A DNA stretch of 60,982 nt. Origin: a virus. Below the pieces are notes generated by a model, which saw only the letters and a list, made by a program, of their open reading frames with translations, did not search any database and was not told the origin of the DNA. Both the position numbers and the translations under genes were made by a program. Where the stretch lies: IMG/VR virus record IMGVR_UViG_3300027749_003742, positions 1 to 60,982 of that record, one strand, 5' to 3'. Below, one piece after another: positions 1-60,982 of the stretch (positions are counted from its first letter, which is position 1; each line of letters starts with the position of its first letter).

Positions 1-1
1 C

Positions 2-493
2 AAGTTCAATATTGAAATTACTAATGATATGGATATCAATAACAAAATGGTTACCTTGGGAGTTGCTAAACCTAAAATAAGAAAAATAGTTAGTAATGTA
101 TTCGAGATAAATAAGGACACTCTTTTGGTTAACCTAATATCGGATAACTCTGACATCTCTCAGACAGTTAAATTAGGTAGAGGGATAGTTGTTAATACTT
201 TGGTAAGTATTGCTGGTCACACAACGATTGGTGATTTTGTATTTATTAATAGAAATGTTAGTATTGGACATCATACTGTAATTGGTGAATACACAACAAT
301 AAATCCTGGTGTTAATATTGCTGGTAATGTAATAATTGGTGAAGGTTGTCAAATAGGAATTGGTGCGAATATAATTGACGGTGTTAAGATAGGAAATAAT
401 ACCATTATTGGCGCAGGTTCTTTGGTGACCAAAGATATCCCTGATAATGTTGTTGCATATGGAAATCCTTGTAAAATAATAAAACAAATTTAA
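2..493 (+). CDS. Hexapeptide-repeat sugar O-acyltransferase (NeuD/PglD-like), 5' end outside window
   Basis: The reading frame is open back to the window edge, so the first ATG at 29 is probably internal and the N-terminal part is missing. The visible protein is a left-handed beta-helix of [LIV]-G-x4 hexapeptides, running from about residue 60 (counted from that ATG) to the end, with the ending typical of acetyltransferases (VxAYGNPCKIIK). The order of a short N-terminal stretch followed by the helix fits the NeuD/PglD family, which acylates an amino sugar on a nucleotide or lipid carrier. The next gene starts 7 nt downstream in a glycan cluster. The exact substrate is unknown. Confidence 0.8.
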   Translation, partial: KFNIEITNDMDINNKMVTLGVAKPKIRKIVSNVFEINKDTLLVNLISDNSDISQTVKLGRGIVVNTLVSIAGHTTIGDFVFINRNVSIGHHTVIGEYTTINPGVNIAGNVIIGEGCQIGIGANIIDGVKIGNNTIIGAGSLVTKDIPDNVVAYGNPCKIIKQI

Positions 494-500
494 TAAAGAT

Positions 501-1220
501 ATGAAAAATTTATATTTAACCATGAATCTTTTTGGTTACGAAAAACTAACTCCTCCACCTGAATTATTACCAAAAAATTTAACCACTTGTTATATTACGG
601 ATAATGATGAAATTGCAAAACAAGCAAAAAAACTTGGGTGGGATATTGTTAAATATATAAATTTATTTAAGGATGTAATAGATAAATTAGATAAAAGAAT
701 ATCAGTTGCACGAATAAAATGTTTCCCTAAAGAATTTGTACCTGAAGTAGACGATTTTGAATTTATATTTATTTGTGATAGTAACATATCTAAAATTAGA
801 AAGGATTATCAAAACTTTATAGATAGTTGTACAGAAGACAAATGTCTTTTTCTCACCTCAAAATATTACTCTAATGGTAGAGATAATATTGTGTCAGAAT
901 TAATGGAATCTAAACAACTTAGATGGTCATATAATTTTGATGGGATGATAAAATCAACAGATAAATATATGAAAGAATTAGAATCAAAAGGAATTAATTA
1001 TAAAAATTTAAGTGTTGTCTCAGGGAAATATATTGGGTGGAATTTAAATCATAAATATTATGACGAAATTTCAAATAAAATTTATAATGAAAGAAAAGTT
1101 AATCTCCAAGGTAATATCATATTAACTTACATAAGTGGAATATATAAAAATGAAGTCAATAATTTTGCAACTGAAAGTTGGGCAAGAAGTGAATTAAATA
1201 ATCATAATTTTCAAGCATAA
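501..1220 (+). CDS. Putative glycosyltransferase-like protein (DUF616-like pattern)
   Basis: This 239-residue soluble protein follows the acyltransferase by 7 nt. Its order of motifs, a YITD turn near residue 31, a W-D-I-V strand, then R-I-K-C-F-P before an F-I-F-I-C-D-S-N segment near residue 90, is reminiscent of the DUF616/TOD1-type glycosyltransferase-like family. In that family an aspartate stands at the end of a strand. The match is weak and from memory only. Context with sugar genes supports a role in glycan decoration. Confidence 0.4.
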   Translation: MKNLYLTMNLFGYEKLTPPPELLPKNLTTCYITDNDEIAKQAKKLGWDIVKYINLFKDVIDKLDKRISVARIKCFPKEFVPEVDDFEFIFICDSNISKIRKDYQNFIDSCTEDKCLFLTSKYYSNGRDNIVSELMESKQLRWSYNFDGMIKSTDKYMKELESKGINYKNLSVVSGKYIGWNLNHKYYDEISNKIYNERKVNLQGNIILTYISGIYKNEVNNFATESWARSELNNHNFQA

Positions 1221-1262
1221 AAAACAAAATGAAACATAACCCTTGTAAAATAATTAGAAAAA

Positions 1263-1892
1263 ATGGCTGAAGGAGTATATAAAATAACTGAGGAGTTTGA
1301 AAAAAAAATTTCCGATTATACTGGTGCTCCATATGTGGTGACTGTTGACAATCAAAGCAATGCGTTGTTTTTGTCGTTATATTATGAAAACATAAAAGGA
1401 AAAGAAATTGAAATCCCTAACAGGACATATCCATCAGTACCTTGCGAAATTATACATGCTGGTGGTAAAGTTAAATTTTATAAAATTGATGGTGAAAAAT
1501 TAAAGGGGGCTTATCAGTTAAAACCAACAAGAGTATGGGATTCGGCGTTAAGATTCACCGCTAATATGTTTATACCTAATACGCATATGTGTGTTTCATT
1601 TACGGGTCCTTATAAACATTTAAAACTATCAAAAGGTGGAGCAATACTGACTGATGATGTTAAAGCTTATGAATGGTTTAAACGGGCTAGATTTAGTGGT
1701 CGTAGAGAATGTTCTTATCACGATGATGAATTTGATATGTTAGGATGGAATTTTTATATGATGCCTGAATTATCGGCCAGAGGTTTATTAATGATGAACC
1801 AATTTTATGATTATGATGGTAATAAAAAGACAAATGATGATATTGAATTACCATATCCTGATTTATCTAAGTTTAAAATATATACACAATGA
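1263..1892 (+). CDS. DegT/DnrJ/EryC1-type PLP aminotransferase-like protein, short
   Basis: The protein carries DegT-family landmarks. These are E-K-K-I-S-D-Y-T-G-A-P-Y-V-V-T-V near residue 15, an N-R-T-Y-P-S-V-P turn near 58, and S-F-T-G-P-Y-K-H-L-K-L-S-K-G-G-A-I near 118, where the PLP-binding lysine normally sits. It has 209 residues, whereas family members usually have 350-400, and it lacks the C-terminal small domain. It may be a minimal or degenerate aminotransferase for amino-sugar synthesis. Its TGA stop overlaps the next start (ATGA), so the two genes are translationally coupled. Confidence 0.6.
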   Translation: MAEGVYKITEEFEKKISDYTGAPYVVTVDNQSNALFLSLYYENIKGKEIEIPNRTYPSVPCEIIHAGGKVKFYKIDGEKLKGAYQLKPTRVWDSALRFTANMFIPNTHMCVSFTGPYKHLKLSKGGAILTDDVKAYEWFKRARFSGRRECSYHDDEFDMLGWNFYMMPELSARGLLMMNQFYDYDGNKKTNDDIELPYPDLSKFKIYTQ

Positions 1893-2461
1893 AATTACAC
1901 ATTATAACCCCACTTTATCGGTTTAATTTATTAGAAGAAGTTTATAATTCAATACTTATGAATGACGATATAATTTGGCATATCTCAAAATCAAATAAAC
2001 GAGAAGAATTAGATTATGATTTTTTAAAAAAAGATAAAAGAATTAGATTATATAATGTTGATTGTGAAGATACTGATACAACTTCTAAAAGAAACGCCGT
2101 TTTTGATAATATTAAAGATGGGTATTTTTGTTTATTAGACGATGATACCATTTTTCATGAAAATATGTATATAAAATATTTGGAATGTGTGGAACATAAT
2201 TTTAGAGGTATGTTAGTTGGTGAACAGATTAATAAAGATGGTAAGTTAAGACGTATTGCAAGTAAACCTGTCTATGATAGAATAGATACTGGTAATGTTA
2301 TATCTCACTATAAATGTTTAACTGAATGTAAATGGCCTAAAGAGCATATTAGAGGTGTTAATCAAAAAGATTTTCTTTTTTGGGATTCGGTATATGAATT
2401 CTACGGAAAAAAATGTGGTATTTGGAATCAACCAATATCATATTATAATAAACTTTCATAA
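1889..2461 (+). CDS. GT-A fold glycosyltransferase
   Basis: This is a 190-residue protein beginning with the GT-A strand K-L-H-I-I-T-P-L-Y-R. The metal-binding DxD motif is F-C-L-L-D-D-D-T-I near residue 90. The early H-I-I-T-P-L-Y-R and the later H-I-R-G-V-N-Q-K-D-F-L-F-W-D are typical of small phage and bacterial family-2-like enzymes. It overlaps the aminotransferase-like gene by 4 nt. The sugar donor and acceptor are unknown; virion or host surface glycans are possible. Confidence 0.7.
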   Translation: MKLHIITPLYRFNLLEEVYNSILMNDDIIWHISKSNKREELDYDFLKKDKRIRLYNVDCEDTDTTSKRNAVFDNIKDGYFCLLDDDTIFHENMYIKYLECVEHNFRGMLVGEQINKDGKLRRIASKPVYDRIDTGNVISHYKCLTECKWPKEHIRGVNQKDFLFWDSVYEFYGKKCGIWNQPISYYNKLS

Positions 2462-2484
2462 CTCTTTTTTTCGGTGTTCTTGTG

Positions 2485-2491
2485 TATTTAT
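2485..2491 (+). promoter_or_regulatory. TATTTAT box
   Basis: The box lies 19 nt before the GTG start at 2511. Confidence 0.5.
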
Positions 2492-2510
2492 ATATAAACA
2501 AATATATACC

Positions 2511-3131
2511 GTGAAAAAAATTGTAAGACTAACCGAATCTGATTTAACCCGTATTGTTAAACGTGTTGTTGAAGAAAACGAAATGACCGAAGAAGGGTCT
2601 AGTCGTTATATGTTCTTTTCAAATCTACAACAGATGAAAAGACAATGTGAATATCTATTGGACTTTGATGAAGAACAAGTTGAGGAGATATTGAATAATG
2701 GACATGATTGGGCTCAAGACCATATTTCTGAGGCTAAGAACAATATGGACCAAGTTTTTGATTTCTTAATGAATGAGATTAAAGGTGATGATGCCGATGT
2801 GAAGAGTGAATCTTATTTACCAAATATTAGAGGAAAGAAAATATATGAGGACCAATATGGTTCCGTTGAAATCCTACCTATTCAAGAATCAGAATACAAG
2901 GGACGTAAGGTTACATTGAATAAACCTTTCTATACTCCTGATGGACCAAAGAAAAGGTCTGTATATGTAAAGAACTCCAAGGGTAATATTGTTAAGGTTA
3001 ATTTTGGGGACCCCAATATGAGGATTAAAAAAAATAGTCCATCTCATCGTAAATCTTTTAGAGCAAGACATCATTGTGAAAATCCTGGACCAAAGTGGAA
3101 AAGTAAATTTTGGAGTTGTAAAGCTTGGTAA
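2511..3131 (+). CDS. Leader-tagged protein with Arg/His/Cys/Trp-rich C-terminus
   Basis: I chose the GTG at 2511 because it gives VKKIVRLTESDLTRIVKRVV, the same leader as the proteins at 8132, 15439 and 17791, and because it follows a TATTTAT box. The open frame extends upstream into the previous gene, but those codons look non-coding. The C-terminal 45 residues are strongly basic and aromatic, with F-G-D-P-N-M, S-F-R-A-R-H-H-C and a final W-S-C-K-A-W. I recall similar endings in uncharacterised marine phage proteins. A strong terminator follows. Function is unknown; a virion-associated role is inferred from the leader. Confidence 0.75.
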   Translation: MKKIVRLTESDLTRIVKRVVEENEMTEEGSSRYMFFSNLQQMKRQCEYLLDFDEEQVEEILNNGHDWAQDHISEAKNNMDQVFDFLMNEIKGDDADVKSESYLPNIRGKKIYEDQYGSVEILPIQESEYKGRKVTLNKPFYTPDGPKKRSVYVKNSKGNIVKVNFGDPNMRIKKNSPSHRKSFRARHHCENPGPKWKSKFWSCKAW

Positions 3132-3141
3132 TAATTAATTT

Positions 3142-3168
3142 AACCCCACCTCATCAGTGGGGTTTTTT
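3142..3168 (+). terminator. Rho-independent terminator
   Basis: The stem AACCCCAC/GTGGGGTT has a 7-nt loop and is followed by a T run. Confidence 0.9.
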
Positions 3169-3179
3169 GTTTTTACGAG

Positions 3180-3186
3180 TATTTAT
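3180..3186 (+). promoter_or_regulatory. TATTTAT box
   Basis: The box lies 5 nt before the start at 3192, at the head of the 3192-5571 gene run. Confidence 0.55.
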
Positions 3187-3191
3187 CTAAT

Positions 3192-4292
3192 ATGAATTCG
3201 GAACAATTAATAACAGATTTTAATGATGGTGACTATGAGAGTGATGTTAGACCATTGTTTAATGATATAAACACTTTTCTAAGGTTTGCCACTAAACACG
3301 ATTTTATTGATGAATTATTATTGGATAATATTCCTCATAATGAATTTGGTGACGCGTTACCATACTTAGATAGTTTAGGTAAAGTAGATAAGTTGGATTA
3401 CAATAGTGTTCCTGAAGAGTTTAAAAACGAATTATTATTATACAAATTAGAGAAAAACCCTCAGGAAACTTTAAATTACGTCACAAATAATTTAATTACT
3501 GATGTTAATTTTATGAATGGTGGTTATTATCTACATGTTAAAGACAGAACAGAACTTGCTGACCTTTTTAAAAGTAGTGGTAGAGATACTTCACCTCATG
3601 ATTGCGCCAAAGCCGTTTTGGGTGAGGATTCATGGGACCCATATTGGGATACTACGGCCGATGTATATCGTGATGTTATTGAGGATTTAAACGAAGAGAA
3701 CCTTGGAAATTTAGCCGAATACATTATTAAACAGATTGGAGGTCAGGAATTTTCTTTGGAGGATTATGATGACGAGTTATTTACTACCTTTTCCACAGAA
3801 CAAGGAACCGAAGGAACATTTCAGATAACAAAAGAGAATGTAATGAGGTTAATCAAGGATGAAAGCGCTATGAAGGAAATGTTAAAAGGTGATTTATCTG
3901 ATTTAAAGAGTGAATTATATTCCATCCACAATAACGCTTACAACAATGCCTACGAAACAGAAATCTATAATGATGTATGGTCAGAGTTATCTACTTATTT
4001 TGTTACAGGTTCTTGGGAAACAGAAACAAAAGAAAGGTCCGATGGGAAGAAAATTTATCACGAATATATTAAAATCAATGATTTCTCGCGAGTCGTATAT
4101 GATTTCTTATCTGACAATAAGGGAGGTACTTATAACGAGAGTTTTATGGAGTATTTTGGTACTTATGTCGGTGTTATCGCCACTTTAATGGACAATAGTG
4201 ATTATGAATGGTTAAGTTTTAGAATACCTGACTATCCTGATTGGAGTACAACTAAAAAATATATAAACGAGTATTTCGGAAATTACATTTAA
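3192..4292 (+). CDS. Unknown acidic protein, 366 aa
   Basis: This is a soluble, acidic, Asp/Asn/Tyr-rich protein with no signal peptide or membrane segment and no motif I recognise. It heads a tight run of five genes (spacings 1-7 nt) behind a terminator and a TATTTAT box, so it is probably expressed late. Its N-terminus (MNSEQLITDFNDGDY) has an E-Q-L-I core distantly like the leader peptides of its neighbours. Confidence 0.8.
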   Translation: MNSEQLITDFNDGDYESDVRPLFNDINTFLRFATKHDFIDELLLDNIPHNEFGDALPYLDSLGKVDKLDYNSVPEEFKNELLLYKLEKNPQETLNYVTNNLITDVNFMNGGYYLHVKDRTELADLFKSSGRDTSPHDCAKAVLGEDSWDPYWDTTADVYRDVIEDLNEENLGNLAEYIIKQIGGQEFSLEDYDDELFTTFSTEQGTEGTFQITKENVMRLIKDESAMKEMLKGDLSDLKSELYSIHNNAYNNAYETEIYNDVWSELSTYFVTGSWETETKERSDGKKIYHEYIKINDFSRVVYDFLSDNKGGTYNESFMEYFGTYVGVIATLMDNSDYEWLSFRIPDYPDWSTTKKYINEYFGNYI

Positions 4293-4293
4293 C

Positions 4294-4605
4294 ATGAAAT
4301 ACCTTGTAACTAAATCACAATTATTAGAAGCGACCAAGTTCCCAAAAGGAACTGTTGTTCCCGACAAATATTGCCCAATGGTTGAAAGACTTATTATGGA
4401 GTATTATGGTGACAAAATTTGTGATATTCTTGTCGTACCATCCGATAAGGAATACTCTCATTATGTTTTAATCTCGTATAACGGTTATTCTCTTAAAGGG
4501 ACATCAGAAAGAATTGAGAACTTAATTGAGGGGTTTCTCCCTATTAAAACTTTGGTTATCGTTATGGACAATGACGGAGGATGTGATGATGATAGTGACC
4601 TTTAA
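4294..4605 (+). CDS. Small leader-tagged protein (MKYLVTKSQLLEA)
   Basis: This 103-residue protein starts 1 nt after the upstream stop. Its first residues, MKYLVTKSQLL, match the Y-L-[IV]-T-x-x-Q leader class seen at 5006, 8373, 8968 and 13178. The body is an alpha/beta-looking domain with an acidic C-terminus (D-N-D-G-G-C-D-D-D-S-D-L). Function is unknown. Confidence 0.8.
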   Translation: MKYLVTKSQLLEATKFPKGTVVPDKYCPMVERLIMEYYGDKICDILVVPSDKEYSHYVLISYNGYSLKGTSERIENLIEGFLPIKTLVIVMDNDGGCDDDSDL

Positions 4606-4611
4606 GAAAAT

Positions 4612-5004
4612 ATGGAATATAAATTAACAAATGAACAATTATTTAATTCCTTCAAATCTATAATGAGGGAGTATTCTGAATTGGAAAGTGCCGAAAAGAG
4701 TTATGACTATCATGATTATGAAAAATCTAGATATGTTGATGCAAATGTCGTCAACTATTATGAAGATTTAGAAGAAGATTGGGAGAGCGATGATTGGATA
4801 TTTCAAGTTCAGTATTACAAAGGTGATTGGGGATATGGTCTTGAGTTACCTATTTTAAGATATGCCGAATACATGGAAAATGGAAGGTTTAGAAATACTA
4901 AATCAGTTTTTGGAGACCTTTTTGAACCGTTATTAAAAGAATGGTTTAACACTACTTATCCTGTGGAGATACCTATAAAAACAGTAACAAAAGAACAAGA
5001 CTAA
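4612..5004 (+). CDS. Small leader-tagged protein (MEYKLTNEQLF)
   Basis: This is a 130-residue acidic, Tyr-rich protein. The N-terminus MEYKLTNEQLFNSFKSIMRE keeps the L-T-N-E-Q core of the leader class. It sits 6 nt after the previous gene and 1 nt before the next. No domain was recognised. Confidence 0.8.
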   Translation: MEYKLTNEQLFNSFKSIMREYSELESAEKSYDYHDYEKSRYVDANVVNYYEDLEEDWESDDWIFQVQYYKGDWGYGLELPILRYAEYMENGRFRNTKSVFGDLFEPLLKEWFNTTYPVEIPIKTVTKEQD

Positions 5005-5005
5005 T

Positions 5006-5323
5006 ATGAAAATTTTAATTACGGAAAATCAAATCGATAAACTACAAGTTCATATTCAAAATGTAATTGACTCCGAATTGGATAATATACGTGAGGAATC
5101 TCAAGAATGGGGTTTAGGCGAAATGGATGAGTTGGATGAAGTTGATTCCATAGATAAAATTGTTATTGATAGAATTGTTCCTCATATTGGAATTGTTGTT
5201 TATATTGACATTTATTCCAAAACAGATAGAGAAGATTTTGACAATATTAGAGCCGAGATTCAATATAGGGTTTCAGAATGGGTACCTAACGTAAAACTAT
5301 TCATTAACAACATTATTAGATAA
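5006..5323 (+). CDS. Small leader-tagged protein (MKILITENQ)
   Basis: This 105-residue protein carries a clear MKILITENQIDKL leader. The I-T-E triplet at residues 5-7 fits an [ILV]-x-E prohead-protease-type site. The remainder is a short alpha/beta domain with many acidic residues and is not recognised. Confidence 0.8.
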   Translation: MKILITENQIDKLQVHIQNVIDSELDNIREESQEWGLGEMDELDEVDSIDKIVIDRIVPHIGIVVYIDIYSKTDREDFDNIRAEIQYRVSEWVPNVKLFINNIIR

Positions 5324-5328
5324 AGAAA

Positions 5329-5571
5329 ATGTCAAACACTCATCTCCCACACGATTTATCGTTAACCCTAAATAAAAAGGGTTACACTAAACCATCTAAC
5401 GCTTATTACAATATCTACAATCAAAGTATTTTTTATCAGACACCAAAAATACATAGTGAAGCCATTTGGGCTCCGACATTTGGTGAGGTAATCGATTGGT
5501 TTAAAGAGACCTACAACATGGATGTCTTCCCCACTGTAGACTCAATTGAGGTCGCGTTAAATAAAATATAA
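5329..5571 (+). CDS. Small unknown protein, 80 aa
   Basis: This is the last gene of the run, 5 nt after the previous one. It has no leader peptide. The sequence is rich in Tyr, Asn and His (residues 20-40), with F-G-E-V-I-D-W-F-K-E near 51. It resembles small phage proteins of unknown function. Confidence 0.7.
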   Translation: MSNTHLPHDLSLTLNKKGYTKPSNAYYNIYNQSIFYQTPKIHSEAIWAPTFGEVIDWFKETYNMDVFPTVDSIEVALNKI

Positions 5572-5596
5572 TTTTATTCCTTTTGAGGGGATAAGA

Positions 5597-5603
5597 TATT
5601 TAT
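5597..5603 (+). promoter_or_regulatory. TATTTAT box
   Basis: The box lies 15 nt before the start at 5619. Confidence 0.5.
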
Positions 5604-5618
5604 AATTAAAATGAAAAT

Positions 5619-6395
5619 ATGAAACACTTACTAAATAACTTATCGAACGAAGAAAAAAATAATATCCGTAAACAACATACAGGTGGTATGAGTGTTATGA
5701 CCGAAAATTTCGGTAGACTAATGAACGCGAAACTTGGTAATGCCAAACCATTGATTAATGAACAAAATGTAGGTACCGCTCATGCGTCGAATATTAATAA
5801 CTACCCTAACTGTGTTCGAACTTTAGGTCGACCGACTAAAATTACCCCAAACCCCACAACATGGTTTGACCATGCTATTATGGGTAATGGAACAACAAAA
5901 GGATTTATATTTTACCCATATATGGTGGGTCAAGATGGAAAATCTTTAATGGTTCCTAATTCTTTAAAAGTTAATAAACCAGGAACAACAGGTGAAGACG
6001 GAAGAGTGGTTTACGCTTGTAAAGGTAACGACATTTTAATCGAGGGAAAATTATATTCCTCTAAATGTCCTGTTGGTAAAGGTACGTCTGAGGAAATTAA
6101 AGAATTCCAAGATTGGTTAGATAGTAACGTTAAAGGGTGGGTCGCAAGCCAACCTGATGGTCTTAAAAAAGACCCAACAAAAGGTTATGGTAAATGTGGA
6201 CCAAGTACTCGAAAGGCTTGGGAGAAGAATAAAGACGATTTCAAATTACAGAAAACCGTTAAGTTTGTTCCACCATCGGTAGAACCTGGTGAAGGAGATG
6301 ATGTAGTTATTCCTGATGCGGTAGCCGTTAACGAAAATTTCCGTAGATTAATGAATGCTAAACATGGTAACGCTAAACCATTAATTAATAATTAA
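5619..6395 (+). CDS. Leader-tagged protein with internal peptide repeat
   Basis: I chose the ATG at 5619 because the ATG eight bases upstream runs into a stop after three codons. The leader MKHLLNNLSNEEKNNIRKQH belongs to the N-E-E-[KR]-x-x-I-x-x-Q-H class, also seen at 40021. A 19-residue peptide, N-F-G-R-L-M-N-A-K-L-G-N-A-K-P-L-I-N-E, at about residues 30-48 recurs almost exactly at the C-terminus. The region from about residue 150 to 205, with K-E-F-Q-D-W-L and Q-P-D-G-L, resembles a peptidoglycan-binding repeat. A virion role is inferred. A terminator follows. Confidence 0.75.
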   Translation: MKHLLNNLSNEEKNNIRKQHTGGMSVMTENFGRLMNAKLGNAKPLINEQNVGTAHASNINNYPNCVRTLGRPTKITPNPTTWFDHAIMGNGTTKGFIFYPYMVGQDGKSLMVPNSLKVNKPGTTGEDGRVVYACKGNDILIEGKLYSSKCPVGKGTSEEIKEFQDWLDSNVKGWVASQPDGLKKDPTKGYGKCGPSTRKAWEKNKDDFKLQKTVKFVPPSVEPGEGDDVVIPDAVAVNENFRRLMNAKHGNAKPLINN

Positions 6396-6413
6396 ATTTT
6401 TAAATTAATTTAA

Positions 6414-6443
6414 AACCCCCATTTCTAAAGAGTGGGGTTTTTT
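6414..6443 (+). terminator. Rho-independent terminator
   Basis: The stem ACCCCCA/TGGGGTT is followed by T6. Confidence 0.85.
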
Positions 6444-6460
6444 ATTTCAGAAATTTTTTC

Positions 6461-6468
6461 TATCTTTA
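6461..6468 (+). promoter_or_regulatory. Host-type promoter element TATCTTTA
   Basis: A Bacteroidota-like -7 element lies 4 nt before the start at 6473, directly behind a terminator. Confidence 0.5.
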
Positions 6469-6472
6469 CCCT

Positions 6473-6667
6473 ATGGAAGAATTTATTGGAAAAGAAGTTA
6501 TCATTTATCCTGGTGACACACACAAAAAACAAGGTATTGTTAAATCGGTTAGCTTTAACGGAGTTACGTTTATGATTACAAAATACGATAAAAATGACGG
6601 ACAATACGTTGTTGGGAAACTAACGTTTATTTCTTATAGTGCAAGACTAACCTTTAGAGAAATATAA
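6473..6667 (+). CDS. Small beta-barrel-like protein, 64 aa
   Basis: The sequence alternates hydrophobic strands and turns: E-V-I-I-Y-P-G-D-T-H-K-K-Q-G-I-V-K-S-V, then F-M-I-T-K-Y. This suggests a KOW/SH3-like barrel. There is no leader peptide and the promoter is of host type, so it may be expressed earlier than the tagged genes. It is 1 nt from the next gene. Confidence 0.65.
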   Translation: MEEFIGKEVIIYPGDTHKKQGIVKSVSFNGVTFMITKYDKNDGQYVVGKLTFISYSARLTFREI

Positions 6668-6668
6668 T

Positions 6669-6923
6669 ATGAAAAAATTACGAAAAGAAATAGAGTTCAA
6701 GGGACAAGGCGGTTTACTTGACGCGTTTGATGATATGTTGAAAGAAAAATACAACATAACTGATGAAGAATATGATTACATCGCTATGACCGCCACTGAC
6801 GAAGAGTTAAGTATATTCCTTAATGGACTTGGTAGTTTGGGTAGTACCCCATCATTCGCCACTAAACGTAAATCATTGGAGATTCGTAACAAATACCTCA
6901 ACCTTTTTAACGAACAATCATGA
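6669..6923 (+). CDS. Small unknown protein, 84 aa
   Basis: This helical, charged protein has no recognised domain. Its TGA stop overlaps the start of the small lipoprotein (ATGA), which indicates coupled translation. Confidence 0.7.
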   Translation: MKKLRKEIEFKGQGGLLDAFDDMLKEKYNITDEEYDYIAMTATDEELSIFLNGLGSLGSTPSFATKRKSLEIRNKYLNLFNEQS

Positions 6924-7063
6924 AAAAATTCATTATATTAATTCTTATTTCATTCATTTTTGTTTCTTGTAATCCCATGATGCACGTTGTTGGTTCGGGT
7001 ATGAGAAAAATGAATACCAAACAAAATAAATATTCGGCAAAAAAACCGTACGTTAAAAGTTAA
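6920..7063 (+). CDS. Small lipoprotein, 47 aa
   Basis: MKKFIILILISFIFVSCNP is a complete lipoprotein signal peptide with lipobox F-V-S-C and the cysteine at residue 17. The mature part is only about 31 residues and basic. The length is short but the signal and the ATGA coupling make it credible. It would sit in a host membrane; a role in entry exclusion or lysis can only be guessed. Confidence 0.7.
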   Translation: MKKFIILILISFIFVSCNPMMHVVGSGMRKMNTKQNKYSAKKPYVKS

Positions 7064-7067
7064 CAGT

Positions 7068-7409
7068 ATGAAATTCCCACAACATCTATTAAAAGTATTG
7101 GAAAAAACCAATCCTGAAATAATGGATATACATGTTATTGACCACGAAGAAATGTCTGTCATTAATCCGATGGGGTTTGAAAGAAAATTTAAGTTTATCG
7201 TGAATTTAAGGGTGTCGTTTAATGATAAATTCAATGATTATGACACTCCTCATATGATTAATGTAAAAAAATATGAGACACTTATTGGAAGTTTATTTAA
7301 TATGTCCTTTCCTGATAACGATAATGTAACGATTAATGTTACGGACATTATTGTTCCCTCAAGAAGGGACCCTCATTCTCGTGAGGAATTTTTTAAGATA
7401 TGGGAGTAA
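7068..7409 (+). CDS. Unknown protein, 113 aa
   Basis: This soluble alpha/beta protein lies 4 nt after the lipoprotein gene. No leader, signal or recognised domain is present. The reverse-strand frame over the same stretch lacks any family signature, so the plus-strand gene is preferred. Confidence 0.75.
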   Translation: MKFPQHLLKVLEKTNPEIMDIHVIDHEEMSVINPMGFERKFKFIVNLRVSFNDKFNDYDTPHMINVKKYETLIGSLFNMSFPDNDNVTINVTDIIVPSRRDPHSREEFFKIWE

Positions 7410-7427
7410 CTATATTTTATTATGGGG

Positions 7428-7434
7428 TATTTAT
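7428..7434 (+). promoter_or_regulatory. TATTTAT box
   Basis: The box lies 5 nt before the start at 7440 and decides that start. Confidence 0.55.
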
Positions 7435-7439
7435 ATGAT

Positions 7440-7745
7440 ATGAACTACATCATCACTGAAAATAGAGTAACCGAGTTAAAGACCAATTTTCTTAATGGAT
7501 ATATTGGGGATAATGTTTCACGACTTGGTCCGTATATTTTGATTTATGATACTAACGAACATGATGATTTTGAGGGATTAGAACCTTTTTTTGAGTATGA
7601 TTATAGTGATGGAAGATTATTCATTAACTCCGACATTAGAGACAATTTTATGTCTTTATTTGGTGCCGAGAATTCCGAGGCCGATGAGTTCATTTCAGAT
7701 TGGTTCTCAGATAAATTTGGGGTTACCGTAGAATTTACCGCATAA
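7440..7745 (+). CDS. Small leader-tagged protein (MNYIITENR)
   Basis: I chose the ATG at 7440 over the in-frame ATG at 7422 because it lies 5 nt after a TATTTAT box and exposes the leader MNYIITENRVTEL. The 101-residue acidic protein ends in an alpha/beta segment (D-E-F-I-S-D-W-F-S-D) that is also found in the neighbour at 8373 (V-I-S-D-W-F-E-E), suggesting distant paralogy. The next gene starts 1 nt later. Confidence 0.75.
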   Translation: MNYIITENRVTELKTNFLNGYIGDNVSRLGPYILIYDTNEHDDFEGLEPFFEYDYSDGRLFINSDIRDNFMSLFGAENSEADEFISDWFSDKFGVTVEFTA

Positions 7746-7746
7746 G

Positions 7747-8094
7747 ATGAAAATATTAATTAAAGAATCACAGTTAAAAAGTTTTATTAAAAATAAACTT
7801 GGTGTTGATTTAACCGACAGGATAAATATTGTGACCAATAAGTGGGAATTACCCATGGAGTTTGATAATATTATAACCCCAACTATTTTGAACAAATATC
7901 TTAATAATTATGGCCCCATGTTCTTTATTGAAACAAAGAATAATCTGTACCTGACCCAAGATAGAGGAAGAGATAATGAATGGTTTACTATAGATAAAAA
8001 TGGAGGGATTACTGACGATTTTGAAGTAATGACCAACCTTGGGGTTGGTAAATTAGGATTATCAATGAATGACCTAATTTCAATGTACTTTTAA
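7747..8094 (+). CDS. Small leader-tagged protein (MKILIKESQ)
   Basis: This 115-residue protein has the leader MKILIKESQLKSFIKNKLG, in which I-K-E at 5-7 fits an [ILV]-x-E site. The remainder resembles SMI1/KNR4-type or small alpha/beta folds only superficially. Function is unknown. Confidence 0.75.
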   Translation: MKILIKESQLKSFIKNKLGVDLTDRINIVTNKWELPMEFDNIITPTILNKYLNNYGPMFFIETKNNLYLTQDRGRDNEWFTIDKNGGITDDFEVMTNLGVGKLGLSMNDLISMYF

Positions 8095-8107
8095 ACCTAT
8101 TTTCAAG

Positions 8108-8114
8108 TATTTAT
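8108..8114 (+). promoter_or_regulatory. TATTTAT box
   Basis: The box lies 17 nt before the start at 8132. Confidence 0.5.
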
Positions 8115-8131
8115 ATTAAAACAAATATATT

Positions 8132-8371
8132 ATGGTGAAAATAGTGAGGTTAACAGAATCTGATTTAATCAGATTAACCAAAAAAATCATCAAGGAAGGT
8201 GATAATGAATCAAAAAAACTTAATAGTTTAAAACATGATGTTAAAACTCTATTGAGTAGAAAACTTGCGACAATTGATACAAGCAAGGGAGATTGGAAAC
8301 ACGGTTCTCGTGATTTTACATTAACAGAAATTTTAGACGATTTAGAAAGAATTGTAAAAGAATATAGATAA
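8132..8371 (+). CDS. Small leader-tagged protein (RLTESDL class)
   Basis: MVKIVRLTESDLIRLTKKII is the same leader as in the proteins at 2511 and 17791. The 79-residue protein is otherwise helical and basic. More than a quarter of it is the leader, so the mature product would be under 60 residues if the leader were removed. Confidence 0.75.
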   Translation: MVKIVRLTESDLIRLTKKIIKEGDNESKKLNSLKHDVKTLLSRKLATIDTSKGDWKHGSRDFTLTEILDDLERIVKEYR

Positions 8372-8372
8372 T

Positions 8373-8966
8373 ATGGACTATCTTATTACGGAAGACCAAT
8401 ATCAGAGAGTTGTTAAGGGTACCCCTAACATCGAATCATTAATCATTAAGTTCTTAGATAACTACATGAAGGGGGTGACACATGTTTCTACTCCAAAATC
8501 ACGTAATTATGGTAATCTTAGACAAGATTGGTGTAAAAATGGTGTAGAAGTAATGATAACTATATATTATTTTGATAATAACGAGTTTTATAACGGGTAT
8601 TTGTCAGTTGATGAAGAATTGGTTAAAGATATTATGACCCTCTTTAGAGTGAGGAAATCATACGTTTTACACGTTATTTCTGATTGGTTTGAGGAAAAAT
8701 ATTCCACAGAATTTGCTAAGAAAATGGGTGAACCTGAACTTGGTATTGATGATGTCGATACTGATGATAAAAAAGTTGCTTGTTCTAAAGAATCCACATT
8801 ACCTGAGGGAATCACTAAAGATGAGATGGTGGATTTTATTGTTAAAAATACCGCGTATCGTAGAGATGAGGTGGTTAAACAAATTGAATCAGGTGAAAGA
8901 GAGATAGAAGATTTCTATCTTGATATTGTTGACACTGTCGATAGAAAACAAAGATACGGATTTTAA
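8373..8966 (+). CDS. Leader-tagged protein (MDYLITEDQ)
   Basis: This 197-residue protein has the leader MDYLITEDQYQRVVKG. A central V-I-S-D-W-F-E-E-K-Y segment is shared with the 7440 product. The C-terminal third is a helical, acidic region with E-G-I-T-K-D-E-M-V-D-F-I. The next gene follows after 1 nt. Function is unknown. Confidence 0.75.
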   Translation: MDYLITEDQYQRVVKGTPNIESLIIKFLDNYMKGVTHVSTPKSRNYGNLRQDWCKNGVEVMITIYYFDNNEFYNGYLSVDEELVKDIMTLFRVRKSYVLHVISDWFEEKYSTEFAKKMGEPELGIDDVDTDDKKVACSKESTLPEGITKDEMVDFIVKNTAYRRDEVVKQIESGEREIEDFYLDIVDTVDRKQRYGF

Positions 8967-8967
8967 T

Positions 8968-9597
8968 ATGAAATACTTTATTACAGAATCACAATATCAT
9001 TCATTGTCCGTAAGGAGACGTTCTGACGCTATTGAACATGTGGTGGACAATCTTATGGAAAATATGTATACCTGTGATTACGAGAACTCAAATCAGTTTA
9101 TTGAGGGGGTTTCTGATGAACTATATTTTTATTATCAAGACGTTGACGATTTAAAAGATTTACCTTATCCTGAAATTGCCGAATTTTTATTTAATGGTTT
9201 GTTTCATCACATAACAGGTTATTGGGAAGAAAGGTGTGGGGGACAAGAAATATCCGAAACTATCAAACCTATTAACACATCTAAAAAAAATTTAACAGAT
9301 GATTTTAAAATATTTGCCAAAGTATTGAACACTACTAATAAATTAACGGGTAAACCATATTACGATTTTTCTGACATTTATCCTGAATTAAAAATTATAT
9401 ATATAGAACCGATGACTGAAAATGGTGCCGAGATATATGTTAATGTTGAAGAGTCATTCCCAAAAGAAATTAGACGAGAATGGTGGAACGATGGAGAAAA
9501 AAAACAATCGTATAAAAGTAAAGTTTCATATCGATTATACGAACTAAGAACATTTTTAGGTCTTGGGTACGACTTTACCTTAAGAATCTATCCTTAA
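8968..9597 (+). CDS. Leader-tagged protein (MKYFITESQ)
   Basis: I chose the ATG at 8968 instead of the in-frame ATG at 8920, because the earlier start lies inside the previous gene and the later one gives the leader MKYFITESQYHSL. The product has 209 residues and is acidic. Its C-terminal R-L-Y-E-L-R-T-F-L-G-L-G resembles a packing helix. No domain was recognised. Confidence 0.75.
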   Translation: MKYFITESQYHSLSVRRRSDAIEHVVDNLMENMYTCDYENSNQFIEGVSDELYFYYQDVDDLKDLPYPEIAEFLFNGLFHHITGYWEERCGGQEISETIKPINTSKKNLTDDFKIFAKVLNTTNKLTGKPYYDFSDIYPELKIIYIEPMTENGAEIYVNVEESFPKEIRREWWNDGEKKQSYKSKVSYRLYELRTFLGLGYDFTLRIYP

Positions 9598-9643
9598 TAT
9601 TTTTGACTAATTTAAATAATTACTTTATTCTTTAAATAAAAAT

Positions 9644-9940
9644 ATGCCAGATTTTCCATCAAAAAATTTAGAAAAGGTCAACGTAGTTATTTCTCATGAA
9701 ATGAAAGAAGGGAGGTCTTTATTTGAAGTTAGGTTTCTTGCCGAAGAAAGAAGAATCTCAATTCAGGAATGCGCCCATATTCTCGTAGGAGGCCTTGGGG
9801 TAATAATCCGAGCGTCAAGTCAAGGAGATTCAATTACCGAACATGAATTAATGAAACAAGTTGTCGAACACCTCACCAAGGAGTTTGTCTCACCTGATTC
9901 ATTTAAAGATGTTATGTTGAACAAAGACGCTCTATATTAA
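9644..9940 (+). CDS. Unknown protein, 98 aa
   Basis: The protein starts MPDFPSKNLEKVNVVIS, is soluble, and has a helical C-terminal half (E-L-M-K-Q-V-V-E-H-L-T-K-E-F). No leader of the repeated classes is present, and upstream I see only an AT-rich stretch. Confidence 0.7.
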   Translation: MPDFPSKNLEKVNVVISHEMKEGRSLFEVRFLAEERRISIQECAHILVGGLGVIIRASSQGDSITEHELMKQVVEHLTKEFVSPDSFKDVMLNKDALY

Positions 9941-9953
9941 AGTAATTCCTATA

Positions 9954-9960
9954 TATTTAT
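9954..9960 (+). promoter_or_regulatory. TATTTAT box
   Basis: The box lies 4 nt before the start at 9965. Confidence 0.55.
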
Positions 9961-9964
9961 CAGT

Positions 9965-10606
9965 ATGACTGATAAACAAATAGATGGTTTAGAGAGACAC
10001 ATTCTGTCAATGGGTAGGGGTTTATTCGATGAGGTTAAAATAACCGTTAATGAATATAACTGGGTTGATGTGGGGATTTATCTCGATTGGCAATATTTCC
10101 CAAAAAACCATGGTGTTTATAAACTAAAGGATTCTTTTTTAAATAAAGTACATGGTGATATTGATAACTATTTTAAATTGAGTGGGTTAAATCAGCGCAA
10201 ATACATGTTTAATACTGTCAAAAAAAATAATAATTTTGACAAATCATCTACTGAAGAACCGTTAAATGAAATTGAGCGGGATTGGAGAGATAAAGACTAT
10301 ACTGACGAATACCCTAAGTTTAGAGATAAGATGTTACCTATACTTGATAATTTAGTTAAATCGTATGGAGAAGACGATAAAGGTAATCTCTCATTATTTA
10401 AAGATGAAGAAGGGGATAAAGCGGTATTTAACTATCGGTCAATGCCTAAAGAATTGTACTACGATAATAGTATTTCACAGTATTTTACAGATTATTTACC
10501 TTATTATATGTGGGCAAGACATGGAAAATACCTTGTATATGATTATTTTAAATCACAATTTCCTGACGTAGAAGTTAAATATGTCACGCCAGCCAATATT
10601 ATATAA
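9965..10606 (+). CDS. Unknown late-type protein, 213 aa
   Basis: MTDKQIDGLERHILSMGRG is a divergent leader-like N-terminus, similar to L-T-E-K-Q-I-R-G-I-D at 14548, and the two proteins may be paralogous in their first half. The body is Tyr/Asp-rich, and no enzyme motif was seen. The secreted nuclease gene begins 1 nt after its stop. Confidence 0.7.
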   Translation: MTDKQIDGLERHILSMGRGLFDEVKITVNEYNWVDVGIYLDWQYFPKNHGVYKLKDSFLNKVHGDIDNYFKLSGLNQRKYMFNTVKKNNNFDKSSTEEPLNEIERDWRDKDYTDEYPKFRDKMLPILDNLVKSYGEDDKGNLSLFKDEEGDKAVFNYRSMPKELYYDNSISQYFTDYLPYYMWARHGKYLVYDYFKSQFPDVEVKYVTPANII

Positions 10607-10607
10607 C

Positions 10608-11192
10608 ATGAAAAAACTACTATTATTTTTAACGTTAACCTTTTCTTTAGTTGGTTATTCTCAAAATGACACCATAATTAAACGTGACATCTATACAGTT
10701 AATTACTCTCAAAAATTAAAACAACCTCTTTGGTTAGAGTATGGGTTTACTAATAGAACCTGTAACGCTACCCGAGCAGGACTTGATTTTTACACTGAAA
10801 AAGGTGTAATTACGAGTACTAATGAGGATTATGCGAATAATGATTACGATAAAGGTCATATGGCTCCTGCGGCCGACTTCTGTAAAGATAAGAATTCAAT
10901 GTATCTTACTTTCTCATATTTGAACTGTGCGTTACAACACTATAAATTAAATAGGGGGGTTTGGAAAGAACTTGAAGGGATGGAACGAGAGTGGGCGAAA
11001 ACAGATTCATTGGTTATTAAGATTGAGGTTTTCTTTGGCCCCAAGCCAATTAAAACAAATGGAGGAGCATCAATACCAACGTCATTTAGAAAAACAATTT
11101 TATTCTATAATTCAAAAAAGAAATTGGTTTATGAATTCCCTAACGTCCCTCCGACTAAGAAGTTGGATGAATATTTATTAAAAAATAAATAA
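10608..11192 (+). CDS. Secreted DNA/RNA non-specific endonuclease (NUC1/SM family)
   Basis: I chose the ATG at 10608 because it starts a clean signal peptide (MKKLLLFLTLTFSLVGYSQ); the earlier in-frame ATG lies in the upstream gene. The active-site motif of the Serratia-nuclease superfamily appears as D-K-G-H-M-A-P at residues 81-87 (consensus DRGHxxP), followed by S-Y-L-N-C-A-L-Q, which supplies the metal-binding Asn. At 194 residues it is a compact member. The family cuts RNA and DNA with a single Mg ion. An exported nuclease could destroy competing DNA or scavenge nucleotides outside the cytoplasm. Confidence 0.85.
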   Translation: MKKLLLFLTLTFSLVGYSQNDTIIKRDIYTVNYSQKLKQPLWLEYGFTNRTCNATRAGLDFYTEKGVITSTNEDYANNDYDKGHMAPAADFCKDKNSMYLTFSYLNCALQHYKLNRGVWKELEGMEREWAKTDSLVIKIEVFFGPKPIKTNGGASIPTSFRKTILFYNSKKKLVYEFPNVPPTKKLDEYLLKNK

Positions 11193-11228
11193 CTTGACTA
11201 TCCTTAAAATTAATTCTATAATTGTTGT

Positions 11229-11585
11229 ATGAAGAAATATCTAACACTTAAAAATTTAGGTTGGGTTATTACAGGTTCAGTTGCGAGTATGTTAGGGATG
11301 TCAGGCATTTCTAAAATCATCGGAACTGAAGAAATGGTTACTAACTTCACGTCTATGAACTTACTTCCTTATCTAGCATTAGTTGGGGTTATGGAAGTTA
11401 TAGGTGTGGGTTTACTAATCGTACCAAAAACTTCTAAGTATGGTGCCTTAGTGTTATCATCTATCATGTCAGGAGCGGTGGCTTTACACCTTTCTTTGAT
11501 GGGTGGAGCGAATTTCATTGTACCTGTTATGCTTGGATTGTTTGCTTGGGCGGGACACTGCTTAAGAAATTACACTGTGAAATAA
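11229..11585 (+). CDS. DoxX-like integral membrane protein
   Basis: The 118-residue sequence contains four hydrophobic helices: about residues 10-27, 45-65, 70-90 and 95-112. It has the DoxX-type pattern of small, glycine-rich helices with a K-I-I-G-T-E-E-M segment after the first. Family members are membrane proteins of poorly defined function, sometimes redox-linked. The gene is preceded by TATAATTG, possibly a host-type -7 element, and ends at a terminator. Confidence 0.65.
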   Translation: MKKYLTLKNLGWVITGSVASMLGMSGISKIIGTEEMVTNFTSMNLLPYLALVGVMEVIGVGLLIVPKTSKYGALVLSSIMSGAVALHLSLMGGANFIVPVMLGLFAWAGHCLRNYTVK

Positions 11586-11606
11586 CACAATTGTTAAAAT
11601 TTGAAA

Positions 11607-11639
11607 AGTCCCCTGTCATAATTGATTGGGGATTTTTTT
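11607..11639 (+). terminator. Rho-independent terminator
   Basis: The stem AGTCCCC/GGGGATT has a 14-nt loop and is followed by T7. Confidence 0.85.
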
Positions 11640-11655
11640 ATTCCATTTATTTTAT

Positions 11656-11663
11656 TACCTTTG
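11656..11663 (+). promoter_or_regulatory. Host-type promoter element TACCTTTG
   Basis: The element lies 4 nt before the start at 11668, just after a terminator. Confidence 0.6.
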
Positions 11664-11667
11664 TAAC

Positions 11668-12183
11668 ATGAAAATCAACCTAACAAAATATACTATTGAC
11701 GAACTTGTAAAACTTCGTGACCAAATAAATGGTTTAATCTATAATCATAATGACGGATATCTTTATATTTGTTCTGTTCGTCAATTCGGTAGTGTTTGGG
11801 AAGAAAGGCCAAGTAGTTTACATTCTCTTAAAGAATTGTGTGACGAATATCGTGGTGATAACGGTATTGTCGATGTTTATACTAACAACCCAAATCTTAA
11901 ATTTCCTGAAATGGAATTTTATAACTATGGTGACGTTATGTATATTAAATCCGAATACGATTATCGTGAATGGGTAAAATACAATAAAAGTCAAAGATTT
12001 ATTGAGAGTGTTACTGAACAACTTGATAAATGGGATAATAGAATGGACGTTCCGTTTACCTATAGACCTTCGTTTGAACCAATTTGGACAAGAGAAGAAT
12101 TGGGAGAACACGTTTCGGATTTTGAATCAACGAGTTGGGATTTTGTTGCACCCGAACCAATGAAGACATTTGATGAGTATTAA
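11668..12183 (+). CDS. Unknown protein, 171 aa
   Basis: I chose the ATG at 11668 because the upstream in-frame ATG lies inside the terminator. The product starts with a helical segment (K-Y-T-I-D-E-L-V-K-L-R-D-Q-I). Its C-terminal half is rich in Trp, Glu and Asp. Promoter type suggests expression by host RNA polymerase. It overlaps the next gene by 11 nt. Confidence 0.75.
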   Translation: MKINLTKYTIDELVKLRDQINGLIYNHNDGYLYICSVRQFGSVWEERPSSLHSLKELCDEYRGDNGIVDVYTNNPNLKFPEMEFYNYGDVMYIKSEYDYREWVKYNKSQRFIESVTEQLDKWDNRMDVPFTYRPSFEPIWTREELGEHVSDFESTSWDFVAPEPMKTFDEY

Positions 12184-12541
12184 CGATAGAAATATAAAAT
12201 TAATTGAGGATTTTTTTAATCGAGTCTCTAAACCCATTACTTGTAAAGTATTGTCTCAGGGAGGTAAATATTTTATAAATATTGAGAATAGGTACGTCAT
12301 GGTTTATGACCCAAACACTTTTAACCCAACATATAGATTTATGGTTGGAGATAAACTTCACAATATAGGAACTTTTGACAACGATATGTATAAATTGTTA
12401 GATAACTTCCTACCCCATTTATCCGATAAAATTGAAATTTACGCGACTCGGAAAGATTTGGATAACGAAGACGGTACAACACCCCCACTTACGTTGTTAC
12501 CAAATTACTATAAAGAGAACGAACCACACAGAAGTTTTTAA
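12173..12541 (+). CDS. Unknown protein, 122 aa
   Basis: I used the ATG at 12173; a TTG one codon earlier is also possible. The start lies within the last codons of the previous gene, so translation is coupled. The sequence alternates short strands and is Asn/Asp-rich, with Pro-rich C-terminal segment T-T-P-P-L-T-L-L-P. It is not recognised. Confidence 0.7.
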   Translation: MSINDRNIKLIEDFFNRVSKPITCKVLSQGGKYFINIENRYVMVYDPNTFNPTYRFMVGDKLHNIGTFDNDMYKLLDNFLPHLSDKIEIYATRKDLDNEDGTTPPLTLLPNYYKENEPHRSF

Positions 12542-12550
12542 ATTTCAAAC

Positions 12551-12557
12551 TATTTAT
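12551..12557 (+). promoter_or_regulatory. TATTTAT box
   Basis: The box lies 4 nt before the start at 12562. Confidence 0.55.
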
Positions 12558-12561
12558 CTTT

Positions 12562-13173
12562 ATGCAGGATAAAATAAAACAGATACTTAGAGAATATTCC
12601 GACTTAAAGGAGATTGGTTATGATGATATCAAACCATCTGAGAAAACGGTTAAAAGTATTTGTGACGCCAAACAATTTTGTTCTGCCCAAGGACCAATTA
12701 CCTTTGGACAATTAAAAGCGATTGTGGAGTCTGCAATGGGTAAAAGAATAGGTCTTCACGTAGGTGAAGGTGCCTACAAAGCCACTCTACGTTTAATCCC
12801 TTGGTTTATACCCCAATTGGTTGTTGCGGGATTCATTGGTGCAGGAGTTAGAGCCGCAAGTAAAATATTTAAACCAACGATTACTGAAACTACAAAATAC
12901 AAAACTTGGTGGGGAAGAACAATCCTAATGTTATTCAACATCACTGAAGGAGAATTAAATCCTAGAGACCCTTTTAGTAGAATATTTTTTATTAGTGACG
13001 GTCTAATGAATATGATGGACGATGAAAATAAAGTTAAATTTGCCAGACACATTTCTGAGGTCGCATCGACTAAAGAAGATAGTGACCCTGTTCCTGAGTT
13101 CTTTGTTGAGAACGAATTAAGACGATGGGTTAATAAACGTTTTTTATTGGACCCACCATTACCTTTAAAATAG
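12562..13173 (+). CDS. Leader-tagged protein with amphipathic/hydrophobic segment
   Basis: The N-terminus MQDKIKQILREYSDLKEIG resembles the I-L-x-E-Y-S leaders, and L-R-E at 8-10 fits the [ILV]-x-E rule. About residues 72-98 form a long hydrophobic stretch (L-I-P-W-F-I-P-Q-L-V-V-A-G-F-I-G-A-G) that could insert into a membrane. A tagged, late, membrane-active protein could be an injected virion component. Function is inferred only. Confidence 0.65.
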   Translation: MQDKIKQILREYSDLKEIGYDDIKPSEKTVKSICDAKQFCSAQGPITFGQLKAIVESAMGKRIGLHVGEGAYKATLRLIPWFIPQLVVAGFIGAGVRAASKIFKPTITETTKYKTWWGRTILMLFNITEGELNPRDPFSRIFFISDGLMNMMDDENKVKFARHISEVASTKEDSDPVPEFFVENELRRWVNKRFLLDPPLPLK

Positions 13174-13177
13174 AACT

Positions 13178-13507
13178 ATGAAATATCTAATCAACGAAAA
13201 TAAATTAACCGAGACTATAGAATCATATATTCTTAAGAACTACCCTGAGGTCGCTAAAGTCTATTTTACAAAACAAGGTGTTCATTTGGCATCAGGTGAT
13301 TTTGAAAAAGAGGAGGATAGAAAAATTATTTGTACCGTAATTAATGTCGTATTGGACAATATGGACGGCAAATATAAGGAACACCAATTATGGGATATGT
13401 CAATACCAATTAGAGGAAATGTCGATTCAATGTTTGGGTTATCAACCCAAGAATATGGTTCTAAATGGGATTTTAAGTTTAAACAATTAGGGATTGTTGA
13501 TTTGTAA
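13178..13507 (+). CDS. Small leader-tagged protein (MKYLINENK)
   Basis: This 109-residue protein has the leader MKYLINENKLTETIE, with I-N-E at residues 5-7. It lies 4 nt after the previous gene. The reverse-strand frame over the same stretch has no recognisable features. The body is a small alpha/beta domain of unknown function. Confidence 0.75.
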   Translation: MKYLINENKLTETIESYILKNYPEVAKVYFTKQGVHLASGDFEKEEDRKIICTVINVVLDNMDGKYKEHQLWDMSIPIRGNVDSMFGLSTQEYGSKWDFKFKQLGIVDL

Positions 13508-13547
13508 ACATGGTTTACATAACTCATCAATAATTTATCTTTTCCTT

Positions 13548-14222
13548 ATGATTTCAGTACTAACTCTTACCTATCAGAGACAACCTCTATTGGAGGAATC
13601 GATACAGTCTTTTTTATTACAAAACAACTCGACATCCGAAATGGTAATCATTAATGACTATCCTGATGTTGAATATGTTTTTGACCACCCACAAATTAAA
13701 ATTTATAATTGTTCTGAGAGGTTCTCGTCAATCTCTGAAAAATTAAGATGGGGATTTAGTCAGTGTAAATTTGATTACATTTATAGATTAGATGACGATG
13801 ACTTATTGGCACCAAACGCATTAAAATTAACCGAGGACGATATTAAAAATCGACCTGGATATGAGATATATCGTAGTAATAACCACTATTATTTTGAAAA
13901 TAATAAGTATGTTAAAATTAGTGGTATGGTTAATAATGGTAACGTGTATACCAAATCATATTTAAATAGAATCACATTCCCTGATAAGAGTTGGGGAGAG
14001 GACTTCGACATCACCTTCAAGAATAACGCAAAGATATTTGACGCCAATAGAAACCCGACCATGATTTATAGATGGGGAATGTCCACATACCATATTTCAG
14101 GAATGGGGGACAGACCAAATAATGAACTATATGAATGGGCAGATAGATTGGGGACAAAATCTTCGGGGAAAGTAGTATTGGTTCCTCGATTTGAACACGA
14201 TTATTATTCTATGTTACCATAA
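13548..14222 (+). CDS. Family 2-like glycosyltransferase
   Basis: I chose the ATG at 13548 because it opens with the GT-A strand M-I-S-V-L-T-L-T-Y-Q-R-Q-P-L-L-E-E-S-I. The acidic D-x-D motif is Y-R-L-D-D-D-D-L-L-A-P-N-A-L, around residue 83. Further family-like positions include S-W-G-E-D-F-D-I. The 224-residue enzyme stands apart from the sugar clusters at the window ends. The preceding AATTTATC is a variant of the TATTTAT box, so virion glycosylation late in infection is plausible. Confidence 0.8.
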   Translation: MISVLTLTYQRQPLLEESIQSFLLQNNSTSEMVIINDYPDVEYVFDHPQIKIYNCSERFSSISEKLRWGFSQCKFDYIYRLDDDDLLAPNALKLTEDDIKNRPGYEIYRSNNHYYFENNKYVKISGMVNNGNVYTKSYLNRITFPDKSWGEDFDITFKNNAKIFDANRNPTMIYRWGMSTYHISGMGDRPNNELYEWADRLGTKSSGKVVLVPRFEHDYYSMLP

Positions 14223-14272
14223 ATTATGGGATATAGTATTTAATATTAAATAAACTATATTATTATTAAACT

Positions 14273-14458
14273 ATGAACGACCAACAGAAAGCAGACCATT
14301 ACGGAAGACTATTAAATGAACACACTAAGATTGGAAACCAAGTTTCTGAAATCAAAGGTGAGAACATTGAAATGAACGATAGCCAACTCGCAAGAATCAA
14401 ACAACTCCAAACGAGACAAATTCAGATAATGAATACGATTCGCGAGATGTTAAATTAA
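14273..14458 (+). CDS. Small coiled-coil-like protein, 61 aa
   Basis: This is a highly charged, almost fully helical sequence with heptad-like spacing (I-G-N-Q-V-S-E-I-K to Q-L-Q-T-R-Q-I-Q). It stands alone between an AT-rich leader and a terminator. Function is unknown. Confidence 0.65.
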   Translation: MNDQQKADHYGRLLNEHTKIGNQVSEIKGENIEMNDSQLARIKQLQTRQIQIMNTIREMLN

Positions 14459-14460
14459 TT

Positions 14461-14488
14461 AAATCCCTCTAACAAAGAGGGATTTTTT
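14461..14488 (+). terminator. Rho-independent terminator
   Basis: The stem AAATCCCTCT/AGAGGGATTT is followed by T5. Confidence 0.9.
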
Positions 14489-14534
14489 ATTTACGATTTA
14501 TCGTATACATTGAAACCAACTCTACGTTTACTTA

Positions 14535-14541
14535 TATTTAT
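14535..14541 (+). promoter_or_regulatory. TATTTAT box
   Basis: The box lies 6 nt before the start at 14548. Confidence 0.55.
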
Positions 14542-14547
14542 CTATAT

Positions 14548-15045
14548 ATGAGTGAGAATAATTCTTTATCTTCAAGAGATAATAATTTAACAGAAAAACA
14601 AATACGAGGTATTGACCTTGTTGTAAAATCTGCGTCAAAGAAATATCCATTTATACTTGGGTGGGAATTATTTCCTGATTGGGAAAAATATGACGCACAT
14701 CTTTACATTGATTTATATGTTGATTGGAATCTTATATCACAATATTATAATGAACCAATAAGACCTTTTTACGCTGAACGACCTGAGATTGTATTAGGTA
14801 AAACCTCATCATTATTCTCATACCTTGGTTCTGAATATTCGTGGGAAGATAGTCTTGGCAGAGATAAACATTTCCAAACGGGGTATAACCACGGGGTACA
14901 AATTAAAAATTTAATTATTAATTTATATCAGGCATTACCCGAAGAATATCAAATATATTACAGTCATAACGGTGTGTTAGGTAATTCAAAAACTCTATGT
15001 ACTCTTGCGGTCAATGAATATATTGACATTAATGGAAAAAAATAA
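14548..15045 (+). CDS. Unknown late-type protein, 165 aa
   Basis: N-terminal residues 10-25 (D-N-N-L-T-E-K-Q-I-R-G-I-D) look like a displaced leader and resemble the start of the 9965 product. The middle has the paired W-D-W/D-L-Y-V-D-W strands. It converges with the reverse gene ending at 15046 with no space between them. Function is unknown. Confidence 0.7.
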   Translation: MSENNSLSSRDNNLTEKQIRGIDLVVKSASKKYPFILGWELFPDWEKYDAHLYIDLYVDWNLISQYYNEPIRPFYAERPEIVLGKTSSLFSYLGSEYSWEDSLGRDKHFQTGYNHGVQIKNLIINLYQALPEEYQIYYSHNGVLGNSKTLCTLAVNEYIDINGKK

Positions 15046-15393
15046 TTATTTCCATTTAACGGATAATACCGTCACTCTGTAATCCTCACTGAACAATTTA
15101 AATTGAGTCCCAATGTACCCACCAATGGTTGGTTTTAACATTTTATTAACCTTAATTTTATTTTTTTTAAATGTTATAGGGTCAGGTTTGTACCAATAAT
15201 TTCCTAACGTGAAGTATTCACAATTAACCACCTCAACATTAACGAAGTATTCAAATTCAAACCATTGGGACGGAGTTTTTTTTATTGAGGTGATAAGATA
15301 AGAGCCTTTCACATACCCATTATCAAACGGGTATTCTTTCTTTAAGGTGAACTTCTTCAATAATTTAACTCCGTTGTCTTTAATAACCTCCAT
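15046..15393 (-). CDS. Unknown protein, 115 aa
   Basis: This is a Lys-rich, beta-strand-rich soluble protein. It has no leader peptide, and its promoter is of host type (TATATTTG on the reverse strand). No domain was recognised. Confidence 0.7.
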   Translation of the reverse strand: MEVIKDNGVKLLKKFTLKKEYPFDNGYVKGSYLITSIKKTPSQWFEFEYFVNVEVVNCEYFTLGNYWYKPDPITFKKNKIKVNKMLKPTIGGYIGTQFKLFSEDYRVTVLSVKWK

Positions 15394-15397
15394 TTGA

Positions 15398-15405
15398 CAA
15401 ATATA
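15398..15405 (-). promoter_or_regulatory. Host-type promoter element TATATTTG
   Basis: The element lies 4 nt before the reverse-strand start at 15393. Confidence 0.5.
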
Positions 15406-15418
15406 CTAAAAATTATGA

Positions 15419-15425
15419 TATTTAT
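15419..15425 (+). promoter_or_regulatory. TATTTAT box
   Basis: The box lies 13 nt before the start at 15439. Confidence 0.5.
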
Positions 15426-15438
15426 AAAATAAAAAGAA

Positions 15439-15633
15439 ATGAAAAAAGTTGTTAGATTAAACGAAAACGAAATGAAATCTTTAATTAAGAAAGTTGCCGC
15501 AAAGTTAAAAGGGGTTTCCGACAAACAAATTCAATATAATATGGAGAATGATTTACCGTGGGATTGGAAAGGGACTAAGGAAGGTTTTTATGAGAAAATG
15601 GAACCAAGAAAAAAAAGTTCAGGTTCTAATTAA
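15439..15633 (+). CDS. Small leader-tagged protein (RLNENEM variant)
   Basis: MKKVVRLNENEMKSLIKKVA is a variant of the RLTESDL leader, in which the T-E-S-D-L core becomes N-E-N-E-M. The 64-residue product is strongly basic at its end. It converges on the zinc-finger gene with 1 nt between the stops. Confidence 0.7.
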   Translation: MKKVVRLNENEMKSLIKKVAAKLKGVSDKQIQYNMENDLPWDWKGTKEGFYEKMEPRKKSSGSN

Positions 15634-15634
15634 A

Positions 15635-16423
15635 CTATATGTATTGTTCTAAACTATTATAATCAATTAATTTATTTGACCCTTTACCAAACTCAACATC
15701 ACCTTTATCTAAACCAACATAAAGTCTATCACCATTTGACGCTTCGCTAGGTAATTTATCGGTATCACCGTCTAAACTATCAAATATGAAGGTTCTTGAT
15801 GATTTTGTGATTTTATGGTCAATTTCTGATTCCATATCACTTTCCTCATCTTTGGTTTCTAATAAAGAATATATTTTAGTGTCATAACTTACATAGTAAT
15901 CTTGTGTAATAGTCACGTACCCGTATTTAGAAATACTACCTGAACCATCACAGTCATGACATGTCTCATGTCCTTCACCATAACATTGGTTACACTCAAC
16001 TCTACCACCTCCTTGACACGTATCACAGGGTCCTCCACCATCTTCGTCACTTGAATGAATCTCCCCATCACCATCACACTCTTCGCACTCAACTTCACCG
16101 TTACCGTTACATTCATCACATCTGGAACTTCCGTCTCCCCCACATGATTGACATCCCACTTCAGGTTCCTCATCCTCAACCTCAACAGTTGAAAAAACAA
16201 ACATGTTCCCAATAATTTGTTCATACAAACTACTAATATCTTCAGTTCTATTTAAACCATTAATTAAAAATGATAGTACGATTATTTGTTTACCCGTTAA
16301 AAGATTTCTAATTGGTTCGTAATGAGCATCATCTAAAATTAATTGGCAAATGACCGATGGAGTCTTGGTCCTTAACGAAGGATGTAATTTTTTTGCTAAT
16401 AAAAGTAATTTATTTGGTTCCAT
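15635..16423 (-). CDS. Multi-repeat DnaJ-type zinc-finger protein
   Basis: Between about residues 91 and 168 there are six CxxCxGxG-type repeats: C-Q-S-C-G-G-D-G, C-D-E-C-N-G-N-G, C-E-E-C-D-G-D-G, C-D-T-C-Q-G-G-G, C-N-Q-C-Y-G-E-G and C-H-D-C-D-G-S-G. DnaJ itself has four, binding two zinc ions. No J domain (HPD) is present, so this is not a complete co-chaperone. The N-terminal 90 residues and C-terminal 95 are unrecognised. It may bind unfolded virion proteins, with a possible link to the phage DnaK at 30371. A pair of overlapping boxes precedes it. Confidence 0.75.
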   Translation of the reverse strand: MEPNKLLLLAKKLHPSLRTKTPSVICQLILDDAHYEPIRNLLTGKQIIVLSFLINGLNRTEDISSLYEQIIGNMFVFSTVEVEDEEPEVGCQSCGGDGSSRCDECNGNGEVECEECDGDGEIHSSDEDGGGPCDTCQGGGRVECNQCYGEGHETCHDCDGSGSISKYGYVTITQDYYVSYDTKIYSLLETKDEESDMESEIDHKITKSSRTFIFDSLDGDTDKLPSEASNGDRLYVGLDKGDVEFGKGSNKLIDYNSLEQYI

Positions 16424-16428
16424 AATTA

Positions 16429-16435
16429 ATAAATA
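16429..16435 (-). promoter_or_regulatory. TATTTAT box (reverse strand)
   Basis: The box lies 5 nt before the start at 16423. A second copy overlaps it at 16435-16441. Confidence 0.55.
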
Positions 16436-16447
16436 TAAATATAATTG

Positions 16448-16454
16448 TATTTAT
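16448..16454 (+). promoter_or_regulatory. TATTTAT box
   Basis: The box lies 4 nt before the start at 16459 and is divergent from the preceding one. Confidence 0.55.
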
Positions 16455-16458
16455 AAGT

Positions 16459-16677
16459 ATGAACAAAAATTATGACTTCACGTCTCTAATAAAAGATATT
16501 GTAAATTCTTCGTCATTGGATGACTTGAGAGAGTGTGTGGTTAAAGGAAATGAGTTCTTAACAAACTACAATTTATCGGAAAATAGTGACGAGTTCAAAA
16601 AGTTAACGACTATCGTAAAGTTGGTGATACTATTACCTATGTCTATAAAAGAGGAAAACTGTAATATTTATTACTAA
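16459..16677 (+). CDS. Small unknown late-type protein, 72 aa
   Basis: The N-terminus MNKNYDFTSLIKDIVNS has a loose similarity to T4-like M-K-x-[FY]-x-x-[FIL] leaders, but no [ILV]-x-E nearby. The gene is mostly helical and lies 11 nt before the next. Function is unknown. Confidence 0.65.
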   Translation: MNKNYDFTSLIKDIVNSSSLDDLRECVVKGNEFLTNYNLSENSDEFKKLTTIVKLVILLPMSIKEENCNIYY

Positions 16678-16688
16678 AGATTTACAAC

Positions 16689-17009
16689 ATGATTAATAGA
16701 AAAACAAAACAAATACGAGAGGCCAATCTTATATTAGAAAAAAGATATCTTAATGAACAAGTTACCGCCACACCTGTAACACCACCATCCGCAACAACAA
16801 CTCCTTCATCGGCATCAACAAGTCCCGTGGTAACGACTACAACAACAGTAAAAAAAATGTCGGAGACTGATTTAAAAAGTTTACGAGATTGTTCAGGATT
16901 TAATTCAGGTAAATTAACGGGCGGACTAACAATCGGTTCGACTGAAAACAACTATGTTATTTTCAATTTAAATGGTAAACCTTTTTGTAAAAAACAAGAA
17001 ACAAAATAA
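16689..17009 (+). CDS. Leader-tagged protein with Thr/Pro-rich linker
   Basis: Residues 1-25 (R-E-A-N-L-I-L-E-K-R-Y-L-N-E-Q) form a leader with L-N-E at 22-24. It is followed by about 30 residues of Thr/Pro/Ser/Ala linker and then a small domain with two cysteines (D-C-S-G-F-N-S-G, K-P-F-C-K-K). Similar Thr-rich linkers occur in the 41892 and 55949 products. The plus strand is preferred over the antisense frame because of the leader and the downstream terminator. It is probably a virion or exported accessory protein. Confidence 0.7.
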   Translation: MINRKTKQIREANLILEKRYLNEQVTATPVTPPSATTTPSSASTSPVVTTTTTVKKMSETDLKSLRDCSGFNSGKLTGGLTIGSTENNYVIFNLNGKPFCKKQETK

Positions 17010-17013
17010 TAAA

Positions 17014-17038
17014 AAAACCCCAACTAAGGGGTTTTTTT
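17014..17038. terminator. Bidirectional terminator
   Basis: The stem AAACCCC/GGGGTTT has a T run on one side and an A run on the other, between convergent genes. Confidence 0.9.
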
Positions 17039-17040
17039 AT

Positions 17041-17280
17041 TTATAGACTATAAACTTCTCTAAACTTAACTCCTAACAAGTCTTTAGCTTTAGATACCGC
17101 TAAATCTTTTGTTTTCAATCCCCTCTCAACCAATTTCTTAGAATGATAAACACAATAGTCAGTTGAGCTAACCTCCATTTTTTCTCCTCGACCTGAAGCT
17201 TTTTTCATCGAATCTTTTGCGTAAACATCGTAGAAACCAACTTTACAGATGTAACGACCTTTTTGAGTGTCTTTTGCCAT
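17041..17280 (-). CDS. Small basic protein, 79 aa
   Basis: This Lys/Arg-rich soluble protein contains G-R-Y-I-C-K-V-G-F-Y-D-V-Y and a C-terminal helix. It has neither a leader nor a recognised domain. It is transcribed toward the shared terminator. Confidence 0.7.
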   Translation of the reverse strand: MAKDTQKGRYICKVGFYDVYAKDSMKKASGRGEKMEVSSTDYCVYHSKKLVERGLKTKDLAVSKAKDLLGVKFREVYSL

Positions 17281-17318
17281 TTTTTCTTTTTTTTTTGTTA
17301 TGTTAATATATAAATTGT

Positions 17319-17729
17319 TTAGTAATACATTTGGAACGTGAACACAGTATTTCCGTTAACTCGTTTAATAAATACGATACATTTAGGGTTAGGTAATGTG
17401 TCTGTACCGACTTTTAAAATTTCAACACCATCCTCAATTCCATCAGTGAATTTCCAAGAAACCTTTAGTGACGGGGAAATCTCATCACTTGACATTTGTC
17501 TAACAAACTCGTTGTCACACCACTCAACAGAATCCATTTTAAGACCAAGTGATGATAAACACCCCAAATATAGATTTTGTTCTGATGGAGTTAACTTAAC
17601 AAATAATTCATTAGTCATTCTACCCCCAAATCGGAAATCAGAGTCGTTAACTGTTGATACTGAAACTACTTGACCAAAACTAGATAATGTCAAGATTACT
17701 GATACTATAATTACGATTAATTTTTTCAT
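17319..17729 (-). CDS. Exported protein, 136 aa
   Basis: The first 19 residues (MKKLIVIIVSVILTLSSFG) form a Sec signal peptide with a probable cleavage site before Q-V-V-S-V. The mature domain is beta-rich with two Cys. The host-type promoter upstream groups it with the other exported proteins of this window. It may alter the host envelope. Confidence 0.7.
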   Translation of the reverse strand: MKKLIVIIVSVILTLSSFGQVVSVSTVNDSDFRFGGRMTNELFVKLTPSEQNLYLGCLSSLGLKMDSVEWCDNEFVRQMSSDEISPSLKVSWKFTDGIEDGVEILKVGTDTLPNPKCIVFIKRVNGNTVFTFQMYY

Positions 17730-17733
17730 ACAA

Positions 17734-17741
17734 CAAAGATA
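17734..17741 (-). promoter_or_regulatory. Host-type promoter element TATCTTTG
   Basis: The element lies 4 nt before the reverse-strand start at 17729. Confidence 0.65.
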
Positions 17742-17765
17742 TGAGGTTTATTTCTATTTTCCAAA

Positions 17766-17772
17766 TATTTAT
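17766..17772 (+). promoter_or_regulatory. TATTTAT box
   Basis: The box lies 18 nt before the start at 17791. Confidence 0.5.
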
Positions 17773-17790
17773 TATTAAAACTTCTAATAG

Positions 17791-18378
17791 ATGAAAAAAA
17801 TTATAAGATTATCGGAATCTGACTTATATAGAATAGTTAAAAAAGTGATTAAGGAACAGTCTGAATTTGACCCTAAAACCGCATCATATTTTGCTGCGGC
17901 AACTAACGACTTAAGTCCTAAACCCGCATTATATTTTGTTAAAGAAGGTGATAGTTATCAAGCTTGGGTTGAGATAAAGACACGTACTTCTGCCAGAAAC
18001 GCGTACTTATCAATAGGGTTATTACCAAAGGCGGAAACACTTACCGCGACAATTGACGATGGTAATAAAATAGTTTTAACTGGTCCCTCAGTTATTGCGA
18101 ATAAGATTTACGGTGAAATGTATGGTAGTACAACAGGCGTTGCGGTCGTATTCAATGGGGAGCCGTACTTGGCAAATATGATTTTATCAGGGGTTGTTCC
18201 TGACGCTGAAACCGCGATAAAAGAACAAGGTATGAAACCTGTCGAGCCAAAACCTGGTAATCAAATAACAAAAGATAAGTCTTTTTTTATTACGGTAAAA
18301 CCAAATGTTAACAGAGGTAATTATGGTAAAGGGAGTGGAATTAATTTGGTCTCAACTCACGAAGTCCAAGCGGTCTAA
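17791..18378 (+). CDS. Leader-tagged protein (RLSESDL class), 195 aa
   Basis: The protein opens with MKKIIRLSESDLYRIVKKVI followed by K-E-Q-S-E. After this, residues 25-195 form a beta-rich domain with A-Y-L-S-I-G-L-L-P and F-F-I-T-V-K-P-N. A single-domain virion decoration or internal protein is plausible. Nothing specific was recognised. Confidence 0.75.
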   Translation: MKKIIRLSESDLYRIVKKVIKEQSEFDPKTASYFAAATNDLSPKPALYFVKEGDSYQAWVEIKTRTSARNAYLSIGLLPKAETLTATIDDGNKIVLTGPSVIANKIYGEMYGSTTGVAVVFNGEPYLANMILSGVVPDAETAIKEQGMKPVEPKPGNQITKDKSFFITVKPNVNRGNYGKGSGINLVSTHEVQAV

Positions 18379-18415
18379 TCTTTCCTTTTAAATTAAAAAG
18401 AAGTATATTTTTCCA

Positions 18416-18670
18416 ATGAAACAAGAGTTTGTTGAAAAAATGTTAACGTCTTTATTTCCTAAGTCCAAATTAAAAATTGTCTCCTATACATTAATGGATA
18501 GACAACAATTGAATGAGAGTGGTGAGTGGATTAAGGATACTCCCGCAATTTTTATAGATATAACTTTTCCCGAGAATAGTGAAACTAATGAGGTTCTTAA
18601 AGACCTTTATTTAACTGATTACTTATCAAACATGACGGGGTTTGAATTTGCGGTAACTAAGGTACAATAA
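18416..18670 (+). CDS. Small unknown protein, 84 aa
   Basis: The protein begins K-Q-E-F-V-E-K-M-L-T-S-L-F, has an internal Q-L-N-E-S-G segment, and is otherwise beta-rich. An element like TATATTTT precedes the start at close range. Function is unknown. Confidence 0.65.
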   Translation: MKQEFVEKMLTSLFPKSKLKIVSYTLMDRQQLNESGEWIKDTPAIFIDITFPENSETNEVLKDLYLTDYLSNMTGFEFAVTKVQ

Positions 18671-18696
18671 CTATTGTTTAATTCTAATCTTTTTAC

Positions 18697-18704
18697 TACT
18701 TTTG
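18697..18704 (+). promoter_or_regulatory. Host-type promoter element TACTTTTG
   Basis: The element lies 16 nt before the lipoprotein start at 18721. Confidence 0.6.
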
Positions 18705-18720
18705 TGAAAACTAATATTCC

Positions 18721-19170
18721 ATGAAAAAAAGTATTCTATTTTTAATTTTATCGGTAATTCTATTTTCTTGCCAGAAAGAAGAATTAACCCCAAACAATAA
18801 TAACAATCAACCAATAGTTGTTCCTCCTTATACGGGACCGACAACGACTCCTCAAACCATTGTAGGTCAGACATGGGTAATCACTCAGTACAGAGTTGGA
18901 CAATACGGAACAATTTTACCATTAAACGATACTTTAACTTTTGATAATAATACAAATTATCATTATAATTCTTTTACCTCCACATATAGTTTCTATTCTA
19001 CGGGGTCGGTTTATAATTTAACAATGAATTATACTCCGTTTGGTAATTTAAGTGGTAACATAAACGATAATAATATTATTTTGGGGAGTATCCTTGGGAC
19101 TCGATTTGTCGATATCTCAATTGGGTCATCTAATACTACAGAATATTATTTATGGATGGAAAAATTATAA
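18721..19170 (+). CDS. Lipoprotein with lipocalin-like domain
   Basis: MKKSILFLILSVILFSCQK is a lipoprotein signal (lipobox L-F-S-C, Cys 17). An Asn/Pro-rich spacer follows. The mature domain has the G-Q-T-W-V-I-T start, W-x-repeats and alternating strands typical of small Bacteroidota lipocalin-like lipoproteins. It was probably acquired from a host and would be displayed on the cell envelope. A plausible role is blocking superinfection, but this is inferred. Confidence 0.75.
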   Translation: MKKSILFLILSVILFSCQKEELTPNNNNNQPIVVPPYTGPTTTPQTIVGQTWVITQYRVGQYGTILPLNDTLTFDNNTNYHYNSFTSTYSFYSTGSVYNLTMNYTPFGNLSGNINDNNIILGSILGTRFVDISIGSSNTTEYYLWMEKL

Positions 19171-19174
19171 CAAG

Positions 19175-19618
19175 ATGAGTGACGAAGAAACAAACAAGAA
19201 TAATATGAAAGGAACATTACATAAAACAAATCGTGGGTGGATAGTAAAGCAAGTGATTAAGGAAGGTCCACAAGCTAGACTAGTCAACCAGTATCCATTA
19301 GTAGACAATGGACATATAATCGATAAGCATAGGCAAATAACCTCGTTCAATTGTGAAGGATTAGAAGTAGATTTTGAAATACTCACTGATTATGATAACA
19401 ACGGACCTGAACACTTTCCTAAATTTGCAAAGTTAATTACACCTGAAGAATCTGAATTACGAGATTGGGACGTTACTTTAATGGATGGTTTAGAAAATGA
19501 GCCATACATTTCAGATGACTTTAATACAGAAGAAGAGGCTGAACAAGCAAGACGAAAATACGGATATACTAGCGATAATTACTACGTAGACATTTTAAAA
19601 TATGAACAACCTAGATAA
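19175..19618 (+). CDS. Unknown acidic protein, 147 aa
   Basis: I chose the ATG at 19175, 4 nt after the lipoprotein stop, because the longer frame reads antiphase through the lipoprotein end. The protein is acidic with E-E-E-A-E-Q-A-R-R-K-Y-G near the C-terminus. It is not recognised. Confidence 0.7.
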   Translation: MSDEETNKNNMKGTLHKTNRGWIVKQVIKEGPQARLVNQYPLVDNGHIIDKHRQITSFNCEGLEVDFEILTDYDNNGPEHFPKFAKLITPEESELRDWDVTLMDGLENEPYISDDFNTEEEAEQARRKYGYTSDNYYVDILKYEQPR

Positions 19619-19662
19619 AGAAAAATAATTGTAATTCTTTTAGTTTTTTTCTTTTAGTTATA

Positions 19663-19669
19663 TATTTAT
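19663..19669 (+). promoter_or_regulatory. TATTTAT box
   Basis: The box lies 5 nt before the start at 19675. Confidence 0.55.
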
Positions 19670-19674
19670 TATAA

Positions 19675-19845
19675 ATGGGACGATTAAAAAAATACAAAAC
19701 AGAACAAGAAAGAGTTGAAGTACAACGTCTTTGGGCTAAAGAGTATTACTATCGTAACAAGGAAAAGATAAATAAAAAAACAATGGAGAAATATTATGAA
19801 CTACGAAAGAATATACACCCAAATAATAGAAAGAGCGAAGAATAG
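19675..19845 (+). CDS. Small basic ORF upstream of HNH endonuclease, 56 aa
   Basis: This ORF starts MGRLKKYKTEQERVEVQRLW right after a box and overlaps the HNH gene by 50 nt in another frame. The sequence is extremely basic and Tyr-rich (E-Y-Y-Y-R-N-K-E-K), resembling the N-terminal DNA-binding part of some phage HNH proteins. It could be a DNA-binding partner or the detached front part of the endonuclease. Confidence 0.55.
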   Translation: MGRLKKYKTEQERVEVQRLWAKEYYYRNKEKINKKTMEKYYELRKNIHPNNRKSEE

Positions 19846-20413
19846 GGTGTTAGATTGCTATACTGAAAAACATCACATTCTTCCTCGTTGTATAGGTGGT
19901 ACTGATGGGAAAGATAATTTAGTTAGATTAACTGCACGTGAACATTTTATATGTCATAAATTACTAGTTCATATTTATCCCAATAATAAGTTAAAGTTTG
20001 CTCTGTGGTCTATGTGTAGGCGTACCAATAAGCAAAATAGACACATACTTAGTTCTAGAGAGTATGAATCAATCAAATTATTATGGGTTGATTTGAATTC
20101 AAAAAGAATACGAACACAGGAAGAGAGAAAGAAAATGAGCGATTCAAGAAAAGGTATAGTTTTTTCAGACGAAACAAAATTAAAAATGAGTAAGGCAAGA
20201 AGTAGTCAGAAAGATTCACTTGAAAGAATAAAAAAACGAGCAGAGTCTATATCAAAAGTAAAAAAAGGGAATCCACTAACTGACCTACACAAACAGGCAT
20301 TAAAAAAACCAAAAAACAAAATTAAAAATTGTTCAACGTGCCAAATATGTGGTATATATACAACAAAAACAGTAATAAGTAGAAATCATGGAAAAGATAA
20401 ATGTAAAAAATAA
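19796..20413 (+). CDS. HNH homing endonuclease with NUMOD3-like repeats
   Basis: The nuclease core is E-K-H-H-I-L-P-R-C-I-G-G at about residues 24-35, continuing into D-N-L-V-R-L-T-A-R-E-H-F. The C-terminal half has three short helical repeats like R-K-x-M-S-D-S-R-K-G (NUMOD3-type DNA-binding modules) and an ending with C-x2-C. Such enzymes cut an intron-less or endonuclease-less allele to spread their own gene. It overlaps the thyA start by 26 nt, a placement reminiscent of homing endonucleases beside the T4 td gene. Confidence 0.85.
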   Translation: MNYERIYTQIIERAKNRVLDCYTEKHHILPRCIGGTDGKDNLVRLTAREHFICHKLLVHIYPNNKLKFALWSMCRRTNKQNRHILSSREYESIKLLWVDLNSKRIRTQEERKKMSDSRKGIVFSDETKLKMSKARSSQKDSLERIKKRAESISKVKKGNPLTDLHKQALKKPKNKIKNCSTCQICGIYTTKTVISRNHGKDKCKK

Positions 20414-21683
20414 TAAATTAGATAAAACATACACAGACCTACTCCAAGACATCTTAGATAATGGAGTGAAGAAGAATACTCGTAATGGTGAGGTTTTAAG
20501 TGTGTTCGGTAGAACTATGAGATATAAGTTCAAAGATGGTAAATTTCCACTCTTAACTACTAAAAAGATGGCTTGGAAATCAGTAGTAACTGAATTGTTA
20601 TGGTTTTTACGAGGAGATACTAACATTAAGTTTTTAGTTGATAATAATTGTCATATTTGGGTTGGAGATACTTATAAGAAGTATCGAAACACACCCAAAG
20701 AAAAAATGGAAGATGGTGATTTAGAATTTTTATCAGCATCACATGCTTATGAAGATTATTACTTTGAAGAAGATTTTATCGAAATGATAAAAACAGATGA
20801 AAGGTTTGCTAAAAAGTGGGGTGAATTAGGTCCAATTTATGGTAAGCAATGGAGAAATTGGTGTGGATACGAAAAAGTACCGTCAGGATGGTATCATGGT
20901 GCGATAACTCATTATAAAGAAGTCCCTAAGTGTGACCAAATCCAAAACCTAATCAACGACCTTAAAACAAACCCAGACTCAAGACGCCTATTAGTATCAA
21001 GCTGGAACGTTGGACAGTTGTCGGAAATGGTGCTTCCACCTTGTCATTATGGATTTCAAGTTTATACAAGAAAGTTGAGTGCTAAAGAGAAATGGGATTG
21101 GTATGGGAAAAATGGAGGTCCAATGGGAGAACAAAAACTTGTTGCACACATAGTGTATGAAAATGAAGAAGACAATAGTCATATACATTCATGGTTAAAA
21201 ACATGGGCACCAAATGTACCAACCAGAGCAATCTCTTTAATGTGGAATCAACGTTCGTGTGATTTTCCACTCGGGATTCCAATGAATATTGCGTCATATG
21301 GGTTATTATTAGAAATTATAGCCAAAATAGTTAATATGGTTCCTGACGAATTGATTGGTAATTTTGGTGATTGTCACATATACCTTAATCAAATTGAAGG
21401 TGTAAAAGAACAAATTGGTAGAGATTACACTCAAGAAGAGATTCAAGAACATTTACAACAAAGTGGAATGGATGCGTTAACTGAGGAAGCTAGAATGGAA
21501 TATGTTTCAAAATTACCTAAACGAACAAGAGAACCAATGGAATTACCAACATTAAAATTACCAAAAACAGATGCATTTTGGAATGGGTTTGATGTTAGTT
21601 TGTTTGGTCATTTAGACCCAACAGATTTCAAAATAGAAAATTATCAATCACACCCCAAGATTTTTTTCCCACTTTCTAATTAA
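20388..21683 (+). CDS. thyA: Thymidylate synthase ThyA, extended form
   Basis: This enzyme makes dTMP from dUMP using methylene-tetrahydrofolate. Visible landmarks are R-N-G-E-V-L-S-V-F-G (32-41), F-P-L-L-T-T-K-K (53-60), E-L-L-W-F-L-R-G (69-76), G-P-I-Y-G-K-Q-W-R, D-S-R-R-L-L-V-S-S-W-N, and the catalytic cysteine in L-P-P-C-H-Y-G-F-Q (Cys 219). N-I-A-S-Y and F-G-D-C-H-I-Y-L-N-Q come later. At 431 residues it is far longer than bacterial ThyA (about 264). The extra sequence lies at roughly 95-145, 230-285 and the C-terminal part. It overlaps the upstream HNH gene. Phages use it to raise thymidine supply for replication. Confidence 0.95.
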   Translation: MEKINVKNNKLDKTYTDLLQDILDNGVKKNTRNGEVLSVFGRTMRYKFKDGKFPLLTTKKMAWKSVVTELLWFLRGDTNIKFLVDNNCHIWVGDTYKKYRNTPKEKMEDGDLEFLSASHAYEDYYFEEDFIEMIKTDERFAKKWGELGPIYGKQWRNWCGYEKVPSGWYHGAITHYKEVPKCDQIQNLINDLKTNPDSRRLLVSSWNVGQLSEMVLPPCHYGFQVYTRKLSAKEKWDWYGKNGGPMGEQKLVAHIVYENEEDNSHIHSWLKTWAPNVPTRAISLMWNQRSCDFPLGIPMNIASYGLLLEIIAKIVNMVPDELIGNFGDCHIYLNQIEGVKEQIGRDYTQEEIQEHLQQSGMDALTEEARMEYVSKLPKRTREPMELPTLKLPKTDAFWNGFDVSLFGHLDPTDFKIENYQSHPKIFFPLSN

Positions 21684-21692
21684 TTTTTAAGG

Positions 21693-21875
21693 ATGAGAAA
21701 AGAGATAATGGTAGAACGAGAATTACCCGTTAAAAAACCTTTGGTGATTTATGAATCAAAAATAAATGAAGATGACAAGAATGTATTTAATTGTGTTGAA
21801 TGTAATGAAGTAATATTTATTAAGGAACACACATATAATAATGGTATGTGTCATAGATGCGTTAAGGATAAATAA
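21693..21875 (+). CDS. Small zinc-ribbon protein, 60 aa
   Basis: Two CxxC knuckles, C-V-E-C and C-H-R-C, stand 19 residues apart near the C-terminus and should bind one zinc. It follows thyA by 9 nt and is probably in the same transcript. Role unknown. Confidence 0.7.
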   Translation: MRKEIMVERELPVKKPLVIYESKINEDDKNVFNCVECNEVIFIKEHTYNNGMCHRCVKDK

Positions 21876-21899
21876 TGGAAGATTTAACAAAAGATATAT

Positions 21900-22442
21900 A
21901 TGAAAAAATTAATTGAGGTTTTAAAAGAGGCAACAGGTCAGAAATTTGAGTATGGTTGTGTAATGTTATATTTTACATTTCCTGAGATGAATAAAATACA
22001 TGAAATGATTGACCCTGAGGACATTTATTATGAAGAAGGTGATAGAAGTTTCGGATTGGAGGATGAACCTCATACAACCCTTCTATTTGGATTACACGAA
22101 GGTGTCACAAGCGAAGATGTTAGTGGTGTTTTAGATAATTTTAAATTTGGTACCTGTCGAGTTAGTGACGCATCATTATTCCAAAATCCTCAACACGATA
22201 TTTTAAAATTTGATGTGTCAGGAACCAATCTACATAATGCTAATAGAGAACTTAAAAAATTTCCTTATACAAATAATTTTCCTGATTATCATCCACATCT
22301 AACTGTTGGATATTTAAAACCAGGTCGTGGTAAAAAATACGTTAAAAAACTTAATGGATTAACATTCCGATTAACTCCTGAATACGCGGTTTATTCTAAA
22401 CCAAACGGAGGCCAAGATAAGTTGGAGATAACGTCATCTTAA
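21900..22442 (+). CDS. 2H phosphoesterase / LigT-like (2'-5' RNA ligase-like), leader-like N-terminus
   Basis: Two HxT motifs define the 2H superfamily: H-T-T at 58-60 and H-L-T at 133-135, the latter followed by V-G-Y-L-K-P-G. Members hydrolyse or ligate 2'-5' and cyclic phosphates of RNA or nucleotides. Some phage members cleave 2'-5' or cyclic-oligonucleotide defence signals, so an anti-CBASS role is possible but not shown. The first ten residues, MKKLIEVLKE, match the T4-like leader class also seen at 28898. At 180 residues it is of normal size. Confidence 0.8.
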   Translation: MKKLIEVLKEATGQKFEYGCVMLYFTFPEMNKIHEMIDPEDIYYEEGDRSFGLEDEPHTTLLFGLHEGVTSEDVSGVLDNFKFGTCRVSDASLFQNPQHDILKFDVSGTNLHNANRELKKFPYTNNFPDYHPHLTVGYLKPGRGKKYVKKLNGLTFRLTPEYAVYSKPNGGQDKLEITSS

Positions 22443-22483
22443 ACAATTTTAAATATACAAAGAGTATTAATGACTCTCCATTA

Positions 22484-22490
22484 TATTTAT
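22484..22490 (+). promoter_or_regulatory. TATTTAT box
   Basis: The box lies 6 nt before the start at 22497 and decides that start. Confidence 0.55.
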
Positions 22491-22496
22491 ATTAAT

Positions 22497-22886
22497 ATGA
22501 AAGTTACCGTTATACACAGAAATTCAGGAGTTGAGGAGGAAGAATATAAGTTCTATGATAATTTCATTAAATTCCTACAAAAAGAATATCCTTTAAAAAA
22601 TGATATATCTGTTGTTTTTGTTGGTGATAGAATTGGTGAAATGACAACTGGGTCTAGAACTCATGATGGTGAATTACGAATTTTAACTAAGGGACGAATT
22701 AATAGAGATATCTTACGTACACTTGCCCACGAATGGACACATGAATATCAGATGGGTGTTTTAAATAGAAGACGAGGTCCCGATATCGGTGGTCAAAATG
22801 AGGATGAAGCCAACGCAATATCAGGACAAGTAATGAAGAAGTTTGAGAAAAAGTATCCGAAGATTGAAAAGAAAATGTATGATTAA
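22497..22886 (+). CDS. Putative zinc metallopeptidase (HEWTH)
   Basis: I chose the ATG at 22497, which follows a box; the in-frame ATG at 22470 would put the box inside the gene. The HExxH zincin motif is H-E-W-T-H at residues 78-82. A downstream acidic segment D-E-A-N-A-I-S-G could give the third ligand. The 129-residue protein has no leader or signal. Its substrate is unknown. Confidence 0.65.
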   Translation: MKVTVIHRNSGVEEEEYKFYDNFIKFLQKEYPLKNDISVVFVGDRIGEMTTGSRTHDGELRILTKGRINRDILRTLAHEWTHEYQMGVLNRRRGPDIGGQNEDEANAISGQVMKKFEKKYPKIEKKMYD

Positions 22887-23437
22887 TACTTAAGGTACCT
22901 CCAATTTTTTTGGTAGTCTTTATTTTTCTCACAAAAACGTGCGTAGTCGTTAATCATCGGTCGACCCGTATTATAACAACCACAAACTATTTCCCAATCC
23001 CCATATTTTTTATATAGTCTTTGTAATAATTTAACGCTCGTCTCAATGTTAAATCTAATGTCTGTCTTTAATTTTTTAACCGATACTTTTTTATGACAGA
23101 TATAATCTGCGGTCGAAGGCATAACTTGCATTGGACCTACCGCACCAACAGGGGACGTTCTTGAGGGATTGTAACTCCAATCAAACGGACCCTCGTATCG
23201 AGTTTCTAAAAATGCGATATTGTAGATAATATGTTTTGGAATCTCATATTCATCAGAATATTTCTCCAAATTCTCATACATCAATATTGATGACGGTTTG
23301 TTAATGTCACTACTATGACCAAAATCTATTCTCTCAAAAGACTTATATGTAAAATCTTGTTTTAATTCGTGAGAACATAGTAAAACTATGACGGTGACTG
23401 AAAATAAGACAACTAATAATGTTTTTTGAATATTCAT
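22883..23437 (-). CDS. Membrane-anchored lytic transglycosylase (SLT-like)
   Basis: Residues 6-22 form an N-terminal membrane anchor. The SLT domain shows its catalytic Glu in F-L-E-T-R-Y (about residue 77), then G-A-V-G-P-M-Q-V-M-P-S-T-A (about 93-105), and the late C-Y-N-T-G segment (usually YNxG). It would cleave glycan strands of peptidoglycan with formation of an anhydro end. It lies next to another membrane protein (23449) on the same strand, possibly a lysis or cell-wall-remodelling pair. It overlaps the metallopeptidase gene by 4 nt convergently. Confidence 0.8.
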   Translation of the reverse strand: MNIQKTLLVVLFSVTVIVLLCSHELKQDFTYKSFERIDFGHSSDINKPSSILMYENLEKYSDEYEIPKHIIYNIAFLETRYEGPFDWSYNPSRTSPVGAVGPMQVMPSTADYICHKKVSVKKLKTDIRFNIETSVKLLQRLYKKYGDWEIVCGCYNTGRPMINDYARFCEKNKDYQKNWRYLKY

Positions 23438-23448
23438 AGATTTAGATT

Positions 23449-23781
23449 TTAAGGGTTAGTAACTTGAGTGTGTTGTCCCCACACATTTTTTGCGTACAAT
23501 GAGAAGATTGTATTACCTATCGAGTCTTCATAAATAGTGTAATCTCCTGACTTAATGTCAATGATGATTAAGTTGTTATTTTGGTCGATGGCTAAATTAA
23601 CATCACGTTGTTTAACTTTAATTACCTCTGTTTTTACCTCTTGCGGTTTGTTATTCATCTTATTGTAGTAATACCCAATAAAGAAGGATGCGATACAAGA
23701 TAGACCAATAATGGAATAAATTGTAATACTTTTTAACACTTTTTTAACGTTGTCAACAACGGTTTTTATTTTTTCGTTCAT
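23449..23781 (-). CDS. Small single-pass membrane protein, 110 aa
   Basis: One transmembrane helix lies at about residues 20-40 (I-Y-S-I-I-G-L-S-C-I-A-S-F-F-I-G-Y-Y-Y). The N-terminus is Lys-rich and cytoplasmic, and the C-terminal domain has about 70 periplasmic residues. It lies 11 nt upstream of the transglycosylase in the same orientation. It could be a spanin- or Rz-like partner, but no family signature was seen. Confidence 0.65.
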   Translation of the reverse strand: MNEKIKTVVDNVKKVLKSITIYSIIGLSCIASFFIGYYYNKMNNKPQEVKTEVIKVKQRDVNLAIDQNNNLIIIDIKSGDYTIYEDSIGNTIFSLYAKNVWGQHTQVTNP

Positions 23782-23844
23782 AATTTTTATTTTAATTGTT
23801 TATATAAAGTTAGTTGAAACACTTTAATTAATCAAATTGAATCA

Positions 23845-23851
23845 TATTTAT
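23845..23851 (+). promoter_or_regulatory. TATTTAT box
   Basis: The box lies 5 nt before the start at 23857. Confidence 0.55.
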
Positions 23852-23856
23852 TAGAT

Positions 23857-24342
23857 ATGGATAAGTTGACCAAAAAAGAAATGTTAATCGTCAAGTACAT
23901 TGTTGCACAAAATTCCCTTGTAAACTTACAAAAGGAATTAAAGGAGTATCGTGCGGTTGGTCATGGACCCGAATGTGTGACTGGTGTTCTCAGATATTTT
24001 TCTATACCTAAACGTGATGATGAGTATAGTATACAATACTTAAATTATTGTGTGGAAAATTACAGTAATATTAATAATGGGGATTATTCAAAACCCATTG
24101 AGAGAGCGATAAAATTTAGGGTTGAAGCCGACGCCATCGAAACTCAAACAGTATATAAAACTTATACGGTTCACTACGTAACAATACCATCGTTAAAAGA
24201 TGACATAGTTGAGCATATTACTGAAGACTTTTGGAATTATGAGCCTGAAAGTGATATTAGGGATTATGGTGATACCGATATTGAGAGACTAGAGTACAAT
24301 GACCCTGAAATTAGTGATGAAGACCCATTTGTCATAGAGTAA
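23857..24342 (+). CDS. Unknown acidic protein, 161 aa
   Basis: The N-terminus MDKLTKKEMLIVKYIV has a T-K-K-E-M-L core loosely like the leader classes. The C-terminal 50 residues are strongly acidic (D-I-R-D-Y-G-D-T-D-I-E-R). The TATTTAT box suggests late expression. Function is unknown. Confidence 0.7.
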   Translation: MDKLTKKEMLIVKYIVAQNSLVNLQKELKEYRAVGHGPECVTGVLRYFSIPKRDDEYSIQYLNYCVENYSNINNGDYSKPIERAIKFRVEADAIETQTVYKTYTVHYVTIPSLKDDIVEHITEDFWNYEPESDIRDYGDTDIERLEYNDPEISDEDPFVIE

Positions 24343-24355
24343 GTTAGTATCTCAA

Positions 24356-24781
24356 TTAAGAGACACTAACAACTTCTAAATCAAAAATCAATTTCTTACC
24401 CGCTAATGGATGATTGGCGTCAATTTTAACCAATTCGTCACCAACTTCAAGTATTTTGATGATTACAGGACCTTGAGGACTCATTCCTTGTAATGTTTCT
24501 CCGACTTGAACTCCTTCAGGAACTTGAGTTTTTGGGATTTCGGTAATCAATTCCTCTCGGTATTGACCATAAGCATCCACAGACTCGATTTCAACTGTTT
24601 TCTTTTCACCTTCAGACATTTCAAGTAAACCCATTTCAAAACCTTTGATTAGTTTACCTTCACCTAAAACTGCGGTTAATGGTTCACGACCCTCAACTAA
24701 GGAAGAGTCGAACACAGACCCATCTTCTAATCTACCTGTGTAATTAACTGTTACGGTGTTACCGTTCTCAATTTTTTTCAT
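24356..24781 (-). CDS. FKBP-type peptidyl-prolyl isomerase (SlyD-like)
   Basis: This is a 141-residue protein with the FKBP start V-T-V-N-Y-T-G-R-L-E-D-G-S-V-F-D-S-S (residues 10-27), an inserted IF domain between about 65 and 115 with A-Y-G-Q-Y, and the SlyD-family hallmark N-H-P-L-A-G-K-K-L-I-F-D-L-E-V near 124-138. The Cys/His-rich metal tail of E. coli SlyD is absent. It catalyses cis-trans prolyl isomerisation and acts as a chaperone. With DnaK (30371) and the zinc-finger proteins it suggests a phage folding toolkit. Confidence 0.9.
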   Translation of the reverse strand: MKKIENGNTVTVNYTGRLEDGSVFDSSLVEGREPLTAVLGEGKLIKGFEMGLLEMSEGEKKTVEIESVDAYGQYREELITEIPKTQVPEGVQVGETLQGMSPQGPVIIKILEVGDELVKIDANHPLAGKKLIFDLEVVSVS

Positions 24782-24832
24782 TTTTGTATAATTTTAGATA
24801 AACATAAGAACAAACAAAACAATAATCAAATA

Positions 24833-25117
24833 TTATTTTTGTATTTCTCTTAAATCGTATGAAGTTATTAGTGTAACTGTATTTTTTTCTAACCCAGTAT
24901 ATTTTAAAGACTCCTCAACTAAAAATTGTAATCCCCCAACATTACTTTCCTCAAATAGAACAATGTCAGTTAATTTCAACGTACAATCAACAGTATAGTT
25001 TTTTGTTGTGGTACAATACTTGAAATCATTAACCTCAACTAAAGTTCCCTTACCGTAAAGTAGTTCTAAATCTTTCTGAAAGACAATATTTAGTAGGACT
25101 GTTAAACAATTTCTCAT
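24833..25117 (-). CDS. Unknown protein, 94 aa
   Basis: This small protein has a hydrophobic, Leu-rich start (L-T-V-L-L-N-I-V) and alternating strands. It carries no signal cleavage site or recognised domain. It faces away from the gene at 25148. Confidence 0.65.
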   Translation of the reverse strand: MRNCLTVLLNIVFQKDLELLYGKGTLVEVNDFKYCTTTKNYTVDCTLKLTDIVLFEESNVGGLQFLVEESLKYTGLEKNTVTLITSYDLREIQK

Positions 25118-25136
25118 ATCTTTATAAGTATAGATG

Positions 25137-25143
25137 TATTTAT
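25137..25143 (+). promoter_or_regulatory. TATTTAT box
   Basis: The box overlaps the in-frame ATG at 25142 and lies 4 nt before the ATG at 25148. This favours the second ATG as the start. Confidence 0.55.
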
Positions 25144-25147
25144 GAGT

Positions 25148-25450
25148 ATGGGAAGATTAATTATAACCGAACAAGAGAAAAAAGATATTCTTGATAAGTA
25201 TCGAGATGACACTGACCCAAAAATTTTAACGTACCTTAGAAGACACTGTCCTGTATCAGAAATTAGTCACGAATTCTTTAAAGGTATGCACTATGTTTTA
25301 ATTGATGATAAAACACATATTGTTGAAAGAAACAAAAAATACTTAGTTGGTAAGATATACAACTTTATATCAGACGACTTTCCCGACTACGATGAAAAAA
25401 TTGTAAGACGTACTATAAAAAAATTCTTGGATTTAATCGTAACCAATTGA
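25148..25450 (+). CDS. Small leader-tagged protein (IITEQEKKDIL)
   Basis: From the ATG at 25148 the protein starts MGRLIITEQEKKDILDKY. This bridges the I-T-E-x-Q and E-x-E-K-x-x-I leader classes. It has 100 residues and is basic overall. The start was placed by analogy with other genes whose box ends 4 nt before ATG. Confidence 0.7.
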   Translation: MGRLIITEQEKKDILDKYRDDTDPKILTYLRRHCPVSEISHEFFKGMHYVLIDDKTHIVERNKKYLVGKIYNFISDDFPDYDEKIVRRTIKKFLDLIVTN

Positions 25451-25494
25451 TGTGTTAGGATTTTTAACCTATCATTAATTAAAATCTCAAAATT

Positions 25495-25713
25495 ATGTTT
25501 TTAAATATTATCTTAACTTTATTAGTCATAGTACTATTAACTATCACAATTATGTTGTATATTTGGTGGAAGAAATTCGGTAAAAAACTGTTTGACTCTA
25601 TGTCAAACATGAAGAACCTCATCCCAAAAGACGGAGGGCAATTACCAAATAACTTGGACATTAACCAATTATTTTCAAGTCTTACTAAGATTAATCAACA
25701 ATTTAAAAAATAA
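25495..25713 (+). CDS. Small single-pass membrane protein, 72 aa
   Basis: The N-terminal helix (F-L-N-I-I-L-T-L-L-V-I-V-L-L) at residues 2-24 is followed by an aromatic-basic W-W-K-K-F-G-K-K boundary and a 45-residue polar tail. It is 3 nt before the next gene. It could be holin- or signal-anchor-like, but no family was recognised. Confidence 0.65.
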   Translation: MFLNIILTLLVIVLLTITIMLYIWWKKFGKKLFDSMSNMKNLIPKDGGQLPNNLDINQLFSSLTKINQQFKK

Positions 25714-25716
25714 ACT

Positions 25717-25944
25717 ATGGAATTTATTAATATTCAAAACGACTACACTTGGGTTGTAAAAGTGTTAGAATCTTGTTTAACCGAATCTCAAATCGACGCT
25801 TCCGAAAAAATATTTAAACAGTTCCTTGGGAAGTGGGGTAATGAATTACCCGATGAAAGACGAGAAAAATTAGTCTACAATTTTGATAAATTAGTTAAAT
25901 CAAAAACGGTTGAGGTGAGAAAAAATCATTTACCAAACGTATAG
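25717..25944 (+). CDS. Small helical protein, 75 aa
   Basis: The protein includes W-V-V-K-V-L-E-S-C-L-T-E-S-Q-I-D, in which L-T-E-S-Q recalls the leader core at an internal position (about 18-23). It is otherwise charged and helical. It is likely cotranscribed with the membrane protein upstream. Confidence 0.65.
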   Translation: MEFINIQNDYTWVVKVLESCLTESQIDASEKIFKQFLGKWGNELPDERREKLVYNFDKLVKSKTVEVRKNHLPNV

Positions 25945-25970
25945 TATAAGTGATTTTTTCAAATTCCCTA

Positions 25971-25977
25971 TATTTAT
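25971..25977 (+). promoter_or_regulatory. TATTTAT box without a following gene
   Basis: No start codon follows within 30 nt. A hairpin and a terminator follow instead. Confidence 0.45.
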
Positions 25978-25982
25978 TGAAC

Positions 25983-26052
25983 ACTATCACTCTCATCTGA
26001 GAGCCTCTATATATCAACAAAAAGGTCTGTTATTTTTTACAGACCCTTTTTT
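25983..26052 (+). ncRNA. Putative small RNA ending in a terminator
   Basis: The 70-nt stretch between the box at 25971 and the next promoter has no ORF. It contains the hairpin CTCTC/GAGAG near 25990-26003 and ends in the terminator stem GGTCTG/CAGACC (26024-26045) with T6. It could be a late small RNA, or simply the 3' end of the upstream transcript. Confidence 0.35.
26019..26052 (+). terminator. Rho-independent terminator
   Basis: The stem AAAAAGGTCTG/CAGACCCTTTTT is followed by further Ts. Confidence 0.85.
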
Positions 26053-26068
26053 ATTGGAAAAAAATGAT

Positions 26069-26076
26069 TACCTTTG
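26069..26076 (+). promoter_or_regulatory. Host-type promoter element TACCTTTG
   Basis: The element lies 15 nt before the start at 26092. Confidence 0.6.
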
Positions 26077-26091
26077 TAAAAAATTAAAATT

Positions 26092-26727
26092 ATGAAAGTA
26101 GGATTTGCGGATACATTTTGGGATAGTCTTAAAACTATTGGTCGATATAATACATGGTGGTACAAGACATACGATTTTTTCAGAAGAGATATATGGAGGT
26201 TTATTAAAAACGTTTGGCGTTTTAGAAAACCATTATCTAATCATTATTGGTGGGACCACCAATCAATGTTACAGTTTGTGGAAACTTCATTGGTACATAT
26301 GTCAGACAATTTAGAAAAATTCGGAAATGAGGTTGACGGACCGAGAATGAAAAAAGTTATGGCAATGCGTAGAGCGATTGAGTTGATTAAAAACTACAAC
26401 GAAAATAACTACATTGAGATGGCCGAAAAAGAATTTGGAGAAGTTGTTCACCATCCTTGGGAATTTGAGGACGTTGAGGACAAACCAGGGTACAGTCGTT
26501 TAGTTGATAAAGATACTCCTGAGGAAAAAGAACATAATCGTAAAGTATACGATAGGTCTCACGAAATCGAAGAGCAAGAATGGCACGAACTTTTTAATTT
26601 ACTAAAAGGTCAAGACCACAAAGAATATCGTAAACTACATGATACTCAAAGTGTTTTGGAAGAAAAGAATGACAATCTTTTGGATGATTGGTTTGACGGT
26701 TCAGGAATAAAAGGTTGGTGGGATTAA
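26092..26727 (+). CDS. Unknown Trp-rich protein, 211 aa
   Basis: The N-terminal 60 residues are very rich in Trp, Arg, Phe and Tyr (Y-N-T-W-W-Y-K-T-Y-D-F-F-R-R), and the C-terminal part is acidic and helical. I recall similar proteins in other large phages without a known function. The host-type promoter suggests that it is not a late gene. Confidence 0.7.
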   Translation: MKVGFADTFWDSLKTIGRYNTWWYKTYDFFRRDIWRFIKNVWRFRKPLSNHYWWDHQSMLQFVETSLVHMSDNLEKFGNEVDGPRMKKVMAMRRAIELIKNYNENNYIEMAEKEFGEVVHHPWEFEDVEDKPGYSRLVDKDTPEEKEHNRKVYDRSHEIEEQEWHELFNLLKGQDHKEYRKLHDTQSVLEEKNDNLLDDWFDGSGIKGWWD

Positions 26728-26757
26728 TAAAAATTTTGTTAATCGAAAAAAAAACAC

Positions 26758-26765
26758 TATCTTTG
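26758..26765 (+). promoter_or_regulatory. Host-type promoter element TATCTTTG
   Basis: The element lies 4 nt before the start at 26770. Confidence 0.6.
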
Positions 26766-26769
26766 TAAG

Positions 26770-26856
26770 ATGAAAATTATAAGAAAAAATATTGACACAT
26801 TAGCGGTAATCGCATGGTTCGCACTATTATTAACAATCGTATATTTTGTACGATAA
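26770..26856 (+). CDS. Very small membrane protein, 28 aa
   Basis: The ORF encodes a basic start (MKIIRKN) and one hydrophobic helix (L-A-V-I-A-W-F-A-L-L-L-T-I-V-Y-F-V). A well-placed promoter precedes it, and the metallophosphoesterase gene starts 12 nt later. It may be a true microprotein or just a leader. Confidence 0.5.
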   Translation: MKIIRKNIDTLAVIAWFALLLTIVYFVR

Positions 26857-26868
26857 AAATAAACCACA

Positions 26869-27567
26869 ATGGGAAAATTAAAAATAACATTTATATCTGA
26901 TACCCACACTAAACACAATCAAATCACAAAAGATTTGCCTGGTGGGGATATATTGATTCATGCTGGCGACATATCAAGTATGGGTTATAAACACGAAATC
27001 GAAAATTTCTGTAAATGGTTTGACGGTTTGGATAACTATGACACTAAAGTGTTCATTGCGGGTAACCACGATTGGGGATTCCAAAACCACCCTGAACAAA
27101 CTATGCAAATAATTAACTCATACAAATGGTTTAATTACTTACAGGATGAGTTATTCATGGTGGGAGAAAACTATGATGACATGATTAAAATTTACGGTAG
27201 TCCTTGGCAACCTGAATTCCATAATTGGGCATTTAATTTACCAAGAATGGGTGACCAACTTAAGGCGAAATGGGATTTAATTCCAATGAATACCGACATC
27301 CTAATCACTCATGGACCTGCTTGGGGATATGTTGATAAAGTAGTTGGCCAAACCAAAAATTTGGGTTGTGAATTACTTGCCGACAGAATTAAAGTTGTAA
27401 AACCTAAAATTCATGTTTGTGGGCATATTCACTCAGGACATGGATACGTGTTTGATGGTGATACTCACTACATTAACGCGTCTGTTCTTGATGAAAGTTA
27501 TTATTATAATAACGAACCATTATCTGTTGAATGGGACCCAAAAACTAATGAATTGGTTTTCCTATAA
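26869..27567 (+). CDS. Calcineurin-like metallophosphoesterase
   Basis: All metal-binding blocks of the family are visible in 232 residues: S-D-T-H (near 10), G-D-I-L-I-H-A-G-D-I (25-34), A-G-N-H-D-W (65-70), L-I-T-H-G-P-A-W-G (near 144-152) and C-G-H-I-H-S-G-H (near 183-190). The layout fits the MPPED-like subgroup acting on cyclic or modified nucleotides. The phage substrate is unknown; a defence-signal phosphodiesterase is one possibility. A terminator follows. Confidence 0.85.
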   Translation: MGKLKITFISDTHTKHNQITKDLPGGDILIHAGDISSMGYKHEIENFCKWFDGLDNYDTKVFIAGNHDWGFQNHPEQTMQIINSYKWFNYLQDELFMVGENYDDMIKIYGSPWQPEFHNWAFNLPRMGDQLKAKWDLIPMNTDILITHGPAWGYVDKVVGQTKNLGCELLADRIKVVKPKIHVCGHIHSGHGYVFDGDTHYINASVLDESYYYNNEPLSVEWDPKTNELVFL

Positions 27568-27570
27568 ATT

Positions 27571-27597
27571 AAAAACCCCCTTAGTAGGGGGTTTTTT
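27571..27597. terminator. Bidirectional terminator
   Basis: The stem AAAAACCCCC/GGGGGTTTTT lies between the convergent genes. Confidence 0.95.
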
Positions 27598-27599
27598 AT

Positions 27600-28418
27600 T
27601 TAAGATAATAACGAATAATATTCGTTAAAGTGGTTTACACGGTCCTGTAATCCCAAAATTCCGCCATTTACTCGTTTTGTTACTGCGGTAACTGTTTCCA
27701 CATCAGCACCTTTATCACATATTGACCAAAGTTTGTTTGACTCAAAGAAAAATGCCGCAGATGCTAATTGATATTTTGTTGCCACTAAATCAGGGTTAGA
27801 TATTAAATCAATACCTAAAAAATCACCTAATTTTTTATAATTTTCTTTTCCAGTTAATTGGATAAATCCTCTGCCTCTGAATTTGAACCCTTCTTTAGTT
27901 GATTCATCACCATTACCCATTCTTCCACCATAAACTCTCGAAGCAATTTTTTCAGGTTGTTTCGCATAAGACTCCGAAAGATTTCCTGGAAAGTATTTTC
28001 CAAAAATTTTCTTCAATCCGTCTGAAGAATAATTTAAGTTTTCACTAACCGCTTTAAATCCTCCTGATTCATGTCCACACTGTGCCAAGAAATGAGCCAA
28101 TCTTAAATTGTTTGTTATGTTAAATTTAATTGCGGTCTCAGGAATTTGAGAGATTACTGAATCAGGAATATGACCCTTTAATTTTTCAAGATTTAACGGA
28201 CCTCCTGACGGAATGATTACGTCTTCTTTAATAACTGAAGTAATTCCCATTTTCTCTAAAGTTGAGGGTCCTACGACACCATCGGGAGTTAAACCGTTTT
28301 TGGTTTGCCATTCTTTAACCGATTTTTCTGTACCAGGACCAAAATTACCATCGGCGGTAATTCCTAATTTTTGTTGGATTTGTTTAACAACATCTCCCTT
28401 TGAACCAATTTTATACAT
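27600..28418 (-). CDS. Endolysin: PG_binding_1 plus GH19 chitinase-like lysozyme
   Basis: Residues 3-57 form a peptidoglycan-binding domain (D-V-V-K-Q-I-Q-Q-K-L-G, A-D-G-N-F-G-P-G-T-E). The GH19 catalytic domain follows, with L-A-H-F-L-A-Q-C-G-H-E-S-G-G-F (catalytic Glu, about residue 117), then Y-G-G-R-M-G-N and F-R-G-R-G-F-I-Q-L-T-G, and ends in K-R-V-N-G-G. It cleaves the beta-1,4 bond of peptidoglycan. No signal peptide is present, so a holin is needed for export. Duplicated TATTTAT boxes lie upstream. Confidence 0.95.
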   Translation of the reverse strand: MYKIGSKGDVVKQIQQKLGITADGNFGPGTEKSVKEWQTKNGLTPDGVVGPSTLEKMGITSVIKEDVIIPSGGPLNLEKLKGHIPDSVISQIPETAIKFNITNNLRLAHFLAQCGHESGGFKAVSENLNYSSDGLKKIFGKYFPGNLSESYAKQPEKIASRVYGGRMGNGDESTKEGFKFRGRGFIQLTGKENYKKLGDFLGIDLISNPDLVATKYQLASAAFFFESNKLWSICDKGADVETVTAVTKRVNGGILGLQDRVNHFNEYYSLLS

Positions 28419-28430
28419 AATTACTTTTTT

Positions 28431-28487
28431 AGATAAATATGTAAAAAAATTAGATTTTTAGATAAATATGTAAAAAAATTAGATTTT
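28431..28487 (-). repeat. Tandem 29-bp duplication carrying two TATTTAT boxes
   Basis: Copies at 28431-28459 and 28460-28487 are identical over 28 bases. Each contains ATAAATA (28433 and 28462), which reads TATTTAT on the endolysin strand. The second copy includes the 3' end of the upstream ADP-ribosyltransferase-like gene. The endolysin therefore has a doubled box 13 or more nt from its start. Confidence 0.85.
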
Positions 28488-28898
28488 CTTGACGGAAATA
28501 ACTTCGACTCCTCGTCCTTTATTTTTTAAAGTAATCTCTTGTTCGTTTGGATATAAAATTCTGTTTGCGATTGTTTCATTAACATCTACCAAACTTTTAG
28601 GGGATACTACCGTAACGATATAATGTTCTTCACCTGAACCTGTGACGTAAGTATGTGATTTAAGTAAGTCTTTTCTATTTGTTGAATAGTGACACCCAAG
28701 TTCTTTTGTATTAATTTTATCCTCACCATCAACCGCTAAAATTCTATATAATTTAATTTTTTCGGGTAAGTTTTTAACATAATTGGTGATTTCGTCTAAT
28801 TCATCTTCGGCATCTTCCTTAGAGAACCCCATATCTTTAAGGAGTCTCATCATTCGACTTTTACTTGATTCTTCTTTAAGTAACTCAATTAATTTCAT
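28479..28898 (-). CDS. Putative ADP-ribosyltransferase with T4-like leader
   Basis: I chose the start at 28898 because a TATTTAT box ends 4 nt upstream and the protein then begins MKLIELLKEESSKSR, close to the T4 capsid-targeting sequence. After a helical segment, three blocks follow in the order of R-S-E type mono-ADP-ribosyltransferases: L-Y-R-I-L (Arg 52), H-Y-S-T-N (Ser 72) and N-E-Q-E-I-T-L (Glu 119 and Glu 121, ExE). At 139 residues it would be a minimal catalytic domain. T4 Alt is an ADP-ribosyltransferase packaged in the head, so a packaged effector is a natural reading. The assignment rests on motifs only. Confidence 0.55.
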   Translation of the reverse strand: MKLIELLKEESSKSRMMRLLKDMGFSKEDAEDELDEITNYVKNLPEKIKLYRILAVDGEDKINTKELGCHYSTNRKDLLKSHTYVTGSGEEHYIVTVVSPKSLVDVNETIANRILYPNEQEITLKNKGRGVEVISVKKI

Positions 28899-28902
28899 AT
28901 CA

Positions 28903-28909
28903 ATAAATA
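28903..28909 (-). promoter_or_regulatory. TATTTAT box (reverse strand)
   Basis: The box lies 4 nt before the start at 28898. Confidence 0.55.
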
Positions 28910-28920
28910 TAAAGATAGAG

Positions 28921-29106
28921 TTATTTGTCCTTACCTTTTCGTTTACTTGGAACTGTTTTTTCGTTTTTATATTTGATTTCGACCTCATAAGGATTTATCA
29001 AACTTATTTTACTATCGTATTTCCATATAGAAATACTGTCTTCGTCCTCGTAAACCTTTTCCCACTTTCTGCGTTCGACTTCTTTTAGATTTGTTTTTTT
29101 AGACAT
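28921..29106 (-). CDS. Small basic protein, 61 aa
   Basis: This is a Lys/Glu-rich, highly charged protein (E-R-R-K-W-E-K-V-Y) ending in K-R-K-G-K-D-K. It precedes the ADP-ribosyltransferase-like gene on the same strand. No domain was recognised. Confidence 0.6.
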   Translation of the reverse strand: MSKKTNLKEVERRKWEKVYEDEDSISIWKYDSKISLINPYEVEIKYKNEKTVPSKRKGKDK

Positions 29107-29189
29107 AATACAAAGATACTAAATTTTTCAATAAGTACCAAACTTATTGAAATTATGATTGACAATGTCATTAATTTAAATAAACATTA

Positions 29190-29196
29190 TATTTAT
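29190..29196 (+). promoter_or_regulatory. TATTTAT box
   Basis: The box lies 4 nt before the start at 29201. Confidence 0.55.
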
Positions 29197-29200
29197 AGAT

Positions 29201-30238
29201 ATGAAGATTATTGTTAACGAATCCCAATATACAACCCTTATTAATGAAGACATGGGAGTTTCCCGAGCTTCTGTGGATTACGCTAATTTAATTTACGAAA
29301 AATCACGACCTATCGTAATTGACTTTACAAGACATAAAAGACCTGGTAAACAAAAGTTAGTGATTGGTCTTAAAGATATATCAAGAATATGGAAACAAGA
29401 CCTTGAGAGTTACCTTGAATTTCCTATTGAAGAAATTAGAATCGATTTAAATCTGTATGTTCAAAATAAAAGTCAGATGGCCAATGAATTTTATACAGGA
29501 GGGGGAGCAGAACAGATAGATTCTACAGTTGGGATACGTTCTTTTACAAAGAGACCAAGTAAAGATTTACCAAAATATATTTTGTCAGAACTTGATGACA
29601 CATTAAACGCAAAATTTGATTTGGATGTTTATATTAGAAAAGATTTTAAGGAAGATTCTATTGATGGGTTAATGCACGATTTGATGGATAGTATTTCACA
29701 CGAATGTAACCATATGTTAGAATTTTATAAAAGGTATTTAAGTGGATTAGGAAATGTTGACACCTCGTTAACTTATTCGGGCAATAAAAACTACAACATA
29801 CCAAGAGATATATATGAAGTTTGGCAAGAATTTACCCAAATGATATATTTTTCTGAACCTTATGAAATGAGAGCGATGGTACAAGAAATGTACGGTGTTA
29901 GGTTAAGAATGCCATTTGAAGAATTTAGAAAACACCGATATTATATGGCCGCGGAAGTTATGGAAAAATTTAATGCCGATGTTATGTTTGATGTTCTAAT
30001 TGAAAGAATTGAGAAACAAAATCCTGAGAGTATTGTCGCCATCATGAAAAATCTGTATAACTGGTTTATATCCGATTACTACGCACAGTTAAAATATCAG
30101 AAATTACAACCAAATAAGAGGATTGAAAAGTCCAAACACCTTTTGGACCTGATGAAAGTATCCCAACCAAGAATCAACAACGCAGGTAAAAAACTAAAAA
30201 GAAAATTCAACAAACTATATTCGTTATCACCTGAATAA
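29201..30238 (+). CDS. Leader-tagged zinc metallopeptidase-like protein
   Basis: The leader MKIIVNESQYTTLINED has V-N-E at 5-7 and I-N-E at 14-16. A zincin motif H-E-C-N-H occurs at residues 167-171 in a helix (D-S-I-S-H-E-C-N-H-M-L-E-F), and an acidic E-V-W-Q-E-F-T-Q segment around residue 206 could provide the third ligand. The 345-residue protein has no signal peptide. A packaged or virion-associated protease is inferred. A similar domain plan is seen in the 37406 product. Confidence 0.65.
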   Translation: MKIIVNESQYTTLINEDMGVSRASVDYANLIYEKSRPIVIDFTRHKRPGKQKLVIGLKDISRIWKQDLESYLEFPIEEIRIDLNLYVQNKSQMANEFYTGGGAEQIDSTVGIRSFTKRPSKDLPKYILSELDDTLNAKFDLDVYIRKDFKEDSIDGLMHDLMDSISHECNHMLEFYKRYLSGLGNVDTSLTYSGNKNYNIPRDIYEVWQEFTQMIYFSEPYEMRAMVQEMYGVRLRMPFEEFRKHRYYMAAEVMEKFNADVMFDVLIERIEKQNPESIVAIMKNLYNWFISDYYAQLKYQKLQPNKRIEKSKHLLDLMKVSQPRINNAGKKLKRKFNKLYSLSPE

Positions 30239-30268
30239 CCTATTTTGTCAGTCCAGCTAAAATAATTA

Positions 30269-30300
30269 TGACATTTTGTCAGTTATTTTCATTTGGCACG
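30269..30300 (+). promoter_or_regulatory. Palindrome and TTGGCACG element upstream of dnaK
   Basis: The perfect inverted repeat TGACATTTTGTCA (30269-30281), with a half-copy TTTTGTCAG at 30244, is followed by TTGGCACG (30293-30300), which resembles the -24 half of a sigma-54 promoter. No matching -12 GC element was found. It could be a stress-type operator or promoter retained from a host dnaK gene. Confidence 0.4.
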
Positions 30301-30370
30301 TAATTTAATATAATGGTGTGGACTTGATTCCATAATAAAATTAAATTATAATTATAAAAAATCAAAATAT

Positions 30371-32239
30371 ATGGGAAAAATAATAGGAGTAGATTTAGGA
30401 ACTACAAATTCGTGTGTTGCCGTAATGGAAGGTAACGAACCAGTTGTTATTACAAACAGTGAAGGAAAAAGAACCACGCCTTCAATTGTCGGATTTATTA
30501 ATGGTGGTGAAAGAAAAATCGGGGACCCTGCAAAAAGACAGTCGGTAACAAACCCTGATAAAACGGTTTATTCAATCAAACGATTTATGGGGTTAACATT
30601 TGACGAAAGTAAAGGTGAGGTTAATAGAGTTCCGTATAAATTAGTTAAAGGTGAGGGTAACACTCCAAGAGTATCTATCGAAGATAGAATGTATTCTCCT
30701 CAAGAAATCTCGGCAATGATTCTTCAAAAGATGAAACAAACTGCGGAAGATTACTTGGGAACTGAGGTTACTGAAGCAGTTATTACTGTTCCTGCCTATT
30801 TTAACGACGCACAACGTCAGGCAACAAAAGAAGCTGGTGAAATCGCGGGATTAAAGGTATTGAGAATTATAAATGAACCGACTGCCGCGGCATTAGCGTA
30901 TGGACTTGATAAGAAATCTAAGGACATGAAAGTAGTTGTATTTGACTGTGGAGGAGGAACCCATGATGTGTCAGTATTAGACCTTGGAGACGGAATCTTT
31001 GAAGTGTTATCGACAGATGGTGATACACATCTTGGTGGTGACGACTTTGATAACACAATTATTGATTGGTTAGTTAAGGAATTTAAAGAAGAAAACAATC
31101 TTGACCTGACTAAAGACCCGATGGCGTTACAACGTTTGAGAGAGTCGGCAGAAAAGGCTAAGATTGAGTTGTCATCAACAAGTTCAACCGAGATTAATTT
31201 ACCTTACATCATGCCTGTAGATGGTATCCCTAAACATCTAGTTAGAACTTTAACTCGTTCTAAATTTGAACAATTGGTCGACAGTTTAGTACAAAGAACA
31301 ATCGCTCCTTGTAAATCAGCATTAAAAAACGCAGGATTAAAGACGACAGACATCGATGAGATTATTTTAGTTGGTGGTACAACACGTATTCCTGCTATCC
31401 ATGACGCGGTTAAAAAGTTCTTTGGGAAAGAGCCTTCAAAAGGGGTTAACCCTGATGAGGTAGTTGCTCTTGGTGCGGCAATCCAAGGTGGTGTATTAGC
31501 TGGAGACGTAAAAGATGTGTTGTTATTAGACGTAACACCATTATCTTTGGGTATTGAAACAATGGGTGGAGTATTCACAAAACTAATCGAATCAAATACT
31601 ACAATTCCAACTAAGAAGTCACAGGTGTTCTCAACGGCAGTTGATAATCAACCGTCAGTTGAAATCCACGTACTTCAGGGAGAAAGAACTATGGTTAGAG
31701 ATAACCGTACTATCGGTAGATTTCATTTAGATGGTTTACCACCTGCAATGAGAGGTACCCCTCAAGTTGAAGTCACTTTTGATATTGACGCTAACGGTAT
31801 TATAAACGTTTCGGCGATGGATAAGGCGACAAACAAACAACAATCAATTAGAATTGAATCTTCTTCAGGATTATCTAAAGAGGAGATTGAAAAGATGAAA
31901 CAGGAGGCCGAAATGAATGCTGAGTCTGATAAAAAGGCAAAAGAAGATGCTGACGCTATCAATATTGCAGACAGTACGATTTTTAACGTTGAGAAATCGT
32001 TAACTGATTTGGAAGGTAAAATATCCGAAGAACAAAAGTCTGAGATAACGTCAACTCTTGAAAAATTAAAAGAGGCTCACAGTAAGAAGGACGTAGAATT
32101 ATCTAAATCATTAGTTGATGAGGTAAATCTGAAATTCCAAAAGATTTCACAGGATTTGTATGACCAAGTTAACGACCAAACAGGTGATATGGAGTTTAAT
32201 GGTTCCGATGTTGAATTTGAAGAGGTGAATAATAAGTAA
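30371..32239 (+). CDS. dnaK: Hsp70 chaperone DnaK, full length
   Basis: This 622-residue protein has all Hsp70 landmarks: [11 protein letters not shown] near the N-terminus, [13 protein letters not shown] near residue 170, the phosphate-2 loop [11 protein letters not shown], and [10 protein letters not shown]. The substrate-binding domain has [14 protein letters not shown], with a helical lid and a V-E-F-E-E-V ending. The phosphate-2 loop usually reads DLGGGTFD; here it has Cys and His substitutions. It should fold proteins with ATP, needing DnaJ and GrpE from the host. It is monocistronic, with a terminator downstream. Complete dnaK genes are uncommon in phages. Confidence 0.97.
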
Positions 32240-32255
32240 CCTAATCTACATTGTC

Positions 32256-32288
32256 AAAAAATCCCTGAATTATTTTTAGGGATTTTTT
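32256..32288 (+). terminator. Rho-independent terminator
   Basis: The stem AATCCCT/AGGGATT is followed by T6, just after dnaK. Confidence 0.9.
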
Positions 32289-32308
32289 GTTTGTGTCGAT
32301 TTTTTTTG

Positions 32309-32316
32309 TATCTTTG
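32309..32316 (+). promoter_or_regulatory. Host-type promoter element TATCTTTG
   Basis: The element lies 4 nt before the start at 32321. Confidence 0.65.
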
Positions 32317-32320
32317 AGGT

Positions 32321-32818
32321 ATGAAGAACGAGTTACCATATTGTAAGACATCTGAAGGAATAATCGGTTATAGTGAGTCGATAATTGCCAAAGGGGAAAC
32401 TAATGATTGTGTTGTCAGAGCATTCGCATCTTGCTTTGACCTACAATATGACAAGGCACATAAGTTCGTTAAAGAGAAGTTTAATCGTGTCGATAGACAA
32501 GGGACATTTCGTACTGTTTATAAAATGACCGAAATTGCCACCAAAGGTCAACAAATTAACTATAAAAAAGTTAAGTGTTTGGGTGATAAAACGGAGTATT
32601 CTGGTCAACGCACAATGAAATATAAAGTCAAAACAAAAGAAGGATTTGTTATGAGAAACATGACCGTTGGTACGTTTACAAAACAAAACCCTATTGGGAC
32701 TTTTTTCGTCTTGGTTGATAGACACGCATTCACCATTAAAAACGGAGTTGTTATTGGTAATATGGAAGACGCAAAAAAACCTAAACGAGTAGTTAAACAC
32801 GCATTTGAAATTAAATAA
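32321..32818 (+). CDS. Putative cysteine-peptidase-fold protein
   Basis: The motif N-D-C-V-V-R-A-F-A at about residues 28-36, followed about 100 residues later by G-T-F-F-V-L-V-D-R-H-A-F-T-I, places a Cys early and a His on a late strand, as in papain-like or C39-like folds. I recall this layout from phage proteins of unknown role. It has 165 residues, a basic middle, and no signal peptide. Confidence 0.5.
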   Translation: MKNELPYCKTSEGIIGYSESIIAKGETNDCVVRAFASCFDLQYDKAHKFVKEKFNRVDRQGTFRTVYKMTEIATKGQQINYKKVKCLGDKTEYSGQRTMKYKVKTKEGFVMRNMTVGTFTKQNPIGTFFVLVDRHAFTIKNGVVIGNMEDAKKPKRVVKHAFEIK

Positions 32819-32912
32819 GATTTGGGGGTTAGATAATTTTGTACACACCTCGTAATAATGAGGGGATTAAACAATCAGGTATCAAAGAAAAGATTATCAA
32901 ATTCTTACAATA
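32819..32912 (+). other. Short intergenic region with decayed-looking ORF end
   Basis: An open frame with no start codon ends here as N-N-E-G-I-K-Q-S-G-I-K-E-K-I-I-K-F-L-Q before a TAA at about 32911. It looks like the tail of a lost or frameshifted gene. I see nothing else. Confidence 0.3.
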
Positions 32913-32913
32913 A

Positions 32914-32942
32914 AAAAAACCTCCTTAGTTGGAGGTTTTTTT
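32914..32942. terminator. Bidirectional terminator
   Basis: The stem AAACCTCC/GGAGGTTT has A and T runs on its two sides, between convergent genes. Confidence 0.9.
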
Positions 32943-32944
32943 AT

Positions 32945-33253
32945 TTAGTTAATAACGTCTTGAGTTGGTTCCTCAGTTGTTGAATTTTGTTTTTTTTCTT
33001 TTTGGATTTGGTTTATAATATACCCCGAAACCGCGAATTCAATACCCGCCCAAATTGCCATGTCAGATGATGTCATTGTTGGTAGTTTCTCAAGTAAAAA
33101 ATAAATCATCCCCCATTGAGCAATAATAAACGCAATTCCTGACTCAAGTCTTTTTTTAGAAAAATAAGAATCACCTCCTGAATAGATTTTACCAATCTCA
33201 CTAATAAACCATTTAATGTTTGTCCACCCTAAAAAATAAGTTTTGTTTTTCAT
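32945..33253 (-). CDS. Small membrane protein, possibly holin-like
   Basis: The 102-residue protein has a central hydrophobic helix (A-F-I-I-A-Q-W-G-M-I-Y-F-L-L) at about 41-54 and a second at about 66-83, then a charged C-terminal tail Q-K-E-K-K-Q-N-S-T-T-E-E. Two helices with a hydrophilic end and expression from a late-type box fit a holin, but membrane proteins of this size are common. It is not adjacent to the endolysin. Confidence 0.5.
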   Translation of the reverse strand: MKNKTYFLGWTNIKWFISEIGKIYSGGDSYFSKKRLESGIAFIIAQWGMIYFLLEKLPTMTSSDMAIWAGIEFAVSGYIINQIQKEKKQNSTTEEPTQDVIN

Positions 33254-33266
33254 AATGTTTTTATTA

Positions 33267-33273
33267 ATAAATA
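33267..33273 (-). promoter_or_regulatory. TATTTAT box (reverse strand)
   Basis: The box lies 13 nt before the start at 33253. Confidence 0.5.
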
Positions 33274-33313
33274 TTTACATTTATCCGTTTATCACTATTA
33301 TTTGTAACCGCAT

Positions 33314-33343
33314 AAAAAAAGGGGTAGTAGCGAACTTCCCCTT
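33314..33343 (-). terminator. Rho-independent terminator for the reverse strand
   Basis: The stem AAGGGG/CCCCTT is followed on the reverse strand by a T run, downstream of the gene at 33392. Confidence 0.85.
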
Positions 33344-33391
33344 AATCTTGTTACCATAACGATAACGGTCCTAAAAGTCCTCTTTCGAGGA

Positions 33392-33901
33392 TTACTTTTC
33401 TTTAACTAACGTTAAACATCTCTTCAAATATTCTTTAGCTCTTGGTGTCGGACCAGAATGTTTTAATACTTTCTCAATATCTTTAACCAACTCTTCCCCG
33501 TGTTCATTTTCTTTATATAACTCGATTACCTTATCCATAGCCTTAACACACTCATTATTTGTCTCATCATGGTAATTCTTATTTCTAAAACCATTGATGT
33601 GATTCATTAGGTTATAAGACAAATGCTCCCCACCGTCATTAACGTCATGGAGTCTTAATGTTTTTAACATATCTAAAGTATCTACCATACCGTTAATTCC
33701 ACCATCTCTTTTATAAAGACTTGAGGTGTAGTTTTTAAAGTTCTCAGAAGGACCAACAATGTGGTCTAATGGGATTACATTCTCAGGAACACATCTTTGT
33801 TTTTGTTCACCGTCCTTTTTAGGTTCGATGCGTTGTTCTTCTAAAATATGTTGTCTGATTATTTTACGAAGTTTTTGTTCGTCTATAGTAATTTTTTTCA
33901 T
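33392..33901 (-). CDS. Leader-tagged protein (ITIDEQKLRKII), 169 aa
   Basis: The leader MKKITIDEQKLRKIIRQHI combines features of the I-T-E-x-Q and RIVKKVI classes and continues L-E-E-Q-R-I-E-P. The remainder is helical, with G-H-N-type His residues and D-I-E-K-V-L-K-H-S-G near the C-terminus. No domain was recognised. Confidence 0.75.
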   Translation of the reverse strand: MKKITIDEQKLRKIIRQHILEEQRIEPKKDGEQKQRCVPENVIPLDHIVGPSENFKNYTSSLYKRDGGINGMVDTLDMLKTLRLHDVNDGGEHLSYNLMNHINGFRNKNYHDETNNECVKAMDKVIELYKENEHGEELVKDIEKVLKHSGPTPRAKEYLKRCLTLVKEK

Positions 33902-33918
33902 TTGGAATTTCTTTATTT

Positions 33919-33925
33919 ATAAATA
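33919..33925 (-). promoter_or_regulatory. TATTTAT box (reverse strand)
   Basis: The box lies 17 nt before the start at 33901. A forward GATATTTATA box lies at about 33957. Confidence 0.5.
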
Positions 33926-34022
33926 TTCATTTATTCTGAATTATTCGTCAGAGTCGATATTTATAAAAGGATATACCCAATTACGGGTAAATCAATAAAA
34001 AATAAAACTAATTACATGGGAG

Positions 34023-34241
34023 ATGGGGATAGTGATAAGAACATGGAGGAAGATATTTTTGGGGAACCTCTCTGTAAAGTTTCTCATGATAGCGATGTTT
34101 TTCAACCCTTTTGGGTTCGATGCGATACAGTACTATCTCTATACTTTGACAGGGAGTTTGTGGTACGCAAATCTAATTTTGTATTGCGTATCGGGACTAT
34201 TCTTTGGATTATCTTTTTATTTTCGAAAATTATCTAAATGA
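34023..34241 (+). CDS. Small two-helix membrane protein with FNPFGFD motif
   Basis: Two frames overlap here. I prefer the one starting at 34023 because it reads F-L-M-I-A-M-F-F-N-P-F-G-F-D-A-I and L-T-G-S-L-W-Y-A-N-L-I-L-Y, a pattern I recall from small membrane proteins of marine phages. The alternative frame from 34016 is Asp/Cys-rich without pattern. The gene ends in ATGA overlap with the PPK2 gene. Confidence 0.6.
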   Translation: MGIVIRTWRKIFLGNLSVKFLMIAMFFNPFGFDAIQYYLYTLTGSLWYANLILYCVSGLFFGLSFYFRKLSK

Positions 34242-35356
34242 AACAAATAATATCTGAAATATCGAGAATTAGTGAGATAATGGGGATTAAACCGTTAAAT
34301 CTTATTATTGAGGAAGAGGATGCAACCATAAGTGAAGTACATTTTAAACGAATAGTTGACTTATTAAAGTTCAATAAAATGTTTACAAAAACTAACGATA
34401 GTAATTTAAATAAAATATCAAAATACGCTAAATCACAAATTATTGATTTTAATTTACTTGAGCGGGGATTGATTAAGACTTTAAAATTAAAAGGAAACAA
34501 ATCAAAAAATGTTTCAGAATACTTTAAATTAGTGTTAAAGTCATTAAAACAACGTCAATCTAATATACACACATCTACTCCAGAAAAAGATGATTTACCA
34601 AGTTTAGAGATTCAGGAGCCATCTATTATACCTAAAAAAGTTTATAGAGAAGAACTTTATTATTTACAGGTTGAATTATTAAAACTACAAGAATGGTTAG
34701 TAAAAACAGGTAAAACAGTTATTATTGTATTTGAAGGTAGGGACTCCGCAGGTAAAGGGTCCACTATCAAAAAGTTTATTGAATTCATGAATCCACGTTT
34801 ATATAACGTTATCGCCCTTGGGATACCAACACCAAAGGAAAGAAAAAATTGGTGGGACAGATATAGAAACCTAATCCAAAAAGGGAAAATTAACCTATTT
34901 GATAGAAGTTGGTATAATAGAGGGTTAGTTGAGCCAGTAATGGGATATGGGAACACTGACGAATATGAAGATTTTATGGGTAATGTTGAAGGATTTGAAC
35001 AAGACTTAGTTAAAGATGGGGATTACCTGTTTAAATTATGGTTTTCAATCGATAAAGAAACCCAAGCAAAAAGATTTGATATGAGACAAAAATCCAAACT
35101 TAAGTATTGGAAATATTCCCCAAACGATTCTAAAATGCAAGACCTTTGGGACAGGTTCACAGAATTTAAAGATAAATTATTTGACAAAACATCAACTGTT
35201 AATCACCCTTGGGTTATTGTCGATTCTAATGATAAACGAATTTCAGGTTTAAACGCCATAAGATATGTGTTACAAAACATACCTTATGACAGAAAAAACG
35301 AAGATGTTTTAAATAAAAACTATCCTGAAGCGTTAACGGTGTTAAGACCCGAATAG
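34238..35356 (+). CDS. ppk2: PPK2-type polyphosphate kinase with leader-tagged N-terminal extension
   Basis: From about residue 135 on this is a PPK2 domain: Walker A in F-E-G-R-D-S-A-G-K-G-S (165-175), G-I-P-T-P-K-E-R near 195, the lid F-D-R-S-W-Y-N-R-G (221-229) and Y-W-K-Y-S-P-N-D near 287-294. PPK2 enzymes use polyphosphate to phosphorylate nucleotides, or run the reverse reaction. The first 130 residues are extra; they begin MKQIISEISRISEIMG, with I-S-E and L-I-I-E-E-E sites like the other leaders. It is 372 residues, against about 230-300 for one-domain PPK2. It overlaps the upstream membrane gene by 4 nt. Confidence 0.9.
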   Translation: MKQIISEISRISEIMGIKPLNLIIEEEDATISEVHFKRIVDLLKFNKMFTKTNDSNLNKISKYAKSQIIDFNLLERGLIKTLKLKGNKSKNVSEYFKLVLKSLKQRQSNIHTSTPEKDDLPSLEIQEPSIIPKKVYREELYYLQVELLKLQEWLVKTGKTVIIVFEGRDSAGKGSTIKKFIEFMNPRLYNVIALGIPTPKERKNWWDRYRNLIQKGKINLFDRSWYNRGLVEPVMGYGNTDEYEDFMGNVEGFEQDLVKDGDYLFKLWFSIDKETQAKRFDMRQKSKLKYWKYSPNDSKMQDLWDRFTEFKDKLFDKTSTVNHPWVIVDSNDKRISGLNAIRYVLQNIPYDRKNEDVLNKNYPEALTVLRPE

Positions 35357-35358
35357 AC

Positions 35359-35565
35359 TTAATCTTCTTTATCCGAATCCATTGGTGGTAACACAAATTG
35401 TAACCAAATATCAAATATCAGTAAGTAACCCCACCAAGTTAATTTATCCATCGGATATTCCACAGGGTTTAATTGAGTCAAATACAGTAAGGTAACTAAC
35501 TTACATATAATATAGATTCTTGAAACTAATAGCACGAACCCTAATACTTTTGAGAATTTTTCCAT
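35359..35565 (-). CDS. Small membrane protein, 68 aa
   Basis: Two hydrophobic segments (V-L-G-F-V-L-L-V-S-R-I-Y-I-I and W-W-G-Y-L-L-I-F-D-I-W-L-Q-F-V-L) flank a polar loop, and the tail is acidic. It starts 4 nt after the frameshifted kinase gene on the same strand. Function is unknown. Confidence 0.6.
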   Translation of the reverse strand: MEKFSKVLGFVLLVSRIYIICKLVTLLYLTQLNPVEYPMDKLTWWGYLLIFDIWLQFVLPPMDSDKED

Positions 35566-35569
35566 AGTC

Positions 35570-36023
35570 TTATAATTTTATTTCAAAACGATTTTTCATT
35601 ATTTCAATTTTATCTTCAGGAACCCCGTGTTGATTTACCCCACCATGACGATTTTCAACAATCACCGTAAAAACAGTATAATCATATTGTTTCGCTAATT
35701 TGAAGTAGATTTCCATTTCCCACTCTTGTGTAAACGTATTAGATACCGCGATTTCTCGATAAAATTGGTCATTTACTAATGAATCCTTCATATAAGTTTC
35801 CACCCTATCTTGACAGAATTTATGAGCATTTTTGATTTTAGAAACGTCAAATTTATATTCACCCGTTTCTTTATCAATAAAATATTTGTCCGCCTCACAA
35901 ACTAAAAAGTCTTCACCAACTAATTTTTCTGCAAAAGTTGATTTTCCCGAACCTAGCTCAAGGCACCCCCCTAACAAGATACAAAATCTTTTCGGGGGGT
36001 GCTGTATTTTTTTTATTATCCAT
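35570..36023 (-). pseudogene. P-loop kinase (PNK/NEDD4BP2-like) with +1 frameshift in the Walker A region
   Basis: From the ATG at 36023 the frame reads M-D-N-K-K-N-T-A-P-P-E-K-I-L-Y-L-V-R-G-V-P and then hits TGA at 35960-35958. The +1 frame continues as E-L-G-S-G-K-S-T-F-A-E-K-L to the stop at 35570, with A-D-K-Y-F, N-A-H-K-F-C, V-S-N-T-F-T and N-Q-H-G-V-P blocks of AAA kinases related to polynucleotide kinase. A normal protein would read R-G-x-P-G-S-G-K-S-T. Seven extra bases (TGAGCTA) separate CCT from GGT. The slip site CCT-TGA resembles that of release factor 2, so programmed frameshifting, a real mutation or an assembly error are all possible. Confidence 0.65.
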
Positions 36024-36082
36024 ATATTTATTATTAGAGGTATTCTTGATACCGAATACAAATATAGTAAAAAAATATTATT

Positions 36083-36190
36083 ATGACAAGTTTTAAAAGA
36101 AAATGTTCAAAATGTGATTGTGAAATAACATATAAAAACAAATATAATATGTTAAATGCGGAAAAAAAACAATCTAAATGTAAAATCTAA
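36083..36190 (+). CDS. Very small Cys-rich protein, 35 aa
   Basis: The ORF MTSFKRKCSKCDCEITYKNK continues to a last Cys near the end (S-K-C-K-I). The C-S-K-C-D-C cluster and distal Cys could form a zinc knuckle. Because it is short, coding status is uncertain. The following 140 bp to 36330 show no gene or hairpin I can support. Confidence 0.45.
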   Translation: MTSFKRKCSKCDCEITYKNKYNMLNAEKKQSKCKI

Positions 36191-36329
36191 TAAAACAAAA
36201 AAGAATAATAGATGACTTATTATAGGAAAATTTTAAGTATTTCGGCAACTTTAATCGTAGTTAAATAGACTCTAACATACATGTCAGATAATATTTTGGG
36301 GTAATGTTTCACAACATTAAATATGTCGA

Positions 36330-37352
36330 TTATTTATTAAATCTTTTTAATGCGTTCTCAGTTATAAAAATAAATTCAGAGCCTTTAAATTCCTCAAGGG
36401 TTGATGAGTTTGTGTAGGACATTGCGGACTTTAAATAGTCCTTAAAGTTGTTAATCCACGACCCTAAAGTGTATTCCACCTTATTGTATTTTACAATCCC
36501 CTCAGACGTTGTTAGGTTCTTCTTACCCCACTTCCGTTGGACTTCTTTAGTACTCATTCCTCTAAACTCTTTGTAAAAATACTTTCTAGTTTTTGGGAAT
36601 CTTTTCCAAAGATACGAAGAACGTTCATCAGACAATGTAATCAATTTGAATAATTTAGTTGGAGAACAAGACTCTAAGGTTTTGTTCAATACTCCCCCTA
36701 ACATAACGTAATCCGCACCAAGAGCTAAAGCTTTAATAATGTCATCATAATTTCTGAACCCACCATCGGCAATAATCTTAGTTGTGTAGTCACCATTTTT
36801 TTTGATTTGGTAACATTCGTTAATCAACGATGCCATTGGGTAATGAACACCAGTGTTTGCTGAGGTTAAACAACCACTACCCCCACCAATACCAACACGA
36901 ATAAAATCAACACCAAGTTCTGCAAACTTTTCATAGGTTTTTGGGTTGGCGATATTACCAACAATCAGTCTATGTTTTGGGTTTGTTCTAACATCACAAA
37001 ACTTTTTACATAAGTCATATAATTTAACCATGTGACCATTTGCGATATCGACAAGAATATTAATCTCCTCATCTAATTCGTCATCACCATACCACTCAAG
37101 AACTTTTTCAAAATCGTCTAATGAAATTGATGAGAATGTTCTACCCCCATGTATAAATCTTGGTAAACAAACTTCTAATTTTTCATCCAAAAATAAATTA
37201 TAATTCTCACCATCAACCACGGTATCCATTGGAGATACAAAAATTGGTAATTTATTATCCTCAGTAAAAATGTTAATTTGTGACCGACTATTAATTGAGG
37301 AGATGGTTTCGGGAACTAATGTGATATCTTTAAAGTCAAATTTCTTATTCAT
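36330..37352 (-). CDS. IMP dehydrogenase / GMP reductase family enzyme
   Basis: The TIM-barrel family is clear from D-I-A-N-G-H (102-107), the catalytic loop G-I-G-G-G-S-G-C-L-T-S-A-N-T-G (Cys 161), I-A-D-G-G-F-R-N-Y-D-D-I near 195 and A-L-G-A-D-Y-V-M-L-G-G. The late E-F-R-G-M-S-T is the flap region (consensus YRGM[AS]S). No CBS domains are present. With 340 residues it fits GMP reductase (GMP to IMP) or a CBS-less IMPDH (IMP to XMP); I cannot separate them by eye. It controls the guanine nucleotide pool and complements thyA. Confidence 0.9.
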   Translation of the reverse strand: MNKKFDFKDITLVPETISSINSRSQINIFTEDNKLPIFVSPMDTVVDGENYNLFLDEKLEVCLPRFIHGGRTFSSISLDDFEKVLEWYGDDELDEEINILVDIANGHMVKLYDLCKKFCDVRTNPKHRLIVGNIANPKTYEKFAELGVDFIRVGIGGGSGCLTSANTGVHYPMASLINECYQIKKNGDYTTKIIADGGFRNYDDIIKALALGADYVMLGGVLNKTLESCSPTKLFKLITLSDERSSYLWKRFPKTRKYFYKEFRGMSTKEVQRKWGKKNLTTSEGIVKYNKVEYTLGSWINNFKDYLKSAMSYTNSSTLEEFKGSEFIFITENALKRFNK

Positions 37353-37394
37353 GATTAAAATATAACGAAAACGAACATTAAAGACAACTAAATG

Positions 37395-37401
37395 TATTTA
37401 T
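37395..37401 (+). promoter_or_regulatory. TATTTAT box
   Basis: The box lies 4 nt before the start at 37406. Confidence 0.55.
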
Positions 37402-37405
37402 AATT

Positions 37406-38380
37406 ATGTTAACTGACCAAGAAATTAATCGACTTAATAAGTTTTTAGAAAATAAGACCTTCAATTATCAGGGACTTATGATTTTTAACACCAAAACAAT
37501 GGTGGATTTAGATTATAAATTTGAAATCCTTGGTTATAAACAAATGATTAGTGTTGGCGAATATTATGATTATATGAAAATCTCCATAACAATGTTTAAT
37601 TTCAGAGATAAGTTAAGTCAATTAATATTTTGTTCCCAAAATACGGAACACCAAGAGTTTTGGAAGAGTTTTTTTAACGATAGTTTATTTTTCTTTAAAC
37701 AACAAATACTTGAAAATATTACAAATATTTTGATTAACTTTGAGCCCAACATTAGAATTTTTATTGACAAAATCAATATTGAATTACCTGAAAAGGAAAA
37801 TATACAAGAACAAAAAATGACAAGATACGCGATTAGAAATGTTGTTAAAGACATTGTAAAAGTTTTGAAGACCAACGAGGAAGGTGAATATACCTTACCT
37901 GATAATGACTATGGTGGTGGTTACGAATTTGAAAAATTCCCTGTCGAATTTTCTGTTGACCTATATGTTAGTCATGACGATAGTTTTGATGGGTATAAAT
38001 TAAATGCCCAATATTCTCAAGAGGATGATACTATTGAAATTAGTATTGTGTATAATCCGTCAGATTTAAAAACATCCTTATATGAAATCGTTGGTGAGTT
38101 GAATGAGGTGTTGGCCCATGAATTAGAACATTCGTTACAAGGATATCGAGGAGAATTCGATATGGATGATGAAGAAGAAACTGATTCACTGAAATATTAT
38201 TTACAGGCTCACGAAATTCCTGCTCAAGTAGCAGGATTTAAACGACTTTCAAAATTACGTAAAGTACCGTTTGAGACAGTTGTTAGAAATTGGTTTAAAA
38301 CTCATGGGGAATTTCACCATTTAAACAATGATGAACAAGAAATTGTGATTAATAAATTGTTGGAGTATAAAAAGTCTTAA
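37406..38380 (+). CDS. Zinc metallopeptidase-like protein (HELEH), leader-like start
   Basis: The N-terminus MLTDQEINRLNKFLENK has the T-D-Q-E-I-N-R-L core of the leaders. A zincin motif, V-L-A-H-E-L-E-H-S-L, places H-E-x-x-H at residues 238-242, and a later A-H-E-I-P-A-Q-V may contribute a third ligand. This layout (leader, middle domain, HExxH helix, then an E-I-x-A segment) parallels the 29201 product. It converges with the next gene with a 4-nt overlap. Confidence 0.65.
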   Translation: MLTDQEINRLNKFLENKTFNYQGLMIFNTKTMVDLDYKFEILGYKQMISVGEYYDYMKISITMFNFRDKLSQLIFCSQNTEHQEFWKSFFNDSLFFFKQQILENITNILINFEPNIRIFIDKINIELPEKENIQEQKMTRYAIRNVVKDIVKVLKTNEEGEYTLPDNDYGGGYEFEKFPVEFSVDLYVSHDDSFDGYKLNAQYSQEDDTIEISIVYNPSDLKTSLYEIVGELNEVLAHELEHSLQGYRGEFDMDDEEETDSLKYYLQAHEIPAQVAGFKRLSKLRKVPFETVVRNWFKTHGEFHHLNNDEQEIVINKLLEYKKS

Positions 38381-39009
38381 CCCTTATTTCGGAATCGTCT
38401 AATTAACTTATTGATTAATTCTTTTAGAATAACACCTGAAATAGTTAAAAGTCCAAATCCAGCCAATCGTTGTGCGATATGAAAAGGGGTAACAGAGTCA
38501 GGAGACCCTTTAGCTAAATTATAAATCATAGGGATTAATGGGATGATGAAAGTATAACTCATAATGTTAGTTACCTTATGAAGAGTAACACCTAAACTAC
38601 CGATAAAATCTAAAAACACTTCTTTCAGTTCTTTACTCTTTGTTAGAACTGTTTTAAACGGTTTGATTAAACCCTCTTCTTTTATTTTGTCGTATATTTT
38701 AGTTACAAATGTTTTATTGTCGATATAGTAAGTTGCAATAACACCCATCAAGATTAAACTAATCTCAAGGTCAGAAAGTTCAGGATGTCTACCAGCAAGA
38801 TAGTCCTCCAACGGACCAACAAAACCACCAATAGTTGCTCCCCAAGTAATTAAAAACTCTAAGTTAATTCCAACTTGTTGTGTGGAATCTTTAATGATTT
38901 TTTTAACAAATTCGTAATTTTGTTTAATAATATCACCAAGACCACCACCTGATTCTTCAGATAATAATTTTCTTTTTTGTTCTTCTGTAATTAAAATGGT
39001 GACACTCAT
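38377..39009 (-). CDS. Leader-tagged membrane protein, 210 aa
   Basis: The leader MSVTILITEEQKRKLLSEE is followed by a Gly-rich turn and about four hydrophobic segments (around residues 50-68, 83-97, 145-165 and 185-200). A tagged multi-pass protein could be carried in the virion and inserted in the host membrane on entry, or could simply be a late membrane protein. Function is unknown. Confidence 0.7.
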   Translation of the reverse strand: MSVTILITEEQKRKLLSEESGGGLGDIIKQNYEFVKKIIKDSTQQVGINLEFLITWGATIGGFVGPLEDYLAGRHPELSDLEISLILMGVIATYYIDNKTFVTKIYDKIKEEGLIKPFKTVLTKSKELKEVFLDFIGSLGVTLHKVTNIMSYTFIIPLIPMIYNLAKGSPDSVTPFHIAQRLAGFGLLTISGVILKELINKLIRRFRNKG

Positions 39010-39015
39010 ACGTTA

Positions 39016-39022
39016 ATAAATA
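39016..39022 (-). promoter_or_regulatory. TATTTAT box (reverse strand)
   Basis: The box lies 6 nt before the start at 39009. Confidence 0.55.
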
Positions 39023-39031
39023 CTTTGTTTA

Positions 39032-39038
39032 TATTTAT
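39032..39038 (+). promoter_or_regulatory. TATTTAT box
   Basis: The box lies 21 nt before the start at 39060 and is divergent from the previous box. Confidence 0.5.
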
Positions 39039-39059
39039 TATCATAACAATAGTGAAAAA

Positions 39060-39677
39060 ATGATAAACCCTAAATTAAATGTTGGTGATAGAGTAGTGTT
39101 ACTTCATATGGATGGTGAGACTTCCGTATCACCTGGAGAACAAGGAACCGTAATTGCTCATTCAAAAGTATTCGGTGATGACCAATATACCGTATCATGG
39201 GATAGTGGTAGTAAATTAGCGTTAATATCAAGCGTTGATTTATGGGACACGCCTAAAGATAAGAAAAAACCAAATCCTGTTGATGAAAGAGTAATAACTA
39301 AAAAAAGTATTACAGAAATTGACGACCAAAATAGAGTATTCTTAAAAAATATTGATATTTTTAAACACTTTAATATGAAATTCTTAAAAAGTTACTTAAT
39401 GGATATTAGAAAATCAGGAATCACAAATATGTTTGGGGCCGCACCATACCTATACATGGGTAAGGATAGAATTGAACACGAATTCAAATACAAAGATATT
39501 GACGAGGATTTGATTGAGAAGGTTTTAGAAAGGGCCGACCAATCCCAATCGGAAATGATTAATGGAACAATTAAAGCGTTAAATGCTCAAGGTAAGGAAG
39601 AGAGTCTTGAGAATATTAATAGGTTCATCTCAAGATACTCCACTATGGTAGTTGAGACTTATTTTCACCTATTCTAA
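39060..39677 (+). CDS. KOW/SH3-like domain protein, 205 aa
   Basis: Residues 5-50 (N-V-G-D-R-V-V-L-L-H, P-G-E-Q-G-T-V, Q-Y-T-V-S-W-D-S-G) form an SH3/KOW-type barrel. The rest is helical and charged. Such barrels bind nucleic acid or protein. It overlaps the reverse gene by 9 nt at the 3' end. Confidence 0.65.
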   Translation: MINPKLNVGDRVVLLHMDGETSVSPGEQGTVIAHSKVFGDDQYTVSWDSGSKLALISSVDLWDTPKDKKKPNPVDERVITKKSITEIDDQNRVFLKNIDIFKHFNMKFLKSYLMDIRKSGITNMFGAAPYLYMGKDRIEHEFKYKDIDEDLIEKVLERADQSQSEMINGTIKALNAQGKEESLENINRFISRYSTMVVETYFHLF

Positions 39678-39959
39678 AATAAAATCCCATACATCATTCT
39701 TTTTTGTTGGTGTAACATTTAAATCTAAAAAGATTGCGTTCTGTTGTCCAGCATAAAGTCCTAAAATGTTAAAATCATAAAATTCCTCAGCCTCCTGTTC
39801 AGTCATACCATCTCTGATTTGAAGTAAGGATAAAATTATACGTTTAGAGTACAGTATTCTCTTACCATTACCAAACTCCTCAACGATACCAATTATCGCA
39901 CCTTCTAAACCATCCAATAGGATTGCCCCTTCAGCATATTCGTCTATATCTATATTCAT
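39669..39959 (-). CDS. Unknown phage-type protein, 96 aa
   Basis: The pattern Y-A-E-G-A-I-L-L-D-G-L-E-G-A-I-I-G-I-V, then Y-S-K-R-I-I-L-S-L-L, G-M-T-E-Q-E-A-E-E-F-Y and L-Y-A-G-Q-Q-N-A-I is one I recall from short phage proteins often seen near DNA-metabolism genes. No activity is known. Confidence 0.7.
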   Translation of the reverse strand: MNIDIDEYAEGAILLDGLEGAIIGIVEEFGNGKRILYSKRIILSLLQIRDGMTEQEAEEFYDFNILGLYAGQQNAIFLDLNVTPTKKNDVWDFILE

Positions 39960-39996
39960 AGTTTAAGGATATAAAAAATATTCCATCAAATCAACA

Positions 39997-40003
39997 TATT
40001 TAT
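39997..40003 (+). promoter_or_regulatory. TATTTAT box
   Basis: The box lies 17 nt before the start at 40021. Confidence 0.5.
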
Positions 40004-40020
40004 ATTTAAAACAAATCGTT

Positions 40021-40665
40021 ATGAACCAATATTTTTTTAAAATGACAAATGAGGAAAGAACTAGTATTCTTGACCAACATAAACATGTCTATGATGGATA
40101 TGTAACAAACTACGCCAAACCAAACGAACAACCATTATATACCCAAGACTTTGCAAACGACAAAGGAGGAATTACAATCAATAATAAAGGTCAGGTCACC
40201 ACATATAAAAATATGGGAATTAACGAAAGTGTCCTTGAAAGTGAGGAAGAAGAATCTTACATGGTAAGTGTTGGTGAACAATTAGATATGATTGGTGATG
40301 GTGATGATGACTTAGAACATGGAACATTTCCTGATGATGACGAAGATGATGTTAGATTTGTTAAATGTTCTCATTGTAGTGGTAAAGGTCATAAAGGTCA
40401 CGATGACTCCACTTATGAAGAATGTGAATGGTGTGATGGGACAGGAATGTCAGACTCATTTGATGATGATGAAGATGATTATAAAGATTTAAGTATGTAT
40501 AACCCATACTACGGTGATGATGAGGAACCTGAATTTGAAGATATGGAAATTGAAGATGTTTTAGGTTTATCTAACGATGATGAGGATGATGATGAAGTAA
40601 TTAGTTCTCTACAGGAACAAGTTAACAAATCATTAGATATGTTCAGAAGATTTAAAAATCTATAA
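40021..40665 (+). CDS. Leader-tagged acidic protein with DnaJ-type zinc knuckles
   Basis: The leader F-F-K-M-T-N-E-E-R-T-S-I-L-D-Q-H matches that of the 5619 product. Around residues 120-145 there are two CxxCxGxG knuckles, C-S-H-C-S-G-K-G and C-E-W-C-D-G-T-G, enough for one zinc. The remainder is strongly acidic (many D-D-E-D runs) and ends R-R-F-K-N-L. With the 15635 protein it gives two zinc-finger proteins without a J domain. A scaffold or folding role is a guess. Confidence 0.75.
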   Translation: MNQYFFKMTNEERTSILDQHKHVYDGYVTNYAKPNEQPLYTQDFANDKGGITINNKGQVTTYKNMGINESVLESEEEESYMVSVGEQLDMIGDGDDDLEHGTFPDDDEDDVRFVKCSHCSGKGHKGHDDSTYEECEWCDGTGMSDSFDDDEDDYKDLSMYNPYYGDDEEPEFEDMEIEDVLGLSNDDEDDDEVISSLQEQVNKSLDMFRRFKNL

Positions 40666-40673
40666 CTTTTCAT

Positions 40674-40681
40674 TACTTTTG
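40674..40681 (+). promoter_or_regulatory. Host-type promoter element TACTTTTG
   Basis: The element lies about 43 nt before the start at 40725. Confidence 0.45.
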
Positions 40682-40724
40682 TGATATTTCTTATGTATAA
40701 TTAAATAATTTAAATTAAGAAAAC

Positions 40725-41036
40725 ATGGAAATTAAAGAATTAGTATCGTATTACTTAAATGACTCGTCAAAAACTCTTGATGTAACATTTAGAACCACTT
40801 TAGATGGTGAGGATGAAATTAGAGAAGATAAGATTAACTTTGACGAAATAACCGACTTTGGGTATGACTTCGTTTCAGATACGACAGATAACTACAGAGC
40901 ATTACTCGATGAAGACTACGAAGACGATGACTACGAAGAAGACGAGATATTTGTTGACGACCAAGAAGTAACATCATTCTTAAATGAATACTATTTAATT
41001 CACCCAACCAAACTTCCTAACTCAGAATTATTTTAA
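40725..41036 (+). CDS. Small acidic protein, 103 aa
   Basis: This is a very acidic protein (E-D-Y-E-D-D-D-Y-E-E-D-E) with no signal or leader. It overlaps the convergent lipoprotein gene by 4 nt. Acidic phage proteins sometimes mimic DNA, but nothing specific supports that here. Confidence 0.7.
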   Translation: MEIKELVSYYLNDSSKTLDVTFRTTLDGEDEIREDKINFDEITDFGYDFVSDTTDNYRALLDEDYEDDDYEEDEIFVDDQEVTSFLNEYYLIHPTKLPNSELF

Positions 41037-41539
41037 GGACCAATTCTTGTTAAGTAGATTGTAACAGATTCCTCAGAACCTGAACTACCATTCGACCATA
41101 ACCCTGTGGTACGTAATGTTAAACTTTCAACACCATCACTAAGAATTTTAAACGTTCTTGAACTTGAGTTAACCTCAAATTGGATGTACCCTAAATCATA
41201 TATCGTATGGTTTCCTATCGTCTTATAGAAATATTGTTTACCCCAAAGCACTTGACCTGACGGTAATGTTGTTGGGCAAAACGAAATAACGGTATAATCC
41301 AAATGCCATTTGGTAAACCCAACACTAATACTATCCATAGGAAAAACGTCATTAGGATTGATGTACATCGTTCCTGGAATGTATGTTGTGTCTCCAGGAG
41401 AAGTCGAATTCTCAACTTTAGAATAAGTTATTCTATCTACAACATATTCACCACTTAAACTTAATAAAGTTGGTTCGGAATATTTTAAACAAGACGTTAA
41501 AAACGTCAGACATAAAGAAACAAATATTAGTCTTTTCAT
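41033..41539 (-). CDS. Lipoprotein, 168 aa
   Basis: MKRLIFVSLCLTFLTSCLK is a lipoprotein signal (lipobox L-T-S-C, Cys 17). The mature domain begins L-S-G-E-Y-V-V-D-R-I-T and is beta-rich, a layout like small Bacteroidota lipocalin-type lipoproteins and like the 18721 product. It belongs to the exported set with host-type promoters. Confidence 0.75.
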   Translation of the reverse strand: MKRLIFVSLCLTFLTSCLKYSEPTLLSLSGEYVVDRITYSKVENSTSPGDTTYIPGTMYINPNDVFPMDSISVGFTKWHLDYTVISFCPTTLPSGQVLWGKQYFYKTIGNHTIYDLGYIQFEVNSSSRTFKILSDGVESLTLRTTGLWSNGSSGSEESVTIYLTRIGP

Positions 41540-41559
41540 AGTTATAATTTATTATTCTA

Positions 41560-41567
41560 CAAATATA
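41560..41567 (-). promoter_or_regulatory. Host-type promoter element TATATTTG
   Basis: The element lies 20 nt before the reverse-strand start at 41539. Confidence 0.5.
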
Positions 41568-41589
41568 CGTATTTTTTTTGAAACAAAAA

Positions 41590-41596
41590 TATTTAT
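41590..41596 (+). promoter_or_regulatory. TATTTAT box
   Basis: The box lies 4 nt before the start at 41601. Confidence 0.55.
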
Positions 41597-41600
41597 TACT

Positions 41601-41846
41601 ATGATAAATGATGTTGACTATATAATTTCCTTAATGAAAGAGTACACTCCTAAAGAAAATGAGGGGGAACTTGGGGAACAGGATGCTGCGGCAGCACCAA
41701 GTGGTGGAGGAGGAGCGGCAAAATACCCTACTGTGACCAAATGGGGGTCAGGTGTTACAAGAACAGGACCTGCAAATCAAGTAACCCTTACTAAGTGGGC
41801 GGATATTGTTAAAGTTAATCGAGGAAAGGCAAACACTTTATTATAA
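41601..41846 (+). CDS. Small leader-tagged Gly/Ala-rich protein, 81 aa
   Basis: The first 27 residues (Y-I-I-S-L-M-K-E-Y-T-P-K, then G-E-L-G-E-Q) look like a propeptide ending in L-G-E. A flexible A-A-A-A-P-S-G-G-G-G linker follows. The remaining 45 residues (K-Y-P-T-V-T-K-W-G-S-G-V) form a compact core that could be a decoration or cement-type virion protein. This is inferred from style alone. Confidence 0.65.
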   Translation: MINDVDYIISLMKEYTPKENEGELGEQDAAAAPSGGGGAAKYPTVTKWGSGVTRTGPANQVTLTKWADIVKVNRGKANTLL

Positions 41847-41853
41847 ACCACGA

Positions 41854-41860
41854 TATTTAT
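41854..41860 (+). promoter_or_regulatory. TATTTAT box
   Basis: The box lies 31 nt before the start at 41892, the longest spacing in the set. Confidence 0.4.
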
Positions 41861-41891
41861 AATTAGATTAATCAAAAAAAAACATTTTAAA

Positions 41892-42965
41892 ATGAAACAA
41901 CGTAAATTAAATGAGGCTAAGGAAGAATTGGTGAGAGCGTTACTCCTAATGAAGTACGACACTAAAAAAACCCTTACAGAAAATCAAAAAAATATTAAAA
42001 ACCCATTAAAAGAAGATGTTCCAGCGGCAATCGCAGGAAGTGCCGTTGGTGGTGCGGCGGTTGGAGCAGGAGTTGGTGCGGCGTTACCAACATCACTCGC
42101 AATTGGTGCGGTAGGTACAGGTGCGGCGTCAGGACTTGTTTATAGTTTGGCGGGAACTCTTGGGGTTGGTGCTGCCGCGGCAGGGGCAATAATTGGTGGG
42201 GCGGCAGCAGTCGCGGTATTACCATTAGTATATTGGATTGTCACCAAAGATAATGGTGCCGATAGAGTAAAAGCCCTATTTCAAATGTGTTCAACAAACT
42301 CAAGTGCAATATCTAAATTACCAAGAAAAATAAATGACGGAACTATTAGAGGGTTAGCGGATAAAATTAATGACGCGGTTAACTACTCAACATTAGGGTT
42401 TATGGCGGGAACAGATGAAGAGTCTTTATTTGGAGCGTTTAATTCCTTAGGAGGCGGTACTGCATCTGATGCGTGTGCATTGATTAACAAATACAACCAA
42501 CAATACGGTGATTTATATGACGATTTAGATGGTGATATTGACGCAGAAAGTGAATGGAACCAAATCTACAGACCTTTAAGAGATTGTATCGAGGATTCAT
42601 TAAAGGATGTGGTTGCTGAAGACCCATGTAAGGATAGTCCAGGTACTGTATGGGACGAAAAAACTAAAGCATGTGTTCCTGTAAAGCCAGGTCCTGACCC
42701 AAATCCAAAATGGAGAGATTGTCCTGATTTCCCATTGACGAAAGGTTGTAAAGGTGAAAAAGTTAGAAAAATACAAGACTGTTTAGGAATAAGCGCTGAC
42801 GGTAAATTTGGTTCGGGAACCGAAAAGGCAATCACCAATAAAGGATATAGTGTACCTGTTACCCAAGAAATTTATGATAAAATTTTAGAAAATTGTGGTG
42901 GAACTACTACTACTACAACGTCACCAGGTCCCGATAGAGAAACGGAATATACTAACGTAGATTAA
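41892..42965 (+). CDS. Virion-like protein with glycine-zipper membrane segment and PG-binding domain
   Basis: The N-terminal 45 residues have leader features (L-N-E-A-K-E-E-L-V-R-A-L-L, T-L-T-E-N-Q). Residues about 49-118 are a long Gly/Ala zipper (A-I-A-G-S-A-V-G-G-A-A-V-G-A-G) with membrane character. Near residues 275-310 a peptidoglycan-binding unit (C-L-G-I-S-A-D-G-K-F-G-S-G-T-E) closely matches the one in the endolysin. The tail is Thr/Pro-rich. This combination suits a cell-wall- and membrane-penetrating virion protein used at DNA entry. Function is inferred. Confidence 0.7.
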   Translation: MKQRKLNEAKEELVRALLLMKYDTKKTLTENQKNIKNPLKEDVPAAIAGSAVGGAAVGAGVGAALPTSLAIGAVGTGAASGLVYSLAGTLGVGAAAAGAIIGGAAAVAVLPLVYWIVTKDNGADRVKALFQMCSTNSSAISKLPRKINDGTIRGLADKINDAVNYSTLGFMAGTDEESLFGAFNSLGGGTASDACALINKYNQQYGDLYDDLDGDIDAESEWNQIYRPLRDCIEDSLKDVVAEDPCKDSPGTVWDEKTKACVPVKPGPDPNPKWRDCPDFPLTKGCKGEKVRKIQDCLGISADGKFGSGTEKAITNKGYSVPVTQEIYDKILENCGGTTTTTTSPGPDRETEYTNVD

Positions 42966-42987
42966 AATTAAAAACAACATAAGAAAT

Positions 42988-44727
42988 ATGAAAAATAAAA
43001 GATTTATAAAAGAAGACGTACTTAATCCAGGGTCTGCTCAATTCAAAGAAGAAAAACTTCAAAAAGCGTTTGACGCAGGATGTTATCCTAAAGTCAAAGG
43101 ACCATTTACTGACCCAAAGGGGGGTGGAGAGGTTATTTACCAAAAATCAACAAACCCCGATAATAAAGCGAATCCTCACGTATTCGATTTCCCTGATGGA
43201 AAAAGAGAGTGGAGAACCACAGGAGATAAAACAGGTACAATTGCTAGAACAACAAAATGGTATTGTGAAAAATTGAATGTTACTAAAAATTCAATTTTAA
43301 CTCCCGACCAACAAAAAGCTTTAAAATCTTTACAAACATATAGTAATAATCAAATTGTTCCTTATGAAGTAGGTGTTGAAAAACCTGTAGGGGAAGGATG
43401 GGATTTGATGTCACTAAGTAAATCTTTAGAAACAAATGTTGGTAAAGAATATGCAAAATATATCAACGCAGCGTTGGCAACTAATTTAGGTGATGCTAAA
43501 GTTTGGGTGTTACAAGGAGCTAAACAATATCCATCAAATGTATCACAAGAATTAATCAAGTATTTTGAAAGTTTACAATATATTATAGGAAAAGCTCCTG
43601 CAGGTCAAGATAACGTATTCACCACTATAGATTTACAACAAGACCCTACATATGGAAATCAGTTCCAAACACCGTTTTATGTTCATTACGACCCAAGTAA
43701 ATTAACCCCCCAACAAGTAAATGCAGAATTAACAAAATCAATAAATGCTGCAAAAACAACATTTAGTAAATCAACTTGTAAAGAAACCATTTCATTATAT
43801 TACGAAATGTATAAGAATAAAATGGTTCAAAGTCAGGGTAAACTTGATACGATTAAAATGACTGTTAGAGGATGTGTAGATAGTAACAAATTCCATTCAT
43901 TAAGTAAAAAAATTGAAGAATTAAATTTTGCCCCACCTGTTCAGTTAAGTAATGGTAATTCACTTGATTACGCAATATCCCCTGACGCTCGTACTACCGT
44001 TAATCCTGTAAAGCCAGGTCCTGATTCATCTCGTGATAATGTTAGGGAACGTAAAGAACAACAATTAAAAAACCTAATTAGAGAGAGTTTACTTGAAATC
44101 AAGGAGACTAAAAAAAAAAGTATCGTGGGTGAGGGTAAAATAGTTAAGGCGAGATTAACAATAATCTCAGAAAATGTTACACTTAAAACTAAAAAACAAA
44201 AAGATAAATTTTTTGACGAGTTATTATCTGAGATGGTTTATTTAAATTCTCAAGGATTTGACAAACAAGTTATCACCGAAGGATTCTGGGACGCATTGAA
44301 GGGTTTATTTGGACATGCTCCTAGCGGAATTATGGAGTACTTTAAAGAATATATGGGTAAATGGTTAGTTGAGCATTTAACTCCTATGGACCCTGAAGGA
44401 TGGTTTGGAAGTATGATTATTACTGGAATAGGTAATTTACCTATCGGAGACATTCCAAAATTAACAGATTGTAATTATTTAACAAAATGGATTTCAAAAA
44501 CTGCTGCGGAAGGCACGGTTAGAAAATTAACACATGAAAAAGGGTTAGATGGACCATTCTACGATATACTTAGAAACTCAATTGTTGATATGTTAGACGA
44601 AACTTCTTTAGGTTCTAAAATCGAAGAGGCTTTAGGAAGTTTTATATGTCCACTACTTGGAGGAGTTAAAAATAAGATGGAGAAGGCAACTGATACGTTA
44701 AAACAAAAAGCGTTGGCCACTTCTTAA
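42988..44727 (+). CDS. Large virion-like protein, 579 aa
   Basis: It starts MKNKRFIKEDVLNPGSAQFK, with I-K-E at residues 7-9. A second leader-like peptide, L-K-N-L-I-R-E-S-L-L-E-I-K-E, lies in the middle (about 360-373) behind a Pro/Gly stretch (V-N-P-V-K-P-G-P-D) shared with the 41892 product. This suggests a two-part precursor cut internally. The C-terminal half is amphipathic, with F-W-D-A-L-K-G-L-F-G. It is cotranscribed with the 41892 gene and ended by a terminator. Confidence 0.65.
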   Translation: MKNKRFIKEDVLNPGSAQFKEEKLQKAFDAGCYPKVKGPFTDPKGGGEVIYQKSTNPDNKANPHVFDFPDGKREWRTTGDKTGTIARTTKWYCEKLNVTKNSILTPDQQKALKSLQTYSNNQIVPYEVGVEKPVGEGWDLMSLSKSLETNVGKEYAKYINAALATNLGDAKVWVLQGAKQYPSNVSQELIKYFESLQYIIGKAPAGQDNVFTTIDLQQDPTYGNQFQTPFYVHYDPSKLTPQQVNAELTKSINAAKTTFSKSTCKETISLYYEMYKNKMVQSQGKLDTIKMTVRGCVDSNKFHSLSKKIEELNFAPPVQLSNGNSLDYAISPDARTTVNPVKPGPDSSRDNVRERKEQQLKNLIRESLLEIKETKKKSIVGEGKIVKARLTIISENVTLKTKKQKDKFFDELLSEMVYLNSQGFDKQVITEGFWDALKGLFGHAPSGIMEYFKEYMGKWLVEHLTPMDPEGWFGSMIITGIGNLPIGDIPKLTDCNYLTKWISKTAAEGTVRKLTHEKGLDGPFYDILRNSIVDMLDETSLGSKIEEALGSFICPLLGGVKNKMEKATDTLKQKALATS

Positions 44728-44800
44728 AATACCTGTGAGGTAATTACTCACACGGGATAAACCAAACTAAAGAAAGGGGGTATTCCAAATCTAGCAAATT

Positions 44801-44824
44801 GGGTGTCGAAAGACACCCTTTTGT
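44801..44824 (+). terminator. Rho-independent terminator with GAAA tetraloop
   Basis: The stem GGGTGTC/GACACCC is closed by GAAA and followed by TTTTG. A second hairpin, CTGTGAG/CTCACACG, lies upstream near 44734. Confidence 0.9.
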
Positions 44825-44827
44825 GTT

Positions 44828-45319
44828 TTAAGAATATGACTTTTGAAACTCCTTCCAAATAGGCTCAACGTTAGAGTTAATTATTTCTGAAAATATCGAT
44901 GGCTCATATGGGTTATATCTTAATTTCATATTTGCTTCAACAGGAGTCTTATCACCTTTTGCCCGATTACAAGTACCACAACATGTGATTAAGTTTTGCC
45001 AAGTATTCTCACCACCTCTTGATTTGGGTTGTATATGGTCAACCGTCAAATTCTTCTTACCGCCACAATACACACACTCATAATTGTCTCGTTTAAACAA
45101 TCTATGTCGGTTAATTTTTAACTTATGAATTCTATGTCTTACGTAGTTCAGTAAACGAATAATTAGAGGTCTAACAAATGTTTGGTCGCCAGCAATAATA
45201 GGATTCTCGGAAGATTTTAAAATCTCCGCCTTACCTTTTGTTACAAGGTTAAACCCTCTAAAAACTGTCGTTACGTTAATAGGGGTAAAATCCGCATTTA
45301 ATACTAGTACTTTATCCAT
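44828..45319 (-). CDS. HNH endonuclease
   Basis: This 163-residue enzyme has a classic HNH core at about 83-130: Y-E-C-V-Y-C-G-G, L-T-V-D-H-I-Q-P-K-S-R-G-G, W-Q-N-L-I-T-C-C-G-T-C-N-R-A-K-G-D-K. The N-terminus M-D-K-V-L-V-L-N-A-D-F-T-P-I-N-V belongs to a widespread phage and Bacteroidota HNH subgroup that need not be a homing enzyme; some act in DNA packaging or restriction. No TATTTAT box was seen upstream, unlike the other endonucleases. Confidence 0.9.
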   Translation of the reverse strand: MDKVLVLNADFTPINVTTVFRGFNLVTKGKAEILKSSENPIIAGDQTFVRPLIIRLLNYVRHRIHKLKINRHRLFKRDNYECVYCGGKKNLTVDHIQPKSRGGENTWQNLITCCGTCNRAKGDKTPVEANMKLRYNPYEPSIFSEIINSNVEPIWKEFQKSYS

Positions 45320-45357
45320 ATGATAATTATAATAAAAATTTTGAGGATTGACAAGAT

Positions 45358-46041
45358 TTGAATCAAAAGTATATTGTTGGGATAGCCTCTTTACCCGATA
45401 GAGAAGATTGTTTGGAAGAAACTATACGCAGCCTATATGACCAAGTTGATAAGATTATTGTTGGTTTGAACAAATATACTGAAATACCTTTCTTTTTAAA
45501 TATGAAAAAAATTGATTCGTATTTATTAGATAACTCATTAGGTGACGCGGCCAAATTTTATAAAGTCGATAATTACCAAAACGATTATTATTTCGCATGT
45601 GATGATGACATCATTTATCCCAAAAATTATTGTGAAATTTTAATTAAAAAATGCGAACAATATAAATCAATTGTTGGATTACATGGAGTTAGATTGATAA
45701 AACCTATAACAAGTTATTATAAAAATAGAAAAGTTTATCATTGTCTACATTCGTTAGAAAATGATGTTGAGGTTGATTTAATAGGTAGTGGAGCTTGTTT
45801 AATTGATACCTCAATCCTAAAAATAAAATTATCAGATTTTCGAACACCTAATATGGGTGATATATGGTTAGGGGATTTATGTAAAAAACAAAACATTAAA
45901 TCATTCACTATATCAAGAGAAAAAAATTGGTTAAAATATAGTGACAAAATGTCCAATAAATGGACAATTTACGATGATTTTAAAAATAAAAAAGATGAAG
46001 AACAAACTAAAATAGTATCAATATGGAATACGGTAGAGTAA
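45358..46041 (+). CDS. Glycosyltransferase-like protein
   Basis: The most upstream credible start is the TTG at 45358. The 227-residue protein has a GT-A-like start (I-V-G-I-A-S-L-P-D-R-E-D-C-L-E-E-T-I-R-S-L) and a metal-binding motif F-A-C-D-D-D-I-I-Y-P near residue 85. A later M-G-D-I-W-L-G segment is typical of small sugar transferases. It overlaps the next gene by 19 nt, indicating joint expression in a glycan pathway. Confidence 0.75.
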   Translation: MNQKYIVGIASLPDREDCLEETIRSLYDQVDKIIVGLNKYTEIPFFLNMKKIDSYLLDNSLGDAAKFYKVDNYQNDYYFACDDDIIYPKNYCEILIKKCEQYKSIVGLHGVRLIKPITSYYKNRKVYHCLHSLENDVEVDLIGSGACLIDTSILKIKLSDFRTPNMGDIWLGDLCKKQNIKSFTISREKNWLKYSDKMSNKWTIYDDFKNKKDEEQTKIVSIWNTVE

Positions 46042-48377
46042 ATATAAAATACGATAATAATGAAATTTCATTACTGAGTCTTTTTGAGTCTGACCACATT
46101 TATAAACATTTAAAAAAGACTGGTAATTTTTATGAGTTAAAACTTTTAGAAAAAGTTAAATCGTTAAATTTAACGGGTACGTATATCGATGTTGGTGCTA
46201 ATATAGGTAATCATACTATTTTTTTCTCAAAATTTTGTAAATCAACACAAGTAATCTCGATTGAATTAAATTGTGAAATTTATAAAGTTCTACAACAAAA
46301 CGTAATTAACTCACCAAATGTATCTACAATTAATATTGGGGTTGGTGAAAAATTTAAACATGTTAAAATATCTAATATTGATGAAACTAATGTTGGGATG
46401 ACAAAAATAATTGGCGAAAATGGGGATATTGTAGTAGATACTTTAGATTCTATTTTATCAGATGTAAACAATATAAGTATTATTAAAATTGATGTTGAGG
46501 GGTATGAAAAAAATGTTTTAATAGGCGCAAAAAATATTATTTCTAAACATTCTCCAGTAATAATTGCGGAACTTAGAGATGAAAAAGAATTTGACGAGTT
46601 TGAAAAAATATCTAATGATATTGGATATTTTACAGATAAAATAAACTACGCCTCAACCCCAACTTATTTTTGGTATAAGAAAAATGAAATATATGATTTT
46701 GTTTATATTATACCAACTTATGAAAGATTTGATAAAGTTAAACCATTAATAGACGACATATTAACTAAGAATCTAAATACTTTAATTATTGTGTTAAGTG
46801 ATGGTTCTTCAGATAAACGTTATAAAACATTAATTAACTTTAATAAACGAGTTGTTTATATTGAAAATAGGACTAACAATGCCAAAGAAAAATATTGGTT
46901 AACCGTTAACACCTTATTAAATGAAATGTCTAAGTATAAATTTAAATATGGGGTAATGTTAGGTGATGATTTCACACTCATCGATGGTTATCAAGAGAAA
47001 TTAGAGAAATATATTAGTGATGGTAACATAGTTAGATTATTTACACAACAATCTATTGGGGACACTAATTGGGGGTTTAAAGATTGGGTTGACGGCGCGT
47101 TCTGTGCACCATACTCATTCTTTCAAAAAATCAATTTTGAATTATTTCCGATAAAAAAATTAATCGGACGGGTTTCTTCAGGGGTCGGCCAACAGATGTC
47201 CCAACGATTGACTAACTTAAATTATGTTGTAAAAAATTACGGTTCGTTAATTCGTCATATTGGTAATGACGATTCAAAAATGCACCCAACAATTAGACTA
47301 AATCAACCATTAGTTGCGGATTTTAAAATCCAACAGAAATTATTAACCATTATTATACCCACTTTTAATAACGTTGAATTTATTAAAGAATGTTTATCAT
47401 CAGTGATTAAGTCAGTAAAGTCGTTGAATTGTGAAATCTTAGTAGGTATTGATTCTTGTGAAAAAACGTTAGAATTTGTATCAAAAAACATGTTTGATGG
47501 TAGAGTACGATTTTTATTTTTTCAACATAATGTTGGTCCATATATAATTAAAAATAGTTTAGTGAAAAATTCTAATTCTGATACAATTTTATTTTTTGAT
47601 TCTGACGACATAATGTGTGAAAACATGGTCGAAGAAATTATTAAATTACAATCATTTAATGATTTTGTAAGACCTAAATATATTAATTTTAATGGGTTAA
47701 TACCTACTAACCCTCCTGTGAGTAACGAAAAACTTTTTGGTGAAGGAGTTTTTAGTATAAAAAAAGAATTGTTCCTATCGATGAACGGGTTTGAGCCATG
47801 GAGAACAACCGCCGACACTGATTTTATGGGTAGATTATATAAGAATAGTCGTAAATCAACTAATACCCCTACAGTCCTATTCTATAGAAGAATTCATCAA
47901 AATAGTTTAACACAATCCAAACAAACTGGACATGGGTCAAAAGTTAGACAAAACTATAATAATCTAATAAGGAATAAGACTTCCTTTGGACCGTTACCTA
48001 ATTTAAGTACCTCACCATTTATTGAAATTTCTGTTGGTCATACTAAACCCGTTGAAATATTCGATGAGGTTAAACATAAAAAAATGGTCGTAAATGATAT
48101 GGTTAAAGGTATTTTAAATAAAACAAATATATCAAAAACAATTGATTACGACTTAATAAATAAAAACACTCAAAAACAAGGGGTTTATGTTCCGATTAAT
48201 AATGTGAAACCTATTAGAGAAAATAAACCTGTTGATAGAATGAAGATTACTGAACTTAAAAAAGACTCACTCGCATATCAATCCCGAGAATTTGGTGGTA
48301 TTAAAAAAACCAACAAAAGTTCTTCACCAAATATTTTTGGTGGTAATAATAAAAGAAAAGGTGGTCCATTACTTTGA
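46023..48377 (+). CDS. FkbM methyltransferase - glycosyltransferase - glycosyltransferase fusion
   Basis: This is a 784-residue protein with three parts. Residues about 45-200 are an FkbM-type SAM methyltransferase (Y-I-D-V-G-A-N-I-G-N-H-T, I-I-K-I-D-V-E-G-Y-E). Residues about 225-420 are a GT-A-like domain (V-Y-I-I-P-T-Y-E-R-F-D-K, V-M-L-G-D-D-F-T). Residues about 435-650 are a family 2 domain (I-I-I-P-T-F-N-N-V-E-F-I-K-E-C-L, F-F-D-S-D-D-I-M). A basic, low-complexity tail follows. It likely builds and methylates a glycan on virion or host surface. Confidence 0.85.
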   Translation: MEYGRVNIKYDNNEISLLSLFESDHIYKHLKKTGNFYELKLLEKVKSLNLTGTYIDVGANIGNHTIFFSKFCKSTQVISIELNCEIYKVLQQNVINSPNVSTINIGVGEKFKHVKISNIDETNVGMTKIIGENGDIVVDTLDSILSDVNNISIIKIDVEGYEKNVLIGAKNIISKHSPVIIAELRDEKEFDEFEKISNDIGYFTDKINYASTPTYFWYKKNEIYDFVYIIPTYERFDKVKPLIDDILTKNLNTLIIVLSDGSSDKRYKTLINFNKRVVYIENRTNNAKEKYWLTVNTLLNEMSKYKFKYGVMLGDDFTLIDGYQEKLEKYISDGNIVRLFTQQSIGDTNWGFKDWVDGAFCAPYSFFQKINFELFPIKKLIGRVSSGVGQQMSQRLTNLNYVVKNYGSLIRHIGNDDSKMHPTIRLNQPLVADFKIQQKLLTIIIPTFNNVEFIKECLSSVIKSVKSLNCEILVGIDSCEKTLEFVSKNMFDGRVRFLFFQHNVGPYIIKNSLVKNSNSDTILFFDSDDIMCENMVEEIIKLQSFNDFVRPKYINFNGLIPTNPPVSNEKLFGEGVFSIKKELFLSMNGFEPWRTTADTDFMGRLYKNSRKSTNTPTVLFYRRIHQNSLTQSKQTGHGSKVRQNYNNLIRNKTSFGPLPNLSTSPFIEISVGHTKPVEIFDEVKHKKMVVNDMVKGILNKTNISKTIDYDLINKNTQKQGVYVPINNVKPIRENKPVDRMKITELKKDSLAYQSREFGGIKKTNKSSSPNIFGGNNKRKGGPLL

Positions 48378-48419
48378 TTTTAAAAAAAAATATTCTTACA
48401 TTTACAAAAAATAAAAGAT

Positions 48420-48596
48420 ATGTTTGTAATAATTAAACACGTAAAAAATACAATAGGCGTTAAAGTTCCTGTAATTTTAATTAATAGTCACTCTGAGATT
48501 TGGGAGTTTGATACTCTTGAAGAGGCGGAATCCATGAGACTAATTTTTGAACAGAACTCAGATTCGGGTCATAAATACGAGGTTAAGAAAATTTAA
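48420..48596 (+). CDS. Small unknown protein, 58 aa
   Basis: The ORF encodes M-F-V-I-I-K-H-V-K-N-T-I-G-V-K-V-P-V, then an acidic helix T-L-E-E-A-E-S-M-R-L-I-F. It sits between the fusion gene and the first tRNA. The E-E-A-E-S/M-R pattern resembles small phage proteins of unknown function. Confidence 0.55.
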   Translation: MFVIIKHVKNTIGVKVPVILINSHSEIWEFDTLEEAESMRLIFEQNSDSGHKYEVKKI

Positions 48597-48602
48597 TCAT
48601 AT

Positions 48603-48679
48603 GCACCCGTAGCTCAGCTGAAAAGAGCAACGGTTTTCTAAACCGTAGGTCCCAGGTTTGAATCCTGGCGGGTGTACCA
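48603..48679 (+). tRNA. tRNA-Arg: tRNA-Arg(UCU)
   Basis: A full cloverleaf is present: acceptor GCACCCG/CGGGTGT, anticodon loop TTTCTAA, T-arm with TTTGAAT. CCA is encoded. It reads AGA, a common codon in this AT-rich genome. The reverse HNH gene ends on the next base. Confidence 0.95.
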
Positions 48680-49198
48680 TCATAACCCACCGTGTATTTC
48701 TCGGTGACAATTAGAACATACTAACATACATTTGTCTAACTCATTTTTAATTACTTTGTCAAATTTATATTGTCTGACATGTGCAATTGTAAAATCCTTT
48801 TCATTGGGGATTAAATGATGAAAGTCTAAGGCTCCTATGTACTTATTGTATCCACATATTTGACAACAACCTCCTTTATAATCAACCATTTCCTGTTTTA
48901 ATTTTCTATTTCTTTCAGTAACTTGAATGGTTGTACATTTTTTACAATAAACTGACCCTCCTATTTTTCCTCTTCTATTATAAAATTCATCAATACTACA
49001 ATTATTATTACATTTTGGACATAGTCTGTGGTCACCATATTCTTTAATTCCTTGAGATGAAAAATTTTTTGTTTTAAAAGGTATTTTGTATTTTTTTACC
49101 CAATATCTAATAGTACTTAACGATTTACCCGTTTCTTTACTAATTTGATTTAATGATTTACCATCATTTATTAATTTTTCTAAAAATTCTTTTTTCAT
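48680..49198 (-). CDS. HNH homing endonuclease with HTH start
   Basis: Residues 1-40 form a helix-turn-helix (S-L-N-Q-I-S-K-E-T-G-K-S-L-S-T-I-R-Y-W). Two CxxC knuckles follow (C-P-K-C, C-K-K-C). The HNH core is C-C-Q-I-C-G-Y, L-D-F-H-H-L-I-P-N, C-M-L-V-C-S-N-C-H-R-E-I-H. The stop codon abuts the last base of tRNA-Arg and a late-type box precedes the start, as is usual for selfish endonucleases parked beside tRNA genes. Confidence 0.85.
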   Translation of the reverse strand: MKKEFLEKLINDGKSLNQISKETGKSLSTIRYWVKKYKIPFKTKNFSSQGIKEYGDHRLCPKCNNNCSIDEFYNRRGKIGGSVYCKKCTTIQVTERNRKLKQEMVDYKGGCCQICGYNKYIGALDFHHLIPNEKDFTIAHVRQYKFDKVIKNELDKCMLVCSNCHREIHGGL

Positions 49199-49218
49199 AG
49201 TTAAATGGATTATATTAT

Positions 49219-49225
49219 ATAAATA
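49219..49225 (-). promoter_or_regulatory. TATTTAT box (reverse strand)
   Basis: The box lies 20 nt before the start at 49198. Confidence 0.5.
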
Positions 49226-49277
49226 TCCAATTAAACCATAAAATTGACATCAATAAAAAAGTGTTTATATTTAGTGT

Positions 49278-49529
49278 ATGGGAAGTCAAGATAATATGTT
49301 AGAACAAGAACATAATGAGTTCGTTAATAGCGAACTATTTTGTCAAATGATTAAGGAGAAAATCGAAAATTCTCATTATCATAAATATGATGGGATTGCC
49401 CCCGAAGGGTTTATCTTAATACCTGAACAAACTTTAGAACGATTAAAAGATTTCGACTATTGGAAGGAGTGGATACACGACTCAACAACTTTTAATAAAG
49501 ATATGAAAGAGGATACAAAAAATATGTGA
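49278..49529 (+). CDS. Small unknown protein, 83 aa
   Basis: This helical acidic protein contains P-E-G-F-I-L-I-P-E-Q-T-L-E-R-L-K-D-F. The start is preceded by a variant box (TATATTTA). It is not recognised. Confidence 0.65.
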   Translation: MGSQDNMLEQEHNEFVNSELFCQMIKEKIENSHYHKYDGIAPEGFILIPEQTLERLKDFDYWKEWIHDSTTFNKDMKEDTKNM

Positions 49530-49557
49530 TTTTTCTTGGATAGTCAAATCTTTTTTG

Positions 49558-49565
49558 TATCTTTG
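49558..49565 (+). promoter_or_regulatory. Host-type promoter element TATCTTTG
   Basis: The element lies 4 nt before the start at 49570. Confidence 0.65.
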
Positions 49566-49569
49566 TTCT

Positions 49570-50160
49570 ATGAAAAATATATTAGGATTTCTTTTTATTT
49601 CTTTTGGTGTTATGGTAGCGTTGAAAGAAGAATACCATTGTAAAAATTACAGTGAGGTCTTTTCAAAAATGACGAATAGTGGGAGTTCTTCTGAATCAAC
49701 TCCTTCGGTTGAGGACCAAGTTGTTTATATCTCAGGTTTGGGGGATTTTGACCAATCCGATTTAGAAACGGCCTCAAAGGCTATTACTGAAGTATACGGT
49801 CTTAAATGTGAAATAATTAATCCAACAAGTACCTCAGATATTTTATATAATGAGAAGGGTAAGTTAGACGCAAAAATATGTCATCAACAATTAAATCCGA
49901 AAAATAAAACGGTTTATGTGACAAATGAATATGTAATGTCTGATGGGATAATTGTTTGTGGGGCAACAACATTTTATGGTAATTTTATTATTGTTAGTGA
50001 TAATTTTAATAATCACGTAAGAAATACTACACTTCATGAAATGGCACACACTTTTGGTCTTGGTCATTGTGATAATCAATGTATATTAGGTCATATTAAA
50101 CTTGGCGAACCTAACGGTAAATTTTGTAACGACTGTAAAATAAAACTTGGATTAAAATGA
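49570..50160 (+). CDS. Archaemetzincin-like zinc metallopeptidase, membrane-anchored or exported
   Basis: I chose the ATG at 49570 because it starts a hydrophobic segment (I-L-G-F-L-F-I-S-F-G-V-M-V) and lies just after a promoter. Zinc ligands appear in H-E-M-A-H-T-F-G-L-G-H (H156, H160, H166). Four cysteines follow, C167, C171 and C186-x2-C189, the arrangement of archaemetzincins, which bind a second zinc there. The family cleaves small peptides. The protein has 196 residues, and the next gene overlaps it by 4 nt. Confidence 0.8.
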   Translation: MKNILGFLFISFGVMVALKEEYHCKNYSEVFSKMTNSGSSSESTPSVEDQVVYISGLGDFDQSDLETASKAITEVYGLKCEIINPTSTSDILYNEKGKLDAKICHQQLNPKNKTVYVTNEYVMSDGIIVCGATTFYGNFIIVSDNFNNHVRNTTLHEMAHTFGLGHCDNQCILGHIKLGEPNGKFCNDCKIKLGLK

Positions 50161-50432
50161 AAACTTTTGAAGATTTAGAATTTAGACCTCATCGTATGGA
50201 TGGTGTACAATCAATTATGATGTTTGATAATGGATATGGTGTTTCTGTTATTAAAACGCCACACTCTTACGGTGGAAAAAGGGGTCGATACGAATTGGCG
50301 GTATTAGACTCAAGTGAGGCAATTACATACAACACACCTGTTACTGAAGATGTATTAGGTTACCTTTCTGAAAAAGAAGTAACAAGATACATGATAGAAG
50401 TTCAAAAATTATTAACCTTTAACTTAAAATAA
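50157..50432 (+). CDS. Small unknown protein, 91 aa
   Basis: The ATGA overlap couples it to the metallopeptidase. The sequence F-D-N-G-Y-G-V-S-V-I and Y-E-L-A-V-L resembles small phage proteins of unknown role. The host-type promoter is probably shared. Confidence 0.7.
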   Translation: MKTFEDLEFRPHRMDGVQSIMMFDNGYGVSVIKTPHSYGGKRGRYELAVLDSSEAITYNTPVTEDVLGYLSEKEVTRYMIEVQKLLTFNLK

Positions 50433-50433
50433 T

Positions 50434-50508
50434 ATGCCAGATTTCACAACCGAGATTGACATTGACCCATATGAGTATGTGTCGCAGATATGCCCAGTTT
50501 GGGATTAA
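50434..50508 (+). CDS. Very short ORF, 24 aa
   Basis: MPDFTTEIDIDPYEYVSQIC is acidic and starts 1 nt after the previous stop, followed by five more residues. It may be a truncated copy of a longer phage protein. Confidence 0.35.
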   Translation: MPDFTTEIDIDPYEYVSQICPVWD

Positions 50509-50536
50509 ATAGTAGAAACTTTAAATAATAAATAAA

Positions 50537-50761
50537 ATGACAAAAAAAGCAGAAAATTCAAATGAAACACAGAACCCCAAATTGGGTATATCTGTTGTTA
50601 TAAATCGTTTTTTAGATAAAGTGTTATTGTGGTTGATTTATCGTAGATGGAGAATGTTAGGTAAGAAAATAGATGGTAAGACATTTTTATCGTCTGATTA
50701 TGCTAAAAGACGTAAATCTTATGAGAGTTTGATGTGGGAAGTTAGGAAAAATGATTTATAA
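50537..50761 (+). CDS. Small basic protein, 74 aa
   Basis: The middle of this protein is hydrophobic and aromatic (I-S-V-V-I-N-R-F-L-D-K-V-L-L-W-L-I-Y-R-R-W) and the ends are basic. This could be an amphipathic membrane-surface helix. Function is unknown. Confidence 0.6.
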   Translation: MTKKAENSNETQNPKLGISVVINRFLDKVLLWLIYRRWRMLGKKIDGKTFLSSDYAKRRKSYESLMWEVRKNDL

Positions 50762-50819
50762 CGAACAAGTATAAATATAATAATTTTATAAAAATGTTTG
50801 ACAATTGAAGAACTTTTAC

Positions 50820-50827
50820 TACTTTTG
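50820..50827 (+). promoter_or_regulatory. Host-type promoter element TACTTTTG
   Basis: The element has TTGAAG about 18 nt upstream as a possible -33 element. It heads the small unit ending at 51026. Confidence 0.6.
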
Positions 50828-50865
50828 TAATAGTTATTAGAAAACAATTGAAAAAAATAGAATCA

Positions 50866-50970
50866 ATGAGAACAAATATTAAACATATGGTCATTATCAG
50901 TAAATCGCAATTTATGAATTGCTGGTATCCGCGTGTTTCAAGTATTGGTTCGGAATTGAGTGTAAGATAA
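50866..50970 (+). CDS. Possible 34-aa ORF within a small promoter-terminator unit
   Basis: The ORF MRTNIKHMVIISKSQF continues to S-E-L-S-V-R. The internal M-V-I-I-S-K-S-Q resembles the I-L-I-K-E-S-Q leaders. The RNA also holds the hairpin GCAATT/AATTGC (50909-50923), so it may be non-coding instead. Confidence 0.35.
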   Translation: MRTNIKHMVIISKSQFMNCWYPRVSSIGSELSVR

Positions 50971-50993
50971 AAGTTAAGTATAACATATATCTA

Positions 50994-51026
50994 AACCCCG
51001 AGCCACATAAGGTTCGGGGTTTTTTG
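50994..51026 (+). terminator. Rho-independent terminator
   Basis: The stem AACCCCGA/TCGGGGTT is followed by T6, just ahead of the tRNA array. Confidence 0.95.
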
Positions 51027-51031
51027 TTTTA

Positions 51032-51049
51032 AGTTCATTGACATATTGG
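51032..51049 (+). promoter_or_regulatory. BoxA-like leader motif
   Basis: AGTTCATTGACATATTGG is nearly the same as the motif at 58048. It resembles the antitermination BoxA seen ahead of Bacteroidota rRNA operons. It precedes tRNA-Gln. Confidence 0.5.
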
Positions 51050-51062
51050 TTTAAAAGTTTAT

Positions 51063-51146
51063 TGTCCTGTAGTGTAATTGGCAACACACCTGATTTTGGC
51101 TCAGGAATCCGAAAGGTGTATTCAGGTTCGAGTCCTGACAGGACAA
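51063..51146 (+). tRNA. tRNA-Gln: tRNA-Gln(UUG) with enlarged variable region
   Basis: The acceptor is TGTCCTG/CAGGACA, the anticodon stem CCTGA/TCAGG with loop TTTTGGC, and the T-arm TCAGG/CCTGA. The variable region has about 16 nt including CC-GAAA-GG, whereas Gln tRNAs normally have 4-5. CCA is not encoded. Confidence 0.85.
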
Positions 51147-51149
51147 CAC

Positions 51150-51224
51150 ATTGCGTGGCTCATTGGAGAAGAGTTATTTCTCATAAGGATGACCAGGTGG
51201 GTTCGACTCCCATACACGCAACGA
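51150..51224 (+). tRNA. tRNA-Met: tRNA-Met(CAU)
   Basis: The anticodon loop CTCATAA sits on a U-G-rich stem TATTT/GGATG, and the T-arm is GTGGG-TTCGACT-CCCAT. Acceptor pairing is TTGCGTG/CACGCAA, with ends uncertain by 1-3 nt. It is probably the elongator, since a second, initiator-like Met tRNA lies at 58331. Confidence 0.75.
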
Positions 51225-51257
51225 CAAAAAAAAGTTTGGTAATATAAAATAAATTAC

Positions 51258-51265
51258 TAACTTTG
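51258..51265 (+). promoter_or_regulatory. Host-type promoter element TAACTTTG
   Basis: The element lies 6 nt before tRNA-Val. Confidence 0.55.
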
Positions 51266-51271
51266 TCAAAC

Positions 51272-51343
51272 AGTTCCTTAGCTCAACGGTAGAGCACTTG
51301 TCTTACATACAAGAAGTTGCGGGTTCGATTCCCTCAGGAACTA
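51272..51343 (+). tRNA. tRNA-Val: tRNA-Val(UAC)
   Basis: The acceptor is AGTTCCT/AGGAACT, the anticodon stem CTTGT/ACAAG with loop CTTACAT, and the T-loop TTCGATT. No CCA is encoded. Confidence 0.95.
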
Positions 51344-51349
51344 CAATAA

Positions 51350-51422
51350 GGACCTCAAGCTAACTTAGTAGAAGCGTTGGACTGAAAATCCAAAGGACTT
51401 GGAGCGTAACCAAGGGGGTCCA
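51350..51422 (+). tRNA. tRNA-Phe: tRNA-Phe(GAA) with non-canonical T-loop
   Basis: The acceptor is GGACCTC/GGGGTCC, and the anticodon stem TTGGA/TCCAA has loop CTGAAAA. The T-stem CTTGG/CCAAG encloses AGCGTAA instead of TTCRANY. All helices pair. Confidence 0.8.
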
Positions 51423-51446
51423 CGGAGGCCTGAAATAACAGGACAC

Positions 51447-51498
51447 CCCCACTCCCATATGGCAGTCAGTCCGTTAACCTGATGAAGTGGGGTTTTTT
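51447..51498 (+). terminator. Terminator-like hairpin after tRNA-Phe
   Basis: The stem CCCCACT/AGTGGGG encloses a 32-nt loop and is followed by T6. Being inside the array, it may act as an attenuator or processing signal. Confidence 0.6.
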
Positions 51499-51502
51499 AA
51501 AT

Positions 51503-51577
51503 GGAGTGTATAGTGTCAGTGGTTGAGCACGTTAGTTTGTGGTACTAATAGGGTGAGTTCGAATCTCACTATACTCC
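51503..51577 (+). tRNA. tRNA-His: tRNA-His(GUG)
   Basis: The acceptor is GAGTGTA/TATACTC with the His-specific extra G at position -1 opposite C73. The anticodon stem TTAGT/ACTAA has loop TTGTGGT, and the T-arm is GTGAG/CTCAC. Confidence 0.95.
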
Positions 51578-51581
51578 CAAA

Positions 51582-51662
51582 AGTCGGGACGCTACGGTCG
51601 TAAATTCTGCAGAATGAGAAGACGAAAAGCCTAAGCACGCAGATGAGCTCGCGTTGACGACT
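51582..51662 (+). ncRNA. Putative structured RNA in the tRNA array
   Basis: Nested pairing AGTCG/CGACT (51582-51586 with 51658-51662) and ACGC/GCGT (51589-51592 with 51651-51654) closes about 80 nt. Inner helices include TCGT/ACGA and ATTCT/AGAAT. It lacks a T-arm or a plausible anticodon arm, so it is not a tRNA. T4 also has small stable RNAs of unknown role in its tRNA cluster. Confidence 0.4.
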
Positions 51663-51718
51663 ATAAAATTGGATGTGGGGTTTGTTAGTAAAACAAGTTA
51701 CTTATCAATTAATGTGTA

Positions 51719-51725
51719 TATTTAT
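51719..51725 (+). promoter_or_regulatory. TATTTAT box
   Basis: The box lies 4 nt before the start at 51730 and decides that start. Confidence 0.55.
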
Positions 51726-51729
51726 TAAT

Positions 51730-52314
51730 ATGAGAAAAGAAAAATACACCAAAGAATTGTTAGAAAAACTTGTTTCAGAATCCGAAACTTTTTCTGACTT
51801 GGTTAGGAAACTAACCTTAAAAACAAAGGTTCATGGTAACATGGTCGCCTATATAAAAAAAAAGTTGATTGAATTAGGTATTAATTTTGACCATTTTAAA
51901 GGAAGGAGTTGGTCAAAAGGTAAATCAAATTCTACGGGTACTGCGTTAACTAAAGAAGAATTTAGTGAGTTTTATTTATCTAAGAACGCAAAAAAATATA
52001 CAGGTAGTAATAATATTAAAAAATACTTGTTTAAGTTTGGTTTAAAAGAGAATAAATGTGAGGTATGTGGTATTGGCGAATATTGGAATGGGTTACCAAT
52101 CTCAAATCAATTAGACCATATTGATGGGGATAATCAGAATAACGAAATAAATAATTTACGAATTTTATGCCCTAATTGTCATAGTCAAACTAAAACTTTC
52201 GCAGGTAGAAATGTAAAAACGGAAGGCGCCCGAATGGACGAGGACACCGCCTTGAAAGCGGCTGAGTGTAAAAGCTTTGGGGGTTCGATTCCCTCGTCTT
52301 CCGCAAAAAAATAA
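51730..52314 (+). CDS. HNH homing endonuclease reading through tRNA-Ser
   Basis: I chose the ATG at 51730, 4 nt after a box. The HNH core lies at about 114-160: C-E-V-C-G-I-G-E-Y-W-N-G, N-Q-L-D-H-I-D-G-D-N-Q-N-N, L-C-P-N-C-H-S-Q-T. The frame has no stop before tRNA-Ser and runs through the whole tRNA, so its last 30 or so residues are encoded by tRNA sequence, ending at 52314. The tail is low-complexity (S-I-P-S-S-S-A-K-K). Endonuclease insertion at the tRNA 5' end explains this. Confidence 0.8.
   Translation: MRKEKYTKELLEKLVSESETFSDLVRKLTLKTKVHGNMVAYIKKKLIELGINFDHFKGRSWSKGKSNSTGTALTKEEFSEFYLSKNAKKYTGSNNIKKYLFKFGLKENKCEVCGIGEYWNGLPISNQLDHIDGDNQNNEINNLRILCPNCHSQTKTFAGRNVKTEGARMDEDTALKAAECKSFGGSIPSSSAKK
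52221..52303 (+). tRNA. tRNA-Ser: tRNA-Ser(UGA)
   Basis: This is a class II tRNA: acceptor GGAAGGC/GTCTTCC, anticodon loop CTTGAAA, a long variable arm, and T-loop TTCGATT. It lies fully inside the reading frame of the HNH gene. Confidence 0.95.
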
Positions 52315-52318
52315 AATT

Positions 52319-52741
52319 ATGAAAACAAAAGAAGAGGCAAAACTTGATTTTGAAATGACTGTCAAACGTCTTAGAGAAGAACGAGAGATTAAACGAAAGG
52401 AGTATTGGAATGATTTGAAACCCTTCAATGAACCAAACGACATTCCTGAAATCCCAAGGGTGGATGAAAAAGAGTATAAAGAGTTCTACATCCCAAGATT
52501 AATTAAGGCGGGAGCAATCCCAAAGAAAGACTTAATTCACGGTCAGGTTTATATTGGGGACCACAGGAACACAGATATTGCAAGATGGAATCAGGAAACA
52601 AACAAATTTGACCACATGAGATATAAGTTTGGTTGGATGGAAGATGACTGTAATCATTTTGAAGATGACGATGGATTTGCATTATTTGTTCCGATTAAAT
52701 TAGGAACTGAAGAAGATTGGACTAACAGATTAACAAAATAA
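52319..52741 (+). CDS. Unknown charged protein, 140 aa
   Basis: I chose the ATG at 52319 just after tRNA-Ser; the longer frame would start inside the tRNA. The first third is a charged helix (K-L-D-F-E-M-T-V-K-R-L-R-E-E-R). The rest has Y-I-G-D-H-R-N-T-D-I-A-R-W and W-M-E-D-D-C-N-H-F. It is not recognised. Confidence 0.7.
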   Translation: MKTKEEAKLDFEMTVKRLREEREIKRKEYWNDLKPFNEPNDIPEIPRVDEKEYKEFYIPRLIKAGAIPKKDLIHGQVYIGDHRNTDIARWNQETNKFDHMRYKFGWMEDDCNHFEDDDGFALFVPIKLGTEEDWTNRLTK

Positions 52742-52745
52742 AAAC

Positions 52746-52952
52746 ATGACAAAAAAAATAACTCAGTCCCTTAAAGACCAACAAATTTCAGAACCTGAAA
52801 TAATCGATTTAATTAGTTCTTACCGAAAAATGGTAAAGGCAGGAATCCTAAAAGAAAAAGGGTTTGTTAAACTTTTAATTAAACTGGGAATTGACCGACC
52901 AAGTGATAACCAATTCATCCTTGATGAGAATAAGGTATATACGCTTAAGTAA
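52746..52952 (+). CDS. Small basic protein, 68 aa
   Basis: This helical protein begins T-K-K-I-T-Q-S-L-K-D-Q and follows the previous gene by 4 nt. It lies on the plus strand between tRNAs. Function is unknown. Confidence 0.6.
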   Translation: MTKKITQSLKDQQISEPEIIDLISSYRKMVKAGILKEKGFVKLLIKLGIDRPSDNQFILDENKVYTLK

Positions 52953-52957
52953 AAAAC

Positions 52958-53030
52958 AGTCTCTTGGTGTAACGGATTAGCACCTATCGTTACGGCCGAT
53001 AAAGTTTGGGTTCGAATCCCAAGGAGACTA
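52958..53030 (+). tRNA. tRNA-Arg: tRNA-Arg(ACG)
   Basis: The acceptor is AGTCTCT/GGAGACT, the anticodon stem TATCG/CGATA with loop TTACGGC, and the T-arm TTGGG/CCCAA. A34 would normally be deaminated to inosine to read CGN. Confidence 0.95.
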
Positions 53031-53070
53031 CAACATCCGATGTGTGTTCCCGAGCTAGGTCGGGATAAAT

Positions 53071-53158
53071 GGAGAATAGAGGAGGGAAATGGTGTCCCCG
53101 ATTGTTTGCTAAACAATAACCCATTAAGTTGGGCGTGGTTCGAGTCCACTGTTCTCCG
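53071..53158 (+). tRNA. tRNA-Ser: tRNA-Ser(GCU)
   Basis: This is a class II tRNA: acceptor GGAGAAT/GTTCTCC, anticodon stem ATTGT/ACAAT with loop TTGCTAA, variable arm with CCCA/TGGG, and T-loop TTCGAGT. A hairpin TCCCGA/TCGGGA lies just upstream. Confidence 0.95.
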
Positions 53159-53165
53159 CAACAAT

Positions 53166-53238
53166 GGTTCTGTAGTTCAATTGGAAGAACAAAGTCCTTC
53201 TAAGGATGGTCAAGTGGGTTCGAATCCCTCCAGAATCA
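53166..53238 (+). tRNA. tRNA-Arg: tRNA-Arg(UCU), second copy with weak anticodon stem
   Basis: The acceptor GGTTCTG/CAGAATC, D-stem GTTC/GAAC and T-arm GTGGG/CCCTC are normal. By position the anticodon loop is CTTCTAA. The anticodon stem AAGTC/GGATG pairs at only three of five positions, so isotype and function are less certain. Confidence 0.7.
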
Positions 53239-53248
53239 CTAAAATAAA

Positions 53249-53320
53249 CGGGGTGTAGTCTTGAGGAGAGACGCTTGGTTTGGGACCAAGAGGCGGCGGG
53301 TTCGACTCCCGCCACCCCGA
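53249..53320 (+). tRNA. tRNA-Pro: tRNA-Pro(UGG)
   Basis: The acceptor is CGGGGTG/CACCCCG, the anticodon stem CTTGG/CCAAG with loop TTTGGGA, and the T-arm GCGGG/CCCGC. Confidence 0.95.
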
Positions 53321-53363
53321 CAAAAAATTTAGTAAAACAGAACGATATATACCAAAAAATGGT

Positions 53364-53371
53364 TACTTTTG
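53364..53371 (+). promoter_or_regulatory. Host-type promoter element TACTTTTG
   Basis: The element lies 18 nt before tRNA-Ile(GAU). Confidence 0.5.
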
Positions 53372-53389
53372 TTCAATAAAACTAAACAT

Positions 53390-53462
53390 TGTGATGTGTC
53401 CGAGCGGCTTAGGAACTATCCTGATACGATAGTCTACGTGGGTTCGAGTCCCACCGTCACAA
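53390..53462 (+). tRNA. tRNA-Ile: tRNA-Ile(GAU)
   Basis: The acceptor is TGTGATG/CGTCACA, the anticodon stem CTATC/GATAG with loop CTGATAC, and the T-arm GTGGG/CCCAC. Confidence 0.92.
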
Positions 53463-53489
53463 CCTTGGGTCGTTTTTGTACTTTAATGA

Positions 53490-53496
53490 TATTTAT
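53490..53496 (+). promoter_or_regulatory. TATTTAT box
   Basis: The box lies 15 nt before the start at 53512. Confidence 0.5.
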
Positions 53497-53511
53497 TATT
53501 AAAGTACAATT

Positions 53512-54156
53512 ATGGCAAGAAAAGAAAAAAAATATCATTACATTTACAAGACCACAAATATTAAAAATGGAAAATATTATATCGGAATGCACAGTACTGA
53601 TAATCTTGAAGATGGTTATATGGGGTCTGGTAAAAGATTGAGACGTTCTTTGAAGAAATACGGTAAACAAAATTTTAAGTCTGAAATCTTGGAATTTTTA
53701 CCAAATAGGGTATCTTTAATCGAAAAAGAAAAAGAATTGATAAATGAGAAACTATTAAAAGATTCATTATCAATGAATATTAAAAAGGGTGGTGAAGGTG
53801 GTTTTGTTAACAACGAACATAAAATTAAATTTATTAATGAGGCGGTAAAGATGTTTAACATTAATAAGGAGAAAATGGTTGAGAGGAAAAAATGGTTGTG
53901 GGATAATGATAAAGAATGGCGTGATAATTTTAGTAAAAAACTAAGTAATAGTAAAATAGGTAATATCAGTTGGACTGGATTACATCATACTGAAGAAACA
54001 AAAAGAAAAATATCGAAAAAAAATTCAATAAATCAAAAAGGTGAAAACAATTCCCAATTTGGGACTCGTTGGGTTACAAATGGAAAAGAGAATACAAAAA
54101 TTAAAAAAGAAGAAACAATTCCTAATGGATGGAGATTGGGAAGAAAATTGATATAG
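53512..54156 (+). CDS. GIY-YIG homing endonuclease (Seg-like) with NUMOD3-type motif
   Basis: The GIY-YIG domain occupies residues about 8-95: H-Y-I-Y-K-T-T-N, K-Y-Y-I-G-M-H-S-T, G-S-G-K-R-L-R-R-S, and the catalytic Glu in L-I-E-K-E-K-E-L. C-terminal DNA-binding repeats follow (S-K-K-L-S-N-S-K-I-G, H-H-T-E-E-T-K-R-K-I-S). It lies between tRNA-Ile and a damaged tRNA-like sequence, typical of homing insertion in tRNA arrays. Confidence 0.9.
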   Translation: MARKEKKYHYIYKTTNIKNGKYYIGMHSTDNLEDGYMGSGKRLRRSLKKYGKQNFKSEILEFLPNRVSLIEKEKELINEKLLKDSLSMNIKKGGEGGFVNNEHKIKFINEAVKMFNINKEKMVERKKWLWDNDKEWRDNFSKKLSNSKIGNISWTGLHHTEETKRKISKKNSINQKGENNSQFGTRWVTNGKENTKIKKEETIPNGWRLGRKLI

Positions 54157-54230
54157 AATGTAAGTCTATGGTGAAACGGTTTATCGTCTATGTATACAAA
54201 ACCAAGGTTTCAGCTTCAAATCCTGATTAC
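54157..54230 (+). pseudogene. Degenerate tRNA-like sequence
   Basis: A T-arm TCAGC-TTCAAAT-CCTGA is clear (54210-54226). Only four acceptor pairs (GTAA/TTAC) remain, and no 5-bp anticodon stem with a 7-nt loop can be drawn. It directly follows the GIY-YIG stop, so insertion may have removed its 5' part. Its 3' end touches tRNA-Lys. Confidence 0.5.
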
Positions 54231-54301
54231 TCCTTCATAGCTTACTGGTAAAGCTTACGACTTTTAATCGTAAGACCCAAGTTCGATTCTTGGTGGGGGA
54301 A
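54231..54301 (+). tRNA. tRNA-Lys: tRNA-Lys(UUU)
   Basis: The acceptor is TCCTTCA/TGGGGGA, the anticodon stem TACGA/TCGTA with loop CTTTTAA, and the T-arm CCAAG/CTTGG. Confidence 0.93.
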
Positions 54302-54305
54302 CAAT

Positions 54306-54377
54306 GGTCACATGGCCGAGTGGCTTAGGTGATGGTCTGCAAAACCATCCACGTAGGTTCGAATCCTACTGTGACCT
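54306..54377 (+). tRNA. tRNA-Cys: tRNA-Cys(GCA)
   Basis: The acceptor is GGTCACA/TGTGACC with discriminator T (U73, Cys-specific), the anticodon stem ATGGT/ACCAT with loop CTGCAAA, and the T-arm GTAGG/CCTAC. Confidence 0.95.
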
Positions 54378-54388
54378 CAAACAAATAC

Positions 54389-54461
54389 GCGTCTTTGGTG
54401 TAACGGCTTAGCATAAGTGACTCCAAATCTCTTGGTCAGGGTTCGAATCCCTGGGGACGCG
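54389..54461 (+). tRNA. tRNA-Trp: tRNA-Trp(CCA)
   Basis: The acceptor is GCGTCTT/GGGACGC with discriminator G, the anticodon loop CTCCAAA on stem AGTGA/TCTCT, and the T-arm CAGGG/CCCTG. Confidence 0.92.
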
Positions 54462-54469
54462 CAATTATT

Positions 54470-54541
54470 GGCTTGGTAGCTCAGAGGAAGAGCATTCGTT
54501 TGTTAAGCGAGAGGTCGGGATATTTTAATTCCTCCAATCCG
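54470..54541 (+). tRNA. tRNA-Asn: tRNA-Asn(GUU) with degenerate T-loop
   Basis: The acceptor GGCTTGG/CCAATCC has one mismatch. The D-stem is GCTC/GAGC, and the anticodon stem TTCGT/GCGAG has loop TTGTTAA. The T-stem GGGAT/TTCCT encloses ATTTTAA in place of TTCRANY. Confidence 0.8.
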
Positions 54542-54583
54542 TAATTATTTTAAGAAAAATGTTGTGGGTATTAAAATTAGTTG

Positions 54584-54591
54584 TATATTTG
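54584..54591 (+). promoter_or_regulatory. Host-type promoter element TATATTTG
   Basis: The element lies 27 nt before the start at 54619. Confidence 0.55.
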
Positions 54592-54618
54592 TAAAACAAA
54601 CAAACTAAAACATATACC

Positions 54619-55065
54619 ATGACAAACACAATCATCAACGTAACAACAGGAACATTAGCAGGAGATACTTTCTACGGAAACTTTAACACTACCATCAAAG
54701 GTAAAAGAGAATCTGTTATGGTGTCTAACCATATCAAGGATTTGAATAAAGAATACGAATTCCGTATCGCAAACAAATGTCAGGCAGGATTTATTAATAT
54801 CCACGACACTAAAGGAACTGCGGAAGGAGTTATCCGTGGGTACAGTAAGAACTCATTGGCTAACATTCAAGTTAAGAATGAGTTCGGTCATTGGGTGAAC
54901 GTATACACCACCAAAGGTGGTAAATGGTACTCAATTGACAAAGGGTTCATGGATGTATTGACTGTTGGGACAATGAGAGAGTCTTTCCCTGTTATGTGTG
55001 ACATGGAAATTTGGACTAAATTTGGAGCAAAAACTTGGGCGGACAAGGCGTTCGTCCAAAATTAA
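54619..55065 (+). CDS. Unknown protein inside the tRNA array, 148 aa
   Basis: This soluble beta-rich protein contains T-I-K-G-K-R-E-S-V-M-V-S-N-H and W-V-N-V-Y-T-T-K-G-G-K-W. It has its own host-type promoter and higher codon-use bias toward C-ending codons than its neighbours (many AAC and TAC), which suggests strong expression. Function is unknown. Confidence 0.75.
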   Translation: MTNTIINVTTGTLAGDTFYGNFNTTIKGKRESVMVSNHIKDLNKEYEFRIANKCQAGFINIHDTKGTAEGVIRGYSKNSLANIQVKNEFGHWVNVYTTKGGKWYSIDKGFMDVLTVGTMRESFPVMCDMEIWTKFGAKTWADKAFVQN

Positions 55066-55071
55066 AAAAAT

Positions 55072-55159
55072 AGTCAGGTGGCGGAATTGGTTAGACGTAA
55101 CCAATAGGAAAGCAATCAGCAACAACTGGTTTACACAGGTTCGAATCCTGTCCTGACTA
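55072..55159 (+). tRNA. Atypical tRNA-like gene (Leu-like D-arm), anticodon unclear
   Basis: The acceptor AGTCAGG/CCTGACT and T-arm ACAGG-TTCGAAT-CCTGT are perfect, and the start TGGCGGAATTGG is Leu-like. The middle instead forms an 8-bp hairpin ATTGGTTA/TAACCAAT and a second hairpin AATCAG/CTGGTT with loop CAACAA. No standard 7-nt anticodon loop can be drawn. The length (88 nt) is normal for class II. Confidence 0.6.
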
Positions 55160-55164
55160 CAAGT

Positions 55165-55228
55165 AGCCCGAAGTACAAGGGACCGAAGATGGAGATTACA
55201 GACATAGGTTGAAATAAAAAATACCTTC
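55165..55228 (+). ncRNA. Putative structured spacer RNA between two tRNA-like genes
   Basis: CCCGAAG pairs with CTTCGGG about 55 nt downstream. ATTAC and ACATAG segments inside can pair with CTATGT and GTAAT just beyond. No ORF or tRNA fits. The stretch ends at the terminator-like hairpin 55283-55319. Confidence 0.35.
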
Positions 55229-55282
55229 GGGTACATCTATGTAATGGCGTGGACGCTCCCCGAATCGTGGGTCGGCATAGTT

Positions 55283-55319
55283 TGTGTGTTCTAGGGGTAT
55301 TTGAAAAACACACATTTTT
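55283..55319 (+). terminator. Terminator-like hairpin
   Basis: TGTGTGTT/AACACACA is followed by T5, ending at the base before the next tRNA-like gene. Confidence 0.7.
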
Positions 55320-55449
55320 AGTCAGGTGGCGGAATGGTAGACGCTACATAGATAGTCAACTACAACAATAATAAAAATGGGTTGCTCCATATAATAAGAA
55401 TTGCTCTGTCGCAGAGGTTGATATACAGGTTCGAGTCCTGTCCTGACTA
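55320..55449 (+). tRNA. Atypical tRNA-like gene with insertion, 130 nt
   Basis: It shares the acceptor AGTCAGG/CCTGACT and the T-arm with the gene at 55072, and the D region TGGCGGAATGGTAGACGC is Leu-like. The interior has about 40 extra nt, including hairpins CTCTG/CAGAG and ATGG/CCAT, and a helix GTCAAC/GTTGAT before the T-arm. No ordinary anticodon arm can be drawn. It may contain a small intron or be a non-translating tRNA mimic. Confidence 0.5.
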
Positions 55450-55452
55450 CAA

Positions 55453-55590
55453 AGGTTGATTGGGGAATGGTGATACCTATGACACGAGAGTGTGTGTCGG
55501 TCGGTATCATCGGAGTTTGCAGGTACACACCGAAGTAACGCCAATCGTAAAAGAGGATGTCCACTGAACCATCTTCCTCTTTCCTAACTT
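55453..55590 (+). ncRNA. Putative structured spacer RNA upstream of tRNA-Tyr
   Basis: Pairs GATTGG/CCAATC enclose TGATACC/GGTATCA. A further hairpin AAGAGGA/TCCTCTT follows before tRNA-Tyr. No ORF longer than a few codons was seen. Confidence 0.35.
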
Positions 55591-55670
55591 GGGAGTGTTG
55601 AGCAACGGTTGCTTAGCTGACTGTAAATCAGTGGTCTACGACATTGGGGGTTCGAATCCCTCCACTCCCA
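55591..55670 (+). tRNA. tRNA-Tyr: tRNA-Tyr(GUA)
   Basis: The acceptor is GGGAGTG/CACTCCC, the anticodon stem GCTGA/TCAGT with loop CTGTAAA, the variable arm long as expected for Tyr, and the T-loop TTCGAAT. Confidence 0.95.
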
Positions 55671-55673
55671 CTA

Positions 55674-55886
55674 ACTTTTAAACTAATAGTCTTCGAAAAT
55701 AGTAATTTTATTAAAACAGATAACATTGATGGTCAATGGTTATCTCCCATTCCTTCTGAGAGAGAATGGCAAGAACAAAAATTGGTTGAGATATTTGGGC
55801 ATTACCCAAATGCAAGTCCAAGATGGCAATACTTAAATGCGTTAATTTTAAGTGCTTTGGAACATATTGAGCAGAATAAAGAATAA
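55674..55886 (+). pseudogene. ORF fragment without a clear start
   Basis: The frame is open from inside tRNA-Tyr to 55886, but the only ATG lies within the tRNA. The coding-looking part reads D-N-I-D-G-Q-W-L-S-P-I-P-S-E-R-E-W and F-G-H-Y-P-N-A-S-P-R-W-Q-Y-L-N-A-L. This is probably the end of a gene whose start was lost when the tRNA moved in. Confidence 0.5.
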
Positions 55887-55922
55887 GAAGTGTTAGAGAC
55901 CACGCATTTTAAGATTTACAAC

Positions 55923-55929
55923 TATTTAT
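55923..55929 (+). promoter_or_regulatory. TATTTAT box
   Basis: The box lies 19 nt before the start at 55949. Confidence 0.5.
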
Positions 55930-55948
55930 TTTAATATAGAATAATAGT

Positions 55949-57343
55949 ATGAATTTTAAACAAATATTAATTGCTGAGTCCGAGAAGAAACGTATCAGGG
56001 AAATGTATGGAATATTAACAGAACAATATTTCAAAGCTCCTAATGGTGGTACGGGTCAAGTAGTTAATAAATATCCTGCGGGTTATTATTCGTTAAGTGG
56101 TACGGATAAATCAGGTACCGCATATGACAACACAACCAATTTACAAAAAATTATCGATAACGCCAAAGAGTTTTTAACGGCTAATAAAGGTTATATCCCA
56201 AGAATTGTTATTAATGCGGGTGAATCTATTAACCCTAATTACGATACTGAAGGTGGTACGGGAGTTAAAAGTTCAGGATGGTTGTCTCAAAAAAGAAAAG
56301 ACAAAATTGAGGTATATATTAAACAACAATTAAAAGATTTAGTCGATAAAAAACTTATCTCAAAGTATCCCGAGGTTATTTTATATTTTGATGAGGCGAA
56401 AACATTAACAATACCATCAGGTGGGTGGGACGATTATCGAACATGGAAAAAATCTACCGACCAAGAAAAAAAGGTAAACCCTAAAAACGCCGAATATATT
56501 AAGTTAAAAACTGGCTACGATACCGACCAATTTACTAAAATAAATTTTAAAATTGTTCCTGATTTTGGGGATAATCAATGTTCATTTAATGTTAAAATTG
56601 GGGTACACTATGATGATTTAAGTATTGGTCATAGATGTAACACTGCAAGGTTTGAAATCTTGGCAAACGGTGTACAATTAACGACAGGTGGTGGAACAAC
56701 ATGTGGGTCAGGATTACGATATGCCGATATGAATAATGGTGGTGGTAGTTTAGATTGTAAATCAGGCGATATTGGTGGACAAAGAATGAATTATTTCCAA
56801 TTAAATAATAAGTCCGTGGTTGATAAAATTATAGCAGCGTCTCCCGATAAAAACACTATAAAAATAACTATGAGATGTACGTCAACAGGATTTAACGACC
56901 CTACTGGTAGATGTCATCAAGATGTTCCACATGTTACGGTTCACAATACTGATGGTAAAGTAACTGTTGACACATACCCTAGAATAAACGATGACGCCCT
57001 AATAACTATTGATAAATGTGGTAATAAAATTTCAGGTGGAGGGGGAGTACCAACAAAAAGTAAAGACGCAGCATCGGGAACGACAACGACACCTAATACC
57101 CCAACGACAACAACTACAGGTCAGAAAATAAATTTTGCCGCACCTGCAACAGGAACATTAACTTCAGACCAAGCAATCCTTAACAAACTAAGTAGTGGTG
57201 AGGTTAAGAAAAATACCGATAATACTTATTCAGTTTTGAAAACGTTTGCGTACAACGGTATTACTTATAAAGTCGGAGATACTATTGTAAAAATATTACC
57301 AAAGGGGAGTACTGTGACAACGACAACGACAACAATTAAATAA
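55949..57343 (+). CDS. Leader-tagged Cys-containing virion-like protein, 464 aa
   Basis: The first residues, MNFKQILIAESEKKRIREMY followed by G-I-L-T-E-Q, combine the I-x-E-S-E-K-K-R-I class with a second L-T-E site. An OmpA-like stretch follows (G-W-L-S-Q-K-R-K-D-K-I-E-V-Y-I). The middle is beta-rich with several Cys and G-G-G loops. The C-terminus has Thr-rich linkers (T-T-T-T-P-N-T-P-T-T-T-T-T) around a small domain with Y-N-G-I-T-Y-K-V-G-D-T. A peptidoglycan- or surface-binding virion protein is plausible. Confidence 0.7.
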   Translation: MNFKQILIAESEKKRIREMYGILTEQYFKAPNGGTGQVVNKYPAGYYSLSGTDKSGTAYDNTTNLQKIIDNAKEFLTANKGYIPRIVINAGESINPNYDTEGGTGVKSSGWLSQKRKDKIEVYIKQQLKDLVDKKLISKYPEVILYFDEAKTLTIPSGGWDDYRTWKKSTDQEKKVNPKNAEYIKLKTGYDTDQFTKINFKIVPDFGDNQCSFNVKIGVHYDDLSIGHRCNTARFEILANGVQLTTGGGTTCGSGLRYADMNNGGGSLDCKSGDIGGQRMNYFQLNNKSVVDKIIAASPDKNTIKITMRCTSTGFNDPTGRCHQDVPHVTVHNTDGKVTVDTYPRINDDALITIDKCGNKISGGGGVPTKSKDAASGTTTTPNTPTTTTTGQKINFAAPATGTLTSDQAILNKLSSGEVKKNTDNTYSVLKTFAYNGITYKVGDTIVKILPKGSTVTTTTTTIK

Positions 57344-57364
57344 AAAATGGGGTTACCCCCACTT

Positions 57365-57760
57365 CTATTCAACCTTACCGTAGTAATTGTATGAGGTTTT
57401 ATCATCCTCAACAATAACCGTAATTGTTGTATTATCAACACATGGTGATGTAAAATAAGTAACTACGTATGATTTTTTAGTACTTTCTTCTACTGAGTAA
57501 AAAGAATTAACACCAGGGTTAGCGTTTTTCTTACCCAATAAAGTATAAACCATATCACCATTTTTATGTTTAATAACCAAAGAATCTTGGTAGATTAAAA
57601 TTGTTGGTGATACTACCAATATAGAATCAGACCAAGTAGAAGTACTGTCAGTTATTGAATGACCAACCTCTAACGATTTGATATTTACTTTATAGATGTC
57701 TTGAGACAAGCAAAAGATTGTTGTTAAAGACAATAACGATGTGACGATTAATTTTTTCAT
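57365..57760 (-). CDS. Exported protein, 131 aa
   Basis: MKKLIVTSLLSLTTIFCLSQ is a Sec signal peptide; a Cys at 17 also makes a lipoprotein possible. The mature region is beta-rich and Ser/Thr-rich. The host-type promoter and size match the exported protein at 17319. Confidence 0.7.
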   Translation of the reverse strand: MKKLIVTSLLSLTTIFCLSQDIYKVNIKSLEVGHSITDSTSTWSDSILVVSPTILIYQDSLVIKHKNGDMVYTLLGKKNANPGVNSFYSVEESTKKSYVVTYFTSPCVDNTTITVIVEDDKTSYNYYGKVE

Positions 57761-57778
57761 ATCTTTTTATTTATACCA

Positions 57779-57786
57779 CAAAGATA
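57779..57786 (-). promoter_or_regulatory. Host-type promoter element TATCTTTG
   Basis: The element lies 18 nt before the reverse-strand start at 57760. Confidence 0.6.
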
Positions 57787-57854
57787 GAATAAAGTTCCGA
57801 TAAAAAAAAATTTTTATCAAAAAACTTGACACTTTCCAAAAGTGACATATATTT

Positions 57855-58002
57855 AATTAAAAACAGACAATACTGCAAATGAAAAATTTAAATACAATAC
57901 TATTAGGCGGGACTGAGGCGGATACGACTCGGACGGAGATGGTATGATATTTAGTATAATAAAACTTAATTGAACCCATCTCCAAAAAAGATGGGTTTTT
58001 TT
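57855..58002 (+). ncRNA. Small promoter-to-terminator unit, possibly a regulatory RNA
   Basis: TTGACA (57826) and TATATTTAA (57847) precede about 120 nt that end in the terminator AACCCATC/GATGGGTT plus T7 (57973-58002). A 22-codon ORF begins at 57880 (MKNLNTILLGGTEADT), but the G-rich core also folds. It could be a microprotein, a leader or a small RNA. Confidence 0.4.
57973..58002 (+). terminator. Rho-independent terminator
   Basis: The stem AACCCATC/GATGGGTT is followed by T7. Confidence 0.95.
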
Positions 58003-58036
58003 ATGTCTATTATTTTGTAATAACAATTATTTGTAG

Positions 58037-58044
58037 TAGATTTG
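58037..58044 (+). promoter_or_regulatory. Host-type promoter element TAGATTTG
   Basis: The element lies directly before the BoxA-like motif at 58048. Confidence 0.5.
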
Positions 58045-58047
58045 TAA

Positions 58048-58065
58048 TGTTCTTTGACATATTGG
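58048..58065 (+). promoter_or_regulatory. BoxA-like antitermination motif
   Basis: TGTTCTTTGACATATTGG matches the BoxA consensus TGYTCTTTRACA. It lies between the promoter at 58037 and tRNA-Asp, the position it has in rRNA leaders. Confidence 0.6.
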
Positions 58066-58081
58066 TTTGAAAAAAAAATAC

Positions 58082-58154
58082 GGCTCCATGGTTGAATGGC
58101 TACAATACCACCCTGTCACGGTGCGTGGTACGGGTTCGAATCCCGTTGGGGCCG
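58082..58154 (+). tRNA. tRNA-Asp: tRNA-Asp(GUC)
   Basis: The acceptor is GGCTCCA/TGGGGCC with discriminator G, the anticodon loop CTGTCAC, and the T-arm ACGGG/CCCGT. Confidence 0.92.
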
Positions 58155-58184
58155 CTTATTAACAAAATGGTTGTATTTATGAGG

Positions 58185-58322
58185 ATGAAAAAAATTAGTT
58201 TATTCCTGATTGTGTTGTTCACATTAATATCAGGATGTCAGTCAGACCCTAAATTCCGTAATTCGGAATTCACTAGGAAACCTGCACAGTATAATTCAAA
58301 TTACTCCTCGAAATACAGATAA
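58185..58322 (+). CDS. Small lipoprotein, 45 aa
   Basis: I chose the ATG at 58185; ATGs at 58179 and 58167 are alternatives. The signal MKKISLFLIVLFTLISGCQS has lipobox I-S-G-C. The mature peptide is about 28 residues, basic and Tyr/Ser-rich. TATTTAT (58174-58180) lies 4 nt before this start. Confidence 0.65.
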   Translation: MKKISLFLIVLFTLISGCQSDPKFRNSEFTRKPAQYNSNYSSKYR

Positions 58323-58330
58323 GGCATATC

Positions 58331-58407
58331 GCAGGTTATGGAAGTGGTCTATCCGTCAGGTCTCATAAGCCAGAAATCGGGGGTTCGAATCCCTCACCTG
58401 CTACCAA
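58331..58407 (+). tRNA. tRNA-fMet: tRNA-Met(CAU), initiator-like
   Basis: The acceptor CGCAGGT/ACCTGCT has an unpaired first position, as in initiators. The anticodon loop is CTCATAA, the T-arm GGGGG/CCCTC, and CCA is encoded. The anticodon stem has GGT opposite GCC rather than three perfect G-C pairs. Confidence 0.8.
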
Positions 58408-58410
58408 ATG

Positions 58411-58489
58411 GGGGTGCATGTACCAAGGCTTTGGCGATGTCGATTTGCAATCAACGTGAGGTGGGTTCGATTCCCATCATCTCCACCAA
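58411..58489 (+). tRNA. tRNA-Ala: tRNA-Ala(UGC)
   Basis: The acceptor GGGGGTG/CATCTCC carries the Ala identity pair G3-U70. The anticodon stem GTCGA/TCAAC has loop TTTGCAA, the T-arm is GTGGG/CCCAT, and CCA is encoded. The D-arm is unusual. Confidence 0.85.
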
Positions 58490-58509
58490 ATAAACAAGTA
58501 AAATGAAGA

Positions 58510-58662
58510 ATGATGAAAGAAGTTTTATCGGGAACTTTCAAGTCGTCTAAAAAAGAATTTATTAAGGTAAATCAAGAAGATAATCTGATTGAAAGTTTGA
58601 AAAAAACGCTGAAAAGAACAAAGTACAGGTTCAGAGTGAGGAGCGGGTCTCACAAAAAGTAA
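58510..58662 (+). CDS. Small basic protein, 50 aa
   Basis: After MMKEVLSGTFKSSKKEF the protein reads I-K-V-N-Q-E-D-N-L-I-E-S-L-K-K-T-L-K-R-T-K and ends in R-S-G-S-H-K-K. A strand followed by a basic helix is the plan of ribosomal protein bS21, which other phages encode. The similarity is short and only suggestive. Confidence 0.45.
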   Translation: MMKEVLSGTFKSSKKEFIKVNQEDNLIESLKKTLKRTKYRFRVRSGSHKK

Positions 58663-58744
58663 ATGGTGTCTTGGTCCGCTCTGAATGGTGACATTTAACG
58701 ACAAGGTCTCGGTGGACAGAACGCGTCTGATTCCACCCAAATTT
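58663..58744 (+). other. Non-coding spacer with hairpins
   Basis: GAGCGG (inside the ORF end) can pair with CCGCTC (58676-58681). GGTGG/CCACC (58712-58737) encloses CAGA/TCTG. No gene was seen. Confidence 0.35.
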
Positions 58745-58820
58745 GCGGGTATCGTATAATGGATTATTACTTTAGACTTCCAATCTAAAGATGTGAGTTC
58801 GATTCTCACTACCCGCTCCA
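58745..58820 (+). tRNA. tRNA-Gly: tRNA-Gly(UCC)
   Basis: The acceptor is GCGGGTA/TACCCGC, the anticodon stem TTAGA/TCTAA with loop CTTCCAA, the T-arm GTGAG/CTCAC, and CCA is encoded. Confidence 0.95.
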
Positions 58821-58869
58821 AATAAAAATAATTTCTCCAAAAAGGTTTGGTGGATTCAGAAAAGTTTAG

Positions 58870-58877
58870 TACTTTTG
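58870..58877 (+). promoter_or_regulatory. Host-type promoter element TACTTTTG
   Basis: The element is followed by the leader hairpin GGGGGACA/TGTCCCCC (58891-58928) and a partial BoxA-like AGTTCATTGAAAAG at 58944. Confidence 0.6.
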
Positions 58878-58964
58878 TAATGTGAGAATGGGGGACACGG
58901 TCGGTGAGAAGTTGGTGACCTGTCCCCCGACAAAAGAGTTAAAAGTTCATTGAAAAGAATATCT

Positions 58965-59053
58965 GTGGTGGGTAAAAAACGGTAAACTCGTAAAGTGCAT
59001 TTACTTGTTGATATGAAATGGTGAAACGAGGGTCCATATCAACTACACACCAT
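58965..59053 (+). ncRNA. Putative three-way-junction RNA
   Basis: TGGTGGGTA pairs with TACACACCA except for one mismatch, closing the RNA. Inside are GTAAA/TTTAC with a 5-nt loop and a perfect 9-bp GTTGATATG/CATATCAAC. No tRNA arms can be assigned. It follows a strong promoter and leader. Confidence 0.45.
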
Positions 59054-59062
59054 AAAAATATT

Positions 59063-59238
59063 GAGAGAGTGGCGGAAAATAAAGACGCTTAAGCCGTCGC
59101 ACAATATCGGGGATTTTGGTTTAACAACCAAATATACGTGATGTAACCCGAGGCTGAGGTCATTCGAGTTAGGTTTTTACCTAATTCCAACCTGTAAAAA
59201 GGTGGTAGACAATGTGGGTGAAACCCCCACCTCTTTCG
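59063..59238 (+). tRNA. tRNA-Leu-like gene with large insertion
   Basis: The acceptor GAGAGAG/CTCTTTC and T-stem GTGGG/CCCAC (loop TGAAACC) frame 176 nt. The 5' part TGGCGGAA...AGACGC is Leu-like. Candidate anticodon loops are CTTAAGC on GACG/CGTC (anticodon UAA), or TTAACA on TTTGGT/ACCAAA. The rest, about 90 nt, could be an intron or unrelated spacer. Confidence 0.4.
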
Positions 59239-59400
59239 CCTTATTGATAATGGTTTTCCCCATTCAACGGATGTCGACAATCCAGAATGGAATCGGAATT
59301 CATCACCCCCTGAAAAGGACAGTGCCGAGGCCTCGTAAAACTACGATTAAGCACTTAAGATTGGAGCGAGACGGGTACTCCATCATTATCATAATATTAT
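59239..59400 (+). other. Non-coding stretch
   Basis: No ORF or tRNA was recognised. Short inverted repeats are present (for example GAGGCCTC near 59328), but nothing was supportable as a gene. Confidence 0.3.
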
Positions 59401-59472
59401 GTTGCCATCGTCTAACGGTTAGGACCTATGGTTTTCATCCATAAAATCGGAGTTCGATTCTCCGTGGCAATA
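59401..59472 (+). tRNA. tRNA-Glu: tRNA-Glu(UUC)
   Basis: The acceptor is GTTGCCA/TGGCAAT, the anticodon stem TATGG/CCATA with loop TTTTCAT, and the T-arm CGGAG/CTCCG. Confidence 0.95.
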
Positions 59473-59747
59473 CAAACGAGTAAGAGATATTCGTAGGGTT
59501 TTTAAGTATCCCTCAAAACTTGACGGAGTTGGTACCATTACGTTACAGGGTACTCGTTGGGAATAAGGAAGGAAGGTTCTCCTCTCCCCCAAGTAAGAAC
59601 TGACTTTTAAGTGATAGGACACGTTGGGTTTTCAAATAGAGAAACTATAAATATCCACTCACCACAATCTCAGGTGGGGTCCCAACCAAGGGCAATGCGG
59701 GTTCATACCTGCGGAGCAAGGTGACGGTCAGGAAAGACTGACAAAGT
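59473..59747 (+). other. Non-coding stretch with tRNA-like and hairpin elements
   Basis: ACGAGTA/TACTCGT (about 59476 and 59551) could be an acceptor stem, with GGGTT-TTTAAGT-ATCCC inside as an anticodon-like arm, but no T-arm fits. Further hairpins are GCGGGT/ACCTGC (59697-59712) and GTCAG/CTGAC (59726-59741). CAACCAAG at 59682 can also pair with the 3' acceptor of the next tRNA-like gene. Confidence 0.3.
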
Positions 59748-59828
59748 AACCAAGTAATACGTAATGGCAAAACGGTTATGTCACCCTTTATGGTTGTATC
59801 GTTGTAGGTTCGAGTCCTATCTTGGTTG
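59748..59828 (+). tRNA. Atypical tRNA-like gene, isotype undetermined
   Basis: The acceptor AACCAAG/CTTGGTT and T-arm GTAGG-TTCGAGT-CCTAT are good. A D-arm GTAA/TTAT with GG in the loop is likely. Only a 3-bp stem ACC/GGT can be drawn for the anticodon arm. A TGT triplet nearby hints at Thr, an isotype otherwise missing from the array. Confidence 0.5.
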
Positions 59829-60045
59829 CTCGTTTCGGTTAGTTTACCGAATAGTATGTCCAATACGATGTGAAACGGGTTTAACTCCGTATGGAAACGT
59901 ACATAAGCGTATAGGGAGAACGCTTGGGTAAGTCAACCCGACCTCGTGAGGACGAACTGACTATTCCTAACCTGTAGTGGGGACAACCATAATACCTGTA
60001 AGCTGGATAAATAAGGGTATTTTTAACTTTTAAATAAATTGTAAA
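59829..60045 (+). other. Non-coding stretch with hairpins and a terminator
   Basis: Hairpins CGTTTC/GAAACG, TTCGGT/ACCGAA, AAGCG/CGCTT and AGTCA/TGACT are visible, followed by the terminator at 59991. No gene was recognised. Confidence 0.35.
59991..60024 (+). terminator. Rho-independent terminator
   Basis: AATACC/GGTATT is followed by T3-4. Confidence 0.6.
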
Positions 60046-60192
60046 ATGGAAGAATGGAATCGTAATGAATGGCAAGGAAAAAGAAAAGACCAAGTCATGT
60101 ATACAAGAACAGTTTCGATTATTGGCGTGATATCAATTATTGTGATTTTATTGATATTTGGAATTTGTCAACTTTGTGGTATAAAGTTATAA
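60046..60192 (+). CDS. Small membrane protein, 48 aa
   Basis: The protein starts M-E-E-W-N-R-N-E-W-Q-G-K-R-K-D-Q and has one transmembrane helix (I-I-G-V-I-S-I-I-V-I-L-L-I-F-G-I). It ends with C-Q-L-C. It lies alone between a terminator and tRNA-Leu. Function is unknown. Confidence 0.6.
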   Translation: MEEWNRNEWQGKRKDQVMYTRTVSIIGVISIIVILLIFGICQLCGIKL

Positions 60193-60196
60193 TCAC

Positions 60197-60279
60197 GCTC
60201 GGGTGTTGAAATTGGTAAACAAGACGGTCTTAAACACCGTTGGGAAAATCCCTTGAGGGTTCAAGTCCCTCCCCGAGTA
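60197..60279 (+). tRNA. tRNA-Leu: tRNA-Leu(UAA)
   Basis: This is a normal class II tRNA: acceptor GCTCGGG/CCCGAGT, anticodon stem ACGGT/ACCGT with loop CTTAAAC, variable arm GGGA/TCCC, and T-arm GAGGG/CCCTC. Confidence 0.95.
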
Positions 60280-60469
60280 CTAAAATAAAACGACAGAAGT
60301 CCGACTTGCACGGATGAAAGGAACTTTGACTTCATGGGAGTTGCTACCCAACCGAAGAGAAATAAATGACTCAAGGTACTCTGTTTAGGACCCTGCTCTA
60401 CGTGGCCACGTAACAGGTGATGGGGAACAAACCATCAGTAAAATCCGTAAAAACGTTTTATTTTTTTAT
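60280..60469 (+). other. Non-coding spacer with hairpins
   Basis: GAAGTC/GACTTC, the palindrome TACGTGGCCACGTA (near 60398), CCTG/CAGG and TGATGG/CCATCA are visible. No gene was recognised. Confidence 0.35.
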
Positions 60470-60541
60470 TGGGAGTTCAGTTAATGGTTAGGCTATGAAT
60501 CTTATACATTCATAAAATGAGTTCGATTCTCATACTCCCAA
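60470..60541 (+). tRNA. tRNA-Ile: tRNA-Ile(UAU)
   Basis: The acceptor is TGGGAGT/ACTCCCA, the anticodon stem TGAAT/ATTCA with loop CTTATAC, and the T-arm ATGAG/CTCAT. The UAU anticodon reads AUA, a codon favoured in AT-rich genomes. Confidence 0.9.
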
Positions 60542-60654
60542 CTATAAGTTCTTTGGAAATGGTGTACTTAGAATATTTTTTTATCTGTGTCTACCTTTTT
60601 TTCCACTGCCGCTTCAAATTTACACAGCACTAACACGCATAGCATATACAACTT

Positions 60655-60664
60655 GTTATGCACA
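60655..60664 (+). repeat. Left inverted repeat of a cassette-like unit
   Basis: GTTATGCACA is the exact reverse complement of TGTGCATAAC at 60908-60917, on the far side of the last gene. Confidence 0.6.
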
Positions 60665-60676
60665 GTACGGAAAATT

Positions 60677-60904
60677 ATGACACCAAAAGAAAAAGCGTTA
60701 GAATTAATCGAAAAATTCAAAATTAATGATTATGATTGGATAGCACAAGGGAATCTCTATTGTATTAAGCAACATGCTTTAGTTACAGTTGACGAAATTT
60801 TGAATACGATATTCAATGAAGATTTTTCTGGTCATCTTCTTGATGAAATCGGAGCGTCAGATTATTGGAATGAAGTAAAAAGTGAAATCGAAGCACTAAA
60901 GTAG
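60677..60904 (+). CDS. Small unknown protein in an integron-cassette-like setting, 75 aa
   Basis: I chose the ATG at 60677 because the longer frame would run through the left repeat. The protein reads T-P-K-E-K-A-L-E-L-I-E-K-F-K, then D-W-I-A-Q-G-N-L-Y-C-I-K and an acidic C-terminus. It is tightly bounded by the inverted repeats, as gene cassettes are. It is not recognised. Confidence 0.65.
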   Translation: MTPKEKALELIEKFKINDYDWIAQGNLYCIKQHALVTVDEILNTIFNEDFSGHLLDEIGASDYWNEVKSEIEALK

Positions 60905-60907
60905 TAT

Positions 60908-60964
60908 TGTGCATAACGTCTGATGATAAACAATCGTTTTAATGTTGTTTATCATTTGTTAGGT
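60908..60964 (+). repeat. attC-like recombination site
   Basis: TGTGCATAAC (60908) is followed by a hairpin ATGATAAACA/TGTTTATCAT (60923-60932 with 60946-60955) and then GTTAGGT (60958-60964), which fits the integron core-site consensus GTTRRRY. The window ends soon after. Confidence 0.45.
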
Positions 60965-60982
60965 TTAGTTAAATTATTGTTT

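Follow-up and report, generated by a model that had tools for sequence, protein, structure and literature searches.

A PPK2 polyphosphate kinase with a leader-like N-terminus as probable head cargo of a large T4-like phage

Phage proteins known to be delivered from the head mostly attack host defences or modify the transcription machinery. In T4, the internal proteins IPI-IPIII and Alt are unrelated head cargo that share a short N-terminal propeptide ending in L/I-x-E, which is removed by a gp21-type protease, gp21 cleaving after L/I-x-E (PMC9026906). Moreover, the capsid targeting sequences of T4 suffice to package foreign proteins, which are then delivered (PMC9026906). Carriage of ppk2 by lytic viruses has also been described, with both gene presence and expression given in two reports (PMC13188868, PMC9636769). 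Here we describe a PPK2 encoded in a 60,982-nucleotide stretch of viral DNA (IMG/VR record IMGVR_UViG_3300027749_003742), the whole of which is referred to as the window. The protein and its relatives resemble the T4 cargo in their N-termini, and the window enzyme is probably a capsid-targeted, protease-processed cargo precursor, injected to make NTPs early from host polyphosphate (polyP).

The PPK2 core and its N-terminal extension

The positions of all features are given in Table 1. Residues 133-354 matched the PPK2 family (PF03976) with 233.9 bits (E 2.3e-69, gathering score 22.3), and GRDSAGKG of Walker A, DRSWYN of Walker B and the main lid residues were invariant in 46/46 phage homologues; the catalytic motifs are intact, as the earlier note on this DNA had stated. 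Asn227 of RSWYN was likewise invariant in all 46, and an Asn after RSxY is the marker of PPK2 class I (PMC11641546). The nearest solved structures are PPK2s, the best by fold belonging to class I, and the fold comparison matched FtPPK2 of Francisella tularensis with a TM of 0.94 (46% identity, 239 aligned columns). The core fold, Walker A and B, the lid and the Asn after RSxY are common to the phage enzyme, FtPPK2 and S. meliloti SMc02148. In contrast to these cellular class I enzymes, a leader and a novel four-helix domain have been added in the phage proteins. The window enzyme is a class I PPK2 with an intact core, for which polyP-dependent phosphorylation of NDPs is predicted. A packaged PPK2 could act structurally, run in reverse or remove host polyP stores rather than supply NTP, given that PPK2 is reversible, that polyP synthesis is the main activity of some class I enzymes (PMC8776046) and that the four-helix domain is without an assigned role. 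We hold such uses to be quite improbable, since the invariance of the catalytic residues in the 46 phage homologues argues for catalysis and Asn227, as the marker of class I, speaks for phosphorylation of NDPs.

In the phylogenetic tree, the phage enzymes (the window group and those of huge phages) fell on one side and 40 cellular rows on the other (SH-aLRT 99). Contamination by host DNA was ruled out by this separate phage branch, by the phage contigs on which the genes lie and by their conserved phage neighbours.

Table 1. Positions of the PPK2 gene, its parts and leader-bearing or adjacent genes in the window; a slash marks a candidate cut.
Feature	Position	Strand	Basis
Short ORF of 72 aa that runs into the start of PPK2, perhaps in one operon with it	34023..34241	+	ORF list, neighbourhood comparison
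PPK2 ORF, 372 aa and stop, ATG start	34238..35356	+	ORF list, Pfam
Leader, residues 1-25, MKQIISEISRISEIMGIKPLNLIIE	34238..34312	+	homologue comparison, AlphaFold
Four-helix domain, residues 29-108, phage-specific	34322..34561	+	AlphaFold; fold and sequence searches
Flexible linker, residues 109-132, conserved E127-P-S129	34562..34633	+	conservation, AlphaFold
PPK2 class I catalytic core, residues 133-372	34634..35353	+	Pfam, structure comparison
Walker A EGRDSAGKGS, residues 166-175	34733..34762	+	conservation
Walker B DRSWYNR, residues 222-228, with class I marker Asn227	34901..34921	+	conservation and class rule (PMC11641546)
Lid region RFDMRQKSKLKYWKYSPNDSKMQDLWD, residues 279-305	35072..35152	+	Pfam, conservation
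Protein of 464 aa, unrelated to PPK2 but sharing its leader type, SEKKRIREMYGILTE/Q	55949..57343	+	PSSM match
Neighbouring gene, leader of a different type, DEQKLRKIIRQHILE/E	33392..33901	-	sequence

The N-terminus of the window protein reads MKQIISEISRISEIMG, and some 130 residues precede the core, whereas for most of the best-matching cellular class I PPK2s the alignment does not begin until around residue 130 of the query. Scans of IMG/VR located the enzyme at ~110 loci, the majority of them 62-81% identical to the window protein. With truncated or split copies (L047, L049, L050) left out, the full extension was found in 68/69 distinct complete homologues among these relatives, the single exception (L026) probably having a start codon annotated too far downstream. 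AlphaFold, supplied with 46 phage homologues (rows from viral contigs only), gave a low-confidence short helix at residues 2-14 and disorder at 16-28 and again at ~111-131, followed by the PPK2 core; modelled alone, the four-helix domain reached a mean pLDDT of 90. Because 68/69 relatives keep it and AlphaFold is confident at residues 29-108, the extension is not a product of chance. The addition of ~130 N-terminal residues claimed by the earlier note was thus borne out, the core starting at about residue 133, and its counter-case, homologues without the extension, was not what the alignment of phage PPK2s returned. However, the AlphaFold segmentation divides what had been called a 130-residue tag into three parts, namely leader, new domain and linker: the first ~25 residues are indeed leader-like, but the rest is the four-helix domain and a disordered linker. 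Searches of Pfam, PHROGs, a PDB sequence profile, PDB folds and BFVD gave no significant relative of this domain, and no confident instance of it turned up elsewhere among the proteins that these phages encode.

A T4 late-promoter-like TATAAATA lies 35-55 bp ahead of many PPK2 homologues and ~320 bp ahead of the PPK2 of the window, where it occurs at 33918 (+) and ~33957-33965 (-), one per strand between divergent genes. As a sign of late expression the motif was dropped, there being no enrichment before leader genes as a class (2/54 versus 41/762). A complete phage-encoded DnaK-like chaperone (30371-32239) lies near the PPK2 gene, likewise in two relatives (L188, L207). At 35570-36061 (-) a P-loop kinase gene is broken across two reading frames at Walker A; its counterpart in a relative is intact (L210, 6244-6639), and the window copy is either an assembly error or a pseudogene. 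The window also holds an array of 21 predicted tRNA genes (48603-60542).

Leaders shared, exchanged and fused

We scanned 1229 ORFs from the phage group with a PSSM built on 19 PPK2 leader cores, that of the window not among them. Eight non-PPK2 matches of at least 14 bits were obtained (two further matches, being PPK2 copies, were left out) and all eight start within the first 21 positions, with 0.8 expected if uniform, an expectation that ignores N-terminal composition bias; five of the eight come from one gene island. Among the proteins bearing the PPK2-type leader are ParB-like proteins, a CPT-like kinase, a glucosaminidase and, in the window, the 464-aa protein at 55949. The leader-like character of the PPK2 start, as proposed earlier, is upheld in that further proteins encoded by these phages begin in a similar way. 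In the window, the DnaK, ThyA, IMPDH-like and FKBP genes are without such leaders. A second leader type, LTE.DL..(L/I)(V/I)...(L/I).E, was found at the N-terminus of 12 proteins from a single 321 kb contig, where no occurrence is expected.

The island mentioned above (L074, 1732-17198, on the G001 contig) consists of genes whose products carry leaders of four or more types (LTESDL..., MNLNENISR..MG, MKYIITESQ and NRSFSKIRHIQEAN..LEKRLLKEQ) and is probably a virion cargo island. Leader-like N-termini also occur in a cultured relative, Flavobacterium phage immuto (NC_055915.1, L244), at 11675-12139, 17631-18931 and 3806-4354 (MKKQILSEQFRRMQKLAGIITESQ; repeated FDLKKFLVENKLT); gp076, gp077, gp083 and gp092 of this phage bear leaders.

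The leader is exchanged between lineages. Huge phages of 634-735 kb (LR745206, LR756502, LR756501) encode the same body, a helical domain plus PPK2, with a leader of the type [FY]..F[IL]NE instead. This motif was present on 13/139 proteins of the LR756501 stretches (0.9 expected), on 6/183 in LR756502 (2.5 expected) and on 5/106 in LR745206 (0.7 expected), and was at chance level in the window group. These leaders may resemble that of the T4 internal proteins. A subgroup whose PPK2 is 75-77% identical to that of the window carries yet another leader, MRNLNKHLINEE. A protein with the body NYMFFSNL... (L069 272-742, L085 8576-9043, L090 13825-14295, L056 20961-21428) starts with LTE.DL in phages of the window group and with an FDSFNE leader in LR756502, and is apparently a second body with lineage-specific leaders.

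In one subgroup, PPK2 is followed by PN(I/V)NE/Q and then by a cell-wall enzyme, either phage lysozyme (PF00959) or a hydrolase of the SleB type (PF07486), so that each precursor holds several effector domains; the window protein has one catalytic domain. At the matching locus of L282 and L283, PPK2 and lysozyme are two ORFs and the lysozyme has a leader of its own, ending IILKE/Q. At that of three further contigs (L251-L253), the leader MRNLLTEVSKMKNMMGL is joined directly to KPNINE/Q and the hydrolase, the PPK2 body being absent, and no PPK2 was found elsewhere on these fragments. The persistence of leader and cut site while the enzyme between them varies is the strongest evidence for a cargo tag and processing sites.

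These loci bear on whether the gene is an ordinary auxiliary metabolic gene (AMG), whose PPK2 would be made in the infected cell to boost NTPs and whose extension would serve oligomerisation or regulation with no packaging signal. Such a role would agree with the listing of phage ppk2 genes as AMGs in published reports (PMC13188868, PMC9636769), with the further nucleotide genes of the window (ThyA and IMPDH-like) and with a four-helix domain that, as modelled, could serve oligomerisation. It is nevertheless unlikely, leaving unexplained the leader on unrelated proteins, the exchange of leaders between lineages, the cell-wall hydrolase fusions linked by NE/Q and the retention of the leader where the PPK2 body is lost.

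The prohead protease motif and the proposed route of the enzyme

The leader of the window PPK2 has a candidate cut after E25 or E26 (I-I-E/E or I-E-E/E). The motif [ILVM]xE occurs at residues 10-32 in 59/69 homologues, and 9 more have shorter leaders ending [IL]xE, compared with 25/80 cellular PPK2s and a background of 31-34%, the motif being short and so common that about a third of random 23-mers contain it. A T4 gp21-type protease (Peptidase_S77, PF03420) scored above the cut-off in 6/12 contig fragments of relatives and was also matched by the PHROG head maturation protease; in the LR phages S77 matched weakly (20-24 bits versus a curated cut-off of 27). Both protease and capsid genes were seen in relatives only, the window being a fragment of 61 kb. 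The capsid protein of the window's phage group reads HLINE60/ASS, at a position matching the 65-residue propeptide of T4 gp23 (PMC9026906).

It is hard to reconcile these sites with a leader that targets a membrane, a compartment like the phage nucleus, or the tail or baseplate in place of the head interior. The modelled N-terminal helix is short, as such a leader might be, and the hydrolase partners could fit a tail or periplasmic role, but the leaders end in the motif of a head protease that relatives encode and the capsid protein bears the same motif at the expected end of its propeptide. We therefore regard targeting elsewhere as very unlikely.

Taken together, the leader-like start and the fusions in related phages, where similar cut sites join PPK2 to enzymes that cleave the cell wall, make head loading and injection with the DNA probable. 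The earlier note had raised delivery with the DNA, and leader sharing, leader exchange, the protease motif and the fusions and deletions all point that way. Cleavage, packaging, ejection, activity and benefit are what we infer for a PPK2 handled as head cargo, as follows. The ~25-residue leader, like a T4 capsid targeting sequence, would recruit PPK2 into the assembling prohead, where the phage's gp21-type protease would remove it after I/L-x-E. The mature enzyme, comprising the four-helix domain and PPK2 core, would remain in the head and leave with the DNA. Once injected, it would turn NDPs (GDP or ADP) into NTPs with host polyP before any phage protein is made.

Whether this extends to T4-like and huge phages at large seems to us evenly balanced: such widespread phages would inject a polyP-driven, NTP-regenerating enzyme as one member of a large set of interchangeable cargo, among it PPK2-lysozyme polyproteins that the prohead protease would cut, and host polyP would fuel early infection ahead of phage gene expression. 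With a delivered enzyme of energy metabolism, the virion would itself supply what is needed to make NTPs from host polyP. Moreover, with the leader types found here, the proteins that T4-like and huge phages inject could be predicted from their sequences alone.

Comparison with known systems

No report linking polyphosphate kinase with huge or jumbo phages or with virion packaging was found in the literature covered, which lay mostly outside subscription journals. The leader-tagged, domain-extended and hydrolase-fused forms of PPK2 appear undescribed in that literature. Phage ppk2 itself is already known; what appears to be new is the packaging tag, the four-helix domain and the cargo polyproteins. 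In contrast to the case here, the accessible parts of the reports on viral ppk2 as an AMG do not mention a packaging leader (PMC13188868, PMC9636769).

The phage PPK2 set resembles the polyvalent proteins, or P1 DdrB-type cargo, which are multidomain, are thought to be packaged and are in some cases processed before packaging (PMC5512222). ParB-like domains occur both in the polyvalent proteins (PMC5512222) and in the leader proteins described here. However, polyphosphate is unmentioned in the paper on polyvalent proteins (PMC5512222), and the processing motif here is that of the prohead protease. Compared with the T4 internal proteins, cleavage is here predicted from sequence, the leaders are longer (~17-25 residues versus 10 for IPIII), several leader types occur per phage and the cargo is a metabolic enzyme.
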